Source: Pedobacter glucosidilyticus DSM 23534 (GTDB lineage: Bacteria > Bacteroidota > Bacteroidia > Sphingobacteriales > Sphingobacteriaceae). Taken from it: DNA of 64,000 bases. The translations under genes were made by a program, and so were the position numbers. Shown here piece after piece: positions 1 through 64,000 of the stretch. The stretch covers positions 1-64,000 of the forward strand of contig NZ_AULF01000012.1 of NCBI RefSeq assembly GCF_000425145.1, given 5' to 3'. How positions within the stretch are numbered: position 1 is the first letter of the stretch; every line of letters starts with the position of its first letter. A model generated the notes under the pieces. The model searched no databases. It had not been told where the DNA came from and saw nothing but the letters and a program-made list of their open reading frames with translations.

Positions 1-747
1 TAATTTTAGAGCAGCTTCATCAGTCATATTTGTTGGCGTATCCCACCATAAAACGGCTATATCGCCATAATTCGTCATCAATTCTTTTACCTGTGGAACT
101 GCAACTTCATCAATATATTGTGCAAATGTTCTGGTTTCTTGAGCCGGGTCCCAATGCCCTTTATGTTCCTTCGTATAATCATCAATCTTTGTACTATCAG
201 GATTAGGCCAACCTTCTGCCATTAATTTCCTAGCTGCAGAACCTCCTGGGTTTACCCAATCTTGGGCTTGGGAATAGTAAAAGCCTAATTTTACATTATA
301 TTTTTTACAGGCCTCTACCAAAGGTTTTAACAGATCTTTTTTGTAGGGCGTTGCATCCATAATATCCCAATCACTAGCTTTTGAGTCAAATAAAGCAAAG
401 CCATCATGGTGTTTAGCTGTAATGATTAGATATTTCATCCCGGCATCTCTGGCCATTTTTACCCATTCATCAGCATTAAATTTTACCGGATTAAATTGTT
501 TGGCAACTTCTTTATATTCTGAAACCGGTACTTTCATTCTATTCATAATCCACTCGGCCCCACCTCTAGCCTGTTGATGCCCTTTATACTCTCCGGCCAT
601 TTGCGCATAAACCCCAAAGTGGATGAACATACCGAAACGAGCCTCACGCCACCATTTCATTTTTTCATCTTGCGATATGGGTTGTGCTAAAACAGAAGTA
701 CTTGCATAACAAAAAACTAAAAAGACTAATAATTTTTTCAGGTTCAT
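1..747 (-). CDS. Alpha-L-fucosidase, GH29 (C-terminus cut by window edge)
   Basis: The first 249 codons of a GH29 alpha-L-fucosidase are present; the gene runs off the window at base 1. GH29 enzymes release terminal L-fucose with retention of configuration. The start at 747 gives a clear signal peptide ending near VLAQ, so a periplasmic or surface enzyme is expected. Family landmarks are WWREARFGMFIHFG near the N-terminus, the AKHHDGFALF motif, and VLWWDTP, where D236 sits in the position expected for the catalytic nucleophile. It lies 124 bp downstream of the SGNH hydrolase on the same strand and is probably in the same PUL1 unit as GH88. The missing C-terminal part prevents judging any extra domain. 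Confidence 0.9.
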   Translation of the reverse strand, partial: MNLKKLLVFLVFCYASTSVLAQPISQDEKMKWWREARFGMFIHFGVYAQMAGEYKGHQQARGGAEWIMNRMKVPVSEYKEVAKQFNPVKFNADEWVKMARDAGMKYLIITAKHHDGFALFDSKASDWDIMDATPYKKDLLKPLVEACKKYNVKLGFYYSQAQDWVNPGGSAARKLMAEGWPNPDSTKIDDYTKEHKGHWDPAQETRTFAQYIDEVAVPQVKELMTNYGDIAVLWWDTPTNMTDEAALKL

Positions 748-871
748 GGTGATGGTGATATTTATAAAAGTAATTAACCGAATTAAAAATATACGTAATG
801 TAAATAACAATTCATTTGTTATTGTTTCTAAGTAGTATTACATCGTCATTTACTTAGAATAACACAACTAA

Positions 872-1525
872 TTATAACTCATTTATTATGGATTTTAATT
901 TTGATATAATAGGTTGTGCGAGTAATTCAGAACCTTTCTCCGTGTAATGAACATTATTAGGATATGAGTTTAGTGGATGAACCCTTAAAGACGTTTCATA
1001 TAGGTCAAGTATATCTATTTCATTCCTATTCATAACTTCTTTAGCTATATTATTGTATAAAAGTGGTGATTCTACCATTCTTCCGGCCGCATTCTCAGGA
1101 ACAGTTGTTGTTGTTATGAAAACTATATGAGCCGTTGTTTCCTTTAATTTATTTACAATGATTTGTAAGTTTTTTCTATAATCCTCTAAAGAAACTGCGA
1201 TTTTACCATTTTTCAAATCATATCTATTCAAAGTATCCTTATAAACCATATCATGCAGTCCGAAGTTAAACATTACTACATCCCATTCCCTTTCTCCAAG
1301 CCATTTTTCAATATTTTGTACCCCTTTAAAAGTAGATCCTCCATTACCAGGATTATGCTCTATATTTATACCTATAAATTTCTTTTGAATAAAAGGCGTA
1401 TAGCCAATCGAAATGGAATCTCCGATTATCAAAATATTTTTACGCGTTTGAAAAGTCGCTGATATAAAGGTGAAGCACATTAATAATATTACTAAACTTG
1501 AATATTTTTTTATTTTTTTGTCCAT
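872..1525 (-). CDS. Secreted SGNH/GDSL-type hydrolase (probable carbohydrate esterase)
   Basis: This 217-residue protein has an N-terminal signal segment (about residues 8-25) and an SGNH fold signature. Block I is NILIIGDSISIG with the likely nucleophile S37. A central NFGLHD stretch resembles the block III Asn region, and the C-terminal block V is PNNVHYTEKG with H193. The residue three before the histidine, usually Asp in the DxxH motif, is Asn190 here, so the catalytic triad may be a Ser-His dyad or the Asp may come from elsewhere. The context between GH88 and GH29 suggests removal of acetyl or other ester groups from the PUL1 glycan. The gap to GH88 is only 34 bp, so co-transcription is likely. 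Substrate is unknown. Confidence 0.75.
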   Translation of the reverse strand: MDKKIKKYSSLVILLMCFTFISATFQTRKNILIIGDSISIGYTPFIQKKFIGINIEHNPGNGGSTFKGVQNIEKWLGEREWDVVMFNFGLHDMVYKDTLNRYDLKNGKIAVSLEDYRKNLQIIVNKLKETTAHIVFITTTTVPENAAGRMVESPLLYNNIAKEVMNRNEIDILDLYETSLRVHPLNSYPNNVHYTEKGSELLAQPIISKLKSIINEL

Positions 1526-1559
1526 GTTTTTTATTTAAATCAAATTATAAGATTTGATA

Positions 1560-2798
1560 TTATATTTTATTTAAGTTTTTATATCGAATTAGAGCTTCTA
1601 AATAATAATAATCAGCATATACAAGAGGTACATCAACCTCCTTGTTATGGGGAAAACTGCCAGTACTATGTTTTAATAAAAACCCACCATTAGTGCCTGG
1701 ACGAGCTAAATACCGTGATGTACTTAAAGATTTTAGAATTTTTTCAGCTGCTTCTAAATAAATAACTTTCTTCTTAAGAGGAACATAGTTACAAAGTTCT
1801 AATAAAGCAGAACTAACAATTGCAGCTGCGGAGGCATCTCTTGGAATTTCTTTATAAACACTAGTATTATATTTAAATTTTGGATCGTAACCTTCTTCAC
1901 CAACATTAAAGTCCCAATAAGGAATATAATCTTTTGGTAAATTTTTATGTTTTAAAAAAAAATCTGATAAACCTATAGCAGCATCTAAAAACTTTCGATC
2001 TTTTGTTTCTCTATAAATCATAGTATAACCGTAAATACCCCATGCTTGACCTCTAGCCCAAGTAGAATTGTCTGCGTATCCTTGGCAAGTTTCACGATGT
2101 AAGACTTTACCTGAAATTGTATCATAATTAATAACATGATAAGAGCTAAAATCTGGTCTTATATGATTTTTTAAAGCTGTTTCAGCATGTTTAATAGCTA
2201 TATCTTTATAGCTATTATCTCCTGTTTCCTTTGATGCAAAAAACAACAATTCTAAATTCATTAGATTATCAATAATTACGGGATAATCCCATAAGGTTTT
2301 ACCATCCCAAGACATTCTTGAATTCCACGATTCTATACTTCCTACCCGAGTATTAAATCTACTTTTGAGAGATTTAGCTGATTGTATTAAAACATCTTTA
2401 TAATTTGGACTTAATGTTCTTTTGTAAGCTTTACCATAACTGCAATACATCATAAATCCTAAATCATGGTGACTCGTATTAAATTGGTTCTTATTTAAAG
2501 ATTCCGTCCATTTAACAGCTTGATCCTTCCAATATGTATCTTTTGTTAATTCATACATGTACCACAAGTTACCAGCCCAAAAACCTCCTGTCCAATCATT
2601 AATATTTACATATTTTAAGGATCCATTTTTATCTTGTGTCCTAGGATATTTTGTTAAATCTTGAGAAACCTTTAAAACATTTTTATACTGGATATTTGCT
2701 ACAGTCAGCATCCTATTTATATCAATATTTTTTAAGCCTTGTGTAAAGCTGAACTTGTTTAATGAAAGAAAGAAAAAAAGAAAGAAAATTTTTTTCAT
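1560..2798 (-). CDS. Unsaturated glucuronyl hydrolase, GH88
   Basis: This 412-residue secreted protein (signal peptide about residues 1-19, ending FSFTQ) matches GH88. That family hydrates and releases 4,5-unsaturated uronic acids left at the non-reducing end by polysaccharide lyases. Seen motifs include WTGGFWAGNLWY, HHDLGFMMY with D112, YPVIIDNLMNLE with D177, and DNSTWARGQAWGIYGY. D112 and D177 are spaced much like the two essential aspartates of characterised family members. It pairs logically with the PL8 lyase at 22381-24561: the lyase makes the unsaturated sugar and this enzyme removes it. It is the first gene of a unit with the SGNH hydrolase and probably the fucosidase. GH105 is the main alternative, but the motif set fits GH88 better. 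Confidence 0.88.
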   Translation of the reverse strand: MKKIFFLFFFLSLNKFSFTQGLKNIDINRMLTVANIQYKNVLKVSQDLTKYPRTQDKNGSLKYVNINDWTGGFWAGNLWYMYELTKDTYWKDQAVKWTESLNKNQFNTSHHDLGFMMYCSYGKAYKRTLSPNYKDVLIQSAKSLKSRFNTRVGSIESWNSRMSWDGKTLWDYPVIIDNLMNLELLFFASKETGDNSYKDIAIKHAETALKNHIRPDFSSYHVINYDTISGKVLHRETCQGYADNSTWARGQAWGIYGYTMIYRETKDRKFLDAAIGLSDFFLKHKNLPKDYIPYWDFNVGEEGYDPKFKYNTSVYKEIPRDASAAAIVSSALLELCNYVPLKKKVIYLEAAEKILKSLSTSRYLARPGTNGGFLLKHSTGSFPHNKEVDVPLVYADYYYLEALIRYKNLNKI

Positions 2799-2858
2799 AA
2801 ATTAATTAAAGTTTAATATTGTGAATATTATTATTTCATTTTACTTATATATTATAAA

Positions 2859-2888
2859 CTATCTCTCTTATACTATTAAAAGAGATAG
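2859..2888 (-). terminator. Imperfect hairpin between the SusCD unit and GH88
   Basis: CTATCTCTCTTA and TAAAAGAGATAG form a 12-bp stem with one mismatch and a 6-nt loop. Read on the minus strand it is followed by TTTATAAT, a weak U tract. It could end transcripts of the SusC-SusD-DUF5017 unit. The 12-bp direct repeat ATATATTATAAA flanks it at 2847-2858 and 2896-2907, so a small insertion or a regulator site is also possible. Confidence 0.35.
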
Positions 2889-3038
2889 CTTATTCATATA
2901 TTATAAATGATGTTTTAGAAATCAAAAAAATGTAGTATAAAGCTCTTCAATTAGGCCTAATAATTAGCATTGAAGGTTTTATGATAAAAAATAATACATA
3001 TTTGAATAAAAAAATCATCTATTAACTAATCTGGGTTA

Positions 3039-3965
3039 CTAGGGTGCAATGTTAACTTCTAACTCTTTAATAACTCTACTTTCTCCGTAAACATTAATAT
3101 TAAAAGCTTCAAAAGTAACTTTGTAATTACCCGGCTGGTTATAAATGAAAGTATATTCATCTAAACGTGTACTAATATTTTTAAGTGGTGTACCTATATC
3201 TGATTTTACACTAATAAGATTAACAGCATTAGAAACTGCCCAAACTTGGTTACTCAATGCGGTTGAGCCCCCACCCACTATTTGCAACACTCCGGAATTA
3301 AATGTAAAATTGGATGGTGAAGTGCCGAATTTAACTGTGTTCCAACTCATACCACTAATACTAATTACAGGTATAATTTGGTTATCTGTATTAGTTGTAA
3401 GTTTAATATCGAATCTATTGATCCTCCAAGTCCTTTGCGTACTTCCTGTATTACCTGTAAACTTAAAGGCAAAATAAATAGGCTTAGTTTTATCAATAGT
3501 TAATCCCAAAGATCCTAAAGTTAATAAATTAACAACGCCAGAATTAGTATAAACATCTCCGCTAACAGATGTAGATAGTGTAAAAGCTGAAGTAATATCC
3601 ACCCAATCAGTAGTCTCATTAATACTTGCCTCCAAATACTGTCCATTAAACTTTTGAGAAGCAAAAAGCTTTAATGATTGAGGCTGCTGAGCATCAGTAC
3701 CTAGCCTTCTGTTAGTTGCAAAATCTAAGGTTATATTATCACTTTCGGCAATAGTTCTATTTCTATAAATAAACCTACTCCCTTCTAAACCAGAATAAAA
3801 TAATAACTGGTCTGGATTACCGGATAATATAAACTTTACGGTATCTCCAACTTTATAGTTTGTTCTCTCTGTTTGAACAGAGAAATCTAACTTTACTACC
3901 TCTTTTTTATTACATGCTAAAAAAAGCAGTAATAATGGTATTATAAATATATTTTTCATCATCAT
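3039..3965 (-). CDS. DUF5017-like SusE-position lipoprotein
   Basis: A 308-residue lipoprotein with lipobox LFLAC directly after a short hydrophobic segment. The N-terminal part contains YKVGDTVKFILSGNPDQ and FYSGLEG, the pattern I associate with DUF5017 proteins encoded after SusD. Beyond about residue 130 it looks beta-rich without a recognised catalytic motif. It starts 18 bp after SusD, so it is the third gene of the SusC-SusD unit. Proteins at this position are usually surface glycan-binding lipoproteins that help SusCD capture substrate; that role is inferred from position. Three consecutive Met codons open the frame, so the exact start is uncertain by two residues. Confidence 0.7.
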   Translation of the reverse strand: MMMKNIFIIPLLLLFLACNKKEVVKLDFSVQTERTNYKVGDTVKFILSGNPDQLLFYSGLEGSRFIYRNRTIAESDNITLDFATNRRLGTDAQQPQSLKLFASQKFNGQYLEASINETTDWVDITSAFTLSTSVSGDVYTNSGVVNLLTLGSLGLTIDKTKPIYFAFKFTGNTGSTQRTWRINRFDIKLTTNTDNQIIPVISISGMSWNTVKFGTSPSNFTFNSGVLQIVGGGSTALSNQVWAVSNAVNLISVKSDIGTPLKNISTRLDEYTFIYNQPGNYKVTFEAFNINVYGESRVIKELEVNIAP

Positions 3966-3983
3966 TAATTAATTAAATAGGTT

Positions 3984-5555
3984 TTACCATCCGGGATTTT
4001 GAGTGATTAATCTATTCAAAGATGTCTCTCTAATGGGTATAGGAAATAAATTATCTCTTACAGTGACACTTCTTCCAGCAAGAGAAGCGTACCTGAAATT
4101 GGTTGGTGCGGTTGTTTGTATACTATTTCCTAGTTGATTCATAGTAGAAGTAAAAATACCCCATCTAATTAAGTCAAACTTTCTATTTGCTTCAAAAGCA
4201 AGCTCTAGGAAACGTTCATTCTGAATTAATTTTCGGAGTTCTTCTTTACTGGTAGCTAAGGCGCTAACATTAGAAGCATTTGCTCTATCTCTAACTTGCT
4301 TTAAAGCATTTATAGCAATAGTTGTTGGTCCATTAACTTCATTTTCCGATTCAGCAAGCATTAATAATACATCAGCATAACGTAATAGAGGAGCATTGAT
4401 TGGCGTATAATTTTTATTTTTAGGTTTTACTTGTTCAAAAAGTCGTCTATACTTACCACAATTTCTTTCGTAGATTTGTGTATTTGTTAAAAAAGTAGAA
4501 TCTCTAACTCGTTGAAAACCATCAACAGTGATATGGTTATAACGGTAGGTAGCTATATTCCAGTCTCTTCTAACATCATTAGCTTCATAACTATTATATA
4601 ATTTTGCTGTAGTATTAATATATCCATAGCTAAATCCTACTGATTCATCATTACAAGCTAAACCAATGGTATTACCTACCCTTCCACCTTCCAAATCTCC
4701 AAATCTATTTCCATAAGTTTCAGCCTCCCAAATAGACTCTTTGATGTCATATTTATCAGCCGCTAGGTTAATAAAAATTTGCTTATAATCTGGGTTTAAA
4801 CTATGCTCAGTAGGGCCATTTTCTGGAAAAACAATTTTTTTAGCCCATTTTAAAGCTTCTGCATATTTACTAACATCATTTAATGGTGCTCCAGCCATTT
4901 TTAAATATACCTTAGCTAGTACACCTCTTACCGCAGATTTTGATACTCTACCACCAAAACCAATTTGAGTTGCCGTTTTTACCATTCCTTCCGCTTCTTC
5001 CATTTCCCTAGTAATAAAATTATACACTTCTCTTTGCGGTGTTCTTGCTATATCAACACTATTAACTGATGGTGTAGCTGTCGTCTTGAGTGGTACATCA
5101 CCAAAATAGATAACCAAGTTGAAATAGTAAAAAGCTCTTAAAAATTTAGCCTCACCTTTTATAGCTTCTTTTTCCGCTTCTGGCATATCAACTTTGTCAA
5201 TATTATTTAAAAGAATGTTAGCTCTTTCAATTCCAATATACATTTGTTGCCAAAATTCTGTTACCTCTGTACTTGTTGCATCGTAATTGTAAACACTTAC
5301 ACCAGAAACATTTCCGCTTCTAGCATAAAACCCTTCATCTGAGGTATTAAGACTTTCTAAAACCTCACCAGTAAAAGTTTGCTCTCTTCCTAAAACATCA
5401 TAAACTGCAACCAGAGCTGCATTAGCATCATTTGCATTATTATAATAATTCTCTTTTACTATAAAAGTGGGGTCCTTTTTTAAATAATCTGTACACCCAG
5501 ACAGCAACCCAATAATAAAAATAACAAGGGATAAAAATCTATAAAAATTATTCAT
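3984..5555 (-). CDS. SusD/RagB-family surface glycan-binding lipoprotein
   Basis: The protein is a SusD homologue that forms a lid over the SusC porin and binds oligosaccharides at the cell surface. I chose the start at 5555 because it gives a compact lipoprotein signal, MNNFYRFLSLVIFIIGLLSGC, with lipobox LLSGC. The open frame continues to 5639, but that would overlap the end of susC and add a polar stretch before the signal. SusD landmarks are YLKKDPTFIVKENYYNNAND near the N-terminus, the helical repeat region with GEAKFLRAFYYFNLVIYFGDVP, and the C-terminal ERFLELAFEANRKFDLIRWG, LFPIP and QNPGW. It sits 70 bp after susC. The sequence is only distantly similar to the second SusD at 55086-56864. 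Confidence 0.92.
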   Translation of the reverse strand: MNNFYRFLSLVIFIIGLLSGCTDYLKKDPTFIVKENYYNNANDANAALVAVYDVLGREQTFTGEVLESLNTSDEGFYARSGNVSGVSVYNYDATSTEVTEFWQQMYIGIERANILLNNIDKVDMPEAEKEAIKGEAKFLRAFYYFNLVIYFGDVPLKTTATPSVNSVDIARTPQREVYNFITREMEEAEGMVKTATQIGFGGRVSKSAVRGVLAKVYLKMAGAPLNDVSKYAEALKWAKKIVFPENGPTEHSLNPDYKQIFINLAADKYDIKESIWEAETYGNRFGDLEGGRVGNTIGLACNDESVGFSYGYINTTAKLYNSYEANDVRRDWNIATYRYNHITVDGFQRVRDSTFLTNTQIYERNCGKYRRLFEQVKPKNKNYTPINAPLLRYADVLLMLAESENEVNGPTTIAINALKQVRDRANASNVSALATSKEELRKLIQNERFLELAFEANRKFDLIRWGIFTSTMNQLGNSIQTTAPTNFRYASLAGRSVTVRDNLFPIPIRETSLNRLITQNPGW

Positions 5556-5625
5556 TTCGCTATTTAAAAAGGGGATTCTGAAGCCATTTCTTAATTTTTC
5601 ATTTTTATTGATCATAACCATATAA

Positions 5626-8600
5626 TTATAAAGAAACATTAAAACCTAATACAAAAGTTCTTGGACGAGGATAAGCAGAAAAATCATATCCCGGAGTTAA
5701 TGGTGTATATAACACGGCAACCTCTGGGTCATAACCACTATATTTAGTAAATGTGAGTAAGTTTTGTGCTGAAGTATAAATACGAGCTGATTTAATTTTC
5801 AACTTCTTGGTAACAACATCCGGTAAAGTATACCCTAAAGCTACAGTTTTCAACCTTAAAAACGAGCCGTCTTCTACTACTCTACTAGAATAAGCAGCCG
5901 GTCCTTGTCCTCTTAATCTTGGAATATCTGTATTGGTATTATCAGGAGTCCACCTGTTGGCAAATGTTGCAAATTGATTAACTCCTGATCTTTCACCAGA
6001 TTCCATAAATATTCTATTAGCATTTATGATATCATTACCGTAAGACCATTGTAAGAACAAATTTAAATCAAACTTTTTATATCTAAAGTTATTCGCAAGC
6101 CCACCAATATGGAGTGGGTATCCCCGTCCTATTACAGTTCTATCTAAATCGTTTACAACACCATCCCTGTTTAAATCCTTATATTTAATATCACCTGGCC
6201 TAATATTAGCTCTTGCATTTCCGTTAGTTGAAACTTCATCTTTAAGAGATATAGCTCCATTTGAAGACACATTAAAATCCTCCATTTGATATAAGCCATC
6301 CCAAATAAAGCCATACATCTGCCCTAAAGGCTGGTTAATCTTGGTAAGATATAAAGGTAAATTTCTGTAGGCAACATCTACCTGTATATTATTCGTAATA
6401 CTTTCTTGATTCTCGGTTAGTTGTAATACCTTGTTTCTATTAAATGATATGTTAAAAGAACTTGTCCATCCGAAATTTTTATGATTAATATTAATACTGT
6501 TAAAGCTAAATTCTAATCCTTCATTAGAAGTCTTTCCAATATTTTTAAAGCTATTAGTATAACCCGTTGATAATGGTAATGATGCGTTTAACAATAAATC
6601 ACTAGTAACTTTTTTGTAATAATCTATTATTAAAGTAAGTCTTTGATTAAATACTCCTAAATCTAAACCCAGATTACTTTGTGCCGTAGATTCCCACCTC
6701 AAATCAGGATTAGCAATAGTGCTAGGATAAGCACCCTGAGCAAGAACATTATTAAAAGAATAATAAGCTCCTGAAAGATCAAAATTCAACCCACTGTAAG
6801 ATGCATAATCTGTTACTCTATTGTTTCCAGTTACACCATAGCCTATACGTATTTTAGCATCAGAAAGTAAATTTTGCTCCTTCATAAAAGCTTCGTTAAT
6901 TATTCTCCATGCAAACGCTCCTGATGGAAAATACCCCCACTGGCTGCCTTCTCTAAATTTTGAAGAACCATCTGCCCTAAAAGATGCTGTCAATAAATAT
7001 TTACTTTTATAATTATAATTAAATCTGGATAAATAAGATATCATAGACCATTCACTTTTCACAGCTGTAACTGGTAATGGATTACCTTGTCCTAATCCTT
7101 CAAGACCTAATATTTCATTTGGTAGTAAATTAGCAGAAAGACCATTGCTTTTGAAAGTATTTTGCTGAAAAGTAACACCACCAACTATATTTATGACATG
7201 GTCTTTATTAATTTTCTTATTGTAGGTTAAAAGATTCTCATTTAATAAAGATTGAGTTCTGTTAAAGGATATAGATCCATTAACTTTATTTAAACTAAAT
7301 GGACTCCCCCCCCTTGTTAAAGAATTATTAAAAGCGCTACGTTCTGAGTTATTTTGATTAATACCTCCTGAAGCTCTAAATTTTAAGTTTTTATTTAAAG
7401 CGTATTCTAAAAAGCCATTAATAACCAACCTATTATCTAGTAATTCTCTCAGCTCATTTTTGGTAGATAATACAGGGTTAATTCTATAATCTGTAATAGG
7501 GTCAATATTAGGGTCTACCAGCTCATCCTCTAAAGATACACCACTTGGTGAAATAGGGAAATAACCCCATACACTGTAAAATAACCCACTCATTGCCGAA
7601 TTACTAGCACCACCACTACCAAGGTTTACAGGGTTATTACCAGAAGTTCTAGAAGAAGAATAAAGAGCATTACCTCCAATATTTAGTTTATTGTTTATGG
7701 TTTGATCTATATTAAATCTACCTTGCTTTCTATCAAATGAAGAGTTAACAATAATTCCGTCTTGTTTGAAAAGATTTCCCGAAAGCGTATACTTAGTTGT
7801 TTTGGTACCACTAGACACAAGTATAGAATGATCCTGCATGGGTGCTGTACGTAAAAGTAGATCTTCCCAGTTTGTACCTGGTATATTCCTATAATCCTCT
7901 AATGTTTTACCATCATTAAAATAACTTGTCAATATTCTAACAGGATCTCTTTCTGCTTCCATCCTCACAAATTCATAAGGACTTAAAACATCTATAGATT
8001 TAATAACTTCTTGTGCTCCATAATATCCTGTATAACTTATGGTTGGAGCGCCAATTTTAGCTCTTTTAGTAGTAATTAAAATTACGCCATTTGCACCACG
8101 AGCTCCATAAATTGCTGTTGCAGAAGCATCTTTTAACACCTCCATAGATTCTATTTCCGCAGGGTTTAAAATTCCTGCGTTAGCATCTTCTGTAGGGAAA
8201 CCATCAATAACATATAAAGGCGAGTTATCTTGAGTAAGAGAACTAGCTCCTCTAATAATAATATTAAAACCTGCTCCTGGTTGGCCGCTTTCAGAAGACA
8301 CTTGTACACCAGCTACCCTACCAGCTAAAGCTTCTATAGCAGAACCTACCGGAGCTTTCTGCAGATCAGTTATATTAACAGAAGACACAGAACCCGTTAA
8401 GTCTCTACGCTGCACTTGCCCATAACCTATAACAACCACCTCTTCTAAGGTTCCAGTACTTTGCTTTAGCTTTACATTCAGTACTGTTTGGCTGCCCAAA
8501 GCTATTTCCTCAGTAGTGAACCCTAAATATTTAAATTGTAGGACAATATCACTTTTTTGTGGCACTTTAATGCTGTAATTACCTGAAACATCCGTAACCG

Positions 8601-8760
8601 CACCATTACTTGTACCCTTAATGGTTATGTTAACACCGGGAAGTGGTGAGTTACTACCCTCTTCAATTACTTTTCCTGTTACTTGCTTACTTTGTTGAGC
8701 TTGCAAACTTTTAAATGTAATTAGGGGTATTAACAAGTAAAAAATTCTTTTCTTAATCAT
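5626..8760 (-). CDS. SusC/RagA-family TonB-dependent outer membrane transporter
   Basis: A 1044-residue TonB-dependent receptor importing PUL1 oligosaccharides. Domains in order are a signal peptide (1-21, ending SLQAQ), a carboxypeptidase regulatory-like domain (KQVTGKVIEEGSNSPLPGVN, about 26-100), the SusC signature region EEVVVIGYGQVQRRDLTGSV, a plug domain with DASATAIYGARGANGVILITTK, and a long beta-barrel ending FNVSL. No FecR-type signalling extension is present, so control probably comes from the HTCS at 12606. The coding strand has a run of eight G at 7306-7313 inside TRGGSPF, unusual in AT-rich DNA and able to shift frame by slippage. SusD follows directly. Confidence 0.95.
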   Translation of the reverse strand: MIKKRIFYLLIPLITFKSLQAQQSKQVTGKVIEEGSNSPLPGVNITIKGTSNGAVTDVSGNYSIKVPQKSDIVLQFKYLGFTTEEIALGSQTVLNVKLKQSTGTLEEVVVIGYGQVQRRDLTGSVSSVNITDLQKAPVGSAIEALAGRVAGVQVSSESGQPGAGFNIIIRGASSLTQDNSPLYVIDGFPTEDANAGILNPAEIESMEVLKDASATAIYGARGANGVILITTKRAKIGAPTISYTGYYGAQEVIKSIDVLSPYEFVRMEAERDPVRILTSYFNDGKTLEDYRNIPGTNWEDLLLRTAPMQDHSILVSSGTKTTKYTLSGNLFKQDGIIVNSSFDRKQGRFNIDQTINNKLNIGGNALYSSSRTSGNNPVNLGSGGASNSAMSGLFYSVWGYFPISPSGVSLEDELVDPNIDPITDYRINPVLSTKNELRELLDNRLVINGFLEYALNKNLKFRASGGINQNNSERSAFNNSLTRGGSPFSLNKVNGSISFNRTQSLLNENLLTYNKKINKDHVINIVGGVTFQQNTFKSNGLSANLLPNEILGLEGLGQGNPLPVTAVKSEWSMISYLSRFNYNYKSKYLLTASFRADGSSKFREGSQWGYFPSGAFAWRIINEAFMKEQNLLSDAKIRIGYGVTGNNRVTDYASYSGLNFDLSGAYYSFNNVLAQGAYPSTIANPDLRWESTAQSNLGLDLGVFNQRLTLIIDYYKKVTSDLLLNASLPLSTGYTNSFKNIGKTSNEGLEFSFNSININHKNFGWTSSFNISFNRNKVLQLTENQESITNNIQVDVAYRNLPLYLTKINQPLGQMYGFIWDGLYQMEDFNVSSNGAISLKDEVSTNGNARANIRPGDIKYKDLNRDGVVNDLDRTVIGRGYPLHIGGLANNFRYKKFDLNLFLQWSYGNDIINANRIFMESGERSGVNQFATFANRWTPDNTNTDIPRLRGQGPAAYSSRVVEDGSFLRLKTVALGYTLPDVVTKKLKIKSARIYTSAQNLLTFTKYSGYDPEVAVLYTPLTPGYDFSAYPRPRTFVLGFNVSL

Positions 8761-8987
8761 AGTTTTATTATTGGTTTTATTGGTTTGTCAAATTAAATGA
8801 CTAAAACCTGTAATTAGGGGGATTTTATGATACAATTATGGATGAATTTTAGAGCAAAACTTGTAAAAACGGATTATTTTATAAAAGCTCATATCTTGAA
8901 ACAATAAAAAGAAAACGCTCTAATCGTTAACCATAATAAACATTAATTATGAGTACTCTCAACAACTAGGTCTATACAATAAGGAGT

Positions 8988-9062
8988 AGAGGAAAAACTA
9001 TTATCTCAACTGAGCGTATTTGTGTAATAATTAAAATTAGCCCTAATAATAGTTTTTCCTCT
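8988..9062. repeat. 17-bp perfect inverted repeat between susC and the beta-helix gene
   Basis: AGAGGAAAAACTATTAT at 8988-9004 is exactly repeated in inverse orientation at 9046-9062, with 41 bases between. It lies in the 340-bp gap after the beta-helix gene and before susC. A T-rich end inside each arm and the position suggest a processing or termination hairpin after the upstream gene. The long loop is unusual for a simple intrinsic terminator, so a miniature mobile element or an attenuator are alternatives. The rest of 8761-9100 holds the susC leader and no gene. Confidence 0.55.
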
Positions 9063-9100
9063 TATTTAATTTTACTCGTTTTTATAATTATTTAGTCAGT

Positions 9101-11785
9101 TTACTTAATAAATTTAATTTGTTCTACAATACCTGAATTTTGTAAAACAGCTATATAAACACCTTTTGTTATGAAGGCATCTCTAACTTGTATTTCATTA
9201 AGCCCTTGGTTTATTTTAAGTGCTGAACTATAAACTTTTTTACCGGCAGCATCATAAATAAAGAAATTAGCAACTCCAGTTTTTCTAGATATATATTTAC
9301 CACATATATTACCATCTGAATCAATAAATACACTAAAAGATGTTTTTGGCAAATCAGCTTTCGTTAATGATGTGATTTTTGATAATGCTACTGATGAAGA
9401 ACCGGTATTTAAATAGCTAACAGCAGGGTAGTAAAGTGTTATTTTACCTGTTGAATTACTTGATCCATTATTAGATAAAAATAAGAATGAGTTAAGAGTC
9501 TCACTATTTGCCAAAGCAATAGAAGTACCCGAACTTAAGCCAGTACTGCCATTTACTTCAATAGAACGAGGATAATCTCCTCCAATTTTCAATCCGTTTA
9601 CCCATACATGATAGGAATTATTAGGCAATGTATAAGTAGTTTGTGACTCTTTGTAAGTTTGTAACGAACCAGAATTATTGCAATAAAGCTCTATATAATA
9701 TTTACCACCCTTTGAAAAGGTTGTATTATTAATTAATGAGTAGGTAGTGGTTGAAGTTGCATCGCTACCTAATCTGTAAGAAAAATCAATTGTACTTGAC
9801 GTGGCTGAAGTATTAGGAGTGAAACGTAATGCTGTAAAAACCTCATCACTGGCTCTATAAACAGATCCGGCGTATGACGGAACGAATAATTTCCCTTTAT
9901 TATTACCTACAGCAAAAATATAATTCCCCACGTCAGCTTGGCCTGCTGAACTAAAATCTATATTAAATGAAAACTTTGCAACTGAAGATGCAACACTAAT
10001 ATTATTAACAGAGTAACGAGATAAAGTACCTGCTGTAGAAGTATTTAAAGATAAATTGTGATTTCCATCTAAAGTAAATACAGCATTTCCTGAGCTTCTT
10101 ATATAAACACCTGTATTAGCTCCATTAGGAACAGGTAAAAATCCATTATTAGTACTATTAGACAAAGAAGATACTCCTGTAGTTCCAACAGTATTTACAA
10201 AAGTACCTGTTTGGTTGCCGAAAGTGTAGCTCCAATTTGAACTATTAAGCCAAGGAGCTAGTGATTTTCGCTCATTTAATTGGACTTCATATAATGATTT
10301 AGGATAAACAAAAGCTCCTATACTTTCAGATCCAACCCTTATATGACTAGAATTAAAAGTACTACCACCTATAAAGCCTGCTATTATTGGATTTGGTATA
10401 CGCCAATCCCAATTAGTATTTTTCCAAAATTCTAAATTTGTATATGGTGTATTAGTTTGCTTATAATTCCAGAAGATAAGATTGCTAAGATGGTGAGGAA
10501 AGTCTTTTGATGCACCTCCTGCTCTATCAAAATGTATACCCCCCTCAACATTGTCTAGCAAGGTATTTCTTGGTTGAGAAGAATGAGATTCAAAACACGT
10601 TGATGGGGGATATGTAACGTTGTGCAATACTGTATTCATAGAAGTTCTAGCAACACCTACAGAATGCTCTTGTGAAGCTCTATCATGTACATTACTAAAC
10701 AGAACATTTGTTGCACCATTATTAAAAATAGCTTCATGCCCTGGATTACCAGTTACTTCACAATTTAATACACTTATATTAGAACCAGAACTTATCTGCG
10801 CAGCAATATTAACGTCTGTAAACCTGCAATTGCGTATCCAGCTATTGAATGTATTATTCATTAGAAGTATGCTCCAGCCAGAATCATCAACCCAAGATCT
10901 GTGATGATAAAAAGTGTCTTTCCAATTTCCCACAAAAGCGATATTCTCAAACCCTATTTCTTGTATTACGGCTGTTTTGAAAACAGTCCAATTATGCGTA
11001 GGATTAATAGGATAACTTATAGGTTCATTGAGGGTTAAAGTATTACCGTTTATACTTTTTATACTATGATATATTTTTAATTGCACACCCTGAGTAGTAA
11101 TCAGCCAATCAGAAGATAATGGATGTGTACCTACTTCATATTGCAACAATGATGGGTCTGTACTATTCATAGTCAACAATATCCAATCTCCAACTTGCAA
11201 AGTACCTTTATTTGCTAAAGTAATATTAAAATCTCCGATGTTTGCAGCGGTATTAATTGTGCTAATATTTGTATTCCATGTTAGAGAATTAGTGGAAGGT
11301 CTCACTTCAAATAATCTTTTGGTAGACCACATCTTACTCGGGTCCGTTGGTTGCATTGTTCTTCTCATAAAAAGTTCTGTTCCTCCAGGTCCAGATCCAC
11401 TTCCTCTAAATACAATATTACTCCCATTAATTGTTATACTTTGCGTATCAGAATCTCCAGTTTCATTTACTAAAAACCTCCCTGGAGGGAAAAAAATGAT
11501 TCCCGAACCATTTGCTTTTGCAGCTGCAATAGCTGCTTCTATTGCAGCTCTATCTGATAAAGCATCATTTGCCACGGCACCAAATGTTGTTACATTGTAA
11601 ATATTATGTGTAACTGTAGGAATAGAATCATCACCATGATGATAGCCTACATAAGAAAAATCAGGAAGTATTGAACTCGACTTATTATACCGATAAGCAC
11701 TATATAAACGAGAGTTTTTTATTGTTTGAGCATGAACTATAATATTGAATAACATACTCATGATAAGAATTAGATTTTTTTTCAT
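9101..11785 (-). CDS. Secreted right-handed beta-helix protein (pectate-lyase-3 type) with T9SS domain
   Basis: An 894-residue protein with signal peptide (ends IIVHAQ). From about residue 65 it carries NVTTFGAVANDALSDRAAI and GSGIIFFPPGRFLV, the usual opening of the pectate lyase superfamily 3 / GH28-like beta-helix. The helix continues to about residue 480 (NCRFTDVNIAAQ, VLNCEVTGNPGHEA, LLDNVEGGIHFDRAGG). A beta-sandwich-like region follows (about 490-790; DUF4955-type arrangement is possible). The last 75 residues look like a T9SS type A sorting domain (IYDAAGKKVYSS, KGVYIAVLQNSGIVEQIKFIK split across strands). Expected location is the cell surface or medium. Whether it is a lyase or a hydrolase cannot be told from sequence alone. 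It lies upstream of susC on the same strand. Confidence 0.75.
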   Translation of the reverse strand: MKKNLILIMSMLFNIIVHAQTIKNSRLYSAYRYNKSSSILPDFSYVGYHHGDDSIPTVTHNIYNVTTFGAVANDALSDRAAIEAAIAAAKANGSGIIFFPPGRFLVNETGDSDTQSITINGSNIVFRGSGSGPGGTELFMRRTMQPTDPSKMWSTKRLFEVRPSTNSLTWNTNISTINTAANIGDFNITLANKGTLQVGDWILLTMNSTDPSLLQYEVGTHPLSSDWLITTQGVQLKIYHSIKSINGNTLTLNEPISYPINPTHNWTVFKTAVIQEIGFENIAFVGNWKDTFYHHRSWVDDSGWSILLMNNTFNSWIRNCRFTDVNIAAQISSGSNISVLNCEVTGNPGHEAIFNNGATNVLFSNVHDRASQEHSVGVARTSMNTVLHNVTYPPSTCFESHSSQPRNTLLDNVEGGIHFDRAGGASKDFPHHLSNLIFWNYKQTNTPYTNLEFWKNTNWDWRIPNPIIAGFIGGSTFNSSHIRVGSESIGAFVYPKSLYEVQLNERKSLAPWLNSSNWSYTFGNQTGTFVNTVGTTGVSSLSNSTNNGFLPVPNGANTGVYIRSSGNAVFTLDGNHNLSLNTSTAGTLSRYSVNNISVASSVAKFSFNIDFSSAGQADVGNYIFAVGNNKGKLFVPSYAGSVYRASDEVFTALRFTPNTSATSSTIDFSYRLGSDATSTTTYSLINNTTFSKGGKYYIELYCNNSGSLQTYKESQTTYTLPNNSYHVWVNGLKIGGDYPRSIEVNGSTGLSSGTSIALANSETLNSFLFLSNNGSSNSTGKITLYYPAVSYLNTGSSSVALSKITSLTKADLPKTSFSVFIDSDGNICGKYISRKTGVANFFIYDAAGKKVYSSALKINQGLNEIQVRDAFITKGVYIAVLQNSGIVEQIKFIK

Positions 11786-11813
11786 GATTGGTTTGTAAAG
11801 GTTAAAACAATGG

Positions 11814-11957
11814 CTACAGATTAAAGGATTGCTGTATTTTTATAATACTTTTAAAAGTTACCGGGACAGTAAATTCAAATCCTGTTTTTCTACCCAGCAT
11901 ATAGCGTATTCTTTGAATAGCTAAAACTGTCATACACAAAAGTGATTTAATTTTCAT
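11814..11957 (-). CDS. 47-codon ORF, probably the 5' remnant of a secreted protein gene
   Basis: The frame starts with MKIKSLLCMTVLA, which reads like the beginning of a signal peptide, but then turns into a basic, non-hydrophobic tail and stops after 47 residues. It is preceded by AAACCAATAAAACTAAATAAT, a leader very similar to that of susC at 8760. I read this as the promoter, leader and first codons of a lost PUL gene, or less likely a real leader peptide. Nothing in the tail is recognisable. Confidence 0.35.
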   Translation of the reverse strand: MKIKSLLCMTVLAIQRIRYMLGRKTGFEFTVPVTFKSIIKIQQSFNL

Positions 11958-12065
11958 ATTATTTAGTTTTATTGGTTTATGATAATATATCATACATTGA
12001 GGAATGTTGATATATCATGTATTTTAAGTTTAATAAACTAATTTATATACTTAGCTCCTATTGAT

Positions 12066-12096
12066 GGGGTAAATTAGAACACTAATAAGGGGTAAA
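12066..12096. promoter_or_regulatory. Direct repeats GGGGTAAA, 23 bp apart, candidate operator
   Basis: GGGGTAAA occurs at 12066-12073 and 12089-12096, about two helical turns apart, the spacing expected for tandem half-sites of an AraC-type DNA-binding domain. Just beyond lies TACAATTAT. A related arrangement (G run, then TACAATTAT) occurs upstream of susC at about 8815-8838. The HTCS next door is the natural candidate regulator; this is inference from pattern and place. Confidence 0.35.
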
Positions 12097-12605
12097 ATCT
12101 GTACAATTATTAGTAATAAAAAGTTATATTAAATCAATATTCTTTGGATACTTACTACTATTAATAGCAAACATTAAATTTCCAAACACGATTTTTTGTT
12201 ATGGATAATTATCTTAAATGTTATTAAACTTAGCTGATATATCTAGAAAAGTTGCGGATTGTTTTAGTAATCCTTTAAGATGCCAGTACTTATACTTGAA
12301 GATATAATCTTAACTTAACATTTAATTGAAATAGGCATTTCTTTAGATGATATAAATTGTTCTATCCTTAATCGAATTGTATATCTGTAATATTATTAAA
12401 TTTAAAATCGTTTTACTGTTATTCTTCAAAAGAAAATACTTCTTAAATCAGCTCAAGTATTAATGTATCTTCTCTATTTAATCTTATGTTTTTTCATTAA
12501 ATTAAAACAACAAATAAATAAGAAATATTGTAGAATTGCTTTTTTAGAATCGCTATTAAGTAAAAATAAGTTGATGCATTACCTAAAATTAAACACTAAT
12601 AACCA

Positions 12606-15600
12606 TCAACTTTTTAAGCTATTTTGATATTCTCTTGGCGATTTACCAAACTGTTTTTTAAAAGATTTAGTAAAGTATTTAGGATCATTAAAACCTACTG
12701 CAAAAGCAACTTCAGAAACATTAAATCCTCCATTCTCTAATAATAAAACTGCTTTTTTTAATCTTATAGATTTAATAAAGTCTGCCGCTGTCATATTAGT
12801 TAAAGCAGATAGCTTTTTATATAATACCCGTCTACTCATCCCTACTTTATCAATAAGCTGCTCTACATCAAACTCAGAGTCATCTATATGGTCCTCTACA
12901 ATTAGCATTAAGCGCTTTAAAAACTTTTCATCTGCATGATTTATAATGACTTTAGTTGGTTCAAAAGTCATTTCTTTACTAAAACGTTCTCGCATTGCCT
13001 TTCGAGTTGCTAAAAGATTTTTAATATTTAATCTTAATATTTGTAAACTAAAAGGCTTTGTTAAATAAACATCAGCTCCATTTTCTAAACCAGAGAGTTG
13101 CTGAATGAAGGTTGTCCTCGCTGTTAGTAGTATAATTGGAATATGACTAGTTGTTTCATTAGATTTTAAAATTTTACAAAGTTCCAATCCATCTTTCTCG
13201 GGCATTTTAACGTCGCTAATAATTAAATCAGGTAAACTTTCAAATGCTTTCTCTATACCTATTGCTCCATTTTCTGCTGTCTCGATGTTATAGCTTTTAT
13301 TTAAAGAACTTCTAATATATTCTCTTATCTCATCATTATCCTCAATAACTAATATCTGAACATTTCCAAATTCAGTATCAAAATCTATCACATCTTCATT
13401 GATGAGATCAACATCGTTTATCAGCTTGTAATTTTCAAGAGAAACACTTTGTTTGAAACTATTTTTATCAAAATGCTTAACTCCTTTTAATAATTCGACC
13501 TGAAATATCGTATAGCCATTTTTACCATCTTGTGCCAATTTACTTTTGAAGTTAATGGTGCCTTTATGCAACTCCAAAATACTTTTAGAGAGCGCCAAAC
13601 CAATACCACTACCTGGAGCTTCTAATTGTTTTAATTTAGATTGAAAAAATTTACGAAAAAGATTTTTATGATCATCTTCGGCAATACCACAGCCATTATC
13701 AGCTATTTCTATAATACAAACATTTGTAGAATCTTTTATAGAAATAACTATTTCTCCACCATCTGATGTAAACTTAAAAGCATTGGATAAAAGATTAAAA
13801 AAAACTTTTTCTAATTGACTTTTATCAAAATAAATGTTTAATGAATTTACATCGTGATAAAAACTGTATGTTATTTTCTTGTTTCTGGCTAAAATACTGA
13901 AGGAATTGTAGATATCATTTAAAAAATCGACTAGGTTATGCTCTTGTACCTCTAAATCTACCTTGCCAGCTTCAATTTTTCTAAAATCCATTAATTCGGT
14001 AACTAACCTTAACAGTCTATCTGTATTGTTTTTCACTTGCATTAAATACTCCATCTGCCCTATATTCTCATTAGAACTCGAAATAAGTTCTTCTATTGGA
14101 GCTTTAATTAATGTTAAAGGCGTTCTTATTTCATGAGAAATATTGGTAAAAAAATCTAGTTTTAACTTATGCATTTCTTCCTCACGCTTAAGCCTAATTC
14201 TTATATTTAAATATCGGATTAATAAAATCAATATAATAAGAATTACCACAAAATATAAGAAATAGGCCCAAACAGATTTCCAAGGAGGATTTAAAATCTG
14301 AATACTTAGCTCTTTAATATTTGTAGTCCATACTCCATTATTGTTACTTGCTTTAACTAGAAATTTATATTTGCCCGGAGGTAAATTGTTATAAGTTGCA
14401 TAAGCAGCAGTACTATAATGCCACCGCCTATCATAACCCTCTAATTTATAAGCATATTTATTTTTATCAGCCTGGATATAATTAAGTGTTGCAAATTCGA
14501 GAGAAAAACTATTTTGATTATACTTAAAAATCAGATTATCAGTGAAAATGATACTTTTTTTAAGTAAATTATCTAAACCATTTACTTTTACTGATTTATC
14601 AAATAATTTTAAATCTGAAAGTAACACAGGGGGAACAAAAGTATTAACTTTTATATCATCAGGATTAAAACTTACAATGCCTTTATAACCTCCAAATAGA
14701 AGTGTACCATCTTTTAATTTAAGGCAAGAGCCCTTATTAAACTCATTACTTGGCAATCCATCCTTTTGATCATAATTATGAAATTCTTTTTTATCAACAT
14801 CAAATCTTACTAATCCGTTATTAGTACTTAACCAAAGCATACCTTTATTATCTTCAAGAATACCAACTACATTATTATTAGAAAGTTTCTGATTTATATT
14901 ATAGGTTTTAAAAGCCAAGGTAGCAGGATTAAAAAGCGTTATTCCACCGTAATAATTAGCTATCCAGATACGTTTTTTAGAATCTTCATACATGTAATTA
15001 ATTTGGTTACTATTTAATCCTGCTTTTAAAGCATAAGGTAATAACTTGAAAAATTTAGAGTTTTCTTTTAGAATATGTATTCCAAGTAGATTACATACAT
15101 ATAAATTTTTTTGAGAATCTTCAAAGATGTTCATAACATAGCTACCCGGCACACGATATTCTTTAGCTATAATTTTACTTCTTTTAAATTTACCTGTTTT
15201 GGGATTAAATAAGCTTAAGCCATATCCTGTACCAATCCAAAATCTATTTTTACTATCTTGTAAAATAGTATAAATATTATCTGCATCTATGGTGGTGCTA
15301 TCTTTAGGATTAGTTTTATAACTTACAAAATGACCACTCTTTTGGTTAAATAAGTTTAATCCACCTTTATGAGTTGCTATCCACAATCTACCCTCATTAT
15401 CTTTAATAATACATTTAATAGAATTTGAAGATATAGAATTAAAATCATATATATTGTTTTGGTACGTTTTTAATTTTTTAAAATCTTTACTAAAATAATT
15501 CAATCCAGAACTTTCTGTTCCAACCCATAATTTTTTATGATTGTCCTCATATAGAGCACTTATAACATTTACATTAAGATTTTTATAATGATTCTCAATA

Positions 15601-16628
15601 GCATAAACTTTAAAAGAGAAAGGAGTTTTATGTACAATATTTATTCCCCCATAATATGTTCCTATCCAAATTGAACCATTTTGATCTTCGAATAAATCGT
15701 ATACTGAATTTTGACTTAAACTTTTGATATCGGATGGTGTATTTCTATAGGTAATAATTTTATAAGAATGTGGATTAATAACCGATAGTCCATCCTGAGT
15801 TCCTATCCATAAATAACCTGTTTTAGAACTAATTATTTTAAAAATATCATTACTAGGAATTGAATTAACATCCTTTACTTGCTGACTGAAACGTCTGATA
15901 AAGCGGCCTGTTTTTATATTTAAGATACTTACTCCTTTACCTTTCGTACCAATCCACAGATTTTGATAAATATCCTGTGCTAAAGAAGTAACATCTGTTT
16001 CGATACTTGTAAGTTGATTCTGATAGTATGGATAATAAGCGACTTTACTATTTTTTATGCAAAATAGCCCCTTATTAGTACCAATCCATATCCTCCTTTG
16101 ATTATCTTCAAATAAAACATTTATAATTAGTCTTTGATGGTCAGAAGTTAAAGGAAATAATGTAAATTTTGAATTTGATGAGTCTTCTGAAAATATTAAA
16201 CCGTTTTGAGTGCCAAGCCAAATTCTCCCTGTTTGGTCTTGCAAAAAACATTTTAATATACTGGAGTTATAAAATCTAGTAAAAGTATCTAACTCCTCAT
16301 TATAAACATCTAATCCGGAGAATGAAATAGCCCAGATTTTTTTTTGTTTTCCTCGATAAACTTTTATCTTATTATCGGGAGAAATCCTTTTACTATCATC
16401 ATGATGGTAATAAATTTTAAATTTTTTTCCATCATATTTATTAAGCCCGTACCTACAACCAAACCACATAAAGCCTGTTCCATCTTGGGTTATTGATAGA
16501 ACGGAACTTTGGGAAAGACCGTCTTCAACACTTAAATGCTGAAATTTAATTTGAGCCTTAATTGAATTAGAAAAATTCAATACAAAAACAAAAAATAATG
16601 CAAGAATTATCCCTTTGTTAAATGTCAT
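12606..16628 (-). CDS. Hybrid two-component system regulator (HTCS) of PUL1
   Basis: This 1340-residue one-protein signalling system senses a glycan fragment in the periplasm and drives PUL transcription. In order: signal peptide (1-26), two seven-bladed propellers of Reg_prop repeats (about 27-670, many copies of the type GSIWIGTYYGGINI and RIWIGTNKGLF), a Y_Y_Y domain (about 690-775, ending LPPGKYKFLVKASNNNG), one membrane helix (about 785-807), a HisKA domain with phospho-acceptor H832 in NISHEIRTP, an HATPase domain (DNGCGIAEDD, GSGIGLALSKSILELH), a receiver domain with phospho-acceptor D1139 in DVKMPEKDG, and a C-terminal AraC HTH (VAFAVGFNDPKYFTKSFKKQFGKSP). All catalytic signatures look intact. 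It lies between the beta-helix and alpha-galactosidase genes and presumably regulates PUL1. Confidence 0.95.
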   Translation of the reverse strand: MTFNKGIILALFFVFVLNFSNSIKAQIKFQHLSVEDGLSQSSVLSITQDGTGFMWFGCRYGLNKYDGKKFKIYYHHDDSKRISPDNKIKVYRGKQKKIWAISFSGLDVYNEELDTFTRFYNSSILKCFLQDQTGRIWLGTQNGLIFSEDSSNSKFTLFPLTSDHQRLIINVLFEDNQRRIWIGTNKGLFCIKNSKVAYYPYYQNQLTSIETDVTSLAQDIYQNLWIGTKGKGVSILNIKTGRFIRRFSQQVKDVNSIPSNDIFKIISSKTGYLWIGTQDGLSVINPHSYKIITYRNTPSDIKSLSQNSVYDLFEDQNGSIWIGTYYGGINIVHKTPFSFKVYAIENHYKNLNVNVISALYEDNHKKLWVGTESSGLNYFSKDFKKLKTYQNNIYDFNSISSNSIKCIIKDNEGRLWIATHKGGLNLFNQKSGHFVSYKTNPKDSTTIDADNIYTILQDSKNRFWIGTGYGLSLFNPKTGKFKRSKIIAKEYRVPGSYVMNIFEDSQKNLYVCNLLGIHILKENSKFFKLLPYALKAGLNSNQINYMYEDSKKRIWIANYYGGITLFNPATLAFKTYNINQKLSNNNVVGILEDNKGMLWLSTNNGLVRFDVDKKEFHNYDQKDGLPSNEFNKGSCLKLKDGTLLFGGYKGIVSFNPDDIKVNTFVPPVLLSDLKLFDKSVKVNGLDNLLKKSIIFTDNLIFKYNQNSFSLEFATLNYIQADKNKYAYKLEGYDRRWHYSTAAYATYNNLPPGKYKFLVKASNNNGVWTTNIKELSIQILNPPWKSVWAYFLYFVVILIILILLIRYLNIRIRLKREEEMHKLKLDFFTNISHEIRTPLTLIKAPIEELISSSNENIGQMEYLMQVKNNTDRLLRLVTELMDFRKIEAGKVDLEVQEHNLVDFLNDIYNSFSILARNKKITYSFYHDVNSLNIYFDKSQLEKVFFNLLSNAFKFTSDGGEIVISIKDSTNVCIIEIADNGCGIAEDDHKNLFRKFFQSKLKQLEAPGSGIGLALSKSILELHKGTINFKSKLAQDGKNGYTIFQVELLKGVKHFDKNSFKQSVSLENYKLINDVDLINEDVIDFDTEFGNVQILVIEDNDEIREYIRSSLNKSYNIETAENGAIGIEKAFESLPDLIISDVKMPEKDGLELCKILKSNETTSHIPIILLTARTTFIQQLSGLENGADVYLTKPFSLQILRLNIKNLLATRKAMRERFSKEMTFEPTKVIINHADEKFLKRLMLIVEDHIDDSEFDVEQLIDKVGMSRRVLYKKLSALTNMTAADFIKSIRLKKAVLLLENGGFNVSEVAFAVGFNDPKYFTKSFKKQFGKSPREYQNSLKS

Positions 16629-16735
16629 AAAATATTAGAGCTTCATTAATTGGTTAATAAACTTAATTAATATACGGATAATTGTATATTACTTTCTCAG
16701 TTTTTTAACTTATAAGTTTATTCTTTCTAAAAGAT

Positions 16736-18802
16736 CTATTGGTTTAATTTTTCATATTTATAAATACAAAAACTATTTTTTGGTTTAAGTTTCAATTTAA
16801 TTTCAGATAAACTATTAACTTTTGCATTAAAAGATTGTTGGCCATTCATTACAGGTATTAATTTAATTCTTTCGTTTGGCTTCAAGAAGGTTTTAATAAT
16901 TATCTTTTTTGAAGATTTAGGTGTATTAAAAAAAATAAAATATCCTCTGCTATCTTTGATAGATTGAAATCCTGTCAAAGAAAAACCGTCAGGCATCTTA
17001 CCTATTGGAAGAATTACACCCTCATGCATATCATGCTGCAATCCTCTATAAATTTTTATAATATCAGCTATCTTAAATCCTTCATCTGGTAAATTACTTA
17101 TTTCCATCCACGCTAAAGGTTGTGCCATAAAAGTAGTTGCAACTATATATTCCATCGGTATTTTTGAGGGAGCTAGCATATCTTCATTAGAGTATTTACT
17201 TATATTTCGCCAAGGATTAAGCCACTCTATCTGTAATTTTTCTGACGGCAAATATCTTGATAGCATCCATAAATTTCTAAGTGTCGTATGTGGGTAATAA
17301 TTTGACCAGTCTGTATACCTGTTTTCTAAGAATATATTTCCATATTCATTAAAGAAATGAAACCCGGATCTCCTTCCTGCGGTAACATCTAAATTAAAGA
17401 TTGCATTTCCATCTGTCTTCTCCATTACTCGTTCAAAAAATTTTCTCAAGTTCTCTTCTGCTTCTTTACTTTTCAATTCTACTCCATCAATCTTAAAAGC
17501 TGAAATTTGAAATTGATGATAATAACCTATTAATATATCCGCGTCTCGCTCCCAAGTTTTATAATCATTACCACTACTTGGATTAAACCATAAACCCAAC
17601 TTGATGTTTAGTGATTTTGCTTTATCAGCAATCGGTTTTAGCCCCCTAGGAAAACGTTGAGAATGTGCTTGCCAATCCTCTTCTGTCCAACTATCCCAGT
17701 TTTTGCCTCCCTTCTGTGCTGAATTAGAAGATAAACCCTGTTGCCAGCCATCATCTAATTGAAAATGTGTAATCCCTAATTTTGCAGCAGCTTCAAGTTC
17801 TTTTAAAATGAAAGCTTCATTCATACGGCTGTCTTTATTTCTATCTCCCCATGTATTACTCATAATCATCTCATCACGATCAGTTCTTAAAGAACGTATT
17901 GCTTTTTGATAAGTTCTTAATGCTATTAACTGCGAAGTTTCATCTGCTGAAGAAACACCAATAACATAACCATATGATCTTTGCCATTCTTGATTATTCA
18001 TAAAAGATTTTTCAATACCTGTACCTAGAACCTCTACCCTATTAAGACTTAAAGAAAAATCAACACCAGGATAAGCTTGTTGAGAAGAACTTATAGGACT
18101 TTCTTTGAGAATAAATATTCCTGCATTATTAATACTATTTCGGAGTAGTAATATATTGGCTTTTATCTCTATAGGCTTTGAATACGGTAAGTAATCATCT
18201 TCAAATACTAAAGTATTATTGTGATCTGTTACATCCCTGAACGAAACAGCTTTAGCCTCCCAATGCTTCCCTATTAAAGGTACACAGCCCAATCTCTGAT
18301 AAAGCATTTTATTATTTAGTGACGACAAGTCTTCGATTATTTCAGTCCCTACTTGTTTTTTAGTAATATTTATCCAACTCTCTTGTGGAGATCCTTTTAC
18401 ATAATAATAAGTCCTTAAAGATGGGCTATTAGGAAAAATCTCTATAATTCGACGTATATTAATGCTATTAAGCTTAAAATTAACAATTACTTCCAGAAAT
18501 TTCTGCTCGCCATTAAAACGCTTTTTTACTGAGCTTGTTAAAGTAGCACTTTCTGATAAAAAAGGCTTTGAAAATAATTTTAAATCTTCAATTGTTTCAT
18601 TAGCTTGGATAATAGAAGAACCTTTCTCTTGATATCCCTTAAATTCAATATTTCCATTGTTCCAATTATAAAAGAAACTTACCAGATTGTTACTTATTAT
18701 TAAGTTATCGCCTACTAGCTCTGCCTTACAATCTATGGATTGGGAAAATAATGGCCTAAATAAAATATTTAAAAATAAGAAAACGACAGTTGTTTTTTTC
18801 AT
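16736..18802 (-). CDS. Secreted GH36-like alpha-galactosidase
   Basis: A 688-residue protein with signal peptide (ends PLFSQ), an N-terminal beta-sandwich of about 270 residues and a TIM-barrel-like catalytic region from about 310. Seen motifs are ITHFQLDDGWQQG, LKPIADKAKSLNIKLGLWFNP, FKIDGVELKS with D439 as likely nucleophile, and RYTDWSNYYP with D498, 59 residues later, as a candidate acid/base. That spacing and the WFNP/KxD pattern fit clan GH-D (GH36/GH27) alpha-galactosidases. The exact specificity is inferred; alpha-N-acetylgalactosaminidase or an uncharacterised subgroup remain possible. It is transcribed towards the HTCS gene and divergently from the GH2 gene at 19226, sharing a 423-bp intergenic region. 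Confidence 0.65.
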   Translation of the reverse strand: MKKTTVVFLFLNILFRPLFSQSIDCKAELVGDNLIISNNLVSFFYNWNNGNIEFKGYQEKGSSIIQANETIEDLKLFSKPFLSESATLTSSVKKRFNGEQKFLEVIVNFKLNSINIRRIIEIFPNSPSLRTYYYVKGSPQESWINITKKQVGTEIIEDLSSLNNKMLYQRLGCVPLIGKHWEAKAVSFRDVTDHNNTLVFEDDYLPYSKPIEIKANILLLRNSINNAGIFILKESPISSSQQAYPGVDFSLSLNRVEVLGTGIEKSFMNNQEWQRSYGYVIGVSSADETSQLIALRTYQKAIRSLRTDRDEMIMSNTWGDRNKDSRMNEAFILKELEAAAKLGITHFQLDDGWQQGLSSNSAQKGGKNWDSWTEEDWQAHSQRFPRGLKPIADKAKSLNIKLGLWFNPSSGNDYKTWERDADILIGYYHQFQISAFKIDGVELKSKEAEENLRKFFERVMEKTDGNAIFNLDVTAGRRSGFHFFNEYGNIFLENRYTDWSNYYPHTTLRNLWMLSRYLPSEKLQIEWLNPWRNISKYSNEDMLAPSKIPMEYIVATTFMAQPLAWMEISNLPDEGFKIADIIKIYRGLQHDMHEGVILPIGKMPDGFSLTGFQSIKDSRGYFIFFNTPKSSKKIIIKTFLKPNERIKLIPVMNGQQSFNAKVNSLSEIKLKLKPKNSFCIYKYEKLNQ

Positions 18803-19225
18803 AATTGGAATTGGTATTAAAAAAATCTATGTGTTAAAAACCTCTTTTATAATCTATCTATATAATGTCTATTCTAGTATTTCTACAAAAATCTTAAATA
18901 GATTTTTGTAGAAATTATAATCTATCATTTGTAATTTACATTTTAAAATATAGCGACCCTTTAATAGGATTATTAAATTTTAAAATTATTACATACCATT
19001 ATTTTCAATCATTCAATTGATTTTATTTTAGTATTGTGATAAAAAAATCTAGTTTAAACAAAAATCAAAAAAAAACATCTACTATTCTTCTACAGGTTGG
19101 TGTTTTACGGATTATTCCACCTTTTAGGATCATTTATTCTACCTATGCTCATTAAGTATATAAGATTTTTGTACTACTATTAGTAACGTTACAATTAAAA
19201 CTTATAATTAAATAATATATTAACA
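18803..19225. other. Divergent intergenic region of the alpha-galactosidase and GH2 genes
   Basis: No gene is visible. The region contains a perfect 14-bp palindrome with 5-nt loop at 18881-18913 flanked by direct repeats TTATAATCTATC, and must hold both divergent promoters. The last 150 bases before the GH2 start are very AT-rich, with no clear TAnnTTTG promoter box. Confidence 0.5.
18848..18926. promoter_or_regulatory. Direct repeats TTATAATCTATC flanking a 14-bp palindrome
   Basis: TTATAATCTATC is present at 18848-18859 and 18915-18926. Between them lies TTCTACAAAAATCT (18881-18894), perfectly inverted at 18900-18913 with a 5-nt loop. Close versions of the direct repeat recur in PUL1 intergenic DNA at 2852-2863 (TTATAAACTATC) and 21930-21941 (TTATAGACTATC). 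The position between divergent PUL genes favours a regulator binding site over a terminator. Confidence 0.4.
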
Positions 19226-21919
19226 ATGACATTAAAAGCAAGATTACTTACTTTAATCTTATTCTATTCCCTATCTTCTTATAGCCAAACTCGTATTATA
19301 AGATCTATTAATAGCAATTGGCTTTTTTATAAAGGTGATTTAAATAGTTTTCCATCAAAGACACAAAATATAAATTGGACAAAAATATCTTTACCACATA
19401 GTTGGAATGATAAAGATGTATTCGATGATGAGCCAGGTTATTATCGTGGTATCAGTTGGTATAACAAAACATTATATATTCCCAAAGAATGGAGTTCCAA
19501 AGCCATTTACCTTCATTTTGAAGGTGCCGCACAAGTAGCAGAAATTTATATAGACGGTAAATTTGTAGGAAAACATATAGGAAGCTATACCGCTTTTAGT
19601 TTTTCAATAAATAAATATCTAGATTTTAATAAGGAAGGGAATAATAATTACGAGCTTACTGTTAAATTAGATAATAGTCATAACGAGGATATTGCTCCAT
19701 TATCTGCGGATTTTACATTTTTTGGAGGTATTTATCGTGATGTTTATCTTAAAGTTATTGATGAAATTCATTTTGACATGGACAATTATGCTTCCAATGG
19801 GCTATTCATTACTACTCCTAGCGTTAATAACACCACGGCAAACATTAATGTAAAAGGTACATTAACCAATCATTCTGAAAAATCTGAAGAATTAATAATA
19901 ACTCATACCTTAAAAAATCATTTAAATGAAATTGTTTTAAAGAAAAGCCTAAAAATACAGTCTCAGAAAAATAAAAATGTAGATTTTAATATCCTACTTG
20001 AAAGCATCAAATATCCTCAATTATGGTCTCCCAAACGACCTTATCTTTATACACTTGTTTCAAGTATTAGCGAGAAAGCTACAGGAAAAATTCTAGATGA
20101 ATTAAGTCATCCGATTGGTTTTAGATGGTTTAGCTTCGACGCTAATAAAGGCTTTTTCTTAAACGGAGAGCCCTTAAAACTTATTGGAGCGAGCAGACAT
20201 CAAGATTATATGAATAAAGCAAATGCTTTATCTGATGCATTACACGTAAAAGATGTAGAATTACTTAAAGAAATGGGTGGTAATTTTTTAAGAGTTGCAC
20301 ATTACCCGCAAGACCCCGCTGTATTAGAGGCATGTGACAGGCTAGGAATATTAACTTCTGTAGAAACGCCCATAGTAAATAGAATTACAGAGTCTGAGGC
20401 TTTTTCTGAAAACGCTAAGAAAATGCATCTAGAAATGATAAGGCAGAACTATAACCATCCAAGCATTATTATTTGGGCTTACATGAATGAAATTATGTTG
20501 AGGCCCAGATATGAAAAAGGCTCTGGACAGCAAAACAATTATTTTAATAAGATAACTAAACTTGCAGAAGAGCTGGAAGATATTACACATAAAGAAGATA
20601 ATCTCAGATACACACTTATTCCAAATCATGAGAATTTCGATTTATATAATAAATATAAGCTAACAGAAATACCACAACTTGTTGGTTGGAATTTATACCA
20701 AGGTTGGTATAGTGGAAATTTTAAAGGTTTTGATAAGTTTCTAGATCAGCATCATGAAAAACTACCGCATAAACCTTTGTTGGTAACAGAGTATGGTGCT
20801 GATTCTGACACTAGAATACACAGCAATATGCCAGAAAGATTTGATAAATCTATAGAATATTCCACCATGTATCATGATTCTTATTTACAGGCAATAAATT
20901 CAAGACCTTATATAGCAGCCGCTCTAATTTGGAATTTAACAGAATTTAATTCCGAAGAAAGAGCCGACGCTGCACCTCACATGAATACTAAAGGTTTATT
21001 AACCTACGATAGGAAACCAAAAGATACTTATCTATTTTATCAGGCAAATCTTCTAAAAACCCCTTTCTTACAAATTGGATCTAAAGAATGGAATTTACGC
21101 TCTGGCTTTGTTGATTCCTCAGAAAAGTTCATATCAACACAGGATGTACAAGTTTTTTCTAACGCTCCGTTAGTTACTTTAATTGTAAATAATATTATAT
21201 CGATAGAACAAAGCCCTGTAAATGGAATTGCAACATTTAAAGTCCCTTTTATTAATGGGAAAAACATTTTAATTGCAAAAGCTACAATTCAGAATCGAAA
21301 TTTAGAAGATTTGCAGATTATTGATTTTAAATTACTAAATCAAAATTTAAAAAATTCTAACTACCCTTTCAGTGGATTGAATGTTAATATTGGAGATAAA
21401 AGATTTTTTTGTGATTATGAAAATAAAGAAATCTGGATTCCAGAACAATCGTATAAACCTGGAAGCTGGGGTTATATTGGAGGTGAAATTTTTAGAATTC
21501 CTAATGCTATTAGACAGTCTTATGGATCAGACAGAAATATACTAGGCACTAATTTAGATCCAATTTATCAAACTCAACGTCTAGGTATTAGCGAATTTAA
21601 ATTTGATGTTCCTAATGGCCAATATGAAATTACTTTACATTTTGCAGAATTGCTATCAAGCGTTAAAAAAGAAGAGTTAGCCTACAACCTTACTAATCAA
21701 AGCTCATTTCAAAAATTTGAAGATCGCGTATTCGATGTACTTATCAATGATATAAAGGTGTTATCCAATTTCAACACACAAGAAGATATAATTCCCGAAA
21801 CCGCTGTTAAGGAGAAGTTTCTTATAAATACTCAACACGAAAAAGGTATCACTATTAGTTTTCATGAAAAAAAGAATAGAAGTATTATAAATGCAATTCA
21901 AATTCAAAGAATTTTTTAG
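19226..21919 (+). CDS. GH2 beta-glycosidase with C-terminal malectin-like domain
   Basis: An 897-residue secreted enzyme (signal peptide ends SSYSQ). It has the GH2 order: sugar-binding jelly roll (about 25-185; WTKISLPHSWNDKDVF, YYRGISWYNKTLYI), immunoglobulin-like domain (about 190-300) and TIM barrel (about 305-600). The acid/base is E422 in IIWAYMNEIML and the nucleophile is E522 in LLVTEYGAD. Residues from about 720 to the end (NVNIGDKRFFCDYE, YGSDRNILGT, NGQYEITLHFAE) match a malectin-like carbohydrate-binding domain. Likely a beta-galactosidase or beta-glucuronidase; motifs do not settle this. It starts PUL1's plus-strand side, divergent from the alpha-galactosidase gene. Confidence 0.85.
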   Translation: MTLKARLLTLILFYSLSSYSQTRIIRSINSNWLFYKGDLNSFPSKTQNINWTKISLPHSWNDKDVFDDEPGYYRGISWYNKTLYIPKEWSSKAIYLHFEGAAQVAEIYIDGKFVGKHIGSYTAFSFSINKYLDFNKEGNNNYELTVKLDNSHNEDIAPLSADFTFFGGIYRDVYLKVIDEIHFDMDNYASNGLFITTPSVNNTTANINVKGTLTNHSEKSEELIITHTLKNHLNEIVLKKSLKIQSQKNKNVDFNILLESIKYPQLWSPKRPYLYTLVSSISEKATGKILDELSHPIGFRWFSFDANKGFFLNGEPLKLIGASRHQDYMNKANALSDALHVKDVELLKEMGGNFLRVAHYPQDPAVLEACDRLGILTSVETPIVNRITESEAFSENAKKMHLEMIRQNYNHPSIIIWAYMNEIMLRPRYEKGSGQQNNYFNKITKLAEELEDITHKEDNLRYTLIPNHENFDLYNKYKLTEIPQLVGWNLYQGWYSGNFKGFDKFLDQHHEKLPHKPLLVTEYGADSDTRIHSNMPERFDKSIEYSTMYHDSYLQAINSRPYIAAALIWNLTEFNSEERADAAPHMNTKGLLTYDRKPKDTYLFYQANLLKTPFLQIGSKEWNLRSGFVDSSEKFISTQDVQVFSNAPLVTLIVNNIISIEQSPVNGIATFKVPFINGKNILIAKATIQNRNLEDLQIIDFKLLNQNLKNSNYPFSGLNVNIGDKRFFCDYENKEIWIPEQSYKPGSWGYIGGEIFRIPNAIRQSYGSDRNILGTNLDPIYQTQRLGISEFKFDVPNGQYEITLHFAELLSSVKKEELAYNLTNQSSFQKFEDRVFDVLINDIKVLSNFNTQEDIIPETAVKEKFLINTQHEKGITISFHEKKNRSIINAIQIQRIF

Positions 21920-22380
21920 AAAACAACACTTATAGACTATCTCTTAACCTTAGTACAGTACCCTTATATTTCAATTTTTATTTGATATAACACCCTTAAT
22001 AAATCTATTTAACAAATACAAACTATCATTTTGCAGTAAATAGTTACAGAGAATCGTCCTAAACTAGACTTTGCAGTTTGTATGACCTCAGAGAAATAGG
22101 ATTTAATTTGATTAAAAAGACATATAAATAATAACAATTCATTATTAGAGAATAGAAGCTTATATAAAATAATTTATGCTATCATTTTATACTTAAAGTA
22201 TCATTAAATAAACAATGGTAAATATAGGCAAGATTAGTTTCTAAAGTAGAATGACCGAATCCTACATAGGCGCAGATTCTAAAATTGAAGCAAGGCTACT
22301 GTTAAAAAGTAAACAAATATTAAAAAAAGCGAAACAATTTATTTAAAAAAATTTAGGCATGTTCAAATATTAATTAGCTA
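21920..22380. other. 461-bp intergenic region before the PL8 gene
   Basis: No gene or RNA was recognised. The region starts with TTATAGACTATC (21930-21941), a close match to motifs at 2852 and 18848. A weaker version, ATACAAACTATC, is at 22016-22027. The AT-rich 100 bases before 22381 should include the PL8 promoter, but no convincing consensus box is visible. Confidence 0.5.
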
Positions 22381-24561
22381 ATGTATCCATTTATGAAATA
22401 TTACTTCTGCGTATTCTTATGTTTTAAGCTTACAATGGTAAACTCACAACAGCACCTATTCAAAAATTTGGAAAATAATATTAAGAGTTATTATTTAAAA
22501 GCAGATAGCCGCTCTAAGGAAATTAATGATATTATAAAAAATCATAACAAAGACTTAAAAATCATAAACCAAGTTTCTAATAAAGAATATTTGAAAAACA
22601 AAAGTGATTCTTCCTTGGTCGTAACATATTTAAGATTACTAAATAATAATGGAAGTTGGAGCGATATTAATTATAAAGATGATAAGAGATCTGGCTGGTC
22701 ACCTAAACAACATGTTGATAGAATTCTTGCATTAACCATGATCTATTGTAATCCAAAATCCGAAAATTATCAAAATCCAGAAATAAAAATAGCTATACAT
22801 AAGTCAATGGACTTTTGGTTTAAAGCAAAACTTGTTTGTTCAAATTGGTGGTACAATGAAATAGGAATACCTAAAATCTTAGGATTAGCATTTATTTTCT
22901 TGAAGCATGAACTTTCTCCGGATGAGATGCGAGAAGCGATTATCGTCCTTAATAAATCTAGTTTCAGACAAACTGGTCAAAATAAGGTGTGGCAAGCTGG
23001 AAATATTTTATTTAAAGCTATTTTATTAGAAGATGAGAAATTAGCAAAAAGAGCTAGAGATACTATTTTTTCCGAGTTAAGAATTACGAGCAAAGAAGGT
23101 GTCCAAACCGATTTTAGTTTTCATCAACATGGTCCTCAACAGCAATTCGGTAATTATGGGCTTAGCTTTGTTACCTCAATCAGTTTTTGGGCTCGAATAC
23201 TATCTGGAACATCCTTAAAACTTGAAAAAGATAATATATTTATTATGAGAAATTTCATCTTAGAGGGCTTAGGCTGGGTGAGTTGGAAAGGAGCCTTTGA
23301 TGTTAATTCGCTTGGCAGACAATTTTTCAAAGACATTCAAACATCCAAATCACTAGAATTAGCCTATGCAGCTATTGATATGATTTATGTGGATAAAAAT
23401 TTTAGAAATATCTATAAATCCCTTATTATTAATAATTATTCACCTTTACACATATCCCATTTTTCTGGAACTAAACACTTTTGGCGTTCAGATATGACTG
23501 TTCATCATACATCAAAATGGTTTTCCTCAGTCAAATTATCATCTAATAGAATAAAAGCCACAGAAGCTTTAAATGGTGAAAATTTAAAAGGTTATTATTT
23601 AGGGGGAGGGACAACATTTATCTATGTTGACGGTACAGAATATGATAATATATATCCTGTTTGGGATTGGAAAAAATTACCCGGAGTAACTAATTTTCAA
23701 AAATTAGGACCATTACCGATATTAACAATTGATGGATATCGTAACAAAGGAGATTTCTCAGGTGGGATTACAAACGGCAAAAACGGAATTACTGCCTTTA
23801 AATTAAATAGAGACTCACTTAAAGCTAATAAAGCATGGTTTTATTTAAATAATAAAATAATCTGTCTCGGATCAGATATTACAACAAATCTTCCTGATGC
23901 AGTATCAACTACTATAAATCAAACCTTTACCAAAGGAGACATTCAAATATTTGATAATCAAATTAAAACTATGTCCAAAGGAGAATTAACCTCATCTACT
24001 CTTAACTGGATTTATCATAATAAAGTTGGATATTATCCAATATTATCATCAAAATATAAAATAATTAATCAATCACAAAGTGGCAGTTGGAGAGATATTG
24101 CGCTGATTTATGAAAAAGAGAATAATATTAAAAAAGATATTTTTACAATAGAAATCGAACATGGAAAACAAGTTAAAGATGCCAAATATGCATACGTAAT
24201 ATTACCAGGTATTTCAATTTCTGAGATGTTAAATTATACGCCTGATTTTGAGGTTCTGTCCAATACAAAGGAAGCACAGGTTATCATAAATAAAAATAAT
24301 ACGCTCTGTATGGTAGTTGCCTACCAGCCAATTGAGATAAAAATTGTCGGTCTTAATAAAATTAACTTTAAGCAAGCAGGTTTATATATGCTAGAAAAAA
24401 AAGGCAATAATTGGATTCTCAATATGGTAGATCCCACCCAAAAATTAGATGTTTTTAACTTTACTATTGAAAATGAAATCTTTTCTGTAAATATGCCTAA
24501 GGGCCTGAATGCTGGAAAAACTACTAGTTTTAATATAAAAAGTACTCTATTAGAAAAATAG
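22381..24561 (+). CDS. Polysaccharide lyase family 8 (chondroitin AC / hyaluronate / xanthan lyase type)
   Basis: A 726-residue secreted lyase (signal peptide ends MVNSQ; an internal start at 22393 is possible). It has the alpha/alpha toroid start with SGWSPKQHVDRILALTMIY and NWWYNEIGIP, then the PL8 active site: N201 in TGQNKVW, H250 and Y259 in FHQHGPQQQFGNYG, R313 in SLGRQFF, and E400/N401 in ALNGENLKG. The spacings N-H (49), H-Y (9) and Y-R (54) agree with characterised chondroitin AC lyase. The family cleaves by beta-elimination next to a uronic acid and leaves a 4,5-unsaturated residue, the substrate of the GH88 at 1560. The substrate could be a hyaluronan- or chondroitin-like glycan or a bacterial or plant GlcA polymer; no sulfatase is seen nearby. 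Confidence 0.88.
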   Translation: MYPFMKYYFCVFLCFKLTMVNSQQHLFKNLENNIKSYYLKADSRSKEINDIIKNHNKDLKIINQVSNKEYLKNKSDSSLVVTYLRLLNNNGSWSDINYKDDKRSGWSPKQHVDRILALTMIYCNPKSENYQNPEIKIAIHKSMDFWFKAKLVCSNWWYNEIGIPKILGLAFIFLKHELSPDEMREAIIVLNKSSFRQTGQNKVWQAGNILFKAILLEDEKLAKRARDTIFSELRITSKEGVQTDFSFHQHGPQQQFGNYGLSFVTSISFWARILSGTSLKLEKDNIFIMRNFILEGLGWVSWKGAFDVNSLGRQFFKDIQTSKSLELAYAAIDMIYVDKNFRNIYKSLIINNYSPLHISHFSGTKHFWRSDMTVHHTSKWFSSVKLSSNRIKATEALNGENLKGYYLGGGTTFIYVDGTEYDNIYPVWDWKKLPGVTNFQKLGPLPILTIDGYRNKGDFSGGITNGKNGITAFKLNRDSLKANKAWFYLNNKIICLGSDITTNLPDAVSTTINQTFTKGDIQIFDNQIKTMSKGELTSSTLNWIYHNKVGYYPILSSKYKIINQSQSGSWRDIALIYEKENNIKKDIFTIEIEHGKQVKDAKYAYVILPGISISEMLNYTPDFEVLSNTKEAQVIINKNNTLCMVVAYQPIEIKIVGLNKINFKQAGLYMLEKKGNNWILNMVDPTQKLDVFNFTIENEIFSVNMPKGLNAGKTTSFNIKSTLLEK

Positions 24562-24705
24562 TACTTTAAAAGTATCATGTGATAAAAAGAGCATAATTTC
24601 AAACTCAAGTGACTTAGCCGATTTCGCACTGATTGGACTAAAACAAAACAGTCTCTTGCAAAAATGGCAGGCAACGTTGGGTTATAATTAGTTTGACACC
24701 TTAAG

Positions 24706-25047
24706 TTAAGAACCTGACGAAGTCAATATCAGTGGTGGTGTTGACATCGTAAAGTTAAATACATTATTGCTTGCTTCTACAGAGTCCAGTCCCATGAAGA
24801 ACAAACGAGTTTCAAAAGCCGCATCGGCACCAGATGAAAGAGAAGTTTCCTTCCATTTTGCAAAAGCTATTTCGTTAACATTAGCCCATAAAAGGCTTTC
24901 ATCTAAATCTGGGTAAATATTTTTGAGATTTTGAAATACGATGTCTCCATCAAAAACAGATGTGCCCGGAGAAACCATTGAAGCAGAGAGTGTACTCTTA
25001 CCTGCGCCATTAGGCCCTGCGAAAACATATAATTGAGGCTGTATCAT
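24706..25047 (-). pseudogene. Zeta-toxin-like P-loop kinase, internally deleted and truncated
   Basis: The frame begins like the zeta-toxin/AAA_33 family: PQLYVFAGPNGAGKSTLSA (Walker A), VFDGDIVFQNLK and ADAAFETR. After AFET it jumps directly to RLFFMGLDSVEAS. Intact relatives, as I recall them, have about 20-25 more residues between these motifs and continue about 80 residues past the second one. Here the end is an unrelated low-complexity tail (MSTPPLILTSSG). I therefore read an internal deletion plus a broken 3' end, which makes UNAG-type or other kinase toxicity unlikely. It overlaps the upstream partner gene by 4 bp (ATGA), the usual layout of this pair. Confidence 0.7.
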
Positions 25048-25283
25048 CCAATAACCTTTACGGTTATCGTAGTTCCTGTTAAAGCGTCTATGCGCACCAA
25101 TACCTTATGATCGGGATATTCATGGATGAATAGATCTTTGCTTACGCAAAGTTCATTTCGATAACTATTATAAAGGCCCATGCGAAGATTGGTTGACTGA
25201 ACTTCTGCTACATGAGGTGCCAACACCTGAGATTGCTCTCTTAGTGAACGTTCAAATAAAGGTTTGAATTTATCACGTACCAT
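25044..25283 (-). CDS. Small antitoxin-like partner of the zeta-type gene
   Basis: A 79-residue hydrophilic protein starting MVRDKFKPLFERSLREQ. The open frame extends upstream to 25328, but those 15 residues are hydrophobic and overlap the tRNA terminator, so the start at 25283 is preferred. The stop overlaps the start of the zeta-like gene by 4 bp, showing translational coupling. Proteins of this type are usually found immediately upstream of zeta-like toxins and are presumed antitoxins. The family itself I cannot name. With the toxin partner broken, this gene may be an orphan. Confidence 0.6.
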   Translation of the reverse strand: MVRDKFKPLFERSLREQSQVLAPHVAEVQSTNLRMGLYNSYRNELCVSKDLFIHEYPDHKVLVRIDALTGTTITVKVIG

Positions 25284-25288
25284 ATAAT

Positions 25289-25317
25289 CAAAGATACAAA
25301 AAACGAAATAAAAACAA
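25289..25317 (-). promoter_or_regulatory. Bacteroidota-type promoter for the antitoxin-like gene
   Basis: On the minus strand TTG (25315-25317) is followed after 18 bp by TATCTTTG (25289-25296), an exact match to the Bacteroidota -7 consensus TAnnTTTG. It ends 5 bp before the ATG at 25283, so the transcript would have an extremely short leader. Confidence 0.5.
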
Positions 25318-25345
25318 AAGCCCATCACTTTCGGCGATGAGCTTT
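25317..25345 (-). terminator. Terminator after tRNA-Asn
   Basis: On the minus strand AAAGCTCATC pairs with GATGGGCTTT around a short loop containing CCGAAA, and is followed by a T-rich stretch (TTGTTTTTATTT). It lies 55 bp downstream of the tRNA and overlaps the -33 region of the next promoter. Confidence 0.6.
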
Positions 25346-25399
25346 GTAAAATTCTAACAGCTTCCTTGAGTAAAGTTGAATTGTACCCAACTTTTCAAG

Positions 25400-25473
25400 C
25401 TCCCGAAGCTGGGCTCGAACCAGCGACCCTCTGATTAACAGTCAGATGCTCTAACCAGCTGAGCTATTCGGGA
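25400..25473 (-). tRNA. tRNA-Asn (anticodon GTT)
   Basis: The minus strand folds as a complete cloverleaf. The 7-bp acceptor stem is TCCCGAA / TTCGGGA, the D arm is GCTC-AGCTGGTTA-GAGC, the anticodon loop is CTGTTAA with GTT at 25437-25439, and the T loop is GGTTCGAGCCC. The discriminator base is G, as expected for tRNA-Asn. CCA is not encoded (CTT follows). A small terminator follows, and the broken zeta-type pair is the next downstream unit. TATTCGGGATTTTAA at 25515-25529 repeats the DNA around the tRNA 5' end. Confidence 0.97.
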
Positions 25474-25572
25474 ATTTTAAGCATTTATTTATGCTTCTGG
25501 TTAAGGGACTGCAATATTCGGGATTTTAAATTTATTATGCAATATTTGTAAAAACTTTTTTGAAGATAATAT

Positions 25573-26493
25573 ATGAGCTTAGTTGTTATAGGTACTGTGG
25601 CTTTTGATGCTATAGAAACTCCGTTTGGTAAAACCGATAAAATTGTAGGTGGTGCAGCTACTTATGCTAGTTTAGCAGCCTCTTATTTTTATAAAAAAAC
25701 AAAAATTGTGGCTGTTGTAGGTGAGGATTTTCACCAGGAAGACATCAACAGCATTAAAGAGCATGGTATTGATGTAGAAGGCTTACAAGTAAAAAAAGGA
25801 GAGAAATCTTTTTTCTGGGCTGGTAAATATCATAATGATATGAACAGCCGCGATACTTTAGCCACTGAGTTAAATGTTTTAGCTGATTTTGACCCTATCA
25901 TTCCAGAATCTTACCAAGATTGCGAGTTTTTAATGTTAGGTAATTTAACGCCGCAAATACAACAAACCGTTATCAAAAGGTTAAAAAACAAACCTAAGCT
26001 GATTGTGATGGATACCATGAATTTTTGGATGGATATTGCCATGGATGATTTATTGGAAACCATTAAAATGGTAGATGTTTTAACTATTAATGATGCCGAA
26101 GCTCGACAATTATCGGGTGAATATTCTTTGGTTAAAGCGGCAAATAAAATATTAACCATGGGCCCTAAATACTTGATTATCAAAAAAGGAGAACATGGCG
26201 CATTATTATTTCATGAAGACCAGATATTCTCTGCTCCGGCTTTACCTTTAGCAGAAGTTTTTGATCCAACCGGTGCTGGTGATACTTTTGCAGGTGGTTT
26301 TATTGGGTTTTTATCACAAGTAGGTACTGTAAATTTCAATAACATGAAAAATGCCATTATCTATGGCTCTGCCCTAGCATCTTTCTGCGTAGAAAAATTT
26401 GGTACCGAGCGTATTAAGAACTTAACTCAGGAAGAAATAGCTGCTAGAGTACAAGAATTTGTAAGGCTAAGTAGCTTTGTTATTTCTAAATAA
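25573..26493 (+). CDS. PfkB-family carbohydrate/nucleoside kinase
   Basis: A 306-residue cytoplasmic kinase of the ribokinase/PfkB family. Seen features are the N-terminal GTVAFDAIETPFGK and GGAATYASLAAS glycine region, and the C-terminal signature DPTGAGDTFAGGF with the catalytic Asp in GAGD and the anion hole. The family phosphorylates sugars or nucleosides with ATP; substrate cannot be read from sequence. Family members of this length in Bacteroidota are often annotated as sugar or adenosine kinases. It starts 100 bp from tRNA-Asn on the opposite strand and is monocistronic, ending against the terminator repeats that also serve the carbonic anhydrase gene. Confidence 0.85.
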   Translation: MSLVVIGTVAFDAIETPFGKTDKIVGGAATYASLAASYFYKKTKIVAVVGEDFHQEDINSIKEHGIDVEGLQVKKGEKSFFWAGKYHNDMNSRDTLATELNVLADFDPIIPESYQDCEFLMLGNLTPQIQQTVIKRLKNKPKLIVMDTMNFWMDIAMDDLLETIKMVDVLTINDAEARQLSGEYSLVKAANKILTMGPKYLIIKKGEHGALLFHEDQIFSAPALPLAEVFDPTGAGDTFAGGFIGFLSQVGTVNFNNMKNAIIYGSALASFCVEKFGTERIKNLTQEEIAARVQEFVRLSSFVISK

Positions 26494-26521
26494 GATTTTA
26501 AAAAAAAGAGGCAGTCTCAAA

Positions 26522-26899
26522 AATCATATTTGTCACATTGAGCGGACCTTTGTTGTCATCCTGAGCGAAGTATAAGGATAAGAAAAGGCTTCGACTCCGG
26601 TACCATTGACGCTATTTATAAATGTTTAAAAATTAGGCATTCACCCACTAGCTTTCCGGCCTCTTGACCGGCCATGTCAAGGTACTTTTTTCCGCAAAAA
26701 GTACCCAAAAACTCTCCGCTGCGCCGCTTGCTTCTAAAGGTTCTACTACGGCTAATCCTGTAGAAGCCGCAACCGCCAAGGCGGAATTGGGCGTAAACGG
26801 TCGTTAATGCTTAGGCAGGACTATCGAAATACTTAAACACGTCATTTCATATTGATTTATATGAAATGTATTAGACCTCAGCCTGACACAAAGTGATGA
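26522..26899. repeat. Nested repeat insertion in the loop of the first unit
   Basis: The hairpin arms GAGGCAGTCTCAAA (26508-26521) and TTTGAGACAGCCTA (26900-26913) are split by about 380 bp. The insert contains GTCATCCTGAGCGAAG and GGCTTCGACTCCGG on the left and CTCAGCCTGACA on the right, pieces of an interspersed repeat common in Sphingobacteria. That repeat is itself split after CGACTCCG by another block carrying GTACTTTTTTCCGCAAAA and GTACCCAAAAACTC. No coding sequence is seen inside. Confidence 0.6.
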
Positions 26900-26986
26900 T
26901 TTGAGACAGCCTACTAACACACTAACCAATTTATTTTATTTGAAGAAGATATAAAGTATCTCTTTAATTTCTTGATCTTAAAAAAA

Positions 26987-27015
26987 GAGGCAGTCTTGAT
27001 GGGCAAGACCGCCTC
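26987..27015 (-). terminator. Intrinsic terminator of the carbonic anhydrase gene (unit 2)
   Basis: GAGGCAGTCTTG and CAAGACCGCCTC form a 12-bp stem with one mismatch and a 5-nt loop. On the minus strand it is followed by TTTTTT, making a good intrinsic terminator. The equivalent hairpin in unit 3 (27117-27145) is degenerate and that in unit 1 is interrupted, so this copy is probably the working one. It can also stop plus-strand transcripts from the kinase, though the tract there is poor. Confidence 0.7.
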
Positions 27016-27159
27016 TTAACACTTAACTAACTTATCGCATTTATTTGGAGTATGAAGAAGATTTATCTTGCTCTTTAAAACTATTCTTTGGTATCTCTTT
27101 AGCAGAACTTAAAAAAGAGGCAGTCTCGCTTATCAAGACCACCCCTATAACACACTTAA

Positions 27160-27942
27160 CTAACTTTTCTTTTTTACTTTATGCTGAGGAAGATTCAATA
27201 AAGTCTCCTGTAAAAATTCTACTTTACCTGTATGTATATCATAAACGGCACCTACAATTAAAATCTCTCCTTCTACATACTTTTTATGTAAAATAGGTTC
27301 TAAATCTCTTAAATGATTTACTTGTTCAATTACATTTTGACGAACTGCGTTATTCACAGGATCGCCCGGTAAATGCGCACATTTGGCAACTGCCGGTTTT
27401 ATATCATTAATAAGGGTAACAATATGCCCTGGTACATTTTCTGGTCTTTGTACGGCTGCTGCTACTGCCCCACACTCGGTATGCCCTAAAACTACAATGA
27501 GTTTTGTATTAAGCTTTAAGGCAGCAAACTCCATACTTCCATAAGACGCAGCTGCCGAAACCTGCCCTGCCGTACGGATGATAAATAAATCTCCCAAACC
27601 CTGATCAAAAATAACCTCATTGGGCACTCTAGAATCAGAACATCCTACTATGGTAGCAAATGGCTTTTGTCCGTTTTCTAATTCTTTAATGGTTTGTGCA
27701 TCTTGTCTTGGCTTAATACTTTTACCTTCAACAAATCTTTTATTACCGCCCATTAACTTCTTTAAGCCTAGGCGTGGGTCGGCATAGGCAGAATCTCTGT
27801 TGATAACATAATGCTCTGCTCGCCATTTTACCGAATCTATTTTAGCAACTACTTTACTACTGCTTTTTCTATTGGATTGTGCTTGTACACTTAAACTTGC
27901 TATAAACAAGCATATTAAGGTGATATAATAATTGATTTTCAT
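27160..27942 (-). CDS. Periplasmic beta-class carbonic anhydrase
   Basis: A 260-residue zinc enzyme interconverting CO2 and bicarbonate. A clear signal peptide (1-22, ends SVQAQ) puts it in the periplasm, unlike most bacterial beta enzymes. The beta-class zinc site is complete: C101 and D103/R105 in GCSDSRVP, and H154 and C157 in GHTECGA. GDLFIIRTAG is the conserved block following the first ligand. It is the last gene of a tight cluster (31 bp after the LRR gene, 40 bp from there to the SPFH gene), followed by tandem terminators. The neighbours suggest an envelope-linked role, perhaps pH or bicarbonate supply, but that is inference. Confidence 0.93.
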   Translation of the reverse strand: MKINYYITLICLFIASLSVQAQSNRKSSSKVVAKIDSVKWRAEHYVINRDSAYADPRLGLKKLMGGNKRFVEGKSIKPRQDAQTIKELENGQKPFATIVGCSDSRVPNEVIFDQGLGDLFIIRTAGQVSAAASYGSMEFAALKLNTKLIVVLGHTECGAVAAAVQRPENVPGHIVTLINDIKPAVAKCAHLPGDPVNNAVRQNVIEQVNHLRDLEPILHKKYVEGEILIVGAVYDIHTGKVEFLQETLLNLPQHKVKKKS

Positions 27943-27973
27943 TGTCTTGCTATTAAAGTGTATTTTAATGAGT

Positions 27974-28651
27974 TTAAAAATTAATCTTTAGTCCGCCATA
28001 ATTTCTTTTGATAACATTTGTAGGAATAATAGGATTATGATGCACATCCAAAAATTTCAATTTCTTGAGTTCTTTAAGCTCTACCGGTATGGCTTCTAAT
28101 TTATTGTCTCCTAAATACAAAGCCTCTATTTTCTGAAGTTTATTGATATTTTTTGGTAGAACGCGAATTCCATTATTCTCTAAATGCAATATTTTGAGGT
28201 TTTTCATCCTACCTAAAATCTCTAAATCTTCTTCCAACTGTAGATTTTTCTCTTTATCCAGATACAACTCGGTAAGATTTTTTAAAGCGTCAAAGTTTTT
28301 AGGAAGCAAGGCAATCTCATTATCCCCAATATCCAACACTTTTAAGTTTTGAAGTGTGGTAACCTCAGGTGGAACACTAGATAAATGGGTATTCCTGAGA
28401 TTTAAATATTGCAGATTTTTAAACTTGGCAATCTCCTCTAAATGATCAAGCTGTTGGTTTTGTAAGTTTAACCTAAACACCTTTTCAGGCTCTTTCAAAG
28501 CCTCCTCTAGGGTATTATACTCTTTAACTGTTACTTGGGCATCAGCCTTATGAGGCAATACCGCCAGTAAAACACATACGATAATGATTAATAATTGTAA
28601 GTAATCATACACTGTAAACCGCTGTAAGAAAGGTTCTTTTTTAGGTCTCAT
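27974..28651 (-). CDS. Leucine-rich repeat protein with N-terminal membrane segment
   Basis: A 225-residue protein with a hydrophobic segment at about residues 15-38 (LLIIIVCVLLAVLPHKADAQ), probably a signal peptide or anchor. After it come about six leucine-rich repeats of 22-23 residues, with units such as LQYLNLRNTHLSSVPPEV, LKVLDIGDNEIALLPKN and IEALYLGDNKLEAIPVEL. Such repeats usually form a protein-binding solenoid; no enzymatic motif is present. It is sandwiched between SPFH and carbonic anhydrase genes with short gaps, so it may scaffold these partners in the envelope. Binding partner unknown. Confidence 0.75.
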   Translation of the reverse strand: MRPKKEPFLQRFTVYDYLQLLIIIVCVLLAVLPHKADAQVTVKEYNTLEEALKEPEKVFRLNLQNQQLDHLEEIAKFKNLQYLNLRNTHLSSVPPEVTTLQNLKVLDIGDNEIALLPKNFDALKNLTELYLDKEKNLQLEEDLEILGRMKNLKILHLENNGIRVLPKNINKLQKIEALYLGDNKLEAIPVELKELKKLKFLDVHHNPIIPTNVIKRNYGGLKINF

Positions 28652-28691
28652 GATTATTTATTTTAGAGATTGCTGTGTTTTACTTTAAAAG

Positions 28692-29477
28692 CTACTTATC
28701 TTCTGTATTTAAAATGATAGGCGAATCTCCGTTGGTGATAATGGTTTTAGCATTTGGAGATGTAGATAGCTTATTAAAAGCCTCTATAGCCTTAAATCTT
28801 AATAGCATCGGAGATAAACCTTCTGAAATAATTTTTTGAGCATCTCTTACACCTTCGGCCTCAATGGTTCTACGTGTAGCTTCTTGGCGTTCTTTATCCA
28901 AGATAAATTGCATTCTTTGTGCATCCTGTTCTGCTTCCAGCTTTTCTTCAATAGCTTTGGTTAAACCCGGAGGCAATACGATACTCTTTAATAGTACCGA
29001 TTCTATCACAAACCCTCTGCTTTGTAATTGCGACATCATCAACTCTTTAATAGATTTTTCTATCAAAGTTCTTTGGCCAGTGTGCATATCTTTTGCAAAG
29101 TATTGAGAAGAAACATCAGCCACGGCAGATCTAAATACGGGTATGATAACTACCTGCTCATAACTTTTACCCAAGTTTTCTACGATTTTAGGACCATAAT
29201 CGCCAACCAACCTATATAAAATAGATACTTCTGATTGTACGGTTAAACCTTCTTTTGATGGCAATGGCAAGCGTACTTCCATATTAATGGTACGTGTTGG
29301 CAGCTTTATAATGGTAGTTGTAAAGGGATTAAATACCCTTGCACCTTCCATTAAAGGTTTTGGATTTATTTTACCAAAAGAGCGTTTAACACCAATCTCA
29401 CCTTGTTTGATGATGGTACAACTACTTAATGATGCTACCGCCAGGCATGCTGAAAATAAAATAACTTTAGTTTTCAT
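28692..29477 (-). CDS. SPFH/prohibitin-family membrane lipoprotein
   Basis: About 261 residues from the preferred start at 29477, which gives a lipoprotein signal MKTKVILFSACLAVASLSSC; an upstream ATG at 29501 would add eight polar residues. The SPFH (band 7) domain spans about residues 22-200 with GEIGVKRSFGKI, TINMEVRLPLPSKEGLTVQ and VLLKSIVLPPGLTKAIEEK, followed by a charged coiled-coil AEQDAQRMQFILDKERQEA. Prohibitin-like proteins form ring or cage oligomers at membranes and often control proteases or lipid domains. The lipobox suggests attachment on the outer face of a membrane. It heads the SPFH-LRR-carbonic anhydrase cluster, 101 bp after the histidine kinase gene. Confidence 0.85.
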   Translation of the reverse strand: MKTKVILFSACLAVASLSSCTIIKQGEIGVKRSFGKINPKPLMEGARVFNPFTTTIIKLPTRTINMEVRLPLPSKEGLTVQSEVSILYRLVGDYGPKIVENLGKSYEQVVIIPVFRSAVADVSSQYFAKDMHTGQRTLIEKSIKELMMSQLQSRGFVIESVLLKSIVLPPGLTKAIEEKLEAEQDAQRMQFILDKERQEATRRTIEAEGVRDAQKIISEGLSPMLLRFKAIEAFNKLSTSPNAKTIITNGDSPIILNTEDK

Positions 29478-29578
29478 CTTATTAAAATTTAGATTACACA
29501 TTCATTTTCTTTTATAGTGTAAACATAAATTTCTCTTATTAGACTAAACTTAAGCTGATATTAGGATGAGCTTAGAAT

Positions 29579-30946
29579 TTATTGAGGATTTCCTTTCGGT
29601 AAGAACAAAATAAACTCTACAAATTCTGCTTCTTCTAAATGGACGTTTAAATGACCTTTATGGATATCAATTATCCTCTTGGTAAGCGATAAGCCTACAC
29701 CATGTCCTTTTACGTTTTTAGAATTTGAGCCTCTAATAAAGGGATCAAAAATGATATCATTACTTAAATTCAAAGGCATGTTTAATTTGTTCTGAAATTT
29801 TATCTGAATTTCTTCCTTTAAAGTAAGCAATTTGATATGCGCCATTTGGTCTGAAGCAAATTTTACAGCATTTTCTATAAGATTAATAAAAGCACTGTAT
29901 ATCAAACTTTCATTAGCGTAAACTTCCGGTAAATAATCTTCATGATCATCCAAATGCAGGTAAATTTTACTCTCAGGGTATTTTTTATGAACCTCGGCCT
30001 TAGCTTGTATTAATAAGTCTACCACGTTAAGCAGGCTTGTTTTAATTTTGATATCATCAACATCAATACTATTTAGTTCTAATAAATTATTGGTGAGGAT
30101 ATTGAGTTGATTTACATCCTCTAAAACAGATTTTGCCATGCTGCGTAGTTCTTCAACATTATCATTGGCAAGCAAAGAAACTTGAATTTGCCCTGTAATA
30201 GCTGTTAAGGGTGTTCTTAACTCGTGTGAAGCATGAGACACAAAAGCCCTCTGTTTATGAAAAGCCTTTTGCAAACGGTCTAACATTTCGTTAAAACGTT
30301 GTGCCAACTGCCCCAATTCATCTTTTTTACTTCTTTGGCTAAGTCTTAAACTTAAATAAGACGCATGGATGGCATCTATTTCTTTAATCATTTGTTGCAT
30401 AGGTTTAAGCAAGCCTCCTGCAAAAAATCTTCCTAAAATAGCGCTTAAAGCAATCAATAAAATACTCCCGAAACTAAGTAAAATAGCTAAATTATGTTGT
30501 TTGCTTAAGCCATATTGATCTACTGCTGATACGATAACAATATAATCTTGAGCCCGATTTTTAATGATCATTCCAAATTCTTCTACCTCACCTTCTTCCC
30601 AAAAAACTTCTTGGTTGAGTTTTATCTCTCGTAATTTGGACGGAGAATAGCTGTTATTTTTTAATCCACTTTGATAGATTATCTTATCCTGAGCATTAAA
30701 AATAACAATGTTTTCTTTACTAAGTGCGGTCATCTGATTACGACTTAGTATTTTAAGTAAATCAGGACTTACTTCTTCTTTATTAAAGACAATGGTAGCG
30801 GCAGTTAAAGCTTCTCTTTTTAGCCGAGTTTCAAATTCAGATTGCCGGTAAACATCACTTAAAAAGTAAATGGTTACGCAAAAAACCAATAATAAAACGG
30901 TAACGATGCTTAAAAATAAGACCGTCATTTTGGTTCTGATTGTCAT
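29579..30946 (-). CDS. Membrane sensor histidine kinase
   Basis: A 455-residue classic sensor kinase. It has a first membrane helix (about 8-30), a periplasmic sensor segment of about 120 residues, a second membrane helix (about 151-172), a HAMP linker (FAGGLLKPMQQMIKEIDAI), a HisKA domain with phospho-acceptor H241 in SHASHELRTPLTA, and an HATPase domain ending GHGVGLSLTKRIIDIHKGHL. The start ATG overlaps the response regulator stop by 4 bp, so the two are translationally coupled. Architecture resembles CusS-type metal or envelope-stress sensors, but no ligand can be assigned. The SPFH cassette downstream is a plausible target or co-transcribed load. Confidence 0.92.
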   Translation of the reverse strand: MTIRTKMTVLFLSIVTVLLLVFCVTIYFLSDVYRQSEFETRLKREALTAATIVFNKEEVSPDLLKILSRNQMTALSKENIVIFNAQDKIIYQSGLKNNSYSPSKLREIKLNQEVFWEEGEVEEFGMIIKNRAQDYIVIVSAVDQYGLSKQHNLAILLSFGSILLIALSAILGRFFAGGLLKPMQQMIKEIDAIHASYLSLRLSQRSKKDELGQLAQRFNEMLDRLQKAFHKQRAFVSHASHELRTPLTAITGQIQVSLLANDNVEELRSMAKSVLEDVNQLNILTNNLLELNSIDVDDIKIKTSLLNVVDLLIQAKAEVHKKYPESKIYLHLDDHEDYLPEVYANESLIYSAFINLIENAVKFASDQMAHIKLLTLKEEIQIKFQNKLNMPLNLSNDIIFDPFIRGSNSKNVKGHGVGLSLTKRIIDIHKGHLNVHLEEAEFVEFILFLPKGNPQ

Positions 30947-31632
30947 TTCTGTTTTAAAATATAACCCATTCCTACTACAGTATGGATAAGTTTGTTTTGA
31001 TGCCCTTTATCTACTTTATTACGGATATAATTGATATAAACTTCAACAAAATTGGTTCTGGTATCAAAATTAATATCCCAAACCTTTTCGGCCAACTCTA
31101 TTTTAGAAACCACTTTACCCTTGTGTAGCATTAAATATTCTAGCAAACTAAACTCTCTGGCGGTAAGCTCTATTTCTTTACCTGCTCTACGGGCAATTTT
31201 TTCGTTTAAATCTAGTTCTAAATCTGCTACTTGTAAAATTTCTTGTTGCTTAATCTTCTCGGGATAATACTTCAAAAGTGATTTTACCCTTACCAAAAGC
31301 TCCATAAAATCAAAAGGCTTAACCAAATAATCATTAGTACCAACCTCAAAACCTGATAATTTATCAGCCAAGCTTCCCATTGCAGTTAACATCAAAATAG
31401 GAATCCTGTTATCGCTTTTTCTAATTTGCTCGCAAACTGCCAAACCACTCATATCTGGCAAACCAATATCCAATATCACCAAATCATAATGGTTTTGATT
31501 AAAAAGACTAAGTGCCTGAAAACCACAATCTGCAATATCACTAGAGAAATCTTGAGTTTGTAACCCTTTATGAATAAAGGCTGCTACCTTTACCTCATCT
31601 TCTACAATGAGTATATTTTTTTTTTCTAACAT
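30943..31632 (-). CDS. OmpR/PhoB-family response regulator
   Basis: A 229-residue DNA-binding regulator. The receiver domain spans about residues 5-118 with acidic pocket VEDE, phospho-acceptor D55 in ILDIGLPDMSG, the Thr in LMLTAMG and the Lys in YLVKPFDF. A winged-helix effector domain follows (about 133-228; ELTAREFSLLEYLMLHKGKVVSK, split here as two motifs, and FVEVYINYIRNKVD, VVGMGYIL). It is the first gene of the pair with the histidine kinase. The 281 bp upstream is shared with a divergent small gene at 31914. Confidence 0.94.
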   Translation of the reverse strand: MLEKKNILIVEDEVKVAAFIHKGLQTQDFSSDIADCGFQALSLFNQNHYDLVILDIGLPDMSGLAVCEQIRKSDNRIPILMLTAMGSLADKLSGFEVGTNDYLVKPFDFMELLVRVKSLLKYYPEKIKQQEILQVADLELDLNEKIARRAGKEIELTAREFSLLEYLMLHKGKVVSKIELAEKVWDINFDTRTNFVEVYINYIRNKVDKGHQNKLIHTVVGMGYILKQK

Positions 31633-31913
31633 GTTTGTACAGCATTAAGATGTTTTGATGAAGATTAAAATGCTCTTGTATATCATCCTCAAAAACAACA
31701 TAAAACTAATTGATTAAATTAGGTAGAAATTATATCAACCTTAGAAATATATTAGAATTTATTTCTATCCGGGTAAAAATCATGAATCTAACGTTCTGCT
31801 TAATCGTAATGGCACTTTCTTTACTTAGGTTCATCCTCGTTCAAAAAAGTTATTTATCATCATTTTAAAATTAATTTGGATTAGTTCTAAATAAAACAGA
31901 AATTTGAAGTTCT

Positions 31914-32261
31914 ATGAATCAACTAGCGCAAATTACACAAACAGAAGTCTTTAGCACCAATTTTGGCTCTATTAGTCATTGCCCTAGAACAGATTTACTG
32001 ACTTTAACATTTTCAGGCAAAACGGTTACTTATAAATATCCTTGTTTACAAAGGCTAAATAAAGTTATTAACCAAGTTGATTTAGCTAAAATGACTGATG
32101 CTAGCCACTCTGGCTTAGAGATTATTTTCTTGTGCGGTGCCGAGGATTGCTTTGTATTAGATATTCATGAAATTTTAGGGCTTAAAGATTTATTACATGG
32201 TACTTTTACCATGTTTAACTTAAACAGCACTATTAAAGACTGCCTTCAAAGAGTCATCTGA
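31914..32261 (+). CDS. Small conserved-looking protein of unknown function
   Basis: A 115-residue protein I do not recognise. It has no signal peptide or membrane helix and looks soluble, with alternating strand and helix segments (LLTLTFSGKTVTYKYP, then IHEILGLKDLLHG). Four cysteines occur (in SHCPR, YPCLQ, LCGAEDC), but not in a standard metal-binding spacing. It sits alone, divergent from the response regulator and 81 bp upstream of ferritin on the same strand. Composition is like its neighbours, so it is probably a real gene. An iron- or redox-linked role next to ferritin is only a guess. Confidence 0.6.
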   Translation: MNQLAQITQTEVFSTNFGSISHCPRTDLLTLTFSGKTVTYKYPCLQRLNKVINQVDLAKMTDASHSGLEIIFLCGAEDCFVLDIHEILGLKDLLHGTFTMFNLNSTIKDCLQRVI

Positions 32262-32342
32262 TAATTAGATTAACTCCAAATTACTTTTCTAATCTGCTTA
32301 CGGTGTAATATTTGTTATATTTAGGATATAAAAATTTACATC

Positions 32343-32879
32343 ATGAAAGATTTAGTACGTCATAAAAGTTTACTTTCTACCGAAATAGAAAGCAGCTTAA
32401 ATCAGCAAATAAAAAAAGAAGCTCATTCATCATCTCTATATTTAGCTATGGCTTCTTGGTGTGATAGAAATGGTTTTGATTGTTCTGCTCAATATTTCTA
32501 TGATCAATCAGAAGAAGAGCGTAAGCACCAAATGAAATTATTTCATTACGTTTTAGATATGGGTGGTACAGCTATTTCGCCAGACATCAATAATATCAAA
32601 ATTGAGTATATGAGCTTTAGAGAGGTTTTTGAGGATGCGTTAGAACAAGAGATAGCTATTACACAATCTTTTAAAAATATTGCTGCAAAATGCCATAAAG
32701 AACAGGATTTTGTAACCTTAGAGTTTTTAAACTGGTTCTTTAAAGAGCAACGCGAAGAAGAATTTAAAGCAAGAAGAGCTTTAGAATTGTTTGATTTAAT
32801 TGGTGAAGCCGGAACTGGTCGTTGGGAAATTGATAGACATATAGCTAAAATAAAATATAGCGAAGGTGAAGAAGCTTAA
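32343..32879 (+). CDS. Ferritin (non-haem iron storage protein)
   Basis: A 178-residue ferritin that oxidises Fe(II) and stores iron as a 24-mer cage in the cytoplasm. The four-helix bundle and ferroxidase ligands are visible: E26 in KKEAHSSSLYLAMASWC, Y33, and E59/H62 in EEERKHQMKLFHYV. A third-helix Glu pair lies in ALEQEIAIT and a late QREEEFKA segment completes the site. The length matches FtnA-type ferritin rather than bacterioferritin, and the haem-ligand Met of bacterioferritin is absent. It is monocistronic and ends with a strong bidirectional hairpin at 32901. Confidence 0.93.
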   Translation: MKDLVRHKSLLSTEIESSLNQQIKKEAHSSSLYLAMASWCDRNGFDCSAQYFYDQSEEERKHQMKLFHYVLDMGGTAISPDINNIKIEYMSFREVFEDALEQEIAITQSFKNIAAKCHKEQDFVTLEFLNWFFKEQREEEFKARRALELFDLIGEAGTGRWEIDRHIAKIKYSEGEEA

Positions 32880-32900
32880 AAAGCTCTAAACCAACATTAA

Positions 32901-32926
32901 AAAAGCGATAAAAAATTATCGCTTTT
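32901..32926. terminator. Bidirectional terminator between ferritin and the [2Fe-2S] gene
   Basis: AAAAGCGATAA and TTATCGCTTTT form an 11-bp stem around AAAA, with A and T tracts on both sides, so it works in both directions. The stop codon of the minus-strand [2Fe-2S] gene (32916-32918) is inside the right arm. Confidence 0.85.
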
Positions 32927-33176
32927 TTAGTTTTAGCTCATCTAAAGTTTTGAAAACTTGCTTTTCTGTATATTCTTTAAGCCAGATATTTTGAGGTTGT
33001 AGGTTTAAAATGGGGGCAAACTTGCATCTATCGGTACATTCTATCCTAATAACTTCTGTATCTGTATGTTTTACATAAGATTTTAAAGATTTATAACAAT
33101 CCTTACCACCTCTTTTAGCACATTTGCTTCCGGTACAAACGTAAATGATGTTTTCTGGTTCGTAAAACTTACTCAT
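32916..33176 (-). CDS. Thioredoxin-like [2Fe-2S] ferredoxin
   Basis: About 86 residues from the start at 33176. The four cluster cysteines are arranged as CTGSKCAKRGGKDC... and ECTDRCKF, typical of the thioredoxin-fold [2Fe-2S] ferredoxin family. The start at 33176 is chosen because its ATG overlaps the stop of the phosphatase gene as ATGA; the open frame to 33200 would add eight residues. These small proteins are thought to carry electrons, though partners are mostly unknown. It is the last gene of folP - cdaA - phosphatase - ferredoxin, and its stop codon is built into the terminator. Confidence 0.85.
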   Translation of the reverse strand: MSKFYEPENIIYVCTGSKCAKRGGKDCYKSLKSYVKHTDTEVIRIECTDRCKFAPILNLQPQNIWLKEYTEKQVFKTLDELKLKKR

Positions 33177-33856
33177 GCTATGGTATGTATTTCTTCGCAA
33201 CTTACCTCATCCAGAGGATATGTTTTTTGCTCTATCAAATCTTTAATTTCTCCTTTGGCATTAACCACTATTGCAGAAAGTTTGTTGCATTTATATGCGC
33301 CAGTATCTATACAGATAGCATTGGCAGCTTCGTCATATTTAGCTTTTTCTGCGGGTGTATGCCCATAAACCTGTAATTGTGGAAGTCTTTTTATACCGTT
33401 TCTTTGATACAAAACACTATCTACATGATCTGGATTAAAGGGTTCTGCTGTTTCACAAACGCCGGCATGGCTTACCAATAAATGAGGCGTTTGGTAATAC
33501 AAAGGCATTTTTTTAAACAACTCGGCATCAGGCTCTATTCTTCTGCCATGATATAAATACTGAGAAAATGTTTTCTCTCCAGATTTTTGAAACCACTCTT
33601 CGTTATACTGGTTAAGTACATGTTTGTAAAAATACTCTTCGTGGTTACCTCTAATAAAAACGCTATCAGGTTCTTCATCTTTAAGATTAAAAGCCAGTTC
33701 TACTACTTGCGGACAAAAATTACCATGGTCTACCAAATCTCCAACAAAAATAAGCTGTTGTGTATTGGGTTTCCATTTTTTTAATAAAGCTTGTAAAGTA
33801 TGTAAACACCCATGAACGTCTCCTACAATAAAGTGTTCTTTTTTCTTTTTCGGCAT
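33173..33856 (-). CDS. PPP-family metallophosphoesterase
   Basis: A 227-residue cytoplasmic phosphatase with the full PPP signature: GDVHGCLHTL, GDLVDHG and RGNHEEYF supply the dinuclear metal ligands, and later histidines lie in VSHAGVC and VYGHTPAE. This matches small bacterial serine/threonine or diadenosine tetraphosphate-type phosphatases (PrpA/ApaH-like); the substrate is not predictable. It is 18 bp after the cdaA gene and coupled by a 4-bp overlap to the ferredoxin gene. A role in c-di-AMP or nucleotide metabolism is possible from context but unproven. Confidence 0.87.
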   Translation of the reverse strand: MPKKKKEHFIVGDVHGCLHTLQALLKKWKPNTQQLIFVGDLVDHGNFCPQVVELAFNLKDEEPDSVFIRGNHEEYFYKHVLNQYNEEWFQKSGEKTFSQYLYHGRRIEPDAELFKKMPLYYQTPHLLVSHAGVCETAEPFNPDHVDSVLYQRNGIKRLPQLQVYGHTPAEKAKYDEAANAICIDTGAYKCNKLSAIVVNAKGEIKDLIEQKTYPLDEVSCEEIHTIA

Positions 33857-33874
33857 GAACTTGTATGAAAAATA

Positions 33875-34666
33875 TTAATTGAAATCTTTATTCAACAAAC
33901 GTTCCAAATCAGTAAAACTAATATTCATTTTCACCCTCCCCTGCTGTGCATAAGAAATCTCGCCTGTTTCTTCAGAAACGATTAAGGCAGTAGCCTCGCT
34001 AGACTCGGTTACGCCTATTCCGGCCCGGTGTCTTAAACCAAATTGCGGTGGCAACTTATCATTCTCTGTTAAGGGTAAAATACAGCTGGCAGATTTTATT
34101 TTGTTTTCTGATATGATAACGGCACCATCATGTAAAGGACTATGTTTTTGAAAAATACTTTCCAATAAACGTTTAGAAATTTTTGCATCCATCATTTCAC
34201 CACTATTGGCAAAAGCATCTTGATCAAAGTATTTTGCAAAAACAATTAAAGCGCCTGTTCTTGTCTTTTTCATAGATTTGCAGGCATCAATTATGGGTTT
34301 AATTTTGGCCATATTGTTTTTCTCGAGCTCTTCCTTACCAAACATCAGCTTTAGCCAAATCTTATTTTTTAAAGATATATTTTTACCAATAGTAAGTAAA
34401 AACCTTCTAAACTCTTGTTGAAAAACAATGATTAAAGCAATAAAACCTACACTAACAAAACTGCCCAAAATACCTGCAAGCAATTTCATGTTCAATTGCT
34501 CTACTACAAAATAAACCACATAAATCAGGATGAAACCTATAAAAATATTAACGGCAATAGTCCCTCTTATTAAATTGTAGATGTAATAAATGATAATAGC
34601 TACTAAAAGTATGTCGATTACATCTAATACGGTAAGTTTTAAAAAGCTAAAGTCGAGAAAATCCAT
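33875..34666 (-). CDS. cdaA: Membrane diadenylate cyclase CdaA
   Basis: A 263-residue enzyme making c-di-AMP from two ATP. Three membrane helices occupy about residues 10-85, followed by a DisA_N catalytic domain with the key motifs DGAVII and LRHRAGIGVTESSEA. Ending TDLERLLNKDFN is typical of the Bacteroidota version, which lacks the gram-positive YbbR gene next door. It lies 51 bp after folP, an association common in Bacteroidota. c-di-AMP probably controls potassium and osmotic balance here as in other bacteria. Confidence 0.94.
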   Translation of the reverse strand: MDFLDFSFLKLTVLDVIDILLVAIIIYYIYNLIRGTIAVNIFIGFILIYVVYFVVEQLNMKLLAGILGSFVSVGFIALIIVFQQEFRRFLLTIGKNISLKNKIWLKLMFGKEELEKNNMAKIKPIIDACKSMKKTRTGALIVFAKYFDQDAFANSGEMMDAKISKRLLESIFQKHSPLHDGAVIISENKIKSASCILPLTENDKLPPQFGLRHRAGIGVTESSEATALIVSEETGEISYAQQGRVKMNISFTDLERLLNKDFN

Positions 34667-34717
34667 ATTTTAATATTGTGCTCTCGTAATTTATCAAAAA
34701 TTATTGAAAAATTGCGG

Positions 34718-35578
34718 CTATTGTGCTTTAAGGTAGGTTTGATAAAGGCTAATACTCTCTTTTGCCGCCTTCACATCATGAACTCTTAAAATAGCTGCTC
34801 CGTTTTGTAATGCTAAAGTATTTAAAACTGTGGTACCATTTAATGCTTCTTCTGCTGTGGTATTAAGCGTTTTCCAAATCATTGATTTTCTGGAAAGGCC
34901 TGCTAAAACAGGAAAGCCTAAGATTTTAAAAGTAGCCAAATGCTTTAATAAACTAAAGTTTTGGGTAATGTCTTTGGCAAAGCCAAAACCTGGGTCTATC
35001 ATGATGTCATGCACCCCATAAGCTTTTAATTGCTGAATTTTAGTTGAGAAATAATACATCATCTCTTCCATCATATCTTCATAATGGGTTTGAGATTGCA
35101 TATTTTGAGGTGTACCTTTCATGTGCATCAAGATGTAGGGGACTTTTAGTTTCCCCACAGTTTCAAACATCTTTAGGTCTAAATTACCACCTGATATATC
35201 ATTAACGATATGCGCACCAGCATGTATAGCTTTTTCTGCCACACCAGCCCTAAAGGTATCAATAGAAACAAAAGCTTGCTTAAATTCTTTACTGATGAGT
35301 GTTACTGCTGGTAAAAGTCTGGCTTCTTCCTCGGCTTCGCTTATATCTTGCGCTCCTGGTCTTGATGAATAGGCTCCTAAATCTAAAAAATCTGCCCCTT
35401 CGGCAAGCATTTTTTCTGCCTGTTTAAGAATTTCATGGTTAGTATTTACCCTACTGCCAGAAAAAAAAGAATCTGGCGTGATATTGATAATCCCCATAAC
35501 CATAGGTTCACTTAAATCCATCAATTCTCCGCCAATATTTAATGTGTTTTTTACCTGAAGCCTTGTATCTTTAACCAT
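34718..35578 (-). CDS. folP: Dihydropteroate synthase
   Basis: Joins 7,8-dihydropterin pyrophosphate and 4-aminobenzoate in folate synthesis; target of sulfonamides. About 286 residues from the preferred start at 35578 (MVKDTRLQ); the open frame reaches 35599. Diagnostic motifs in order are MGIINITPDSFFSGSR, DLGAYSSRPGA, SIDTFRAGVA, IVNDISGG, DPGFGFAKD and ILRVHDV. All substrate-binding segments look intact. It heads the minus-strand cluster with cdaA, divergent from the DUF1599 gene with about 120 bp between. Confidence 0.95.
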   Translation of the reverse strand: MVKDTRLQVKNTLNIGGELMDLSEPMVMGIINITPDSFFSGSRVNTNHEILKQAEKMLAEGADFLDLGAYSSRPGAQDISEAEEEARLLPAVTLISKEFKQAFVSIDTFRAGVAEKAIHAGAHIVNDISGGNLDLKMFETVGKLKVPYILMHMKGTPQNMQSQTHYEDMMEEMMYYFSTKIQQLKAYGVHDIMIDPGFGFAKDITQNFSLLKHLATFKILGFPVLAGLSRKSMIWKTLNTTAEEALNGTTVLNTLALQNGAAILRVHDVKAAKESISLYQTYLKAQ

Positions 35579-35700
35579 TATTTTAAATATAAATACCAAC
35601 AGAGCCCTCTTTCATCTATAATCATGATAAATAAAGGGCAGAATTTTTAAAAGCAACAAAATAGCCATAATTTTACGATTTAAATAAACCCGATATCAGA

Positions 35701-36237
35701 TTGGCAGCTCAAACATCAACACAATACGACGCAGTAATAAAGGTATGTAAAGACCTTTTCATGAAAAAAACCCGTGATTATGGTACCGCCTGGAGAATTT
35801 TACGTCCATCTTCTATAACAGATCAAATTTTTATTAAAGCGCAAAGAATAAGAACTTTAGAGGAGAAAAAAGTGAGTAAAGTTGGTGATGATATTAAGGG
35901 AGAATATATCGGTATCATCAATTACTGTATTATAGCTATGATACAGCTAGAGCTTGACGATAGTGCTACTACCGAGCTTGAACCTAGTATTGTAGAAGTT
36001 AATTTTGACCAAAAAGTTACCGAAACAAAAGAGCTGATGTTTGCCAAAAACCATGATTATGGCGAGGCCTGGAGAGATATGCGTGTAAGCTCTTTAACAG
36101 ATTTAATCTTGATGAAAATTTTACGTGTTAAACAAATTGAAGATAACAAAGGGCAAACAGAGGCTTCTGAAGGTGTAAAAGCTAATTATCAAGATATGAT
36201 GAATTACGCTATTTTTGCATTGATTAAATTGTCTTAA
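35701..36237 (+). CDS. DUF1599 protein with internal duplication (TTG start)
   Basis: A 178-residue protein of the DUF1599 family, which I know as conserved in Bacteroidota next to folate and triose-phosphate genes. It is built of two similar halves: CKDLFMKKTRDYGTAWR with DQIFIKAQRIRTLE in the first, and TKELMFAKNHDYGEAWR with DLILMKILRVKQIE in the second. The duplicated D-Y-G-x-A-W-R block suggests a two-fold active or binding site. The start must be TTG at 35701, because the next ATG falls inside the first repeat. It leads the operon with the DoxX-type membrane protein and shikimate kinase. Function unknown. Confidence 0.8.
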   Translation: MAAQTSTQYDAVIKVCKDLFMKKTRDYGTAWRILRPSSITDQIFIKAQRIRTLEEKKVSKVGDDIKGEYIGIINYCIIAMIQLELDDSATTELEPSIVEVNFDQKVTETKELMFAKNHDYGEAWRDMRVSSLTDLILMKILRVKQIEDNKGQTEASEGVKANYQDMMNYAIFALIKLS

Positions 36238-36255
36238 CTGATAAGCTCTTAACCT

Positions 36256-37416
36256 ATGTTACATCATAAATACATCCTTTTATTTAGTCGGATATTTGTT
36301 GGTCTCCTTTTTATTTTCTCAGGACTCATCAAATTAAACGACCCTTTAGGTTTTTCTTACAAACTGGAAGAATATTTTGAAGTTTTCCATGTTGTTTTTT
36401 TAAACCCAATTTCAGTCTATCTATCTATCTTTTTATGCGCTCTTGAAGTGGTATTAGGGGTGTTTTTACTAACTGGCATATCTTCTAAAAAGGTAAGTTG
36501 GGGTTTATTGTTATTGATTATATTTTTCACTTTCTTAACTTTTTATTCGGCAGCTTTTGATGTAGTAAAAACCTGTGGCTGTTTTGGTGATGCTATACCT
36601 TTAACACCTTGGCAATCTTTCAGTAAAGATTTAATCTTACTGGTCTTTATCATTTACATCTTCTTTAATAAAGCGCATATTAAACCTGTAGCAACAGAAA
36701 AATCTGGCCGAACAGCCATTATCTCTTTAACCATTGGCTTAACCATATTATTTGGCATCTATACTTATGCCTATTTACCTATTATAGATTTTTTACCTTA
36801 TAAAGTTGGCGCTAATATTCCGGATGCGATGCGTATACCTGAAGGTGCGCCACAAAATGAGTATGAAATTATCTATACCCTAAAAAACAAGAAAACTGGC
36901 GAGCAACAGGAAATGAGCGATAAAAAGTATCTGGAAACTAAAATTTATGAAAATCCGGATTGGGAGTTAATCAGTTCATCAGAACCTAAGCTTATAAAAC
37001 AAGGCTATCAACCAAAAATAAGCGATTTAAATATTTACGATTCGCAAGGTGTAAGCTATACCAAAGAGTTGGTAGAAAACCCATACTACAATTTAATTGC
37101 GGTTGGTTGGAAGTTAGATAAAACTAATAAAAAAGCTGCTGGAGATATTAATGCTTTGGCTATAAATGCTGCTGAAAATTTTAATATCCGTACGGTTTGG
37201 CTAACAGCAAATTCTGCTACAGATGCCGAAAAGTTTATCAAAGAAAATAAATTGGTAATGGAATTTTTTTATGCCGATGCTGTACCGCTTAAAAGTATGG
37301 TAAGGGCTAATCCGGGCTTGATTCTACTAAAAAATGGTACTGTAATCAATAAATGGTCATCTAATGCTTTGCCCAATTATAACCATTTAGTAGAACAATA
37401 CTTCAGTAAAAACTAA
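36256..37416 (+). CDS. BT_3928-like membrane protein (DoxX-type plus thioredoxin-like part)
   Basis: A 386-residue inner membrane protein. Four to five helices of DoxX/MauE type make up about residues 1-175 (GLLFIFSGLIKLNDPLGFSYK at the start, VVKTCGCFGDAIPLTPWQSF in the middle, with a Cys-x-Cys pair). The rest is a soluble domain (NPYYNLIAVGWKLD, LKSMVRANPGLILLKNGTV) with a thioredoxin-like fold but no CxxC. DoxX-type proteins handle electron transfer to quinones or redox of thiols. It is 18 bp after DUF1599 and 2 bp before aroK, so it is clearly part of that operon. Function is not established. Confidence 0.8.
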   Translation: MLHHKYILLFSRIFVGLLFIFSGLIKLNDPLGFSYKLEEYFEVFHVVFLNPISVYLSIFLCALEVVLGVFLLTGISSKKVSWGLLLLIIFFTFLTFYSAAFDVVKTCGCFGDAIPLTPWQSFSKDLILLVFIIYIFFNKAHIKPVATEKSGRTAIISLTIGLTILFGIYTYAYLPIIDFLPYKVGANIPDAMRIPEGAPQNEYEIIYTLKNKKTGEQQEMSDKKYLETKIYENPDWELISSSEPKLIKQGYQPKISDLNIYDSQGVSYTKELVENPYYNLIAVGWKLDKTNKKAAGDINALAINAAENFNIRTVWLTANSATDAEKFIKENKLVMEFFYADAVPLKSMVRANPGLILLKNGTVINKWSSNALPNYNHLVEQYFSKN

Positions 37417-37418
37417 AG

Positions 37419-37937
37419 ATGAAAATATTCTTAATAGGTTTTATGGGTTGCGGAAAATCCAGAATGGGTAAAAACCTTTCGGCCAAAATAAACCGCCCTT
37501 TTATAGATTTAGACACTTTAATAGAAAGTACACAGCATAAAACTGTACCTGAAATTTTTACTGAACTAGGTGAGAATGGTTTCAGAGAAATTGAGTGTGA
37601 TTTACTGCAAAATAGCGCTATTGCTGATGACGCTATAATTTCTACCGGTGGTGGTGCGCCTTGTTTCTTTGATAATATGGATTGGATGAACGCCAATGGG
37701 CTAACCATTTTTATTGACCCACCTGTTAAGGTTTTAGCAGATAGATTGATAAACGCCAAAACCGAGCGCCCTTTAATAAAAGGTAAAAGCTTTGATGAGC
37801 TGGTTTTGTTTGTTGAAGATAAACTAAAAGAACGCAGACCTTTTTACGAGAAAGCACAAATTTCTTTACATGGAGTGAGCTTAACACCAGAAATATTACT
37901 AGAAGAACTAGAGAAAAAAGGTATTAAACTGGTTTAA
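37419..37937 (+). CDS. aroK: Shikimate kinase
   Basis: A 172-residue kinase that phosphorylates shikimate in the chorismate pathway. Motifs: Walker A GFMGCGKSRMGK, shikimate-binding FIDLDTLIE with its Asp, GENGFREIE with the conserved Arg, and STGGGAPC. The lid region is AKTERPLIKG, and the adenine-binding part lies in the C-terminal ERRPFYEKA. Length is standard. It starts 2 bp after the BT_3928-like gene and closes the operon; beyond it begins a degraded region. Confidence 0.94.
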   Translation: MKIFLIGFMGCGKSRMGKNLSAKINRPFIDLDTLIESTQHKTVPEIFTELGENGFREIECDLLQNSAIADDAIISTGGGAPCFFDNMDWMNANGLTIFIDPPVKVLADRLINAKTERPLIKGKSFDELVLFVEDKLKERRPFYEKAQISLHGVSLTPEILLEELEKKGIKLV

Positions 37938-38006
37938 GCCAGTTATTATCTAATAATATTTTCACATGCATAGGATACATATTTTACACCTTCAATTTAG
38001 GAATTC

Positions 38007-38170
38007 CATAAGGATAATGTAATGCTGCCCTAAAGGGGAAATATGTTAGCTTTTTTTGATAAAATTCATTACATAAATCCTTTTGAACAACTCTTCTTGC
38101 TACTAAAGTAGTAATGTCAAGATTATTAAAGATAGCTGTTTCCTCATCAGCAGATCTTAGGTAAATATCT
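38007..38170 (-). pseudogene. Relic of a GH10 xylanase 3' end with a 120-bp deletion
   Basis: Bases 38007-38170 align with 41588-41871, the C-terminal coding part of the lipoprotein xylanase, at roughly 84 % identity by eye. The only length difference is one 120-bp deletion with junction at a TATAAA that is repeated exactly 120 bp apart in the intact gene (41653-41658 and 41773-41778). This fits slippage or recombination between the two TATAAA copies. The relic ends abruptly at both sides, so it cannot encode a working enzyme. Confidence 0.85.
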
Positions 38171-38511
38171 ATCTGCTGATAATCCTTTCATGTGGACAAA
38201 AAAACATAGTCATGAAATCCCTGTAATAAAGCTACAAAAAAGGTCATTGCGCTTGATTCTGAGCTTCCAAAAGCAAATTAAAGTCTTTCATACAGGGCTT
38301 AATAAAGTATTAAGGTTTGTTAAAAGCCGCTACTGACATGGCTAAACCAGCATAAATGTTCTATTTATTCCAAATTGGGACCCTTCCCAAAAAACAGGAA
38401 CAATCTCATAGAAAATCCAAGCTTTATTATTCGTTTATAGGTTTAAGACTTTGTATTTTTATTAAATAAACTATTTAATTATGGATTTTTGATTTTTTAG
38501 CTATAAAAGCG

Positions 38512-38603
38512 GAAGTATTTCAAAAATTTTTATAGCTATTACAGTAGCAAAATCAGGAATAAAAGCTGTTTTAATTCAAGACCGTTCAGCTACCATGGTA
38601 TAA
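38512..38603 (+). pseudogene. Fragment of an FAD-dependent oxidoreductase
   Basis: The plus strand reads ISKIFIAITVAKSGIKAVL followed by IQDRSATMV and a stop. This matches the Rossmann segment of FAD-dependent oxidoreductases frequent in Bacteroidota glycan loci, which usually reads SGIKVALIQDRPVLGG. The preceding GxGxxG is degraded and the remainder is lost or frameshifted. Recognition rests on one short motif, so confidence is moderate. Confidence 0.5.
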
Positions 38604-38742
38604 TCATACAGACATATTTATCTTGGGTAAATACAGAAAGGGAAATTACCAAATCATGAAAAACTTATGAGTAGATATTCTGAATTAAAAAGCCATCAAT
38701 GAATGTTCTAGCCACAATTTGTTGGGTTTTAATTTACAATTA

Positions 38743-41298
38743 ATGTATAAAAAAATGATGAGATTACTAACTATATTTTTAATTGCTGGACTTTTAAAAA
38801 CGGATGCCTATGCAGCTGTATCAGATACTATTTCTTTAAACGGTATCTGGAAATTTAAAACAGACCTTTATAAAAATGGCGAGCAGCAGAAATGGTATGA
38901 TCCTAATTATTCAAAAGACAACTGGACAGGGATGGAAGTTCCTGGTAATTGGGATTTAAAGAATGAATTTTCTGACTATACAGGGGATGCTTGGTATAGT
39001 TTTACTTTTAAAGCCAATAACAGCTGGAACAATAAACATATAAGATTGGTTTTCGAATCTGTTTATAATGATGCTGAAGTTTGGCTTAATGGTAATAAAA
39101 TTGGTGAGAACCATCTTGGTTTTCTTCAATTCTATTTTGATATTTCCAAACAATTCATAAATGGCGAAAAAAATGAAATTGTCGTAAAAGTTAATAATGT
39201 ATTTAAACGTGGTGCTATTTGGAATTGGGGTGGTATTAGAAGGCCGGTTTGGCTAGAAATTACCGAACCACAACGAATTAATAGAATAGCTATAACCACA
39301 AATCCAGATTTAATAAAGCAAATAGCTACTGTTAATGTTAAAGCAGCAATTGCTAATTATTCCATCAAGCAATCAGAAATATCTTATAGTCTGGAGATTC
39401 TTTATCAGAATAAAAGTATTTACAATTCTGGTATCCCAAAGCCTATTGCTCTAAATGGTGGCGATAGTATAATACTATCAAAAGATGTAAATTTAACTAA
39501 AACAAATACTCATTTATGGCATTTTGATCATCCAGAATTATATACTGCAAAAGTGGCTATATATGAAGGGAAACAATTATTACATGTTTATAAAGATAGG
39601 TTTGGTATAAGAAAAATAGAAGTTGATGGTTTAAAGTTAAGGCTTAACGGAGAAGAGATCAGACCCGTTGGTTTCAATCTGGTACCTGAAGATCGAATTA
39701 CTGGAAATACACTTCCATTTGATAGGATCAAGAAAATGGTAGACATGATGAAAGAAGCCGGAGCCAATATGGCAAGACTGAGCCACATGTCTCTACCTAA
39801 AGAATTTCTCGATTACTTGGATGAAAAAGGTATCATGATCTTCGAGGAAGTGTTTCTTTGGGGAAAGGACGCAATGGTAGACCCTTCACATCCACTACCA
39901 AAATTATGGCTAGAAAGATTAATCCGTCAAGAGTATAACCATCCTAGTATAATTGGATGGAGCGTAGGTAATGAAATAGGCTCTTTAGATAAAAATCCCT
40001 TAGCCAACGAATATATAAAAGTAGCTATAGAAAATGCTAAAAAATTAGATCCCCATAGATTGGCTGTTTATGTTTCAAACTCTGTATCCGTACAAGCAAA
40101 TGACGCTTCTCAATATAGTGATTTGATTATGCTAAATAGTTATAGTAATTGGGTAAAAGCTGCGGAAAAAGCTCATGAATATTTTCCAGATAAGCCGATA
40201 TTCTTCTCTGAATTTGGTGAGAATTTAACTACCGAAGATCCTAACGAGTCTATTATCGATTTCAATAAAATGTTAAAGGGAATTAAAGGTAAAGATTATA
40301 TTATAGGAGCTTCATTATGGACATTAAATGATTATAGAAGTAGTTATTGGTCGCCAAGAAAAACATGGGAAACCCTCCCTTCACAAAACAGAACCTGGGG
40401 CGTAGTTAATACTTTTCTTCAAAAAAAGAAAAGTTACGCCGCTATTCAGAAAGCTTATTTACCATTTTCTTTAGTCAATTTAACTTATTCAGTGATAAAC
40501 AATAAAGCTTCAGGCAAAATTACCTTAAAGGTGAATGAAAAATTGGATTTTCCAGCCTATCAATTAAAAGGATACCAAATTCTAGTAAAGGCTTTAACGT
40601 CTAATCGAGTTACACAAAATGCAGTAATTAAACTCCCATTATTAAGTCCTGGGGATGCAAATAAAACTTTTAATTATCAAATCAATCTATCAGAAGAATC
40701 AACAGCAGTTAAAATTAGCTTATCAGATCCTCAAAATTATTCACGATTTGATACTACCATATACATCAAAGAACCTTTAGATGTAATTATGAAATCTGTT
40801 CATACCAGTGCAGATGCAGCAAGAATTGTTTTTGAACCAAATCCTTCTGCAACACATTATACCCTAAAATATGGTATCGATAACCTGGAAAAGGAAAGTC
40901 TTGCAACCATTAACAATTTTGTACAGATTAATAATTTGAAGAGCAAAAGCAATTATCAGTTTCAGATTTTGGCGCACAACAATAAAGGAATCAAGGCTAC
41001 AGAAATCAACGAATTTAGTTTAGATGAGGATGAATTACCTCCCATAATTTGGGCAGTTGAACCTGTAAAGAATGGCTTTTTTGTATCGTTTTCTGGTAAT
41101 TCCCAAGATTACAGATACGAGATAAAATTTGGCGAAGAAGCTGGTAATTATACTAAACACCTAACCTTTAACAATTATGGTGTAATACAGATACCTGATT
41201 TGGATTCTTCAAAAACCTATTTTTTCAAACTTAGAAGAATTGTACAATGGGGGTTTGCAAGTGAATGGACAAATGAAGTTAGAGTAAAACCATTATAA
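38743..41298 (+). CDS. GH2 beta-glycosidase with fibronectin III-like C-terminus
   Basis: About 851 residues from the preferred start at 38743, which gives a signal peptide ending DAYA; the open frame begins at 38719. The GH2 order is complete: jelly roll (WKFKTDLYKN, WTGMEVPGNWDLKNEF), Ig-like domain, TIM barrel with acid/base E411 in IIGWSVGNEIGS and nucleophile E490 in IFFSEFGENLT. The last 190 residues (APNP-like VFEPNPSATHYTLKYG, KSNYQFQILAHNNKGI) look like two fibronectin type III domains. Likely beta-galactosidase, beta-glucuronidase or a xylan side-chain enzyme. It converges on the xylanase gene and shares a terminator region with it. Confidence 0.85.
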   Translation: MYKKMMRLLTIFLIAGLLKTDAYAAVSDTISLNGIWKFKTDLYKNGEQQKWYDPNYSKDNWTGMEVPGNWDLKNEFSDYTGDAWYSFTFKANNSWNNKHIRLVFESVYNDAEVWLNGNKIGENHLGFLQFYFDISKQFINGEKNEIVVKVNNVFKRGAIWNWGGIRRPVWLEITEPQRINRIAITTNPDLIKQIATVNVKAAIANYSIKQSEISYSLEILYQNKSIYNSGIPKPIALNGGDSIILSKDVNLTKTNTHLWHFDHPELYTAKVAIYEGKQLLHVYKDRFGIRKIEVDGLKLRLNGEEIRPVGFNLVPEDRITGNTLPFDRIKKMVDMMKEAGANMARLSHMSLPKEFLDYLDEKGIMIFEEVFLWGKDAMVDPSHPLPKLWLERLIRQEYNHPSIIGWSVGNEIGSLDKNPLANEYIKVAIENAKKLDPHRLAVYVSNSVSVQANDASQYSDLIMLNSYSNWVKAAEKAHEYFPDKPIFFSEFGENLTTEDPNESIIDFNKMLKGIKGKDYIIGASLWTLNDYRSSYWSPRKTWETLPSQNRTWGVVNTFLQKKKSYAAIQKAYLPFSLVNLTYSVINNKASGKITLKVNEKLDFPAYQLKGYQILVKALTSNRVTQNAVIKLPLLSPGDANKTFNYQINLSEESTAVKISLSDPQNYSRFDTTIYIKEPLDVIMKSVHTSADAARIVFEPNPSATHYTLKYGIDNLEKESLATINNFVQINNLKSKSNYQFQILAHNNKGIKATEINEFSLDEDELPPIIWAVEPVKNGFFVSFSGNSQDYRYEIKFGEEAGNYTKHLTFNNYGVIQIPDLDSSKTYFFKLRRIVQWGFASEWTNEVRVKPL

Positions 41299-41433
41299 GT
41301 CTTGTAAAACATTTATAATAATTCAATCAAGTATAAAATATCAACATATAATGTAATACTTAACTTTATAGCAGCTGCGAATCTCTTAAAATCTACAGTA
41401 AAATGGACTGAGAAAGAGCCTATTTGTAAGCGT

Positions 41434-41470
41434 AAAAAAAGCAAGCATTTTTTACATTGCTTGCTTTTTT
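41434..41470. terminator. Bidirectional terminator after GH2
   Basis: GCAAGCA (41441-41447) pairs with TGCTTGC (41458-41464), flanked by A7 on the left and T6 on the right. It ends the plus-strand GH2 transcript, 136 bp after its stop, and can act on minus-strand read-through from the xylanase. Confidence 0.8.
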
Positions 41471-41529
41471 ATGATGAATGAAGAAAAATTATCTACAAAC
41501 ATTTAAATATCACATGTATTATTTTAAAC

Positions 41530-41561
41530 AACAGTGAGCGCACTCAGAAACACTCACTGTT
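41530..41561 (-). terminator. Hairpin directly after the GH10 lipoprotein gene
   Basis: AACAGTGAG (41530-41538) is inverted at 41553-41561, loop 14 nt, starting 7 bp after the xylanase stop. On the minus strand it is followed by TTGTTTAAAATAAT, a weak tract. Confidence 0.55.
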
Positions 41562-41567
41562 TAAATG

Positions 41568-42809
41568 CTATGGATTTAATAAAACAGCATAAGGATAATG
41601 TAATGCCGCTCTAAAAGTATAGTAAGTTGGCTTTTTTTGATAAAATTCATTGTATAAAGTTGCTTCCTCTTTTAAACCTAACCAAGAATCTTTATCACCA
41701 ACGTTCCATAAAGTTATTCCCCAACGCTGTCCTATAGGAACAAGCTCTTGATAAGCCCTTGCAACTTTATAATATAAATCCTTTTGAACAACCCTTCTTG
41801 CTGCTAAAGTAGTAGCATCAAGATTGTTAAAAATAGTTGTATCCTCATTGGCAGATCTCAAAGAAATATCTAATTCAGAAATATGCACAAGTAACCCTGT
41901 AGTAGCCATTGAACTTATAGCACTTCTTACCTTAGCTATGGGAGTATTCCATTTAAGATGAAACTGCATTCCAATACCATTAATAAGAGGATCTCCTCCT
42001 TCTTTAATACTTCTTAATCTTAGAACTTTACTTCTAATAGAATCTAATTTTACTGTTTCCCATTCATGGCCATAATCGTTGTAGAATAATTTTAATCCAT
42101 AATTACGATTAGCCCTAGCAGCTTGGCGAGCAAATCGATATGCTGAATCAAGATAACTATCACCTAAATACTTATGCCATATACTTCCAGGGTCGTTTCC
42201 ATTTGGCAAAGAACGAAAATTTCCATTATCTCTTAATGCTTCATTAACTACATCCCAAGATTTAACAAGAGGAACGGAACCATTTTTGTAATTATTACTA
42301 TAATATGTAATAGTTTTGAAAATGTGTCTTTTCATAATGTTCTTCAAAGTATCAGCTTTGGCTGATGAACTAATTGGTAAATTATCTACATCAGACACAA
42401 AAGTAGGTAGACCCGCATGCCATATTAAGGTGTGCCCATGAATTCTTTTATTACCATTTAATTGTGCTGAATCTGGTATTCTAGAATTAGTCCCAACAAA
42501 GTTCCATGTAAATTTACTAGGATTTAAGGCTTTCATCTTCATCTGAAACTCTGCTGTAACACTATTATATTCCTCTCTAGCTCTTTTAGAATATAATGAA
42601 TCATTAAAATAACTCGTATTTAAGGCAACCCCTATTATAACGTTTTGATCAACATCCTTCAAAAATTCCGGAATAGAATCTGTAGTTTCATTAGTAGTTG
42701 TCACCATTTTTTGTGATGAACCTGTTTTGACTTCCTCTTTTATAGAACTTTTTTTACATCCGTACGAAAAGAGACATAAAACAATTATTATTCTTGATAA
42801 AACTTTCAT
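41568..42809 (-). CDS. GH10 endo-beta-1,4-xylanase, lipoprotein
   Basis: A 413-residue surface lipoprotein (lipobox YGC after LCLFS) that cuts internal beta-1,4-xylose bonds. GH10 motifs are HGHTLIWHAGLPTF, WDVVNEALRD with acid/base E190 and HISELDIS with nucleophile E312. WGITLWNVGDKDSWL near the C-terminus is the usual final beta-strand. No extra binding domain is attached. It is the last gene of the unit CBM protein - GLUG protein - xylanase. A relic of a close paralogue lies 3.5 kb away at 38007. It is only remotely similar to the two GH10 enzymes at 60090 and 61723. Confidence 0.93.
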   Translation of the reverse strand: MKVLSRIIIVLCLFSYGCKKSSIKEEVKTGSSQKMVTTTNETTDSIPEFLKDVDQNVIIGVALNTSYFNDSLYSKRAREEYNSVTAEFQMKMKALNPSKFTWNFVGTNSRIPDSAQLNGNKRIHGHTLIWHAGLPTFVSDVDNLPISSSAKADTLKNIMKRHIFKTITYYSNNYKNGSVPLVKSWDVVNEALRDNGNFRSLPNGNDPGSIWHKYLGDSYLDSAYRFARQAARANRNYGLKLFYNDYGHEWETVKLDSIRSKVLRLRSIKEGGDPLINGIGMQFHLKWNTPIAKVRSAISSMATTGLLVHISELDISLRSANEDTTIFNNLDATTLAARRVVQKDLYYKVARAYQELVPIGQRWGITLWNVGDKDSWLGLKEEATLYNEFYQKKPTYYTFRAALHYPYAVLLNP

Positions 42810-42898
42810 ATTTTAAATTTAGATGTGAATAAATACTTCTGAGTGTTCATAATTTACTAAAGCCCGTTAGAGCCGCTGATAAACGTATTTAGAATATA

Positions 42899-45013
42899 TT
42901 AAAGCTTAATTATTTTCTTAGAAACTAAACCGTTTTTTCCTGATAAACTAATATTATAATAACCACTTGAATATTCCCTCATATCAACAATCTTTACATT
43001 ATCATTTGGTCTAAGTTCAATTCTTTGCAAAATCCTTCCAGAAAAATCATATAAGATAAGCTGATTAAACATAGATTCTTGAAAGGAAATTGTTAAATAT
43101 TCATTCGTGGGATTAGGATAAGTAGTAATTTCTTCTTTTTCAAGGTCAAAACTTATAACTTTATATCCAAGATTTTCTATCGAGCCATCATTATCTACTT
43201 GAATTAGTTCATAGTAATTATTCCCTGGTGCTGGTTTATCGTGAATAAAAGAATAGTTATTAATTTGATTAGAAAATTCTGAAGCATTTATCTTTCCTAT
43301 TTCAATAAAATTCTTAGCATCTGTACTGTGCTTAATAATAAATTCTTTATTGTTATTTTCTGATAACGTAATCCATCTTAATTCTACCATATTTGATAAA
43401 GCTTTTGCTGTAAAACTTTTTAATACAATAGGTAAAGTAGTGTAGCTAAAAGAAGGATATCCGTTATTCAAAGAATTATCAATGGTCCAATAGTCATTAG
43501 ACCCATTTGCTGTTTCGCCTGTGAAATCCCAACTTGCACTTGTATAAGTGAGTTGTGTTTTCATTTCTGCGGTTGTTTTACCGGTTCCGGTACCCATAGC
43601 ACTTGTGATTAAACCACTAGTTTGTGTATCCCAAAAACAATTGGTTATTACTGCAAAGTTATAAGTTGAAAAACCCCCACGGTTTGCAGTTACTGCTCCG
43701 CCAGCTACAGAACCAGTTGAATAACAATTTATAAAAGAAAAATTACTATTTAAAACAGATCCCCTTATACGGCCAACAAAGCCAGCAACTCCAATATTAG
43801 TACCATTATTACTTGGTGCCGTAACATTTCCCTTAGCGTAACAATTTTGGATAGATCCTATCACGTCTGGATTTATAGCACCAACAAACCCACCTAAGGA
43901 GCCTTGTGTCGTCGCTGTTAAAGTTGCAGAACCTGTTGCAAAACATAAAGAAATAGTAGGTGAGCCAAGTAAATTTCCTATTAAACCACCACAGTTCCTT
44001 CCAGAACCTGTAACATTACCGGTCGCTTTACTTTTAGTAATTGTTGAAGTACCGGAGACATCGCCTATTAATCCGCCACAACTAGCTGCTCCAGAGCCAT
44101 CGGCAACACTTCCAGAAGCAGTAGTTGCCCCAGATGCGCTACAATCTGATAATGTTACACTAATAGCTTGTCCTAATAAACCTCCTACAGAAAATTGGCC
44201 TGATATTGCCCCATTAGCATAACAATTAGAAATATTTGTATTAATATTTGCGAACCCTACTAAACCTCCTATTCTCTCTCCAGAACCGATGACAGTTCCT
44301 GTTGTATAGCTATTTCTAATAAAACCAGCAGTGCCTACAGTCAGAACTGATGTTTCTCCAATAAGGCCTCCAATTCTGTTCACTCCAGTTACATTAGCTG
44401 TAGAGTAGCAACCATCTATATTATTGTTAGATGATATACCTATCAAACCGCCTGTTGATGAAGTTGAAGCAGCATTACCAGTTACAGTACCGGTAACATA
44501 AACATCATTAACAGTACCTATAGCTGTACTGATACCATCCCCAAGTCTACCAGCTAATCCACCAACCAAGCCCCGACCAGTTATACTTACAGCCAATAGT
44601 CCTAAATTACTAATTGATGAACCATTAGCAAAACCAAAAAGCCCTTGATAATCTGTATTGGGTCTATTAATATTTATACCACTAATTGTACGGTTATTCC
44701 CATTAAAGTTTCCTGTAAATTTTGTTGTGGCATCGCCAATGGGTAGCCATCCCGTATTAGTATTAGCTGTAGATGAGGCGTAGGTAGCATAGTCTGCACT
44801 GTTTTCGTCTAAACTGTTTATCAAAATGTAATTTGCGCTTAAGTTTAATCGAACATTACTGAGCTGCTCCCATGTTGTAATTTGATAAGGATCACCCATA
44901 GATCCTGTTCCGCCTGCATATTGAGCTTTTACTTTTTGAGTTAAAGCAGTTAAAAGTATGCTAGCCACTATAAAAAGCTTGGCACTCAATTTAAAATGTA
45001 TTAATCTTTTCAT
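42899..45013 (-). CDS. Secreted GLUG-repeat protein with T9SS sorting domain
   Basis: A 704-residue protein with signal peptide (ends KVKAQ). The start AGGTGSMGDPYQITTWEQL is the usual opening of GLUG proteins, and about ten GLUG repeats follow (about 100-470), with glycine-rich units such as RIGGLIGETS, SVGGLLGQ and CGGLIGDVSGT. A fibronectin-like or linker region with PIVLKSFTAKALSNMVELRW precedes a C-terminal T9SS type A domain (YPNPTNEYLTISF, SGYYNISLSGKNGLVSKKIIKL in two parts). GLUG proteins are usually adhesins or substrate-binding proteins. Context suggests xylan or cell-wall binding at the surface. Confidence 0.85.
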   Translation of the reverse strand: MKRLIHFKLSAKLFIVASILLTALTQKVKAQYAGGTGSMGDPYQITTWEQLSNVRLNLSANYILINSLDENSADYATYASSTANTNTGWLPIGDATTKFTGNFNGNNRTISGININRPNTDYQGLFGFANGSSISNLGLLAVSITGRGLVGGLAGRLGDGISTAIGTVNDVYVTGTVTGNAASTSSTGGLIGISSNNNIDGCYSTANVTGVNRIGGLIGETSVLTVGTAGFIRNSYTTGTVIGSGERIGGLVGFANINTNISNCYANGAISGQFSVGGLLGQAISVTLSDCSASGATTASGSVADGSGAASCGGLIGDVSGTSTITKSKATGNVTGSGRNCGGLIGNLLGSPTISLCFATGSATLTATTQGSLGGFVGAINPDVIGSIQNCYAKGNVTAPSNNGTNIGVAGFVGRIRGSVLNSNFSFINCYSTGSVAGGAVTANRGGFSTYNFAVITNCFWDTQTSGLITSAMGTGTGKTTAEMKTQLTYTSASWDFTGETANGSNDYWTIDNSLNNGYPSFSYTTLPIVLKSFTAKALSNMVELRWITLSENNNKEFIIKHSTDAKNFIEIGKINASEFSNQINNYSFIHDKPAPGNNYYELIQVDNDGSIENLGYKVISFDLEKEEITTYPNPTNEYLTISFQESMFNQLILYDFSGRILQRIELRPNDNVKIVDMREYSSGYYNISLSGKNGLVSKKIIKL

Positions 45014-45054
45014 AAAATTATTGTTTAAGTTTATTATAAGTTGTTTAAAAGGTG

Positions 45055-45786
45055 TTAAAGTAATTCCCTAATAAATACAGCATCTATGTATATTGCTTTA
45101 TCGCTTCCACCAAGATTGAATTTTAATCTTACATCAGATCCTGTAATAGCACTTTTAAAATTGTACTTATAGGTATTGGGCTGTTCCGTTAGATTTACTT
45201 TTTGAGAAAAATAAACCGCATTGCCAGGATATAATTGTTGTACTACTACTTTTATATCTCTTTTAGATTCTGATTTAGCCTTAAATGAAATTTCATAAGT
45301 TTTACCTTCTTTTAAAGATATTAGTTGTCCTAGAGCTAATTCAAAATCATTTGCTGGTTTAGTTTCTATGATAATTTTTGCAGCTTTTTTATTAAATCCA
45401 TCTTGCAAATCTGTAACTACTGTTGCTTTTGCTTCTTTTTGCAGAAGTAGTTTCCATGGTGCTAAATCGTTTTCAAATTCTGAGTTTTTAATTAAGTTAA
45501 CAGCTACCTCATTGGTGTATTTGACTTTACCATCTTTAGTGTTCGCCATAATTAATACTGTACCAGAGGTTAAGGCTGTAACTAGACCTTCTTTGTCAAC
45601 TCTTGCTATCGAAGAATCGCTTGATTGCCAAATTAAATTTTTATCCCCTTTAAGCTTTAAAGTGTCTCCTACATTAAGAAGGTTAGGGCTTTCTTTTTGT
45701 TGTGGACTTTTAACTGGATTGGTTATTTTAAAAGCACACAAAGTAATGCAGGCTGCAATAAGCAGCAATGTAAGTTGTTGTTTCAT
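45055..45786 (-). CDS. Secreted protein with Ig-like (BIG2) and CBM4/9-like domains
   Basis: A 243-residue exported protein. A lipobox-like LIAAC at residue 13 or a plain signal peptide ending near LCAF are both possible. Residues about 35-100 form a BIG2-type Ig domain (GDKNLIWQSSDSSIARVDKEG, shortened here). Residues about 102-243 resemble a CBM4/9/22 carbohydrate-binding module: LIKNSEFENDLAPWKL at the start, YEISFKAKSESKRDI in the middle, YIDAVFIREL at the end. It has no catalytic motif. As the first gene before the GLUG protein and xylanase, it probably binds xylan. Confidence 0.75.
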   Translation of the reverse strand: MKQQLTLLLIAACITLCAFKITNPVKSPQQKESPNLLNVGDTLKLKGDKNLIWQSSDSSIARVDKEGLVTALTSGTVLIMANTKDGKVKYTNEVAVNLIKNSEFENDLAPWKLLLQKEAKATVVTDLQDGFNKKAAKIIIETKPANDFELALGQLISLKEGKTYEISFKAKSESKRDIKVVVQQLYPGNAVYFSQKVNLTEQPNTYKYNFKSAITGSDVRLKFNLGGSDKAIYIDAVFIRELL

Positions 45787-45973
45787 TTCGTTAATTTTTG
45801 AGAAAATTTAGTTTATAATATCCTCCAAAAATAGGATGCGGATTCCTTTTGAACTTTTAAATTCTATCGTAATTCATTAAGATTTTAACTTTTTAACACC
45901 TAATAAGTTGGGCCCTATATTCTAGAGTAAATGTTTTAGGAATTAATGAGAGGTTTTTTTTGAAGATGTTTGT

Positions 45974-46016
45974 AAAAAAAAGAGCTGCTTATTTGATTTA
46001 AATAAACAGCTCTTTT
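45974..46016 (-). terminator. Terminator of the PUL2 operon after cstA
   Basis: GAGCTG-C-TTATTT pairs with AAATAA-A-CAGCTC (12 paired bases, one mismatch) around GATTT. On the minus strand it is followed by eight T. It ends the long operon 21 bp after the CstA stop and insulates the CBM-GLUG-xylanase unit, which must have its own promoter in 45787-45973. Confidence 0.85.
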
Positions 46017-46037
46017 AGCTAAGATATTTTTACTTTA

Positions 46038-47867
46038 TTATTCTATAGAAGGATAACTAGTACTATTTCTATTATTATATTTTTTAGTCCAATTAATAAT
46101 AGAACTAAAGAAAATAATTAGGGCACATCCTAAAATTACAATCGATAAAAATAAATTTATCCATCCTTGAACATAGGTTTCTGTATATCCTAATTGAGGT
46201 ATATATATATTTAAAATATTTGTTAAACCAGCATAAACAGTTGTTATACTGATAAACAAAAAAGGTATAATGGTAATCCAAGAATACTTGAGTTTCCCTC
46301 TATTGATAATATAGGTAGTACCCACCGCTAGAGCAATAGAAGCCAACAGTTGATTAGCAGTACCAAATAAAGGCCAAATTGTTGATACGCTCCCGGTATA
46401 AATAAAATATCCCCAGCAAAAAACAATTATTAAACTAGCTATTATATTACCCGGTAACCAGTTAGTCTTAGCAAAAGGTGCATAAATTTTACCTAACATT
46501 TCTTGAAGCATAAAACGCCCAATTCTGGTACCGGCATCTATGGTGGTTAATATAAATAAGGCTTCGAACATTATAGCAAAATGATACCAATAAGACATCA
46601 ATCCATTTAACCCTGGTATAGAAGAAAATATTTGTGCCATACCAACACCTAATGAGACGGCACCACCTGTTCTACCGGCAATCTCTTCACCCACTTCTTT
46701 AGATAATTGATTTAAATTAGAATCTACAAATCCCATACTTTTTAACTGTGGCAGAATCTCATTAAATTTTTCTACAGGTACATTTATTGCAAAATAGTCT
46801 AAGGGTAGTAAACTAGAAGCGGCAATTAATGCTAAAATACTAACCAAAGCTTCAACAAGCATAGAACCCGCAGCAATACTTTTTATATGAGATTCTTTCA
46901 TAATCATTTTAGGGGTAGTGCCAGAGCTTACTAAAGCATGAAAACCAGAAACAGCGCCACAAGCTATTGTTATAAATAGGTAGGGAAATAGTGTACCTGG
47001 GATAATAGGTCCACCACCATGAATAAAATCTGTAACAGCCGGCATGTGTAAGGTAGGTGCTACCCAAATAACACCAATTGCAAGCATGCCTATAACCACT
47101 ATTTTCATTATAGAACTTAAATAATCTCTAGGAGATAATAATAACCAAACTGGCAAAACTGAAGCTGCAAAGCCATAACCTATTAATAAAATGGTAAGCG
47201 TTTTATGATCATAAGTGAACCATTCTGCATATTGCGAGTCGGGTATATAGCGACCAATTATAACCGCAAGAGTTAAAAAAATAACACCAATAATAGTAGA
47301 TTCAACCGTTTTACCAATACGAATCTTAAACATCCAAACTCCCATAAAGAGGGCAATAGGTATAGTGGATGCAATTGTGAAAAGTCCCCAGGAACTCTCT
47401 GCTAAAGCATTTACCACAACTAAGCCCAAGCCTGCCATGGCAATAATTAAAATTAAAAGTATTGCAATAGAAGAGGTATATCCACTTACTTTATTTATTT
47501 CTTTACGAGCAATTTCTGCCAATGATTTACCATCATACCTAACTGATGCATAAAGAATAATAAAATCATGAACGGCTCCTGCGAATATGGCACCAACTAA
47601 CATCCATATAAAGCCTGGCATATATCCAAATTGAGCTGCTAAAACAGGCCCAACTAAAGGTCCTGCACCTGCAATCGCAGCAAAATGGTGCCCAAATAAA
47701 ACCCACTTATTTGTAGGAATATAATTTTGTCCGTCATAAAGGCGGGAAGCCGGAGTCTCCTTTAAATCGTTAATGGTAATAAGCTTTGCTATTGCAAAAC
47801 TTATGTAAAACCTATACCCTAGAACAAGGATAAGGATGGCAACAATAACCAAAGGCATTGCATTCAT
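46038..47867 (-). CDS. cstA: CstA-family carbon starvation transporter
   Basis: A 609-residue inner membrane protein with about 16 predicted helices. Family signs: N-terminal [39 protein letters not shown] across two motifs, [20 protein letters not shown] in the middle (as [19 protein letters not shown]), and [20 protein letters not shown]. CstA proteins import pyruvate or small peptides in enteric bacteria. Here it lies 23 bp after the GH2-LamG gene and ends the PUL2 operon, an unusual partner for xylan utilisation. It could retrieve pyruvate or other organic acids lost during growth on xylan; that is inference. Confidence 0.92.
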
Positions 47868-47890
47868 AAAGATTAATATTTAGTTATTAT

Positions 47891-50800
47891 TTAATTTATT
47901 GCTAATGACGCTAATTCTTCGTCTGTTAAAACCCTATTAAAAACTGCTAAGCCAGCAATTTGACCCTTAAAGTTATTCCCCATACCTGATTTAAGCTGAA
48001 CTGCGCCAACAGTAAAATCAGACCCTAGGTTACCCATTCCATTTGGAAAATAATAAGGGTTTTTAGATTGTATTAGCCCATCTGGATAGCCTTTAAAACC
48101 TTTAGTGTTATTAATTAGCTCGGGCTCGGTAGGTTCAAAAACTCCATTCATAAAAGATTTCATATAATTACCATCATAAGTAAATGCTACACTTTTCCAT
48201 TCATTTGCTGGTACTTCTTGCTTACTTGCAGAATAATCAACAGAATATGGAAAGGGTGGAGTAGGTTTACCGGTGTCTGATATATGACCACATACTTTGT
48301 TTGCTCCATTATAATAAGGTAAAGAAACAAATAATCCATATTGTCTTTTACCACCATCTTGGTACTCATTCCACATGCCTCCAACAAATCCTTGCTGTTC
48401 ACCTGTCCATTTTACCCAAGCTATTACTGTAACTTTGGCATCTTTACCATGTATATTTAACTCGCCAGTTTCAGAATGAGGAAGAGATAGATAGGTTTTT
48501 CCATCAAATTTAGATGAAAATCCTGATAGAGGCCCTTCATTTATTCTTGGTATACTGCCATTAAATTCTTTGAGAGGAAAATTTGAGGCACCAATAGCTT
48601 CTCTAGCCTGATTTTGATCTTCTTTAAAATCCCAAAGTGCTACTAATCCCTTCATAGAAGCTACTTTTTCTTTTAAACTTTGACTAGTATAACTAATCAT
48701 ATTTAATAGCAGCTTTTCTGCTACAACATTAGCAGCCACTATTTCTCTTTCATTTAAAGATTCTAAAGCGGCGTTTTCACCTTCAAGAGATTGATTCGAT
48801 ACAGCAGCAAGATTTTTATCGTTAAGGCAAGATAATATGTCTAAAGATGTGATAATGATTTTACCACGTCCTAACGGAATAACACTGAGAGCAGAAAAAA
48901 CCTCTTTTTTATGATCGGTTATTGCAGCAACAATAGTCTCACCAGATTTTATTTGTAAACCAATGCGTATTTTATTGTAGGTGTTAAAACACTGATATTC
49001 CCAATTAAAAACGCCGGTTTGAGGTAAGTTTATAAAAAGGGGATGTGGTTTAGCAAAGAAATTTCCCCCCATCCAAACCTTACCTAATTCTTTACTACCT
49101 CTGTAATCAATAACTTCCTTATCCGCTAAATGCTGTGCCCATTCTGCAGCTTTCCCTACTATAATGAGTGACCCACCTTCATTTACCCAATTAATGATAT
49201 CTGTTGTTTGGGTTCTTACATATTTAGGAGAAGCATTACCTACAATTAAATATTTACCCTCGGGTTTACCCTTTGTATAATTACCAGCTTTAATATTTTT
49301 TGATTTTAAGAAAGATGCTATTACTCCGCTAGAATCGTATACGCTTCCCAAAGCTGCTAATGAAGAAACTGCTGATTCTACTGCAAAAACTTCGTCTGAT
49401 CCTTCAGATAAAATTTTGTCGCCCTTAAACAATCTGGCCTTAACAACAGTATAACCAGATTTTAAATTTGAGATAGCAATATCCGAGGCTATTAATTCTC
49501 CATATTTATTGCCGCCGGTTACTTTAACATTAACACTTTTATTAAAAATGCTTTTGTTTTGATGAAGCGCAGTGATTTCTAACCTATAATTACCCTTCAA
49601 AACGTTTTGATTAACAATAAAAAAGTCGGCCTTGATGGTAGAATTTTCTGCCACTACTTTGTTCCTAAGTTTAACAGCTATGTATAGAGGTTTGCTGTAT
49701 TTAGCAATCAAATTAACGTCTCCTTTAAAATTTCTATAATTATCTACAATACCAGAATGGTTTTCTAGTTTCATACTCTCCCAACCATTTATCATATAGG
49801 CATCACTTATATTACCTATACGGGTATTTTCTATCATTCTACCCTGATAATAATAAGCTACATTCCCTATTCTCCTGCAAAGTGTATCCACATTTTTGTA
49901 AAACTTTTTAAAATCTGGGTTTTCATACAAGAAATCATCATAAGCTTTGTACCATTTTAAATAATCGTCTTTTTCCCAACCAGCCAACTTACTTTTTTCA
50001 ATTTCTTCTTTTATCAACCCTAATCTGGGTGGGGTACCAATCGCCCCTTCTTCTCCCCAAATAACAATTTCATCTTTATGTGTAATGTGTTTATAAAAAC
50101 TAGTTGGGCTTTTGTAGGTATTATCATGATAGCTCCCCGGTCCTCCTGCATGGTGTTCGTCCCACCAACCATAATTTTGAAGTTTAGCGTTATATGGTAA
50201 AACATGAAGCTTTTGTGCATAAGGTGTATAAGGATTACCTTTCAATCCGGGAAATAGATGAGGTGAATCATAAGTTATTATTCTTGTAGGATCTATTTTT
50301 TGAGCGTCTATTAAATCTAAAGAATCTTGTTTATTAGGCAAAATAGATCTTTCATTATGAAAATTGTAAATGATAAGCGATGGATGGTTGCGGTCTCTTT
50401 TTATCATCCTAAACATTTTTTCCCTACGCCATTGAGAGATAAAATCAATATTGGAAGCTATGCTATCTTTAGCAATAGGATATTGAGTATGATTACTTTG
50501 ATATCCACCTGGCTCTTCATAAAGAAACAATCCTAAGCTATCTGCAGCATCAAAAACTCGTGGATCTCCAATAGCTCTATGGAAATTTAACATATTTAGA
50601 CCTAACGTTTTTGCTGCTTTAATTTGCTTAATAGCTAACTCTTTTGTTGGAGTAATTCCATTTACTGGCCAAAAACTCCAAGATATAGCGGATAGAAGAA
50701 AAACTCTTTTCCCATTTAAGAAAAACTGGCTATCGCCATTATCTTTCCTAATTTCAAACCAGCGGAAACCGAACCTTTCTCTAACTACATCTCTAGAACC

Positions 50801-51700
50801 ATCATCGCCTTTCCATGCTACTTGTAGGGTATATAAGTTAGGTGTTTCTGGCGACCATAAATTTGCTTTGGGAAATAGAATAGAGGTATTTAAAAGTCCA
50901 TTTAACTGCTTAACCTTTAATGTTTTGGTTAAGACTGATTGATTGCCTTTTAACAATGTAAAGTTTAAGCTTCCCCAACTTTTATTTAGTAAATTAACTT
51001 GTACTTCTATTTCTTTAGGATTAGGCTTGTTTTTTATAAACACATTGTCAATATAGGTTTTATCGGTTACTACCAAATTTACGTCACCAGTTATCCCACC
51101 AAAACCATGACTAGCCATTGTAACTTTACTACCCCATTCATAATGTAAATTATCACGCCAATCAAATCCGCCATTAGGGTCTGTAATTCTTACGGCAATC
51201 TCATTCTCTTTACCAAAGATTACCTTGTCAGTGATATCTATTTCAAAAGGTGTCCCATCAACTAAATCATATCCAGATAATTTCCTATTTATATAAACCT
51301 CTGCCCGCATTCTTACGCCTTCAAATTGTAGGGTTATTCTACGGTTCTTTAATTCATTATCAACCTTAATTGTAGAATAGAACCAAGAAACGCCAACATA
51401 ATTTCCTGTAACTCCAAAGGTGCTATTGTTATTTCCCCAATAATGTGCTTCAACAGTCGTAGGTATTTTAACAACTTTCCCTTTGTTTTTTAGAACTTCC
51501 CATCCTTCTGTAGGTTTATGAGGTTTTAACTTAGATAGGCTTACTGGAGGTAAGAAAATAGAATCATTCTTCCAATCTGCTTGAGTATCCAACCATAAAT
51601 ACCAATTCTGGTTAGAAAGATTTGTAATAATTCGAGTTTGTGATTTAGTAGTTAAGGAAAAACAACTAAAAAATATTATAAAATAAAATAAACTTCTCAT
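47891..51700 (-). CDS. Large GH2 glycosidase with C-terminal LamG domain
   Basis: A 1269-residue secreted protein (signal ends TTKSQ). Jelly roll with NWYLWLDTQADWKNDSIFLP and WGNNNSTFGVTGNYVGVSWF (two motifs), Ig-like region, then a TIM barrel with FNFHRAIGDPR. The acid/base region is YNFHNERS (E450), not the usual W-S-x-G-N-E, and the likely nucleophile is E550 or E551 in VIWGEEGAIG. After the barrel come about 400 residues of unassigned domains, including a GATase-like KYLIVGNASPKYVRTQ segment. The end (about 1040-1269; ALWDFKEDQNQA, AVFNRVLTDEELA) is a LamG/concanavalin-like module. It is probably a xylan side-chain or xylosidic enzyme; exact activity unknown. Confidence 0.8.
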   Translation of the reverse strand: MRSLFYFIIFFSCFSLTTKSQTRIITNLSNQNWYLWLDTQADWKNDSIFLPPVSLSKLKPHKPTEGWEVLKNKGKVVKIPTTVEAHYWGNNNSTFGVTGNYVGVSWFYSTIKVDNELKNRRITLQFEGVRMRAEVYINRKLSGYDLVDGTPFEIDITDKVIFGKENEIAVRITDPNGGFDWRDNLHYEWGSKVTMASHGFGGITGDVNLVVTDKTYIDNVFIKNKPNPKEIEVQVNLLNKSWGSLNFTLLKGNQSVLTKTLKVKQLNGLLNTSILFPKANLWSPETPNLYTLQVAWKGDDGSRDVVRERFGFRWFEIRKDNGDSQFFLNGKRVFLLSAISWSFWPVNGITPTKELAIKQIKAAKTLGLNMLNFHRAIGDPRVFDAADSLGLFLYEEPGGYQSNHTQYPIAKDSIASNIDFISQWRREKMFRMIKRDRNHPSLIIYNFHNERSILPNKQDSLDLIDAQKIDPTRIITYDSPHLFPGLKGNPYTPYAQKLHVLPYNAKLQNYGWWDEHHAGGPGSYHDNTYKSPTSFYKHITHKDEIVIWGEEGAIGTPPRLGLIKEEIEKSKLAGWEKDDYLKWYKAYDDFLYENPDFKKFYKNVDTLCRRIGNVAYYYQGRMIENTRIGNISDAYMINGWESMKLENHSGIVDNYRNFKGDVNLIAKYSKPLYIAVKLRNKVVAENSTIKADFFIVNQNVLKGNYRLEITALHQNKSIFNKSVNVKVTGGNKYGELIASDIAISNLKSGYTVVKARLFKGDKILSEGSDEVFAVESAVSSLAALGSVYDSSGVIASFLKSKNIKAGNYTKGKPEGKYLIVGNASPKYVRTQTTDIINWVNEGGSLIIVGKAAEWAQHLADKEVIDYRGSKELGKVWMGGNFFAKPHPLFINLPQTGVFNWEYQCFNTYNKIRIGLQIKSGETIVAAITDHKKEVFSALSVIPLGRGKIIITSLDILSCLNDKNLAAVSNQSLEGENAALESLNEREIVAANVVAEKLLLNMISYTSQSLKEKVASMKGLVALWDFKEDQNQAREAIGASNFPLKEFNGSIPRINEGPLSGFSSKFDGKTYLSLPHSETGELNIHGKDAKVTVIAWVKWTGEQQGFVGGMWNEYQDGGKRQYGLFVSLPYYNGANKVCGHISDTGKPTPPFPYSVDYSASKQEVPANEWKSVAFTYDGNYMKSFMNGVFEPTEPELINNTKGFKGYPDGLIQSKNPYYFPNGMGNLGSDFTVGAVQLKSGMGNNFKGQIAGLAVFNRVLTDEELASLAIN

Positions 51701-51747
51701 ATACGTGTTATACCGGGTAGAATTATTCTTTTTAGATTGTAAAATAT

Positions 51748-53943
51748 TTATTCTAAAATAAAGTCTAGAGACGATTTTATATCCCTTGATGAAGAACCAA
51801 TTAAAGCAGAGAACTTACCTGCCTCTGCAACCCACTGTTTTTTATTATCACTATAAAATTTTAAGCTGCTTTTATCAATTTTAAATGAAATTATTTTCTC
51901 CTCTCCTGGTAAAAGTTCTACTTTTTGGAACGCCTTTAATTCTTTTTCTGGCCTTAATTCTGATGACTTTTTATCATGAATATATAATTGAATTACTTCT
52001 TTACCAGCTATATTACTCGTGTTTTTTACTGGAACAGTAACAGTAAGCACATCATTATCTTTTATGCTTGTCTTATCTATTTTAGCTTTTCCATATAAAA
52101 ATTTGCTGTAGCTTAAACCAAAACCAAATGGATATTGAGATGCAATTTTTTTTGTATCATACCAACGGTAACCTACTAAAATATCATCTTTATAATATTG
52201 ATTTGTGCTATCGCCTGGGTAAGAAATTTCGCCAAATGCATGTGCACTATTATCGGTTAGTTTAACAGGAAAACTAAATGGCAGTTTACCGCTCGGGTTT
52301 ACATCACCAGATAAAATATTAGCTATGGCATTACCAGACTCTGAACCTAAATACCAAGCTTGAATTAATGTTGTAGCTTTATTTAGCCATGGCATTTCAT
52401 AAGCGTTACCACTTAACATCACCATTACTATGTTCTTATTTACTTGTTGCAATCCACTTATCAGTTGATTTTGGTCAAAAGGCAATTCGTATGATTTTCT
52501 GTCATCGCCTTCAGAATCTTGCTGGCTATTCTTATTTAAACCACCAACATAAATTACAAGGTCTGCTTCTTGAGCAAGTTTAATAGCTACAGTTCTTAAA
52601 GAGTCGGTATTATATTTTGGAGGGAGAACTTTATCATAAGCAACATCTCCAGAAGCATAACCCATAGTATAAGTGATTTTGGCTTTACCAAATTTGTTTG
52701 ATATACCTTCTAAAGGTGAGACCTCTTTTTTTACTTTTAGCTCCGAAGAGCCTCCGCCTTCTGTTAATTTACGAGTTGCATTTTCCCCTACAATTACTAT
52801 CTTTTTATATTTTGCTGCATTTAAAGGTAATAAGCCTGCTGAATTTTTTAAAAGAACAATGCCTTCTTCACCAACTTTACGAGCTACGGAATGATGCTCA
52901 TCGTTAGCTAAAGACCCAAATGGCTTATTTTGTGCCATTGCGGTTCTAAAGATTAATCTTAAAATCCGTGAAGCCTTATCATCAATGTTGGATAGAGGTA
53001 TTTCACCTGCTTTTAACATTTTTAAGTAAGGACTAGCTAGATAATAATTATCGTATGCTGCAGAAACATTACTGGTAAAGCCATTTGTATAAGTTCCCAT
53101 TTCTATATCTAAGCCATTTAATGCCGCTTCGCGAGTGTTATGAGTACCTCCCCAGTCAGAAATAACGGTACCATCAAAACCCCAATCTTTTTTCAAAATT
53201 TTATTAAGTAAAAGATCATTATGACAAGCATATTCTCCTCGCACTTGGTTATAAGCACCCATAATTGTCCAAACTTTACCCTCTTGTACTGCGGCCTTAA
53301 AAGCTGGTAAATAAATTTCATTTAAGGCTCTGTCACTCACTTCAACATTTATATGGTTTCTCCATTTCTCCTGATTATTTAATGCAAAATGTTTTACACA
53401 AGCAGCTACTCCATTTCTCTGTACTCCTTGTATATAAGGCACCACCATTTTTGATGCTAAATATGGGTCTTCACCCATATACTCAAAGTTTCTACCATTA
53501 AGCGGAGTCCTATAAATATTAACTCCTGGTCCAAGAAGGACATCTTTTCTTCTATATCTGGCCTCTTCACCAATAGCATTACCGTATAAATAAGAAACCG
53601 AAGGATCCCAAGTGGCAGCTAAACAGGTTAAAGCTGGGAAAGCTGTACAAGAGTCATTGGTCCATTTTGCATGGTTCCAACTGTCCCATAAGATTTCCAT
53701 TCTAACTCCATGTGGACCATCACTCATCCATATTTCGGGGATTCCTAAACGGGGAACACCATGGCTACTAAATTTAGATTGTGCTGTTGTTAACTTTACT
53801 TTTTCTTCTAGTGTCATTCTAGAAAGCGCATCTTTTACCCTAGTTTCTATAGGTTGGCTATTATCTAAATAAATTTGAGCTTGACTGTAACCACAGATAC
53901 TAAATAAGAAGGTTAGAGATAAAGTTAGAATACGAATAGTCAT
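51748..53943 (-). CDS. GH3 beta-glycosidase (beta-xylosidase/beta-glucosidase type)
   Basis: A 731-residue secreted GH3 enzyme (signal peptide ends YSQAQ). Order: N-terminal TIM barrel with MTLEEKVKLTT, LGPGVNIYRTPLNGRNFEYMG in two motifs, the KHFALNNQE block and nucleophile D263 in TVISDWGGT; then the alpha/beta sandwich with LLKNSAGLLPL and GSSELKVKKEVSPLEG, and a C-terminal fibronectin III-like domain from about 610 (YPFGFGLSYSKF, GKEVIQLYIHD). It is expected to release xylose or glucose from oligosaccharides in the periplasm. Position in PUL2 between the lipoproteins and GH2 favours beta-xylosidase. Confidence 0.9.
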   Translation of the reverse strand: MTIRILTLSLTFLFSICGYSQAQIYLDNSQPIETRVKDALSRMTLEEKVKLTTAQSKFSSHGVPRLGIPEIWMSDGPHGVRMEILWDSWNHAKWTNDSCTAFPALTCLAATWDPSVSYLYGNAIGEEARYRRKDVLLGPGVNIYRTPLNGRNFEYMGEDPYLASKMVVPYIQGVQRNGVAACVKHFALNNQEKWRNHINVEVSDRALNEIYLPAFKAAVQEGKVWTIMGAYNQVRGEYACHNDLLLNKILKKDWGFDGTVISDWGGTHNTREAALNGLDIEMGTYTNGFTSNVSAAYDNYYLASPYLKMLKAGEIPLSNIDDKASRILRLIFRTAMAQNKPFGSLANDEHHSVARKVGEEGIVLLKNSAGLLPLNAAKYKKIVIVGENATRKLTEGGGSSELKVKKEVSPLEGISNKFGKAKITYTMGYASGDVAYDKVLPPKYNTDSLRTVAIKLAQEADLVIYVGGLNKNSQQDSEGDDRKSYELPFDQNQLISGLQQVNKNIVMVMLSGNAYEMPWLNKATTLIQAWYLGSESGNAIANILSGDVNPSGKLPFSFPVKLTDNSAHAFGEISYPGDSTNQYYKDDILVGYRWYDTKKIASQYPFGFGLSYSKFLYGKAKIDKTSIKDNDVLTVTVPVKNTSNIAGKEVIQLYIHDKKSSELRPEKELKAFQKVELLPGEEKIISFKIDKSSLKFYSDNKKQWVAEAGKFSALIGSSSRDIKSSLDFILE

Positions 53944-54029
53944 AAATTTTTATTTTGTTTTTTTAGCGTACTTTAATCATACTATCAGGAAATAAAGACG
54001 ATTTCCTAATAGTATTTTGGTCGCATTAG

Positions 54030-54476
54030 TTATATTACTTTTATATTGGCTGTAATGGTAGATGATTTTACAATCTGCCCATCTTTAGATGCTGATTTTG
54101 CGATTACCCATAACTTGTAATTTCCTCTAGTAGAATATATCTTAAAAAAATCAACGCCTGTACTAGACAGAGGGAAATTTGATCCAGAATTATTAAGGAT
54201 ACCGTAGTTTGCTCCAGTATCACCTGTCCAAATAGAAAAATGGGTGCCTTTACTAGTATTTTTAAAAACTAGTTGTTCATTTCTTCTTACCACTAAAGTA
54301 TCTGTTCCTGGAATGTATTTAACAGTATCATTAACTAGTTTAGAATTTTGTAAATCAACATATTGCCAATACAATTCAAAAGATGCTACAGGATCTGGTA
54401 CTTCTTCTGTTTTTTTACAAGAAACTACGGTTACCAAAAGAGATAATAGGCCACCAATTATTATATACTTTTTCAT
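54030..54476 (-). CDS. Small SusE-position lipoprotein, paralogue of the next upstream gene
   Basis: A 148-residue lipoprotein (lipobox VVSC followed by KKTEEVPDP). The core reads TLVVRRNEQLVFKNTSKGTHF followed by SIWTGDTG, clearly similar to the upstream protein (DTIIFKNSSTGSYSSIYTGDT). Otherwise no recognised domain. It lies 28 bp from its paralogue and 86 bp before GH3. By position it is the SusE/SusF counterpart, so a surface xylan-binding role is likely but unshown. Confidence 0.75.
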   Translation of the reverse strand: MKKYIIIGGLLSLLVTVVSCKKTEEVPDPVASFELYWQYVDLQNSKLVNDTVKYIPGTDTLVVRRNEQLVFKNTSKGTHFSIWTGDTGANYGILNNSGSNFPLSSTGVDFFKIYSTRGNYKLWVIAKSASKDGQIVKSSTITANIKVI

Positions 54477-54504
54477 TTATTTATAATTAAAAACTACCAA
54501 AAAA

Positions 54505-55086
54505 TTAACGTACTACGGTTAAAAAAACAACAGAGGTATCAATTAAGGCTCTACCATCTTCGTCCCAATTATAAGTGTAAGATTTCACTTTATAACGGCC
54601 TATTCTACTGTATCTGTATGGATAAATACCTGTATAGAATTGCCCATTTATATCTCTATAAATCTTTCTTCCGCTTGTACCATACTCTGCTTCCAAATCA
54701 ATATTAGGTTTGGGGAAATAGGCAGCAGTTACATTTACAGTTTGCCCAGTAATTACATCTAAAAACCTAGATTGTGGTTGGTCTGCAATTCTAGCACCCG
54801 AGATACTTCCATTTGAATTAAATAAAGTATCGCCAGTATATATTGAAGAATAAGAGCCTGTTGAACTGTTTTTAAAAATGATGGTATCTGTAAGTTTAAA
54901 TGTACGAGAAGGTACTTCTACTAATCGTATAGTATCACTTGCTCTTCTAGAAATTGAAGCTCCTTTAAAAACTTCAAAACTTGATTTTGGAGTTGATACC
55001 TTTTCGGTTTTTTTACAAGAGATAAAAATTGTTACTGCTAGTATTATTAAGAAGCAGTAAGATGTGCAATATTTTTTCATAATCAT
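54505..55086 (-). CDS. SusE-position lipoprotein, tandem paralogue
   Basis: A 193-residue lipoprotein with lipobox FISC and KKTEKVSTP after it. The mature part opens SFEVFKGASISRR and contains FKLTDTIIFKNSSTGSYSS and IYTGDTLFNSNG, the same theme as the following gene and a weak echo of VGDTVKFILSGNPDQLLFYSG in the DUF5017-like protein of PUL1. Its ATG overlaps the SusD stop by one base (TAATG); a second ATG six bases later may be the true start. Coupling to SusD supports a cell-surface complex. Confidence 0.75.
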   Translation of the reverse strand: MIMKKYCTSYCFLIILAVTIFISCKKTEKVSTPKSSFEVFKGASISRRASDTIRLVEVPSRTFKLTDTIIFKNSSTGSYSSIYTGDTLFNSNGSISGARIADQPQSRFLDVITGQTVNVTAAYFPKPNIDLEAEYGTSGRKIYRDINGQFYTGIYPYRYSRIGRYKVKSYTYNWDEDGRALIDTSVVFLTVVR

Positions 55087-56864
55087 TAGTAGCCAGGGTT
55101 TTGTGTTAAATTTTTGTTTACAACTAGTTCATTAGCAGGTATAGGGAGCAAATAGTTATAATTAAAAGGTCGCCCATCCTGAACCTTACTGGTTAAGGTT
55201 CTTAAAGTCTCTAACTTTCTTTTTCTAAAAAGATCAAAAAGTCTTGTTCCTTCCCACAAAAGCTCATAATCATACTCATTCCATAATTCATTAGAAAAAT
55301 CAGTATAATTAAGCTGTCTTAATAAGGTTTGGCTAGTGAGGTATAATCCTGTGTTATCTGTTGGCTTTCTGGTTCTTACACTAGTTAAAGCACCCGTTAT
55401 ACGTGGCATTGGTACACCTCTTGTAAGATCCACTGTTGCAAAATTTATACGTATATTTTGTCTCGATGTACTTATTGCATCGGTGGTTTCTTCAAACTCA
55501 ATAAATCCTCTAGGCGTAAACTGTGTCTCGAATTTAGAGTAATTTGGTCTGTGAGTAGTACTTGTTGGTGTTGTTAATCCAGTTGATGTACCAAAAAAAG
55601 TAGACCCTCTCTTTCTAACCATAGATAAATACATTGCCGCACTATCTGTTGGTCCTTGGTTTACCTCGTTTGCAGCTTCAGCATAAATAAGCATAACTTC
55701 TGCTAATCTTAAAACAGTACCATCTACGCCTGTAATACCTGCATTTGTTGCACCTGGATCCCAGAATTTTGTAGGATAAAATGCTCTTCTGATAGTGCCA
55801 TAATAGTACATTCTCCATTTGCGATAATCAAAAGGAAGTCTACGATAGGTTTCTATTAAAACGGAGCTACTCCCCATCCAACTAGGATTTCTTAAAGCAA
55901 TTGGGTTACTTAAATCCATTGTTCGAGCCATGAACTGATCGAATAAGCCATTATTCAAATCATGTGGAAATGATAAAATAGTTTCAGATCCTTGCTCAAA
56001 AGCTACAGAATGATTTTTGGCATAATCATCAAATAAAGCATAATCATTATCTTTTAAAACAAGAGCAGCATAATGTTTAGACTTATTATAATACTCTGTT
56101 GCATTGCCAAAAGCATACACCTCAGGGAAATTTTTATGATAATCACCTAAGTATAAGTAAACTTTAGAAAGTAAGGCTCTAGCTGCGCCAGCACTTGCTC
56201 TAAATTTATCTATTGTAGCATAGGAACTTTTTTTAGGTAAGATATTTGCGCATTCTACTAAGTCCTTAACTATTAAATCTCTATAGATAATTTCTTTACT
56301 TGTTTTTGGTAAATTACTCTCTTGGTTAAGTGCTGTAAAAGCTTTAAGAGGCATTGGTACATCACCCCAAAAATTAACTGCGTAGAAAAAGCATAATGCT
56401 CTTAAGAATTTGGCTTCAGCAATAATACGGTCTTTAAGTTTATAGGTTTTACCATCTATTGCTTCATAAGTTGTAATTGATGCTGATGGACTTAATTCAT
56501 CTGCTTTTTCTATGATATAATTTGCAGAGTTAATAGCCCTATAAAGTGTTTGATAAGGTATTTGAAAGTCTGCTGAGGAAGGAGATAATCTCCATGAGGT
56601 TGAACCACCAAGACCGGTTTCTGTTTGATGCGTCATCCCACTAGTTAAACGTACAATTCCATCAAAATCTAAGAATCCACCTCTTCCTCCTAAATTTCTA
56701 TAAGCACTACCTAATGCAGCAAGGGCATCACCTTCTGTTTTAATAGTTGTAGCAGAATCAAAGATTCCAAAAGGTTTTTCCTCTAAAAGTTCTTTTCCAC
56801 AAGCTGATAGTAACAAACTAATGACTATAGTATAATACAAGATTATTTGTTTTATCTTTTTCAT
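55086..56864 (-). CDS. SusD/RagB-family lipoprotein of PUL2
   Basis: A 592-residue SusD homologue (lipobox LLSAC). Features: KELLEEKPFGIFDSATTIKT after the signal, the TPR-like bundle with AEAKFLRALCFFYAVNFWGDVP, ASAGAARALLSKVYLYLGDY, and the C-terminal LWEGTRLFDLFRKRKLE and LLPIPANE with final NLTQNPGY. It binds oligosaccharides at the surface and caps SusC. It follows susC by 24 bp and precedes the two paralogous lipoproteins. Confidence 0.93.
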   Translation of the reverse strand: MKKIKQIILYYTIVISLLLSACGKELLEEKPFGIFDSATTIKTEGDALAALGSAYRNLGGRGGFLDFDGIVRLTSGMTHQTETGLGGSTSWRLSPSSADFQIPYQTLYRAINSANYIIEKADELSPSASITTYEAIDGKTYKLKDRIIAEAKFLRALCFFYAVNFWGDVPMPLKAFTALNQESNLPKTSKEIIYRDLIVKDLVECANILPKKSSYATIDKFRASAGAARALLSKVYLYLGDYHKNFPEVYAFGNATEYYNKSKHYAALVLKDNDYALFDDYAKNHSVAFEQGSETILSFPHDLNNGLFDQFMARTMDLSNPIALRNPSWMGSSSVLIETYRRLPFDYRKWRMYYYGTIRRAFYPTKFWDPGATNAGITGVDGTVLRLAEVMLIYAEAANEVNQGPTDSAAMYLSMVRKRGSTFFGTSTGLTTPTSTTHRPNYSKFETQFTPRGFIEFEETTDAISTSRQNIRINFATVDLTRGVPMPRITGALTSVRTRKPTDNTGLYLTSQTLLRQLNYTDFSNELWNEYDYELLWEGTRLFDLFRKRKLETLRTLTSKVQDGRPFNYNYLLPIPANELVVNKNLTQNPGY

Positions 56865-56888
56865 TGCTTTATTTTTTAAATATGATGA

Positions 56889-59800
56889 TTAAAAGGTTAT
56901 AGAAATTCCTGACGTAATAGAAGCGGCAACAGGATATCCTCCAGTGTCGTAGCCTTTAATAAGGTTATCTGCTTGGCTATCACTTGGGTTATAACCTGGG
57001 TATTTTGTAAATGTATATAGGTTGGTTCCAGTAGCATATACTCTAAAGGCAGTAATACCTAAACGCTGGCTTTTAAGAGGCAATAGGTAAGAAAGTGTAA
57101 CATTTTGTAGCCTAACAAAAGAAGCATCTTTTATAGACCAAGAAGATAATGTACTATTAAACAAAATGCCAGGGTTTGCATTAGAAGGGTTACTTTCTGT
57201 CCATCTGTTTTCCCATAAATCTGCAAATGAGTTTGTTAATGGATTTAAGTTAAACTGCTTATTAAGTAAAAACAACTTGTCATGCCCAATCATTCCTTGT
57301 AAGAAGACATTTAAACGAAACCTTTTATAGTTAAAAGTATTGTTTAGACCAAAGAAAAAATCAGGGTTAGCGTTACCTATAGGCGCAATATCATCTTGAT
57401 TAAGCAAGCCATCACCATTTAAATCCATAAAATTTAAATCTCCATAAATTTTATTATCTCTAGCCATGTGCCTGTTTTCAAACAAGTCTTGATAACCGGG
57501 TTGTAAGATGCCTTTTTGCACTAAACCGTATAGATTATTTAGACGAGCACCTTCTTCTACTTTAGCTAAGATATCTGTTGCTCCTACACCCGCTACTCCT
57601 CCTGCTGATCCTAAAATCACATAAGGTGGTAAGCCATCCAAATTTGTTACTATTCCTCTATCTAAAGAGAAATTAAGATTTGACGACCATTTGAAATTTG
57701 GAGAAGTAAAGTTTTCGGTATTTAAGGTAAACTCAAATCCATCAATTCTCAATCCACCTTTATTAGATAGGTAACTTGTTTGGCCCGAAATAAGAGAAGG
57801 AGATGATCTTAGCAATAAATCGCTAGTGTTTTTCCGATAGTAATCAAAAGTTAAAGAAACTCTGTCTTTTAATACTCCTATATCAAAACCCAAATTAAAT
57901 TGCTTTGTAGTTTCCCAACCTAAATCCGGATTCTCTAGGTTAACAATATTAAGAGAAGTACCAATACCGCCGTTTAATGCGTACGGAGCAGTAGTTAAAT
58001 AACCTTTAGATAAGTAATCTGCAATACGATCATTACCAGATACTCCATAGCTTAACCTAAATTTTAAATTACTAATAGCATTTATGTCTTTAATAAATTT
58101 TTCCTCGCTTACTCTCCATGCAAATGCTACAGAAGGAAAAAAGCCCCACTTTTTATTGGTTCCAAATTTCGAAGATCCATCGGATCTTCCTGAAAAGGTA
58201 AAAAGATATCTATCTAAAAGCGTATAATTTACTCTTCCCAAATAAGATAATCTCTTATTTTGAATTCTGTTTGATGCCCAAGAATTAGCTAAAGCACCTA
58301 GACCCAAATTGTCATAAGATGTCTGATTAGTAAAAAAGTTAGATACTTGAAATTCTGAGAATGACCTTGTAAAACTAGAATACTCATAAACAGCTGTGGC
58401 ATCTAGCCTATGGGCTTTAGAAAAGTTTTTCTTGTAGATGATTTGATTGGTAAGGGTAGAACTTTCTGATAAACTTTCATTAGATATTCCATAACCATTC
58501 CACATACCTCCAAACCAAACATTAGACGGAAAATAAGACTTATTATGCGTTGAACTTAAATTACTTCCATATCTAACACGAGCTTCAAAATTTTTAGAAA
58601 AAACATAATTAGCAAAGACATTACCTGTTAGTAAGAGATTCTTCCTATCTAGTTGGGAGTCTTCTTGTATAGCAACTAGATTTTGATTAATGTTTGTTAT
58701 ATTAATAATATTTCCCATCTCGCCCCAGTTACCTAAGTCATCTTTAATAGGAACAGTAGGTGCATATAAAAGAGCTTTAGATATATCAACACCTTGGTTT
58801 ACACTGCTGGCCCAGGCATCTTTAACATTAGACAAATTAGCATTAACCCCTATTTTTAGCTTAGGCGATAATTGTAAATCCACATTAACCCTATTATTAA
58901 GTTTTTTAAGAAAAGAGTTAATCAATATTCCTTGATTATCTTGATAATTAGAAGAGATATTATACTTTACAACATCCGATCCGCCAGAAACTCTTGCCTG
59001 ATAATTAACAGATGATGATGTTCTTAAAACTGCGTCTTGCCAGTCTGTATTTATATTATCCCCGTAAAATAGTGGATCAAATCTATCGATAGTATTAGTT
59101 CTTAGTGCTGCATTTCTATGCAACTCTGCATATTGTGTAGCATTCATTAAATCTAATTTCCTATCTACCCAGCTTTGTGTATTATAAACTTCTGCATCTA
59201 ACTTCGCTTTTCCTTTTGCACCACCCTTGGTGGTAATTAATATAACCCCATTAGAACCTCTTGATCCATAAATTGCAGTGGCTGACGCATCTTTCAACAC
59301 CTCTATAGAAGCTATATCGTTAGGATTTAAAGTAGACAGAATATTAACATTACCACTTGCTCCAAAAAAAGTACCGCTAGGAGAACCGGCGTCTCCCAAA
59401 TCAAAAGGGATACCATCTATAACATATAAGGGCTGTGAACCAGCATTTACAGAATTTGTTCCTCTTACTCTGATATCTATGGGTGCACCTGGTCCGCCAC
59501 CACTGCCTATAAACACACCAGCTGCCCTTCCTTGTATCATTTGATCAACGCTTATTAGAGGAACATCTTCTAAGTCTTTCATTTTAATAGAGCCTACAGC
59601 ACCGGTTAAATCACTCTTTCTAACAGTTCCATAGCCAACTACCACTACCTCTTCTAAGAGTTTTTTAGATTCTAATAAGGAAACATCTAATTTACTCTGG
59701 TTATTGGTAGCCTTCTCTAAGGTTTCATACCCCATGAAACTAAAAATTAAAGTTGTATTTAAGCTGCTCAGTTCTATACTATATTCTCCTTTTAAGTTTG

Positions 59801-60041
59801 TAATAGATTTTTTTGTGCTGCCTTTTTCGGCAACTAATACACCAGGGATTGTTGTCTTAGTTTCTGAATCTGTAACAACACCCTTGATGATAAACTTTTT
59901 TACCTCTGTGGTTTGTGAGAATAAAGAGTTTGTGGTAAAGAAAATGAGAAATACAAAAGTTGCTAGTTTGAAGAAATGCTTAAATAAGTATTTCTTCTCT
60001 CGAATTCTGCAGTTCCTACATAATTGAGTTAAGGTTTTCAT
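56889..60041 (-). CDS. SusC/RagA-family TonB-dependent transporter of PUL2
   Basis: A 1050-residue outer membrane transporter for xylo-oligosaccharides by context. It has an extended basic N-terminus and a signal segment (about 25-43, ends SLFSQ), a carboxypeptidase-like domain (FIIKGVVTDSETKTTIPGVL), the signature LEEVVVVGYGTVRKSDLTGAV, a plug domain with DASATAIYGSRGSNGVILITTK split over two motifs, and a barrel ending ASITSGISITF. The leader contains AAACCAAT (reverse of 60055-60062), as in PUL1's susC. It lies 48 bp after the GH10-T9SS gene. Confidence 0.95.
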   Translation of the reverse strand: MKTLTQLCRNCRIREKKYLFKHFFKLATFVFLIFFTTNSLFSQTTEVKKFIIKGVVTDSETKTTIPGVLVAEKGSTKKSITNLKGEYSIELSSLNTTLIFSFMGYETLEKATNNQSKLDVSLLESKKLLEEVVVVGYGTVRKSDLTGAVGSIKMKDLEDVPLISVDQMIQGRAAGVFIGSGGGPGAPIDIRVRGTNSVNAGSQPLYVIDGIPFDLGDAGSPSGTFFGASGNVNILSTLNPNDIASIEVLKDASATAIYGSRGSNGVILITTKGGAKGKAKLDAEVYNTQSWVDRKLDLMNATQYAELHRNAALRTNTIDRFDPLFYGDNINTDWQDAVLRTSSSVNYQARVSGGSDVVKYNISSNYQDNQGILINSFLKKLNNRVNVDLQLSPKLKIGVNANLSNVKDAWASSVNQGVDISKALLYAPTVPIKDDLGNWGEMGNIINITNINQNLVAIQEDSQLDRKNLLLTGNVFANYVFSKNFEARVRYGSNLSSTHNKSYFPSNVWFGGMWNGYGISNESLSESSTLTNQIIYKKNFSKAHRLDATAVYEYSSFTRSFSEFQVSNFFTNQTSYDNLGLGALANSWASNRIQNKRLSYLGRVNYTLLDRYLFTFSGRSDGSSKFGTNKKWGFFPSVAFAWRVSEEKFIKDINAISNLKFRLSYGVSGNDRIADYLSKGYLTTAPYALNGGIGTSLNIVNLENPDLGWETTKQFNLGFDIGVLKDRVSLTFDYYRKNTSDLLLRSSPSLISGQTSYLSNKGGLRIDGFEFTLNTENFTSPNFKWSSNLNFSLDRGIVTNLDGLPPYVILGSAGGVAGVGATDILAKVEEGARLNNLYGLVQKGILQPGYQDLFENRHMARDNKIYGDLNFMDLNGDGLLNQDDIAPIGNANPDFFFGLNNTFNYKRFRLNVFLQGMIGHDKLFLLNKQFNLNPLTNSFADLWENRWTESNPSNANPGILFNSTLSSWSIKDASFVRLQNVTLSYLLPLKSQRLGITAFRVYATGTNLYTFTKYPGYNPSDSQADNLIKGYDTGGYPVAASITSGISITF

Positions 60042-60089
60042 GAATTTGAATTTAATTGGTTTAGTAATTTGATTGCTTGGTTAGTATCT

Positions 60090-61694
60090 TTAAAAATTAG
60101 ACAATAGCTTAATTTTCTTTGACTCTGAAATGTTATTTCCTTTTATATTTAGAACTATTAAATCTGTTTCTAGGTCAAAAACCTGAAAAACTTTAGTTTC
60201 TTCATTATTAAATATTTTTTGGGCTATCAACCTCCCATCAATAGAGACTATTTGTATAATTCCTTTAAAACTGCTATTTAGGTTTACCATAATAGATTTA
60301 TCTCTGTTAAATTGCAGATTATAAAGAGGCGTTTTATCATTAGCAATTACGACAATATTACTTTTGGTTGTTTTTCCGTCATAATCATATCCTACTACTC
60401 TATAGTAAGCTATTGTGCTTAAAGGTTCTAAATCCTCAAATTGGTAAAAGGATATATTATTAATAGCTTGCTTAACGGGTTCTGTGTGTTTTAAATTAAA
60501 TACTTTTCCATCTACAGATTTTTCAATTGTAAAATGACTAAGATTTACTTGATCTTGAGTTTGCCACCTTAAAACTGTTTTATTAAATTCTGATTTAGCC
60601 GAGATATTTAAAAAAGATACGGGAAGGGTAGCAGCTTGCGTAAATAATTCATTTAGCATACTTGTATATGCGGGTTTAGGATTATAGCTAGAATCAAAAG
60701 GTAAAGCATAACCATGTGTAAAACCAGAATAATTAGGTATCCAAGAGTACAAATCGGTGAATCCCCATGTCATAAAAGTCTTACAATTAGGATTGTTTAG
60801 ACATAGCAATAACATTCTTCTATAATCTTCTGCCTGGCGACTGAGTTGTAGCGCACTATTGGTATCATAATCTGTATTTTTGATTCTAATATCTAGTTCT
60901 GTAATGGCAACATCTATCCCAATAGCCGCATAATTTTTTATATTTCGATCTATCTGTGTAAAAAATATATTATTCACAAAAAAGTGGCACTGAAACCCTA
61001 CCCCATGTATGGGTATATTACGTTGCTTTAAAGAAGTTATAAGATTAAACATTGCGTTTGAGCGTACACTACCTGTTGCCTCTATATAGTAATCGTTTAT
61101 ATAAAGCTTGGCAGCCGGGTCTGCTTGGTTGGCCCATACTAATGCAGAATCTATGTAATCGTTCCCAATGATTTGTTGCCAAATATTAGCTCTTAATGTG
61201 CCATTATCTTCTATAGGTTCATTTACAACATCCCATTGTTGTATTTTATTTTTATATCTAGTAACTACTGTAGTTATATGATTTTTTAAGACAGCTAATA
61301 ATGATTGTCTGGTATAAGCCACGCCATTTTCATCTAGGCCATCACTTAACCACGTTGGATTATTAGCATGCCAAACCAAAGTATGTCCTCGTATTTGCAT
61401 ACCATTTTGAATAGCAAAATCAACTACTTTATCTGCATTAGTAAAATTAAAGTTACCCCTTGTTGGTTGAAGTGCCTTAAATTTCATGTCATTCTCAGAC
61501 ACTAGTATGTTATAATTATTTTTAATGGTATTGATATAGGTATTGCTGCCTAGATAATTAGAGTAAAATGCACCTCCTACAGCAGTACCAATCTTTAAAT
61601 TAAGACTATTAGCATACAGAGATAATGAAGCTTGTTGGCTATATCCTGTTAAAGTATAAATGATAAGAATAATGGTAACTAAAAATTGCCTCAT
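60090..61694 (-). CDS. GH10 xylanase with Ig-like region and T9SS-type C-terminus
   Basis: A 534-residue secreted enzyme (signal peptide ends TGYSQ). The GH10 barrel covers about residues 25-345: IRGHTLVWHANNPTWL, WDVVNEPIEDNG with acid/base E159, and AITELDIRIK with nucleophile E266. After it comes a fibronectin-like segment (KTVLRWQTQDQVNLSHFTIE) and a degenerate T9SS type A sorting domain (IIQIVSIDGRLIAQKIF, DLIVLNIKGNNISESKKIKLL in pieces). It probably works on the cell surface. It is second in the PUL2 operon, 28 bp after the other GH10 gene. Confidence 0.92.
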   Translation of the reverse strand: MRQFLVTIILIIYTLTGYSQQASLSLYANSLNLKIGTAVGGAFYSNYLGSNTYINTIKNNYNILVSENDMKFKALQPTRGNFNFTNADKVVDFAIQNGMQIRGHTLVWHANNPTWLSDGLDENGVAYTRQSLLAVLKNHITTVVTRYKNKIQQWDVVNEPIEDNGTLRANIWQQIIGNDYIDSALVWANQADPAAKLYINDYYIEATGSVRSNAMFNLITSLKQRNIPIHGVGFQCHFFVNNIFFTQIDRNIKNYAAIGIDVAITELDIRIKNTDYDTNSALQLSRQAEDYRRMLLLCLNNPNCKTFMTWGFTDLYSWIPNYSGFTHGYALPFDSSYNPKPAYTSMLNELFTQAATLPVSFLNISAKSEFNKTVLRWQTQDQVNLSHFTIEKSVDGKVFNLKHTEPVKQAINNISFYQFEDLEPLSTIAYYRVVGYDYDGKTTKSNIVVIANDKTPLYNLQFNRDKSIMVNLNSSFKGIIQIVSIDGRLIAQKIFNNEETKVFQVFDLETDLIVLNIKGNNISESKKIKLLSNF

Positions 61695-61722
61695 TTCAAA
61701 TATTCGTTAAAACCATTAATTA

Positions 61723-63513
61723 TTAAAGCTTTATAAGTATTTCGTTTCCGCTATTATCTAGCTTTAAATACCTTTTATAATCTTTCCCATTATGTGAAAC
61801 AGATATCTCATATTCCCCACAGTAACCTCGGGTATTAGCTTCTCCTAGAGCGTTTGTTGTTGTAGATATATTTGTTGTCCAAGTTTTATTAACCAGTTCT
61901 GTATAAACTTTTCCATGCGGTCTTAATGTCCAATCTTTATCCCATAAAGCTGCTTCTGGAAACCAATGCGCTCCTGCCCAAAAACCCCATTGTACAAAAC
62001 CGGTTACAGAAGGATGGCTATAAATGGCTATCATAAAATCTTTGATATAGTTGGCTTTAAAATCATCGTCTATACTTCTTATGTCAAATTCAGTAATTTT
62101 AATAGGCAAATTAAATTTGCTGAAGTAATCTAATCTCTCTAAAACAAAAGGTATAGCTGGTGGAGCTCCACCTATATGGCCTTGTTCTCCTATAGCATCT
62201 ATAGGCGCTCCTTCTTTTAGTAGCATAGCAATATTATCATAGAATTTCTGACTACCAGAACCCACTCCTTTACCATGAAATAGCGTAAAATCGTTTAAAA
62301 ACAATTTTAAATCTGGAGCATGTCTATGAGCTGTCTTAAACCAAGTAACCATTTCGTTTTTCCCTAAAACATCTAAAATGTCATGATTAGAAATAGGTTC
62401 ATTGACAACATCCCACTCACTAAATTCACCTTTCATTTTGGTTGTTTGATCTTGAATAACTTCTTTGATTCTTCTTCTTAATGCAGCTGTATCATTTTTA
62501 AGAGATTCTAAACCTGGCGAAAGTCTCCAAGAAGGCCAAACCATAACATGTCCTCTTGCTCCCATACCGTTTTCTCTTAGCCATTTATTGGCTTTTTTCG
62601 TGTTTTCTCCTCGTATAGATGCAGGCTGGGATGTCCAAGATTTCCATTTCATCTCGTTCTCAAAAACTACCTGATTAAAATATTTTTTTAGTGTATCTCT
62701 ATAATGTTTAGCATCACCATTATTTTGTTCTAAAATAAAGGCAGAATTTATTGCAGTACCCCAGTCAAAAGAGTTTCTTTTTAAACTAATAGAAATTTTA
62801 GCATTAGTAAGCGGTCGCCCATTAGGCTGAAGAACTTTAATTTTTAAATCACCTTTACGGATTTTTTCTATTCTTTGCAGAGCATCTTTTCGCCACAGTG
62901 CATCTGGATGGTCGCCCTCATAGCGAACTTTTGAACGGGGCAGATCTTTAAGATTTACAGTCTGTTTATAATTATTTAAAGTTATCGAGCTTATTTGTAG
63001 CTGTTGTTCATAAGAATCAAACTTAATTACAAACTTTGCATCCGCAGCATTTACGTCTTTACCAATAATAAAGGAGAAACTAGTCTCCATCCAGTCTTTA
63101 CCAATAGAAACACCTCTTACAACATGAGCTGGCCAAGCAGCTTTACCATTAACTAAATTATCTAAGCGTAATTCTATAAAACCTTCACCAGTTTCTCTCT
63201 TACTAACTAAGCATCTAGATTTAAAAGAAACCCATAAAATATCTCCTTTTTTTAAATTGGATGTTATAGGTGCCTCTATCCCATTAATTCTATTTCCAGA
63301 AAGTTTATTAAAAGTATTTACTTCTAAATAAGAAAAGTCTGTCCCATTATTTTTTATTTCGGTGGTTAACCCTTTATTGATGTCTGGACCATAACTTGTA
63401 AAGGTTTTAAAATCTTTAGATAATATTGATTCTGCATAAGGCAATTGAGCATGCAAATTATTTACATGCAGCACAGAGTACAGTATTAGTATACGGTAAA
63501 TTAAATTAATCAT
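61723..63513 (-). CDS. GH10 xylanase with N-terminal carbohydrate-binding domain
   Basis: A 596-residue secreted enzyme (signal peptide ends LHAQ) and first gene of the PUL2 operon. Residues about 25-185 form a CBM-like beta-sandwich (GDILWVSFKSRCLV, GKDWMETSFSFIIGKDVNAA). A short linker with RSKVRYEGDHPDALWR and a domain of the type KVLQPNGRPLTNAKISISLK follow. The barrel contains FENEMKWKSW, ARGHVMVWPSWRLSP, EWDVVNEPISNH with acid/base E372 and KITEFDIRS with nucleophile E475, ending FVQWGFWAGAHWFPEAALWD in two parts. The last 60 residues (LGEANTRGYCGEYEISV) resemble a small binding domain. Likely a surface or periplasmic xylanase. Confidence 0.92.
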   Translation of the reverse strand: MINLIYRILILYSVLHVNNLHAQLPYAESILSKDFKTFTSYGPDINKGLTTEIKNNGTDFSYLEVNTFNKLSGNRINGIEAPITSNLKKGDILWVSFKSRCLVSKRETGEGFIELRLDNLVNGKAAWPAHVVRGVSIGKDWMETSFSFIIGKDVNAADAKFVIKFDSYEQQLQISSITLNNYKQTVNLKDLPRSKVRYEGDHPDALWRKDALQRIEKIRKGDLKIKVLQPNGRPLTNAKISISLKRNSFDWGTAINSAFILEQNNGDAKHYRDTLKKYFNQVVFENEMKWKSWTSQPASIRGENTKKANKWLRENGMGARGHVMVWPSWRLSPGLESLKNDTAALRRRIKEVIQDQTTKMKGEFSEWDVVNEPISNHDILDVLGKNEMVTWFKTAHRHAPDLKLFLNDFTLFHGKGVGSGSQKFYDNIAMLLKEGAPIDAIGEQGHIGGAPPAIPFVLERLDYFSKFNLPIKITEFDIRSIDDDFKANYIKDFMIAIYSHPSVTGFVQWGFWAGAHWFPEAALWDKDWTLRPHGKVYTELVNKTWTTNISTTTNALGEANTRGYCGEYEISVSHNGKDYKRYLKLDNSGNEILIKL

Positions 63514-63533
63514 TTGGTTTATAATTAGTGATG

Positions 63534-63541
63534 TAAAGGTA
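63534..63541 (-). promoter_or_regulatory. Candidate -7 box of the PUL2 operon
   Basis: TACCTTTA on the minus strand, one mismatch to the Bacteroidota TAnnTTTG box, lies 20 bp before the first GH10 start. No clear TTG box is present at the right distance, so the call is weak. Confidence 0.3.
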
Positions 63542-63683
63542 ATCGAGTAATGCCCTTTTAATGATTAAAATTATGACGGAATAGTTTAAGAAAACAACTT
63601 ATTTAATTAATAAAGGCGAATTTTAAATCTTCAATGATAAGCTTCTTTTGTTTAATTTAGCTAATTACGATCTAAAGCAAGGG

Positions 63684-64000
63684 CTACTTTAAATCACTAT
63701 TTTGCTCCATAAAATTACTAGGTATAACACCAAAATAGTCTTTAAAATTATTATAAAAACTTACATAGTTAGCAAAACCCACCTTATAGCAGACTTGAGA
63801 GAGATTGTATTCTCCTGTTAATAAATATTGTGCAGCCTTTTTTAATTGTACAGATTTTATAAACTCATGTATAGTTTTACCAGTTAAAGCCTTAATCTTA
63901 TTATTTAACTGTGTACGGCTCATTGCCATTTCAGAAATAAAGTCTTTGGTTGTAAACTCATAGTCTTCGATATTTTTTTCTACCACATCCAAGGCTTTCT
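63684..64000 (-). CDS. AraC-type DNA-binding C-terminus of a regulator, probably HTCS (partial)
   Basis: Only the last 105 codons lie in the window; the frame continues beyond 64000 without a start (KALDVVEKN reads through the edge). The visible part is a complete AraC HTH pair: MSRTQLNNKIKALTGKTIHE for the first motif and YNLSQVCYKVGFANYVSFYNNF for the second (split), ending VIPSNFMEQN. The preceding DVVEKNIEDYEFTTKDFISE is the helical lead-in commonly found in HTCS proteins. It lies 170 bp upstream of the PUL2 operon and is probably its xylan-responsive regulator. A plain AraC activator is the alternative. Confidence 0.75.
   Translation of the reverse strand, partial: KALDVVEKNIEDYEFTTKDFISEMAMSRTQLNNKIKALTGKTIHEFIKSVQLKKAAQYLLTGEYNLSQVCYKVGFANYVSFYNNFKDYFGVIPSNFMEQNSDLK

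Follow-up and report, generated by a model that had tools for sequence, protein, structure and literature searches.

Deletions between short direct repeats are classically ascribed to slippage or alternative end-joining, and xylan polysaccharide-utilisation loci of Bacteroidota combine SusC/SusD, HTCS, GH10 and GH3. A large share of the pseudogenes in prokaryotes stems from truncated genes within acquired DNA, and those attributed to failed horizontal transfer are truncated, internally deleted gene copies (PMC522871, Liu et al. 2004). The locus described here, in a window of 64,000 nucleotides (the whole stretch of Pedobacter glucosidilyticus DNA that was analysed, positions 1 to 64,000 of contig NZ_AULF01000012.1), can be compared with all three. 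It lies at one end of an island that, like the xylan loci, carries SusC, SusD, a hybrid two-component regulator, three GH10, GH3 and two GH2 genes, together with CstA and lipoproteins, but that has no recognisable integrase, is bounded by an 11-bp direct repeat and is eroded at one end. As among the failed-transfer pseudogenes, the gene copies at that end are truncated and internally deleted; the difference is that four different genes have been compacted into 0.8 kb with junctions that can still be read, and otherwise nothing is new. As in short-repeat deletions, two junctions show repeats of 6-7 bp, whereas a third has no clear repeat, and the mechanism is putative. We regard the case as ordinary pseudogene decay by small deletions, unusually legible but not of a new kind; it leaves general views unchanged and offers a worked example of a polysaccharide-utilisation island eroding at its edge by small repeat-associated deletions.

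The GH10 relic and its intact sister

The features of the relic and of the gene with which it was compared are as follows.

38007-38171, minus strand: relic of a GH10 xylanase paralogue (blastn, collinear alignment)
37985-38006 (approximate), minus strand: the relic's own 3' end and stop, reading GIPKLKV before the stop codon (translation)
38065-38077, no strand: junction of the 120-bp deletion, with CATAAA; a TATAAA direct repeat in the intact gene (blastn, alignment)
41568-42809, minus strand: intact GH10 lipoprotein gene, the relic's sister (Pfam GH10, E 2e-62; alignment)

A blastn comparison of 37400-39000 with the window aligns 38007-38077 with 41588-41658 (84.5% identity, E 1.9e-16) and 38062-38171 with 41763-41872 (82.7%, E 9.1e-27), E-values by which chance or low-complexity similarity was rejected. 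The two blocks are collinear and overlap by 16 bp, and their offsets of 3581 and 3701 place a gap of exactly 120 bp in the relic, which thus consists of codons 313-346 joined to about 386-408 of the neighbouring gene. At the best split 140 of 165 bp are identical (84.8%), and the translated match has an E-value of 5.6e-9. In the intact gene the gap is bordered on either side by TATAAA (TGTATAAAG / AATATAAAT), of which the relic has a single copy, as CATAAA, the parent in this comparison being the sister gene and not the true ancestor. In all these points the original prediction, which had noted the equal lengths apart from one 120-bp gap, the TATAAA at its ends and an identity of about 84% judged by eye, agrees with the blastn offsets and the measured alignment; the alignment with 41568-42809 that it proposed gave significant collinear similarity, with no further indel in the 165 bp. 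The similarity ends sharply at about 38171 and, near the 3' end, at about 38003; the relic's last codons have no similarity to those of the intact copy, and the stretch has no other match anywhere in the 4.02-Mb genome.

The 40 residues missing from the relic are present in all 12 aligned GH10 homologues and include conserved GH10 residues. The opposite polarity, an insertion of 120 bp into the intact gene, is refuted by this distribution; we found no point in its favour and rate its probability as practically nil. The gap is a deletion in the relic, since all twelve homologues carry the segment.

On the minus strand the relic has an open frame that extends from a point upstream of the match as far as the relic's own TAA, ending in QKDLCNEFYQKKLTYFPFRAALHYPYGIPKLKV before the stop, and its translation is IDIYLRSADEETAIFNNLDITTLVARRVVQKDL-CNEFYQKKLTYFPFRAALHYPYGIPKLKV followed by the stop. 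The 120 bp were lost in frame, as had been predicted, and they include RWGITLWNVGDKDSW, a conserved barrel segment. The relic starts just past the nucleophile Glu of ISELDIS, so that no catalytic Glu remains, and both VVNEA, with the acid/base, and WGITLWNVGDKDSW are missing; the roles of the two Glu residues follow what is generally known of GH10 and the alignment to a solved xylanase A. With significant GH10 homology, loss of catalytic residues and fold, and no full-length frame, the relic is a GH10 pseudogene. The 120-bp deletion alone would probably inactivate the enzyme, and the earlier claim that truncation elsewhere killed the copy sets an order of events that the data do not support.

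The relic and the intact gene have in common an insertion around IFNN and a HYPY tail that are absent from nearly all homologues aligned, and by these shared features they are sisters; no GH10 in 399 family genomes is as close to either of them as they are to one another. An intact close paralogue, of the kind that the original prediction had proposed to look for in another strain, was not found in these 399 genomes (best match 54% at the amino acid level), nor was a second intact copy elsewhere in the 4.02-Mb genome; among the contigs of named relatives, only distant Hymenobacter and Rufibacter matches were obtained.

Over the 58 aligned codons the differences between relic and intact gene number 7, 8 and 16 at codon positions 1, 2 and 3, a few junction bases being counted twice. 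When the same number of changes was placed at random, a third-position count this high arose in 1.7% of trials (P about 0.017), and the frame stayed open, as it has in the stop-free relic, in 11%; from 58 codons this is a weak signal, to which selection on the intact branch adds third-position bias. As a check on neutral evolution of the relic, the 7/8/16 pattern and the absence of stops are likewise drawn from few codons and from a divergence that includes the functional period. NG86 and YN00 give dN of about 0.12-0.13 and dS of 0.57-0.66, and the ML estimate of dS, 1.44, is far from these values. Because of the third-position excess and the open frame, much of the divergence probably built up while both genes worked; that most of it did so is suggested rather than proved, and if so, the 84% dates the duplication and not the decay. 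The identity had been offered as a rough clock, a use that the third-position bias and the dN and dS values speak against, and in similar cases caution is due, as the divergence of a relic from its sister is not equal to the age of its decay.

Scraps of other genes between aroK and the GH2 gene

The original prediction described the relic correctly and did not see that scraps of three more genes make up most of what remains of 37944-38758. Four gene scraps, the relic among them, lie close together in the roughly 800 bp that separate aroK from the GH2 gene. G010, G012 and G013 below are three close relatives, G000 is the host genome and G008 is a further genome of the sample.

38160-38250, plus strand: scrap of an LnbY/SurA-like chaperone gene (blastn, 79% nucleotide identity to contig 28 of G010, E 3.2e-15)
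38253-38368, plus strand: 3' end of the chaperone gene, running into the convergent end of rhaM (blastn, 75%, E 2.0e-11, contig 28 of G010)
38491-38585, plus strand: N-terminal scrap of an FAD-dependent oxidoreductase gene (Rossmann motif region), frameshifted (65% nucleotide identity to G008 L108 1501-1593)
38643-38758, plus strand: C-terminal scrap of the FAD oxidoreductase gene, with 3 in-frame stops (64% nucleotide identity to L108 3625-3738, E 2.5e-5)
38755-41298, plus strand: intact GH2 gene (Pfam GH2 domains)

When 37938-38742 was searched at the DNA level against the genus, the first two stretches matched contig 28 of G010. These chaperone scraps correspond, in the same order, to the middle and the end of a G010 gene of 198 aa with weak similarity to the lacto-N-biosidase chaperone LnbY (the reference ORF matches NCBIfam LnbY at 7.8e-6), and about 267 bp have been lost between them; a protein match over 38148-38312 has an E-value of 1.1e-6. 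The GH10 and chaperone scraps are joined over AAATATC, which is present in both parent sequences, and the edges of the chaperone's internal deletion show no clear repeat. The rhaM gene, encoding L-rhamnose mutarotase (Pfam 4.1e-29 in the reference), is represented by its last codons, nothing more of it being matched in 38360-38520. No match was obtained for 38369-38490, some 120 bp that separate the rhaM scrap from the first FAD scrap. Pfam and NCBIfam searches with the scraps themselves gave no meaningful match, as expected for 60-90 residues.

The FAD scraps were assigned from 64-65% DNA identity across some 210 bp: the 38491-38585 piece has a local score of 27 against the G008 gene, and a 281-base stretch reaches 29, where 300 shuffles reach 21 at most. 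About 2 kb of the oxidoreductase body is gone between the two. In G008 the FAD oxidoreductase gene lies directly upstream of the orthologue of the GH2 gene (65% amino acid identity), and in the window the FAD ends lie in the right order directly upstream of GH2 (likely start ATG 38755/38758, the ORF opening at TTG 38719), in the same arrangement; the adjacency in G008 is therefore independent support for the assignment. The GH2 gene of the window is itself intact and has lost its former oxidoreductase partner, and the scraps explain why it stands without the gene that lies upstream of its orthologue in G008. In two loci, L132 8108-12954 (G008:C11) and L133 4333-10860 (G000:C8), genes for FAD oxidoreductase and GH2 adjoin or lie near each other, which suggests a conserved pair.

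Because the FAD scraps carry stops and a frameshift while the flanks are 2-4% diverged from G010, there is a hint that this gene was decaying before the island arrived; it is only a hint, since the 64-65% identity of the scraps is about one standard deviation below the 70.0% of the GH2 orthologue (sd 6.2, 105-bp windows).

The island and its boundaries

The scraps lie just inside the left boundary of the island, whose features are as follows.

37944-64000, no strand: in-window part of the xylan-utilisation island, 30.1 kb at contig positions 37944-68034 (relatives' alignment break, gene content)
37933-37943, no strand: left 11-bp direct repeat TTTAAGCCAGT, containing the aroK stop codon
68024-68034 of the contig, outside the window: right 11-bp direct repeat TTTAAGCCAGT

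On the aroK side, collinearity with G010 (97.8% DNA identity) and with G012 and G013 (90%) holds up to 37944, where the alignment breaks, and the genes that follow aroK in the relatives resume here from contig position 68036. All three relatives have an empty site, at which the repeat is present as a single copy in G010 and G013 and with one mismatch in G012. At exactly this point aroK and a convergent cytochrome-b5-like gene overlap at their stop codons in the relatives, and the 11-bp repeat leaves both genes intact. The scoring of empty sites covers close relatives, as aroK was not seen beside this neighbour gene in more distant species.

The host genome and G010 are each other's closest, and as the site is empty in G010 and in the G012/G013 branch alike, gain of the island in the host lineage is the simplest reading. 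An island ancestral at aroK and lost from the three relatives through deletion between the 11-bp repeats would yield the same empty site, but such a loss is required in both branches, together with a repeat that by chance lies exactly where its loss leaves the two stop codons overlapping; we consider it quite improbable.

Gain also bears on the picture drawn in the original prediction, of a locus that once had a second xylanase copy next to aroK. The paralogue relic is confirmed, but an original place next to aroK is not supported: in the three relatives aroK abuts a different gene, and the relic lies within an island that they lack. A resident xylanase locus, older than the rest of the cluster and decayed in place, would agree with the position of the scraps on the aroK side of the cluster; it is nevertheless highly improbable, given that in G010, G012 and G013 nothing separates aroK from the overlapping cytochrome-b5-like gene and that the scraps are inside the inserted segment. 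The relic copy came with the island or decayed inside it, and is not an old neighbour of aroK.

The island shows the flanking direct repeats and empty site expected of an integrative element but no mobility gene, neither integrase nor transposase being present among its Pfam-scanned ORFs. A neat 30-kb insertion with an 11-bp repeat at overlapping stops, and no mobility gene, is the least ordinary part of the locus, and it has ordinary explanations in a lost integrase or illegitimate recombination. It is a long shot that entry used an integrase-less or since-lost recombination route targeting the palindrome-like convergent-stop overlap AAACTGG-TTTAAG-CCAGTTT, duplicating 11 bp and keeping both stops, with the eroding left end as the former site of the mobility gene.

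An imported flanking tract was also considered and set aside, as no clear tract appears and the flanks, though patchy, are on either side mostly nearest to G010. Immediately beyond the right end of the island, at contig positions 68034-68090 (C9), several bases are more like G012/G013 than like G010, otherwise the closest. In G013 aroK itself (L057 3317-3831) is in two overlapping frames, residues 1-84 and 82-172, which reflects either a sequencing error or a frameshift in a gene that should be essential.

Origin of the relic

Taken with the island boundaries, the scraps very probably identify the relic as the remnant of a once complete second GH10 gene, one of four scraps at the left, aroK end of a horizontally acquired island, shortened and joined through a series of deletions, of which at least two fell at 6-7-bp repeats, and now an unselected residue for which no function is expected. 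The island would once have carried second GH10, chaperone, rhaM and FAD oxidoreductase genes at one end; one deletion after another would then have removed these genes until some 0.8 kb of ends and middles was left, and at least two of the deletions, at TATAAA and AAATATC, would fit slippage or end-joining. The gene was presumably whole and functional before, and at least part of the decay may have preceded the entry of the island into the lineage. The scraps would once have formed one cluster, an ancestral order (intact GH10 by chaperone, rhaM, FAD and GH2) that is seen in no genome of the sample.

That only C-terminal codons remain in the relic, and that the 399 family genomes hold no intact close paralogue, would also fit a fragment copied from 41568-42809 as a partial duplication that was never a whole gene. 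We consider this unlikely, because the relic has a distinct 3' end and stop, its divergence is third-position-biased with an open frame, and the adjoining scraps, too, are parts of other genes that were whole, all of which favours the remnant of a complete gene.

Searches around the relic returned no RNA families in 37000-43000, no Bacteroidota-type promoter motif (TTTG...TAnnTTTG) in 37901-39000, and no excess of sigma-70-like or terminator-like sites over shuffles. Elsewhere in the window, 26981-27036 and 27111-27169 form a short direct repeat, imperfect at 81%, close to the end of the gene at 27160-27942.

Follow-up and report, generated by a model that had tools for sequence, protein, structure and literature searches.

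The window (the whole 64,000-nucleotide stretch of DNA analysed here) ends in a PUL encoded on the minus strand, whose genes run in the order GH10, GH10, SusC, SusD, lipoprotein 1, lipoprotein 2, GH3 and GH2. These genes, and the other features considered below, are:

61723-63513, minus strand: second GH10 enzyme (PF00331, 2e-44)
60090-61694, minus strand: GH10 xylanase, upstream of susC (PF00331, 5.7e-103)
56889-60041, minus strand: SusC TonB-dependent transporter (TIGR04056, 5.5e-233)
55086-56864, minus strand: SusD (PF07980, 2.1e-23)
54505-55086, minus strand: lipoprotein 1, an open reading frame of 193 aa with a predicted signal peptide and a Cys at residue 24
54826-54876, minus strand: motif core of lipoprotein 1 (residues 71-87)
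54030-54476, minus strand: lipoprotein 2, an open reading frame of 148 aa with a putative PKD/Ig-like core and a short loop
54216-54266, minus strand: motif core of lipoprotein 2 (residues 71-87)
53979-54015, minus strand: hairpin of 15 pairs (one G-U) between lipoprotein 2 and GH3
51748-53943, minus strand: GH3 enzyme, downstream of the lipoprotein pair (PF00933, 3e-34; PF01915, 7.6e-55)
47891-51700, minus strand: GH2 enzyme with a LamG-like domain (PF00703, 4.2e-13; PF13385, 6.3e-11)
3039-3965, minus strand: DUF5017 lipoprotein of PUL1 (PF16409, 3.8e-52), behind the susD at 3984-5639

The two lipoprotein frames fill positions 54030-55086 exactly, in agreement with the tandem arrangement given in a preliminary description of this DNA. 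The overlap with the susD stop noted there takes the form TAATG, with one shared base at 55086; a further in-frame ATG follows two codons after this start. Lipoprotein 1 is separated from lipoprotein 2 by 28 nt and lipoprotein 2 from the GH3 gene by 86 nt, and the interval between susD and GH3 holds no gene other than these two. The hairpin has a minimum free energy of -19.8 kcal/mol (z -5.4; equal stability in 0 of 200 shuffles) and occurs once in the host genome in a search allowing up to 3 mismatches; terminator prediction gave none at the site. It may protect or end the susCD-lipoprotein portion of the transcript. Both lipoproteins have a lipobox by eye and the operon enzymes show none that is clear by the same inspection, so that SusD and the pair would be the sole lipoproteins of the operon. 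Directly 3′ of the GH2 gene lies a CstA-type carbon starvation transporter (46038-47867, minus strand; PF02554, 1.1e-212). Just beyond the window end, a gene of 1344 aa on the same strand adjoins the second GH10 gene (L171:685-4719, on the same contig), and its product resembles a hybrid two-component regulator, a name given by eye.

The core described earlier as common to the pair, F-K-N-x-S-x-G-x-x-x-S-I-x-T-G-D-T, is present once per lipoprotein, at residues 71-87 in both (FKNSSTGSYSSIYTGDT in lipoprotein 1, FKNTSKGTHFSIWTGDT in lipoprotein 2). The mature parts, of about 120-165 residues, align over ∼70 residues (blastp E 2e-7), with looser likeness around YSxxGxYK close to the C-terminus. 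Their local alignment score of 92 was reached by 0 of 5000 shuffles, as was the score of 84 obtained after the Cys-proximal residues had also been trimmed (0 of 5000); the largest shuffled score was 60. When the proteins of the host genome were searched with lipoprotein 1, lipoprotein 2 was found at 4e-10, and the sole other match was a seemingly unrelated 384-aa frame (E 0.14). As had been proposed, and as judged by these sequence comparisons, the two are paralogues, that is, two diverged copies.

The earlier view that the pair belongs to no described family is borne out, since both proteins remain unassigned in Pfam and NCBIfam. Pfam yielded no family for either full protein at E values up to 5, or for either mature part at E values up to 10. 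Neither lipoprotein lies above the cut-off of the DUF5017 model (PF16409), and neither matches the PKD models PF00801 and PF18911, or any SusE/SusF, CBM or SGBP family model of Pfam or NCBIfam; in NCBIfam, lipoprotein 1 has one match far under the cut-off and lipoprotein 2 has none. The suggestion that the pair replaces SusE/SusF thus holds by position, as the pair occupies the operon place of SusE/SusF and other SGBPs and provides the sole genes between susD and GH3, but does not extend to the proteins, each of which, unlike SusE/SusF and other SGBPs, has one short domain and no family match. Sequence searches of the PDB with the pair gave weak matches. The best of these for lipoprotein 2 fell on the beginning of the SGBP BT3088 (residues 24-92, E 0.02-0.03), which was not recovered in profile searches of the PDB.

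A first indication of the fold comes from the core itself. Many PKD domains carry the strand motif FxNxSxG...WxFGDG, and two different PKD domains in the loci examined contain FKNTSTG letter for letter. With a relaxed motif, six of eight distinct matches outside the pair resemble PKD strands (for example FKNTSTGAISYRWDFGDG), the loci scanned being a set enriched for PKD. The pair shares with PKD domains (PF00801, PF18911) the FxNxSxG strand, a GD turn and a GxYKV strand. It differs from them in its scores, which stay below those of Pfam, in having SI[YW]TGDT in place of WxFGDG, and in a longer path from the GD turn to the GxYK strand: the D of TGDT and the G of that strand are 32 residues apart in lipoprotein 2, against 77 residues in lipoprotein 1, where a longer loop separates TGDT from the YSRIGRYKV strand. 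The core is most simply read as a PKD-type framework in which WxFGDG would have been turned into SI[YW]TGDT.

Direct comparison of the pair with a PKD profile (19 of 24 domains, partial ones excluded; alignment A5, 19 hand-picked members) gave a weak result, with 6 of 300 shuffles reaching the score; for the single proteins, this number rose to 122 of 300 (lipoprotein 2) and 43 of 300 (lipoprotein 1), and a HMMER PKD model returned 2.0 and 4.4, respectively. The predicted structures are of low confidence. AlphaFold2, run on a two-row alignment, predicted mostly beta structures of 7 and 8 strands (mean pLDDT 51.5 and 41.5). The structural neighbours of the first low-confidence model are generic Ig-like sandwiches, including the PKD domain 4xed (Z 7.4, rmsd 2.6, 88 residues aligned), and Foldseek with a low-confidence model returned no match at E 0.001 or better. 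Taken together, there is moderate support for a PKD/Ig-like beta-sandwich as the mature part of each lipoprotein. Literature linking PKD domains, SusD and surface glycan-binding was not found in a search largely confined to papers outside subscription, and the passages on DUF5017 found in such papers do not treat this fold.

The closest kinship of the pair appears to lie with DUF5017. Like DUF5017 lipoproteins, the pair stands directly behind susD, with a VxF...[FW]SGExGxxY-like strand near the N-terminus and a YxxxGxYKVxFxAxN-like strand near the C-terminus; unlike them, it lacks the insert of ∼180 residues between these pieces and has no Pfam score. The Pfam model of DUF5017 spans the N-terminal strands and the insert, and the C-terminal stretch, which resembles the closing part of a PKD domain, falls outside it. 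In the DUF5017 protein of PUL1, residues 266-289 match PKD below threshold (0.0033), and the C-terminal piece of DUF5017 compared with the PKD profile, profile against profile, gives a probability of 90 (E 1.8e-6). The weak form of the core pattern that had been seen in the PUL1 protein is real, if weak, and the likeness reaches to its C-terminal end.

DUF5017 shell and insert also occur separately, as judged from one insert-less protein and three insert-only proteins. DUF5017 was present in 17 of the 80 genomes surveyed, and among the matches was a 182-aa frame that corresponds to model positions 1-60 only. Read out from this frame, L169:2601-3050 is a 149-aa lipoprotein whose gene immediately follows one for a SusD-like protein; it has both DUF5017 ends and lacks the insert. 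Its first part matches PF16409 at 5.8e-21, and it contains a PKD stretch below the cut-off (0.001). Used as a query in 161 genomes, it gave matches in 45, mostly to DUF5017 frames of ∼300 aa, with the match split into two segments (about residues 10-95 and 87-149). The insert-only proteins, 184-196 aa in length (L172:3498-4052, L173:2902-3468 and L170:9702-10289), match the insert part of the model alone, and the first of them is encoded directly behind a full-length DUF5017 protein. DUF5017 proteins therefore look like a PKD/Ig-like sandwich interrupted by an insert of ∼180 residues. A 124-aa frame in a further genome (L204:2247-2621), in which a different N-terminal sequence is joined to the C-terminal end of a DUF5017 protein, is probably a remnant.

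When the profile of the pair was aligned by hhalign with 29 full-length DUF5017 proteins, neither the score of the N-terminal piece nor that of the C-terminal piece was reached by any of 200 column-shuffles, and the whole alignment, with both pieces in the correct order, was matched by 0 of 100. This set was taken unfiltered from 29 of 30 loci (L114, of 188 aa, was dropped) and supersedes an earlier one (18 proteins from 30 loci) that was picked by motif and hence partly circular. The alignments place the two end pieces only; the insert (profile positions about 55-187) is missing from the pair, whose members, at 148 and 193 aa, are shorter than the ∼300 aa of DUF5017 proteins. Single-protein comparisons were more uneven. 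With a HMMER model of DUF5017 built without the window's own member, lipoprotein 2 took second place among 130 window frames (0.0013), with the signal peptide as its best-scoring stretch under the whole model; lipoprotein 1 came fifth (0.082). A model of the C-terminal piece gave 0.022 for lipoprotein 2 and 0.21 for lipoprotein 1; with that of the N-terminal piece, lipoprotein 2 scored 2.8 and lipoprotein 1 was outside the best 12 listed. Lipoprotein 2 aligns nearly end to end with the insert-less L169 protein, its score being reached by one of 3000 shuffles at a gap cost of -11 and by none of 3000 at -8, whereas lipoprotein 1 does not align significantly (304 and 721 of 3000). Like the pair, the L169 protein is a SusD-adjacent lipoprotein without the insert, and it has both of the shell pieces that are putative in the pair; unlike the pair, it is present as a single copy and is still recognised as DUF5017. 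We consider it likely, though not proven, that the pair are remote one-domain relatives of the DUF5017 outer shell that lack the large insert.

No close relatives of the pair were recovered in searches of 100, 300 and 296 genomes. Lipoprotein 1 gave matches in 2 of 100 genomes, its own included, and the other (L004, 0.0065), which falls at the beginning of a 400-aa lipoprotein encoded behind a receptor, was taken as signal-peptide likeness; none was found for lipoprotein 1 in the genome contigs collection or for lipoprotein 2 in the viral contigs collection. A profile of the pair had matches in 3 of 300 genomes of the order, and a second profile in 9 of 296 genomes of the phylum, its own genome being included in both counts. 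The two other matches in the order fall in a PKD domain that precedes a GH16 enzyme (L008) and in a DUF5017 lipoprotein that follows a SusD-like gene (L009), and two of those in the phylum (L130, L135) are PKD domains confirmed with PF18911. Among all ten non-own matches, three thus lie in PKD domains confirmed by Pfam and one in a DUF5017 lipoprotein, and the remaining six look unrelated; on E-value alone these numbers are compatible with chance, and it is the nature of the targets that carries the weight.

Gene neighbourhoods gave a similar picture. A short lipoprotein with the motif was absent from 40 loci behind the best SusC relatives, where the motif matches (L062, L081) were an improbable 83-aa frame and a 473-aa SusD-like protein. 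The pattern W[ST]GDxGxxY was found in 14 of 150 genomes, own included; the matches at L042, L043, L050, L052, L055 and L056 were set aside as short or methyltransferase-like frames. No orthologous PUL was found in the SusC-locus and SusD searches. The SusD at 55086-56864 is itself unusually isolated: with up to five candidates scored per genome, it had no relative at 1e-40 in 250 other genomes of the family, and at 1e-22 relatives appeared in 2 of 246 further genomes of the class.

The most probable account of the pair, to which we assign a probability of about 0.5, joins these lines of evidence: lipoproteins 1 and 2 would be accessory subunits of SusC-SusD with a one-domain, PKD/Ig-like and DUF5017-related fold. 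In the levan utilisome, the SGBP has an Ig-like domain at its lipidated N-terminus and the lip of SusC serves as the platform for the extra lipoproteins, and we infer that the pair may dock likewise. Each lipidated sandwich would lie at the cell surface on the SusC lip, and both would be fixed subunits of a SusC-SusD-L1-L2 complex, where they could perform a mechanical service to the transporter by steadying the lid or passing substrate on; contacts with xylan, if present, would be weak at most. Two lipoproteins, BT2261 and BT2262, have been reported to be bound to a SusCD pair of B. theta (PMC7618045; gene numbers from PMC9599597). The present pair resembles them in that two lipoproteins are encoded with one SusC and one SusD; no sequence relation between the two sets was seen in PDB profile searches, and BT2261/BT2262 are not among the structure matches listed, an absence that does not speak against a shared fold.

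The preliminary description had instead seen in the pair a possible small glycan-binding family. As small surface glycan-binding proteins substituting for SusE/SusF, they would catch xylan or xylo-oligosaccharides with the loops of the sandwich, and their place immediately after susD, within an operon that also encodes two GH10 enzymes, the lack of any other gene in the susD-GH3 interval, the aromatic residues within the motif (SIWTGD, SIYTGD) and the status of SGBPs as usual PUL parts (PMC9599597) all fit such a function. Against this, the residues common to the pair sit on the PKD/Ig-type framework and so speak for fold and say little about ligand, the ∼120-165 mature residues are too few to hold a second, binding module in addition to the sandwich, and a CBM or SGBP family match was not found. 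The family is also thin, with one further comparable insert-less protein seen (L169), which still scores as DUF5017. A glycan-binding family is not supported by the present evidence; glycan-binding is a real possibility, clearly short of even odds, and accessories of the importer are the more likely identity for the pair. It is unlikely that the pair are simply lipidated Ig-like spacers of the DUF1735, BACON or SusE-N kind that have lost a C-terminal module and have no particular kinship with DUF5017. N-terminal Ig-like spacers are common in PULs, and DUF1735, an Ig-like PUL domain, has been proposed to be a membrane-bound spacer (both PMC11216935). The BT3088 match of lipoprotein 2 points the same way but is lost with profiles; Pfam gives no such spacer domain in the pair, and the DUF5017 comparison stands above all 200 shuffles on both pieces. 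Least probable, and by our estimate very improbable, is that the pair are functionless, decaying remnants of a once larger SusD-linked lipoprotein. An orthologue was not found in the genomes searched and a truncated DUF5017-like remnant exists elsewhere (L204), but neither frame is disrupted, each has its signal peptide and Cys, the genes are closely spaced within the operon, and both copies have kept the framework residues.

The accessory-subunit reading makes the pair a variant among the already known Ig-like accessory lipoproteins of PULs. A wider scheme can be drawn from it, which we regard as rather doubtful: stand-alone lipidated PKD-like sandwiches would be dedicated SusC-docking subunits, DUF5017 would be the same sandwich with an insert that also exists alone, and PULs would switch between shell-only, insert-only and combined forms, thereby retuning one docking platform. 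Many SusD-linked lipoproteins are without a family. If the pair and DUF5017 share one sandwich with a gained or lost insert, this would provide a common frame for such lipoproteins and raise the testable question of whether the sandwich is the SusC-docking part; the Pfam boundaries of DUF5017 would then divide one domain and join one of its halves to another domain.
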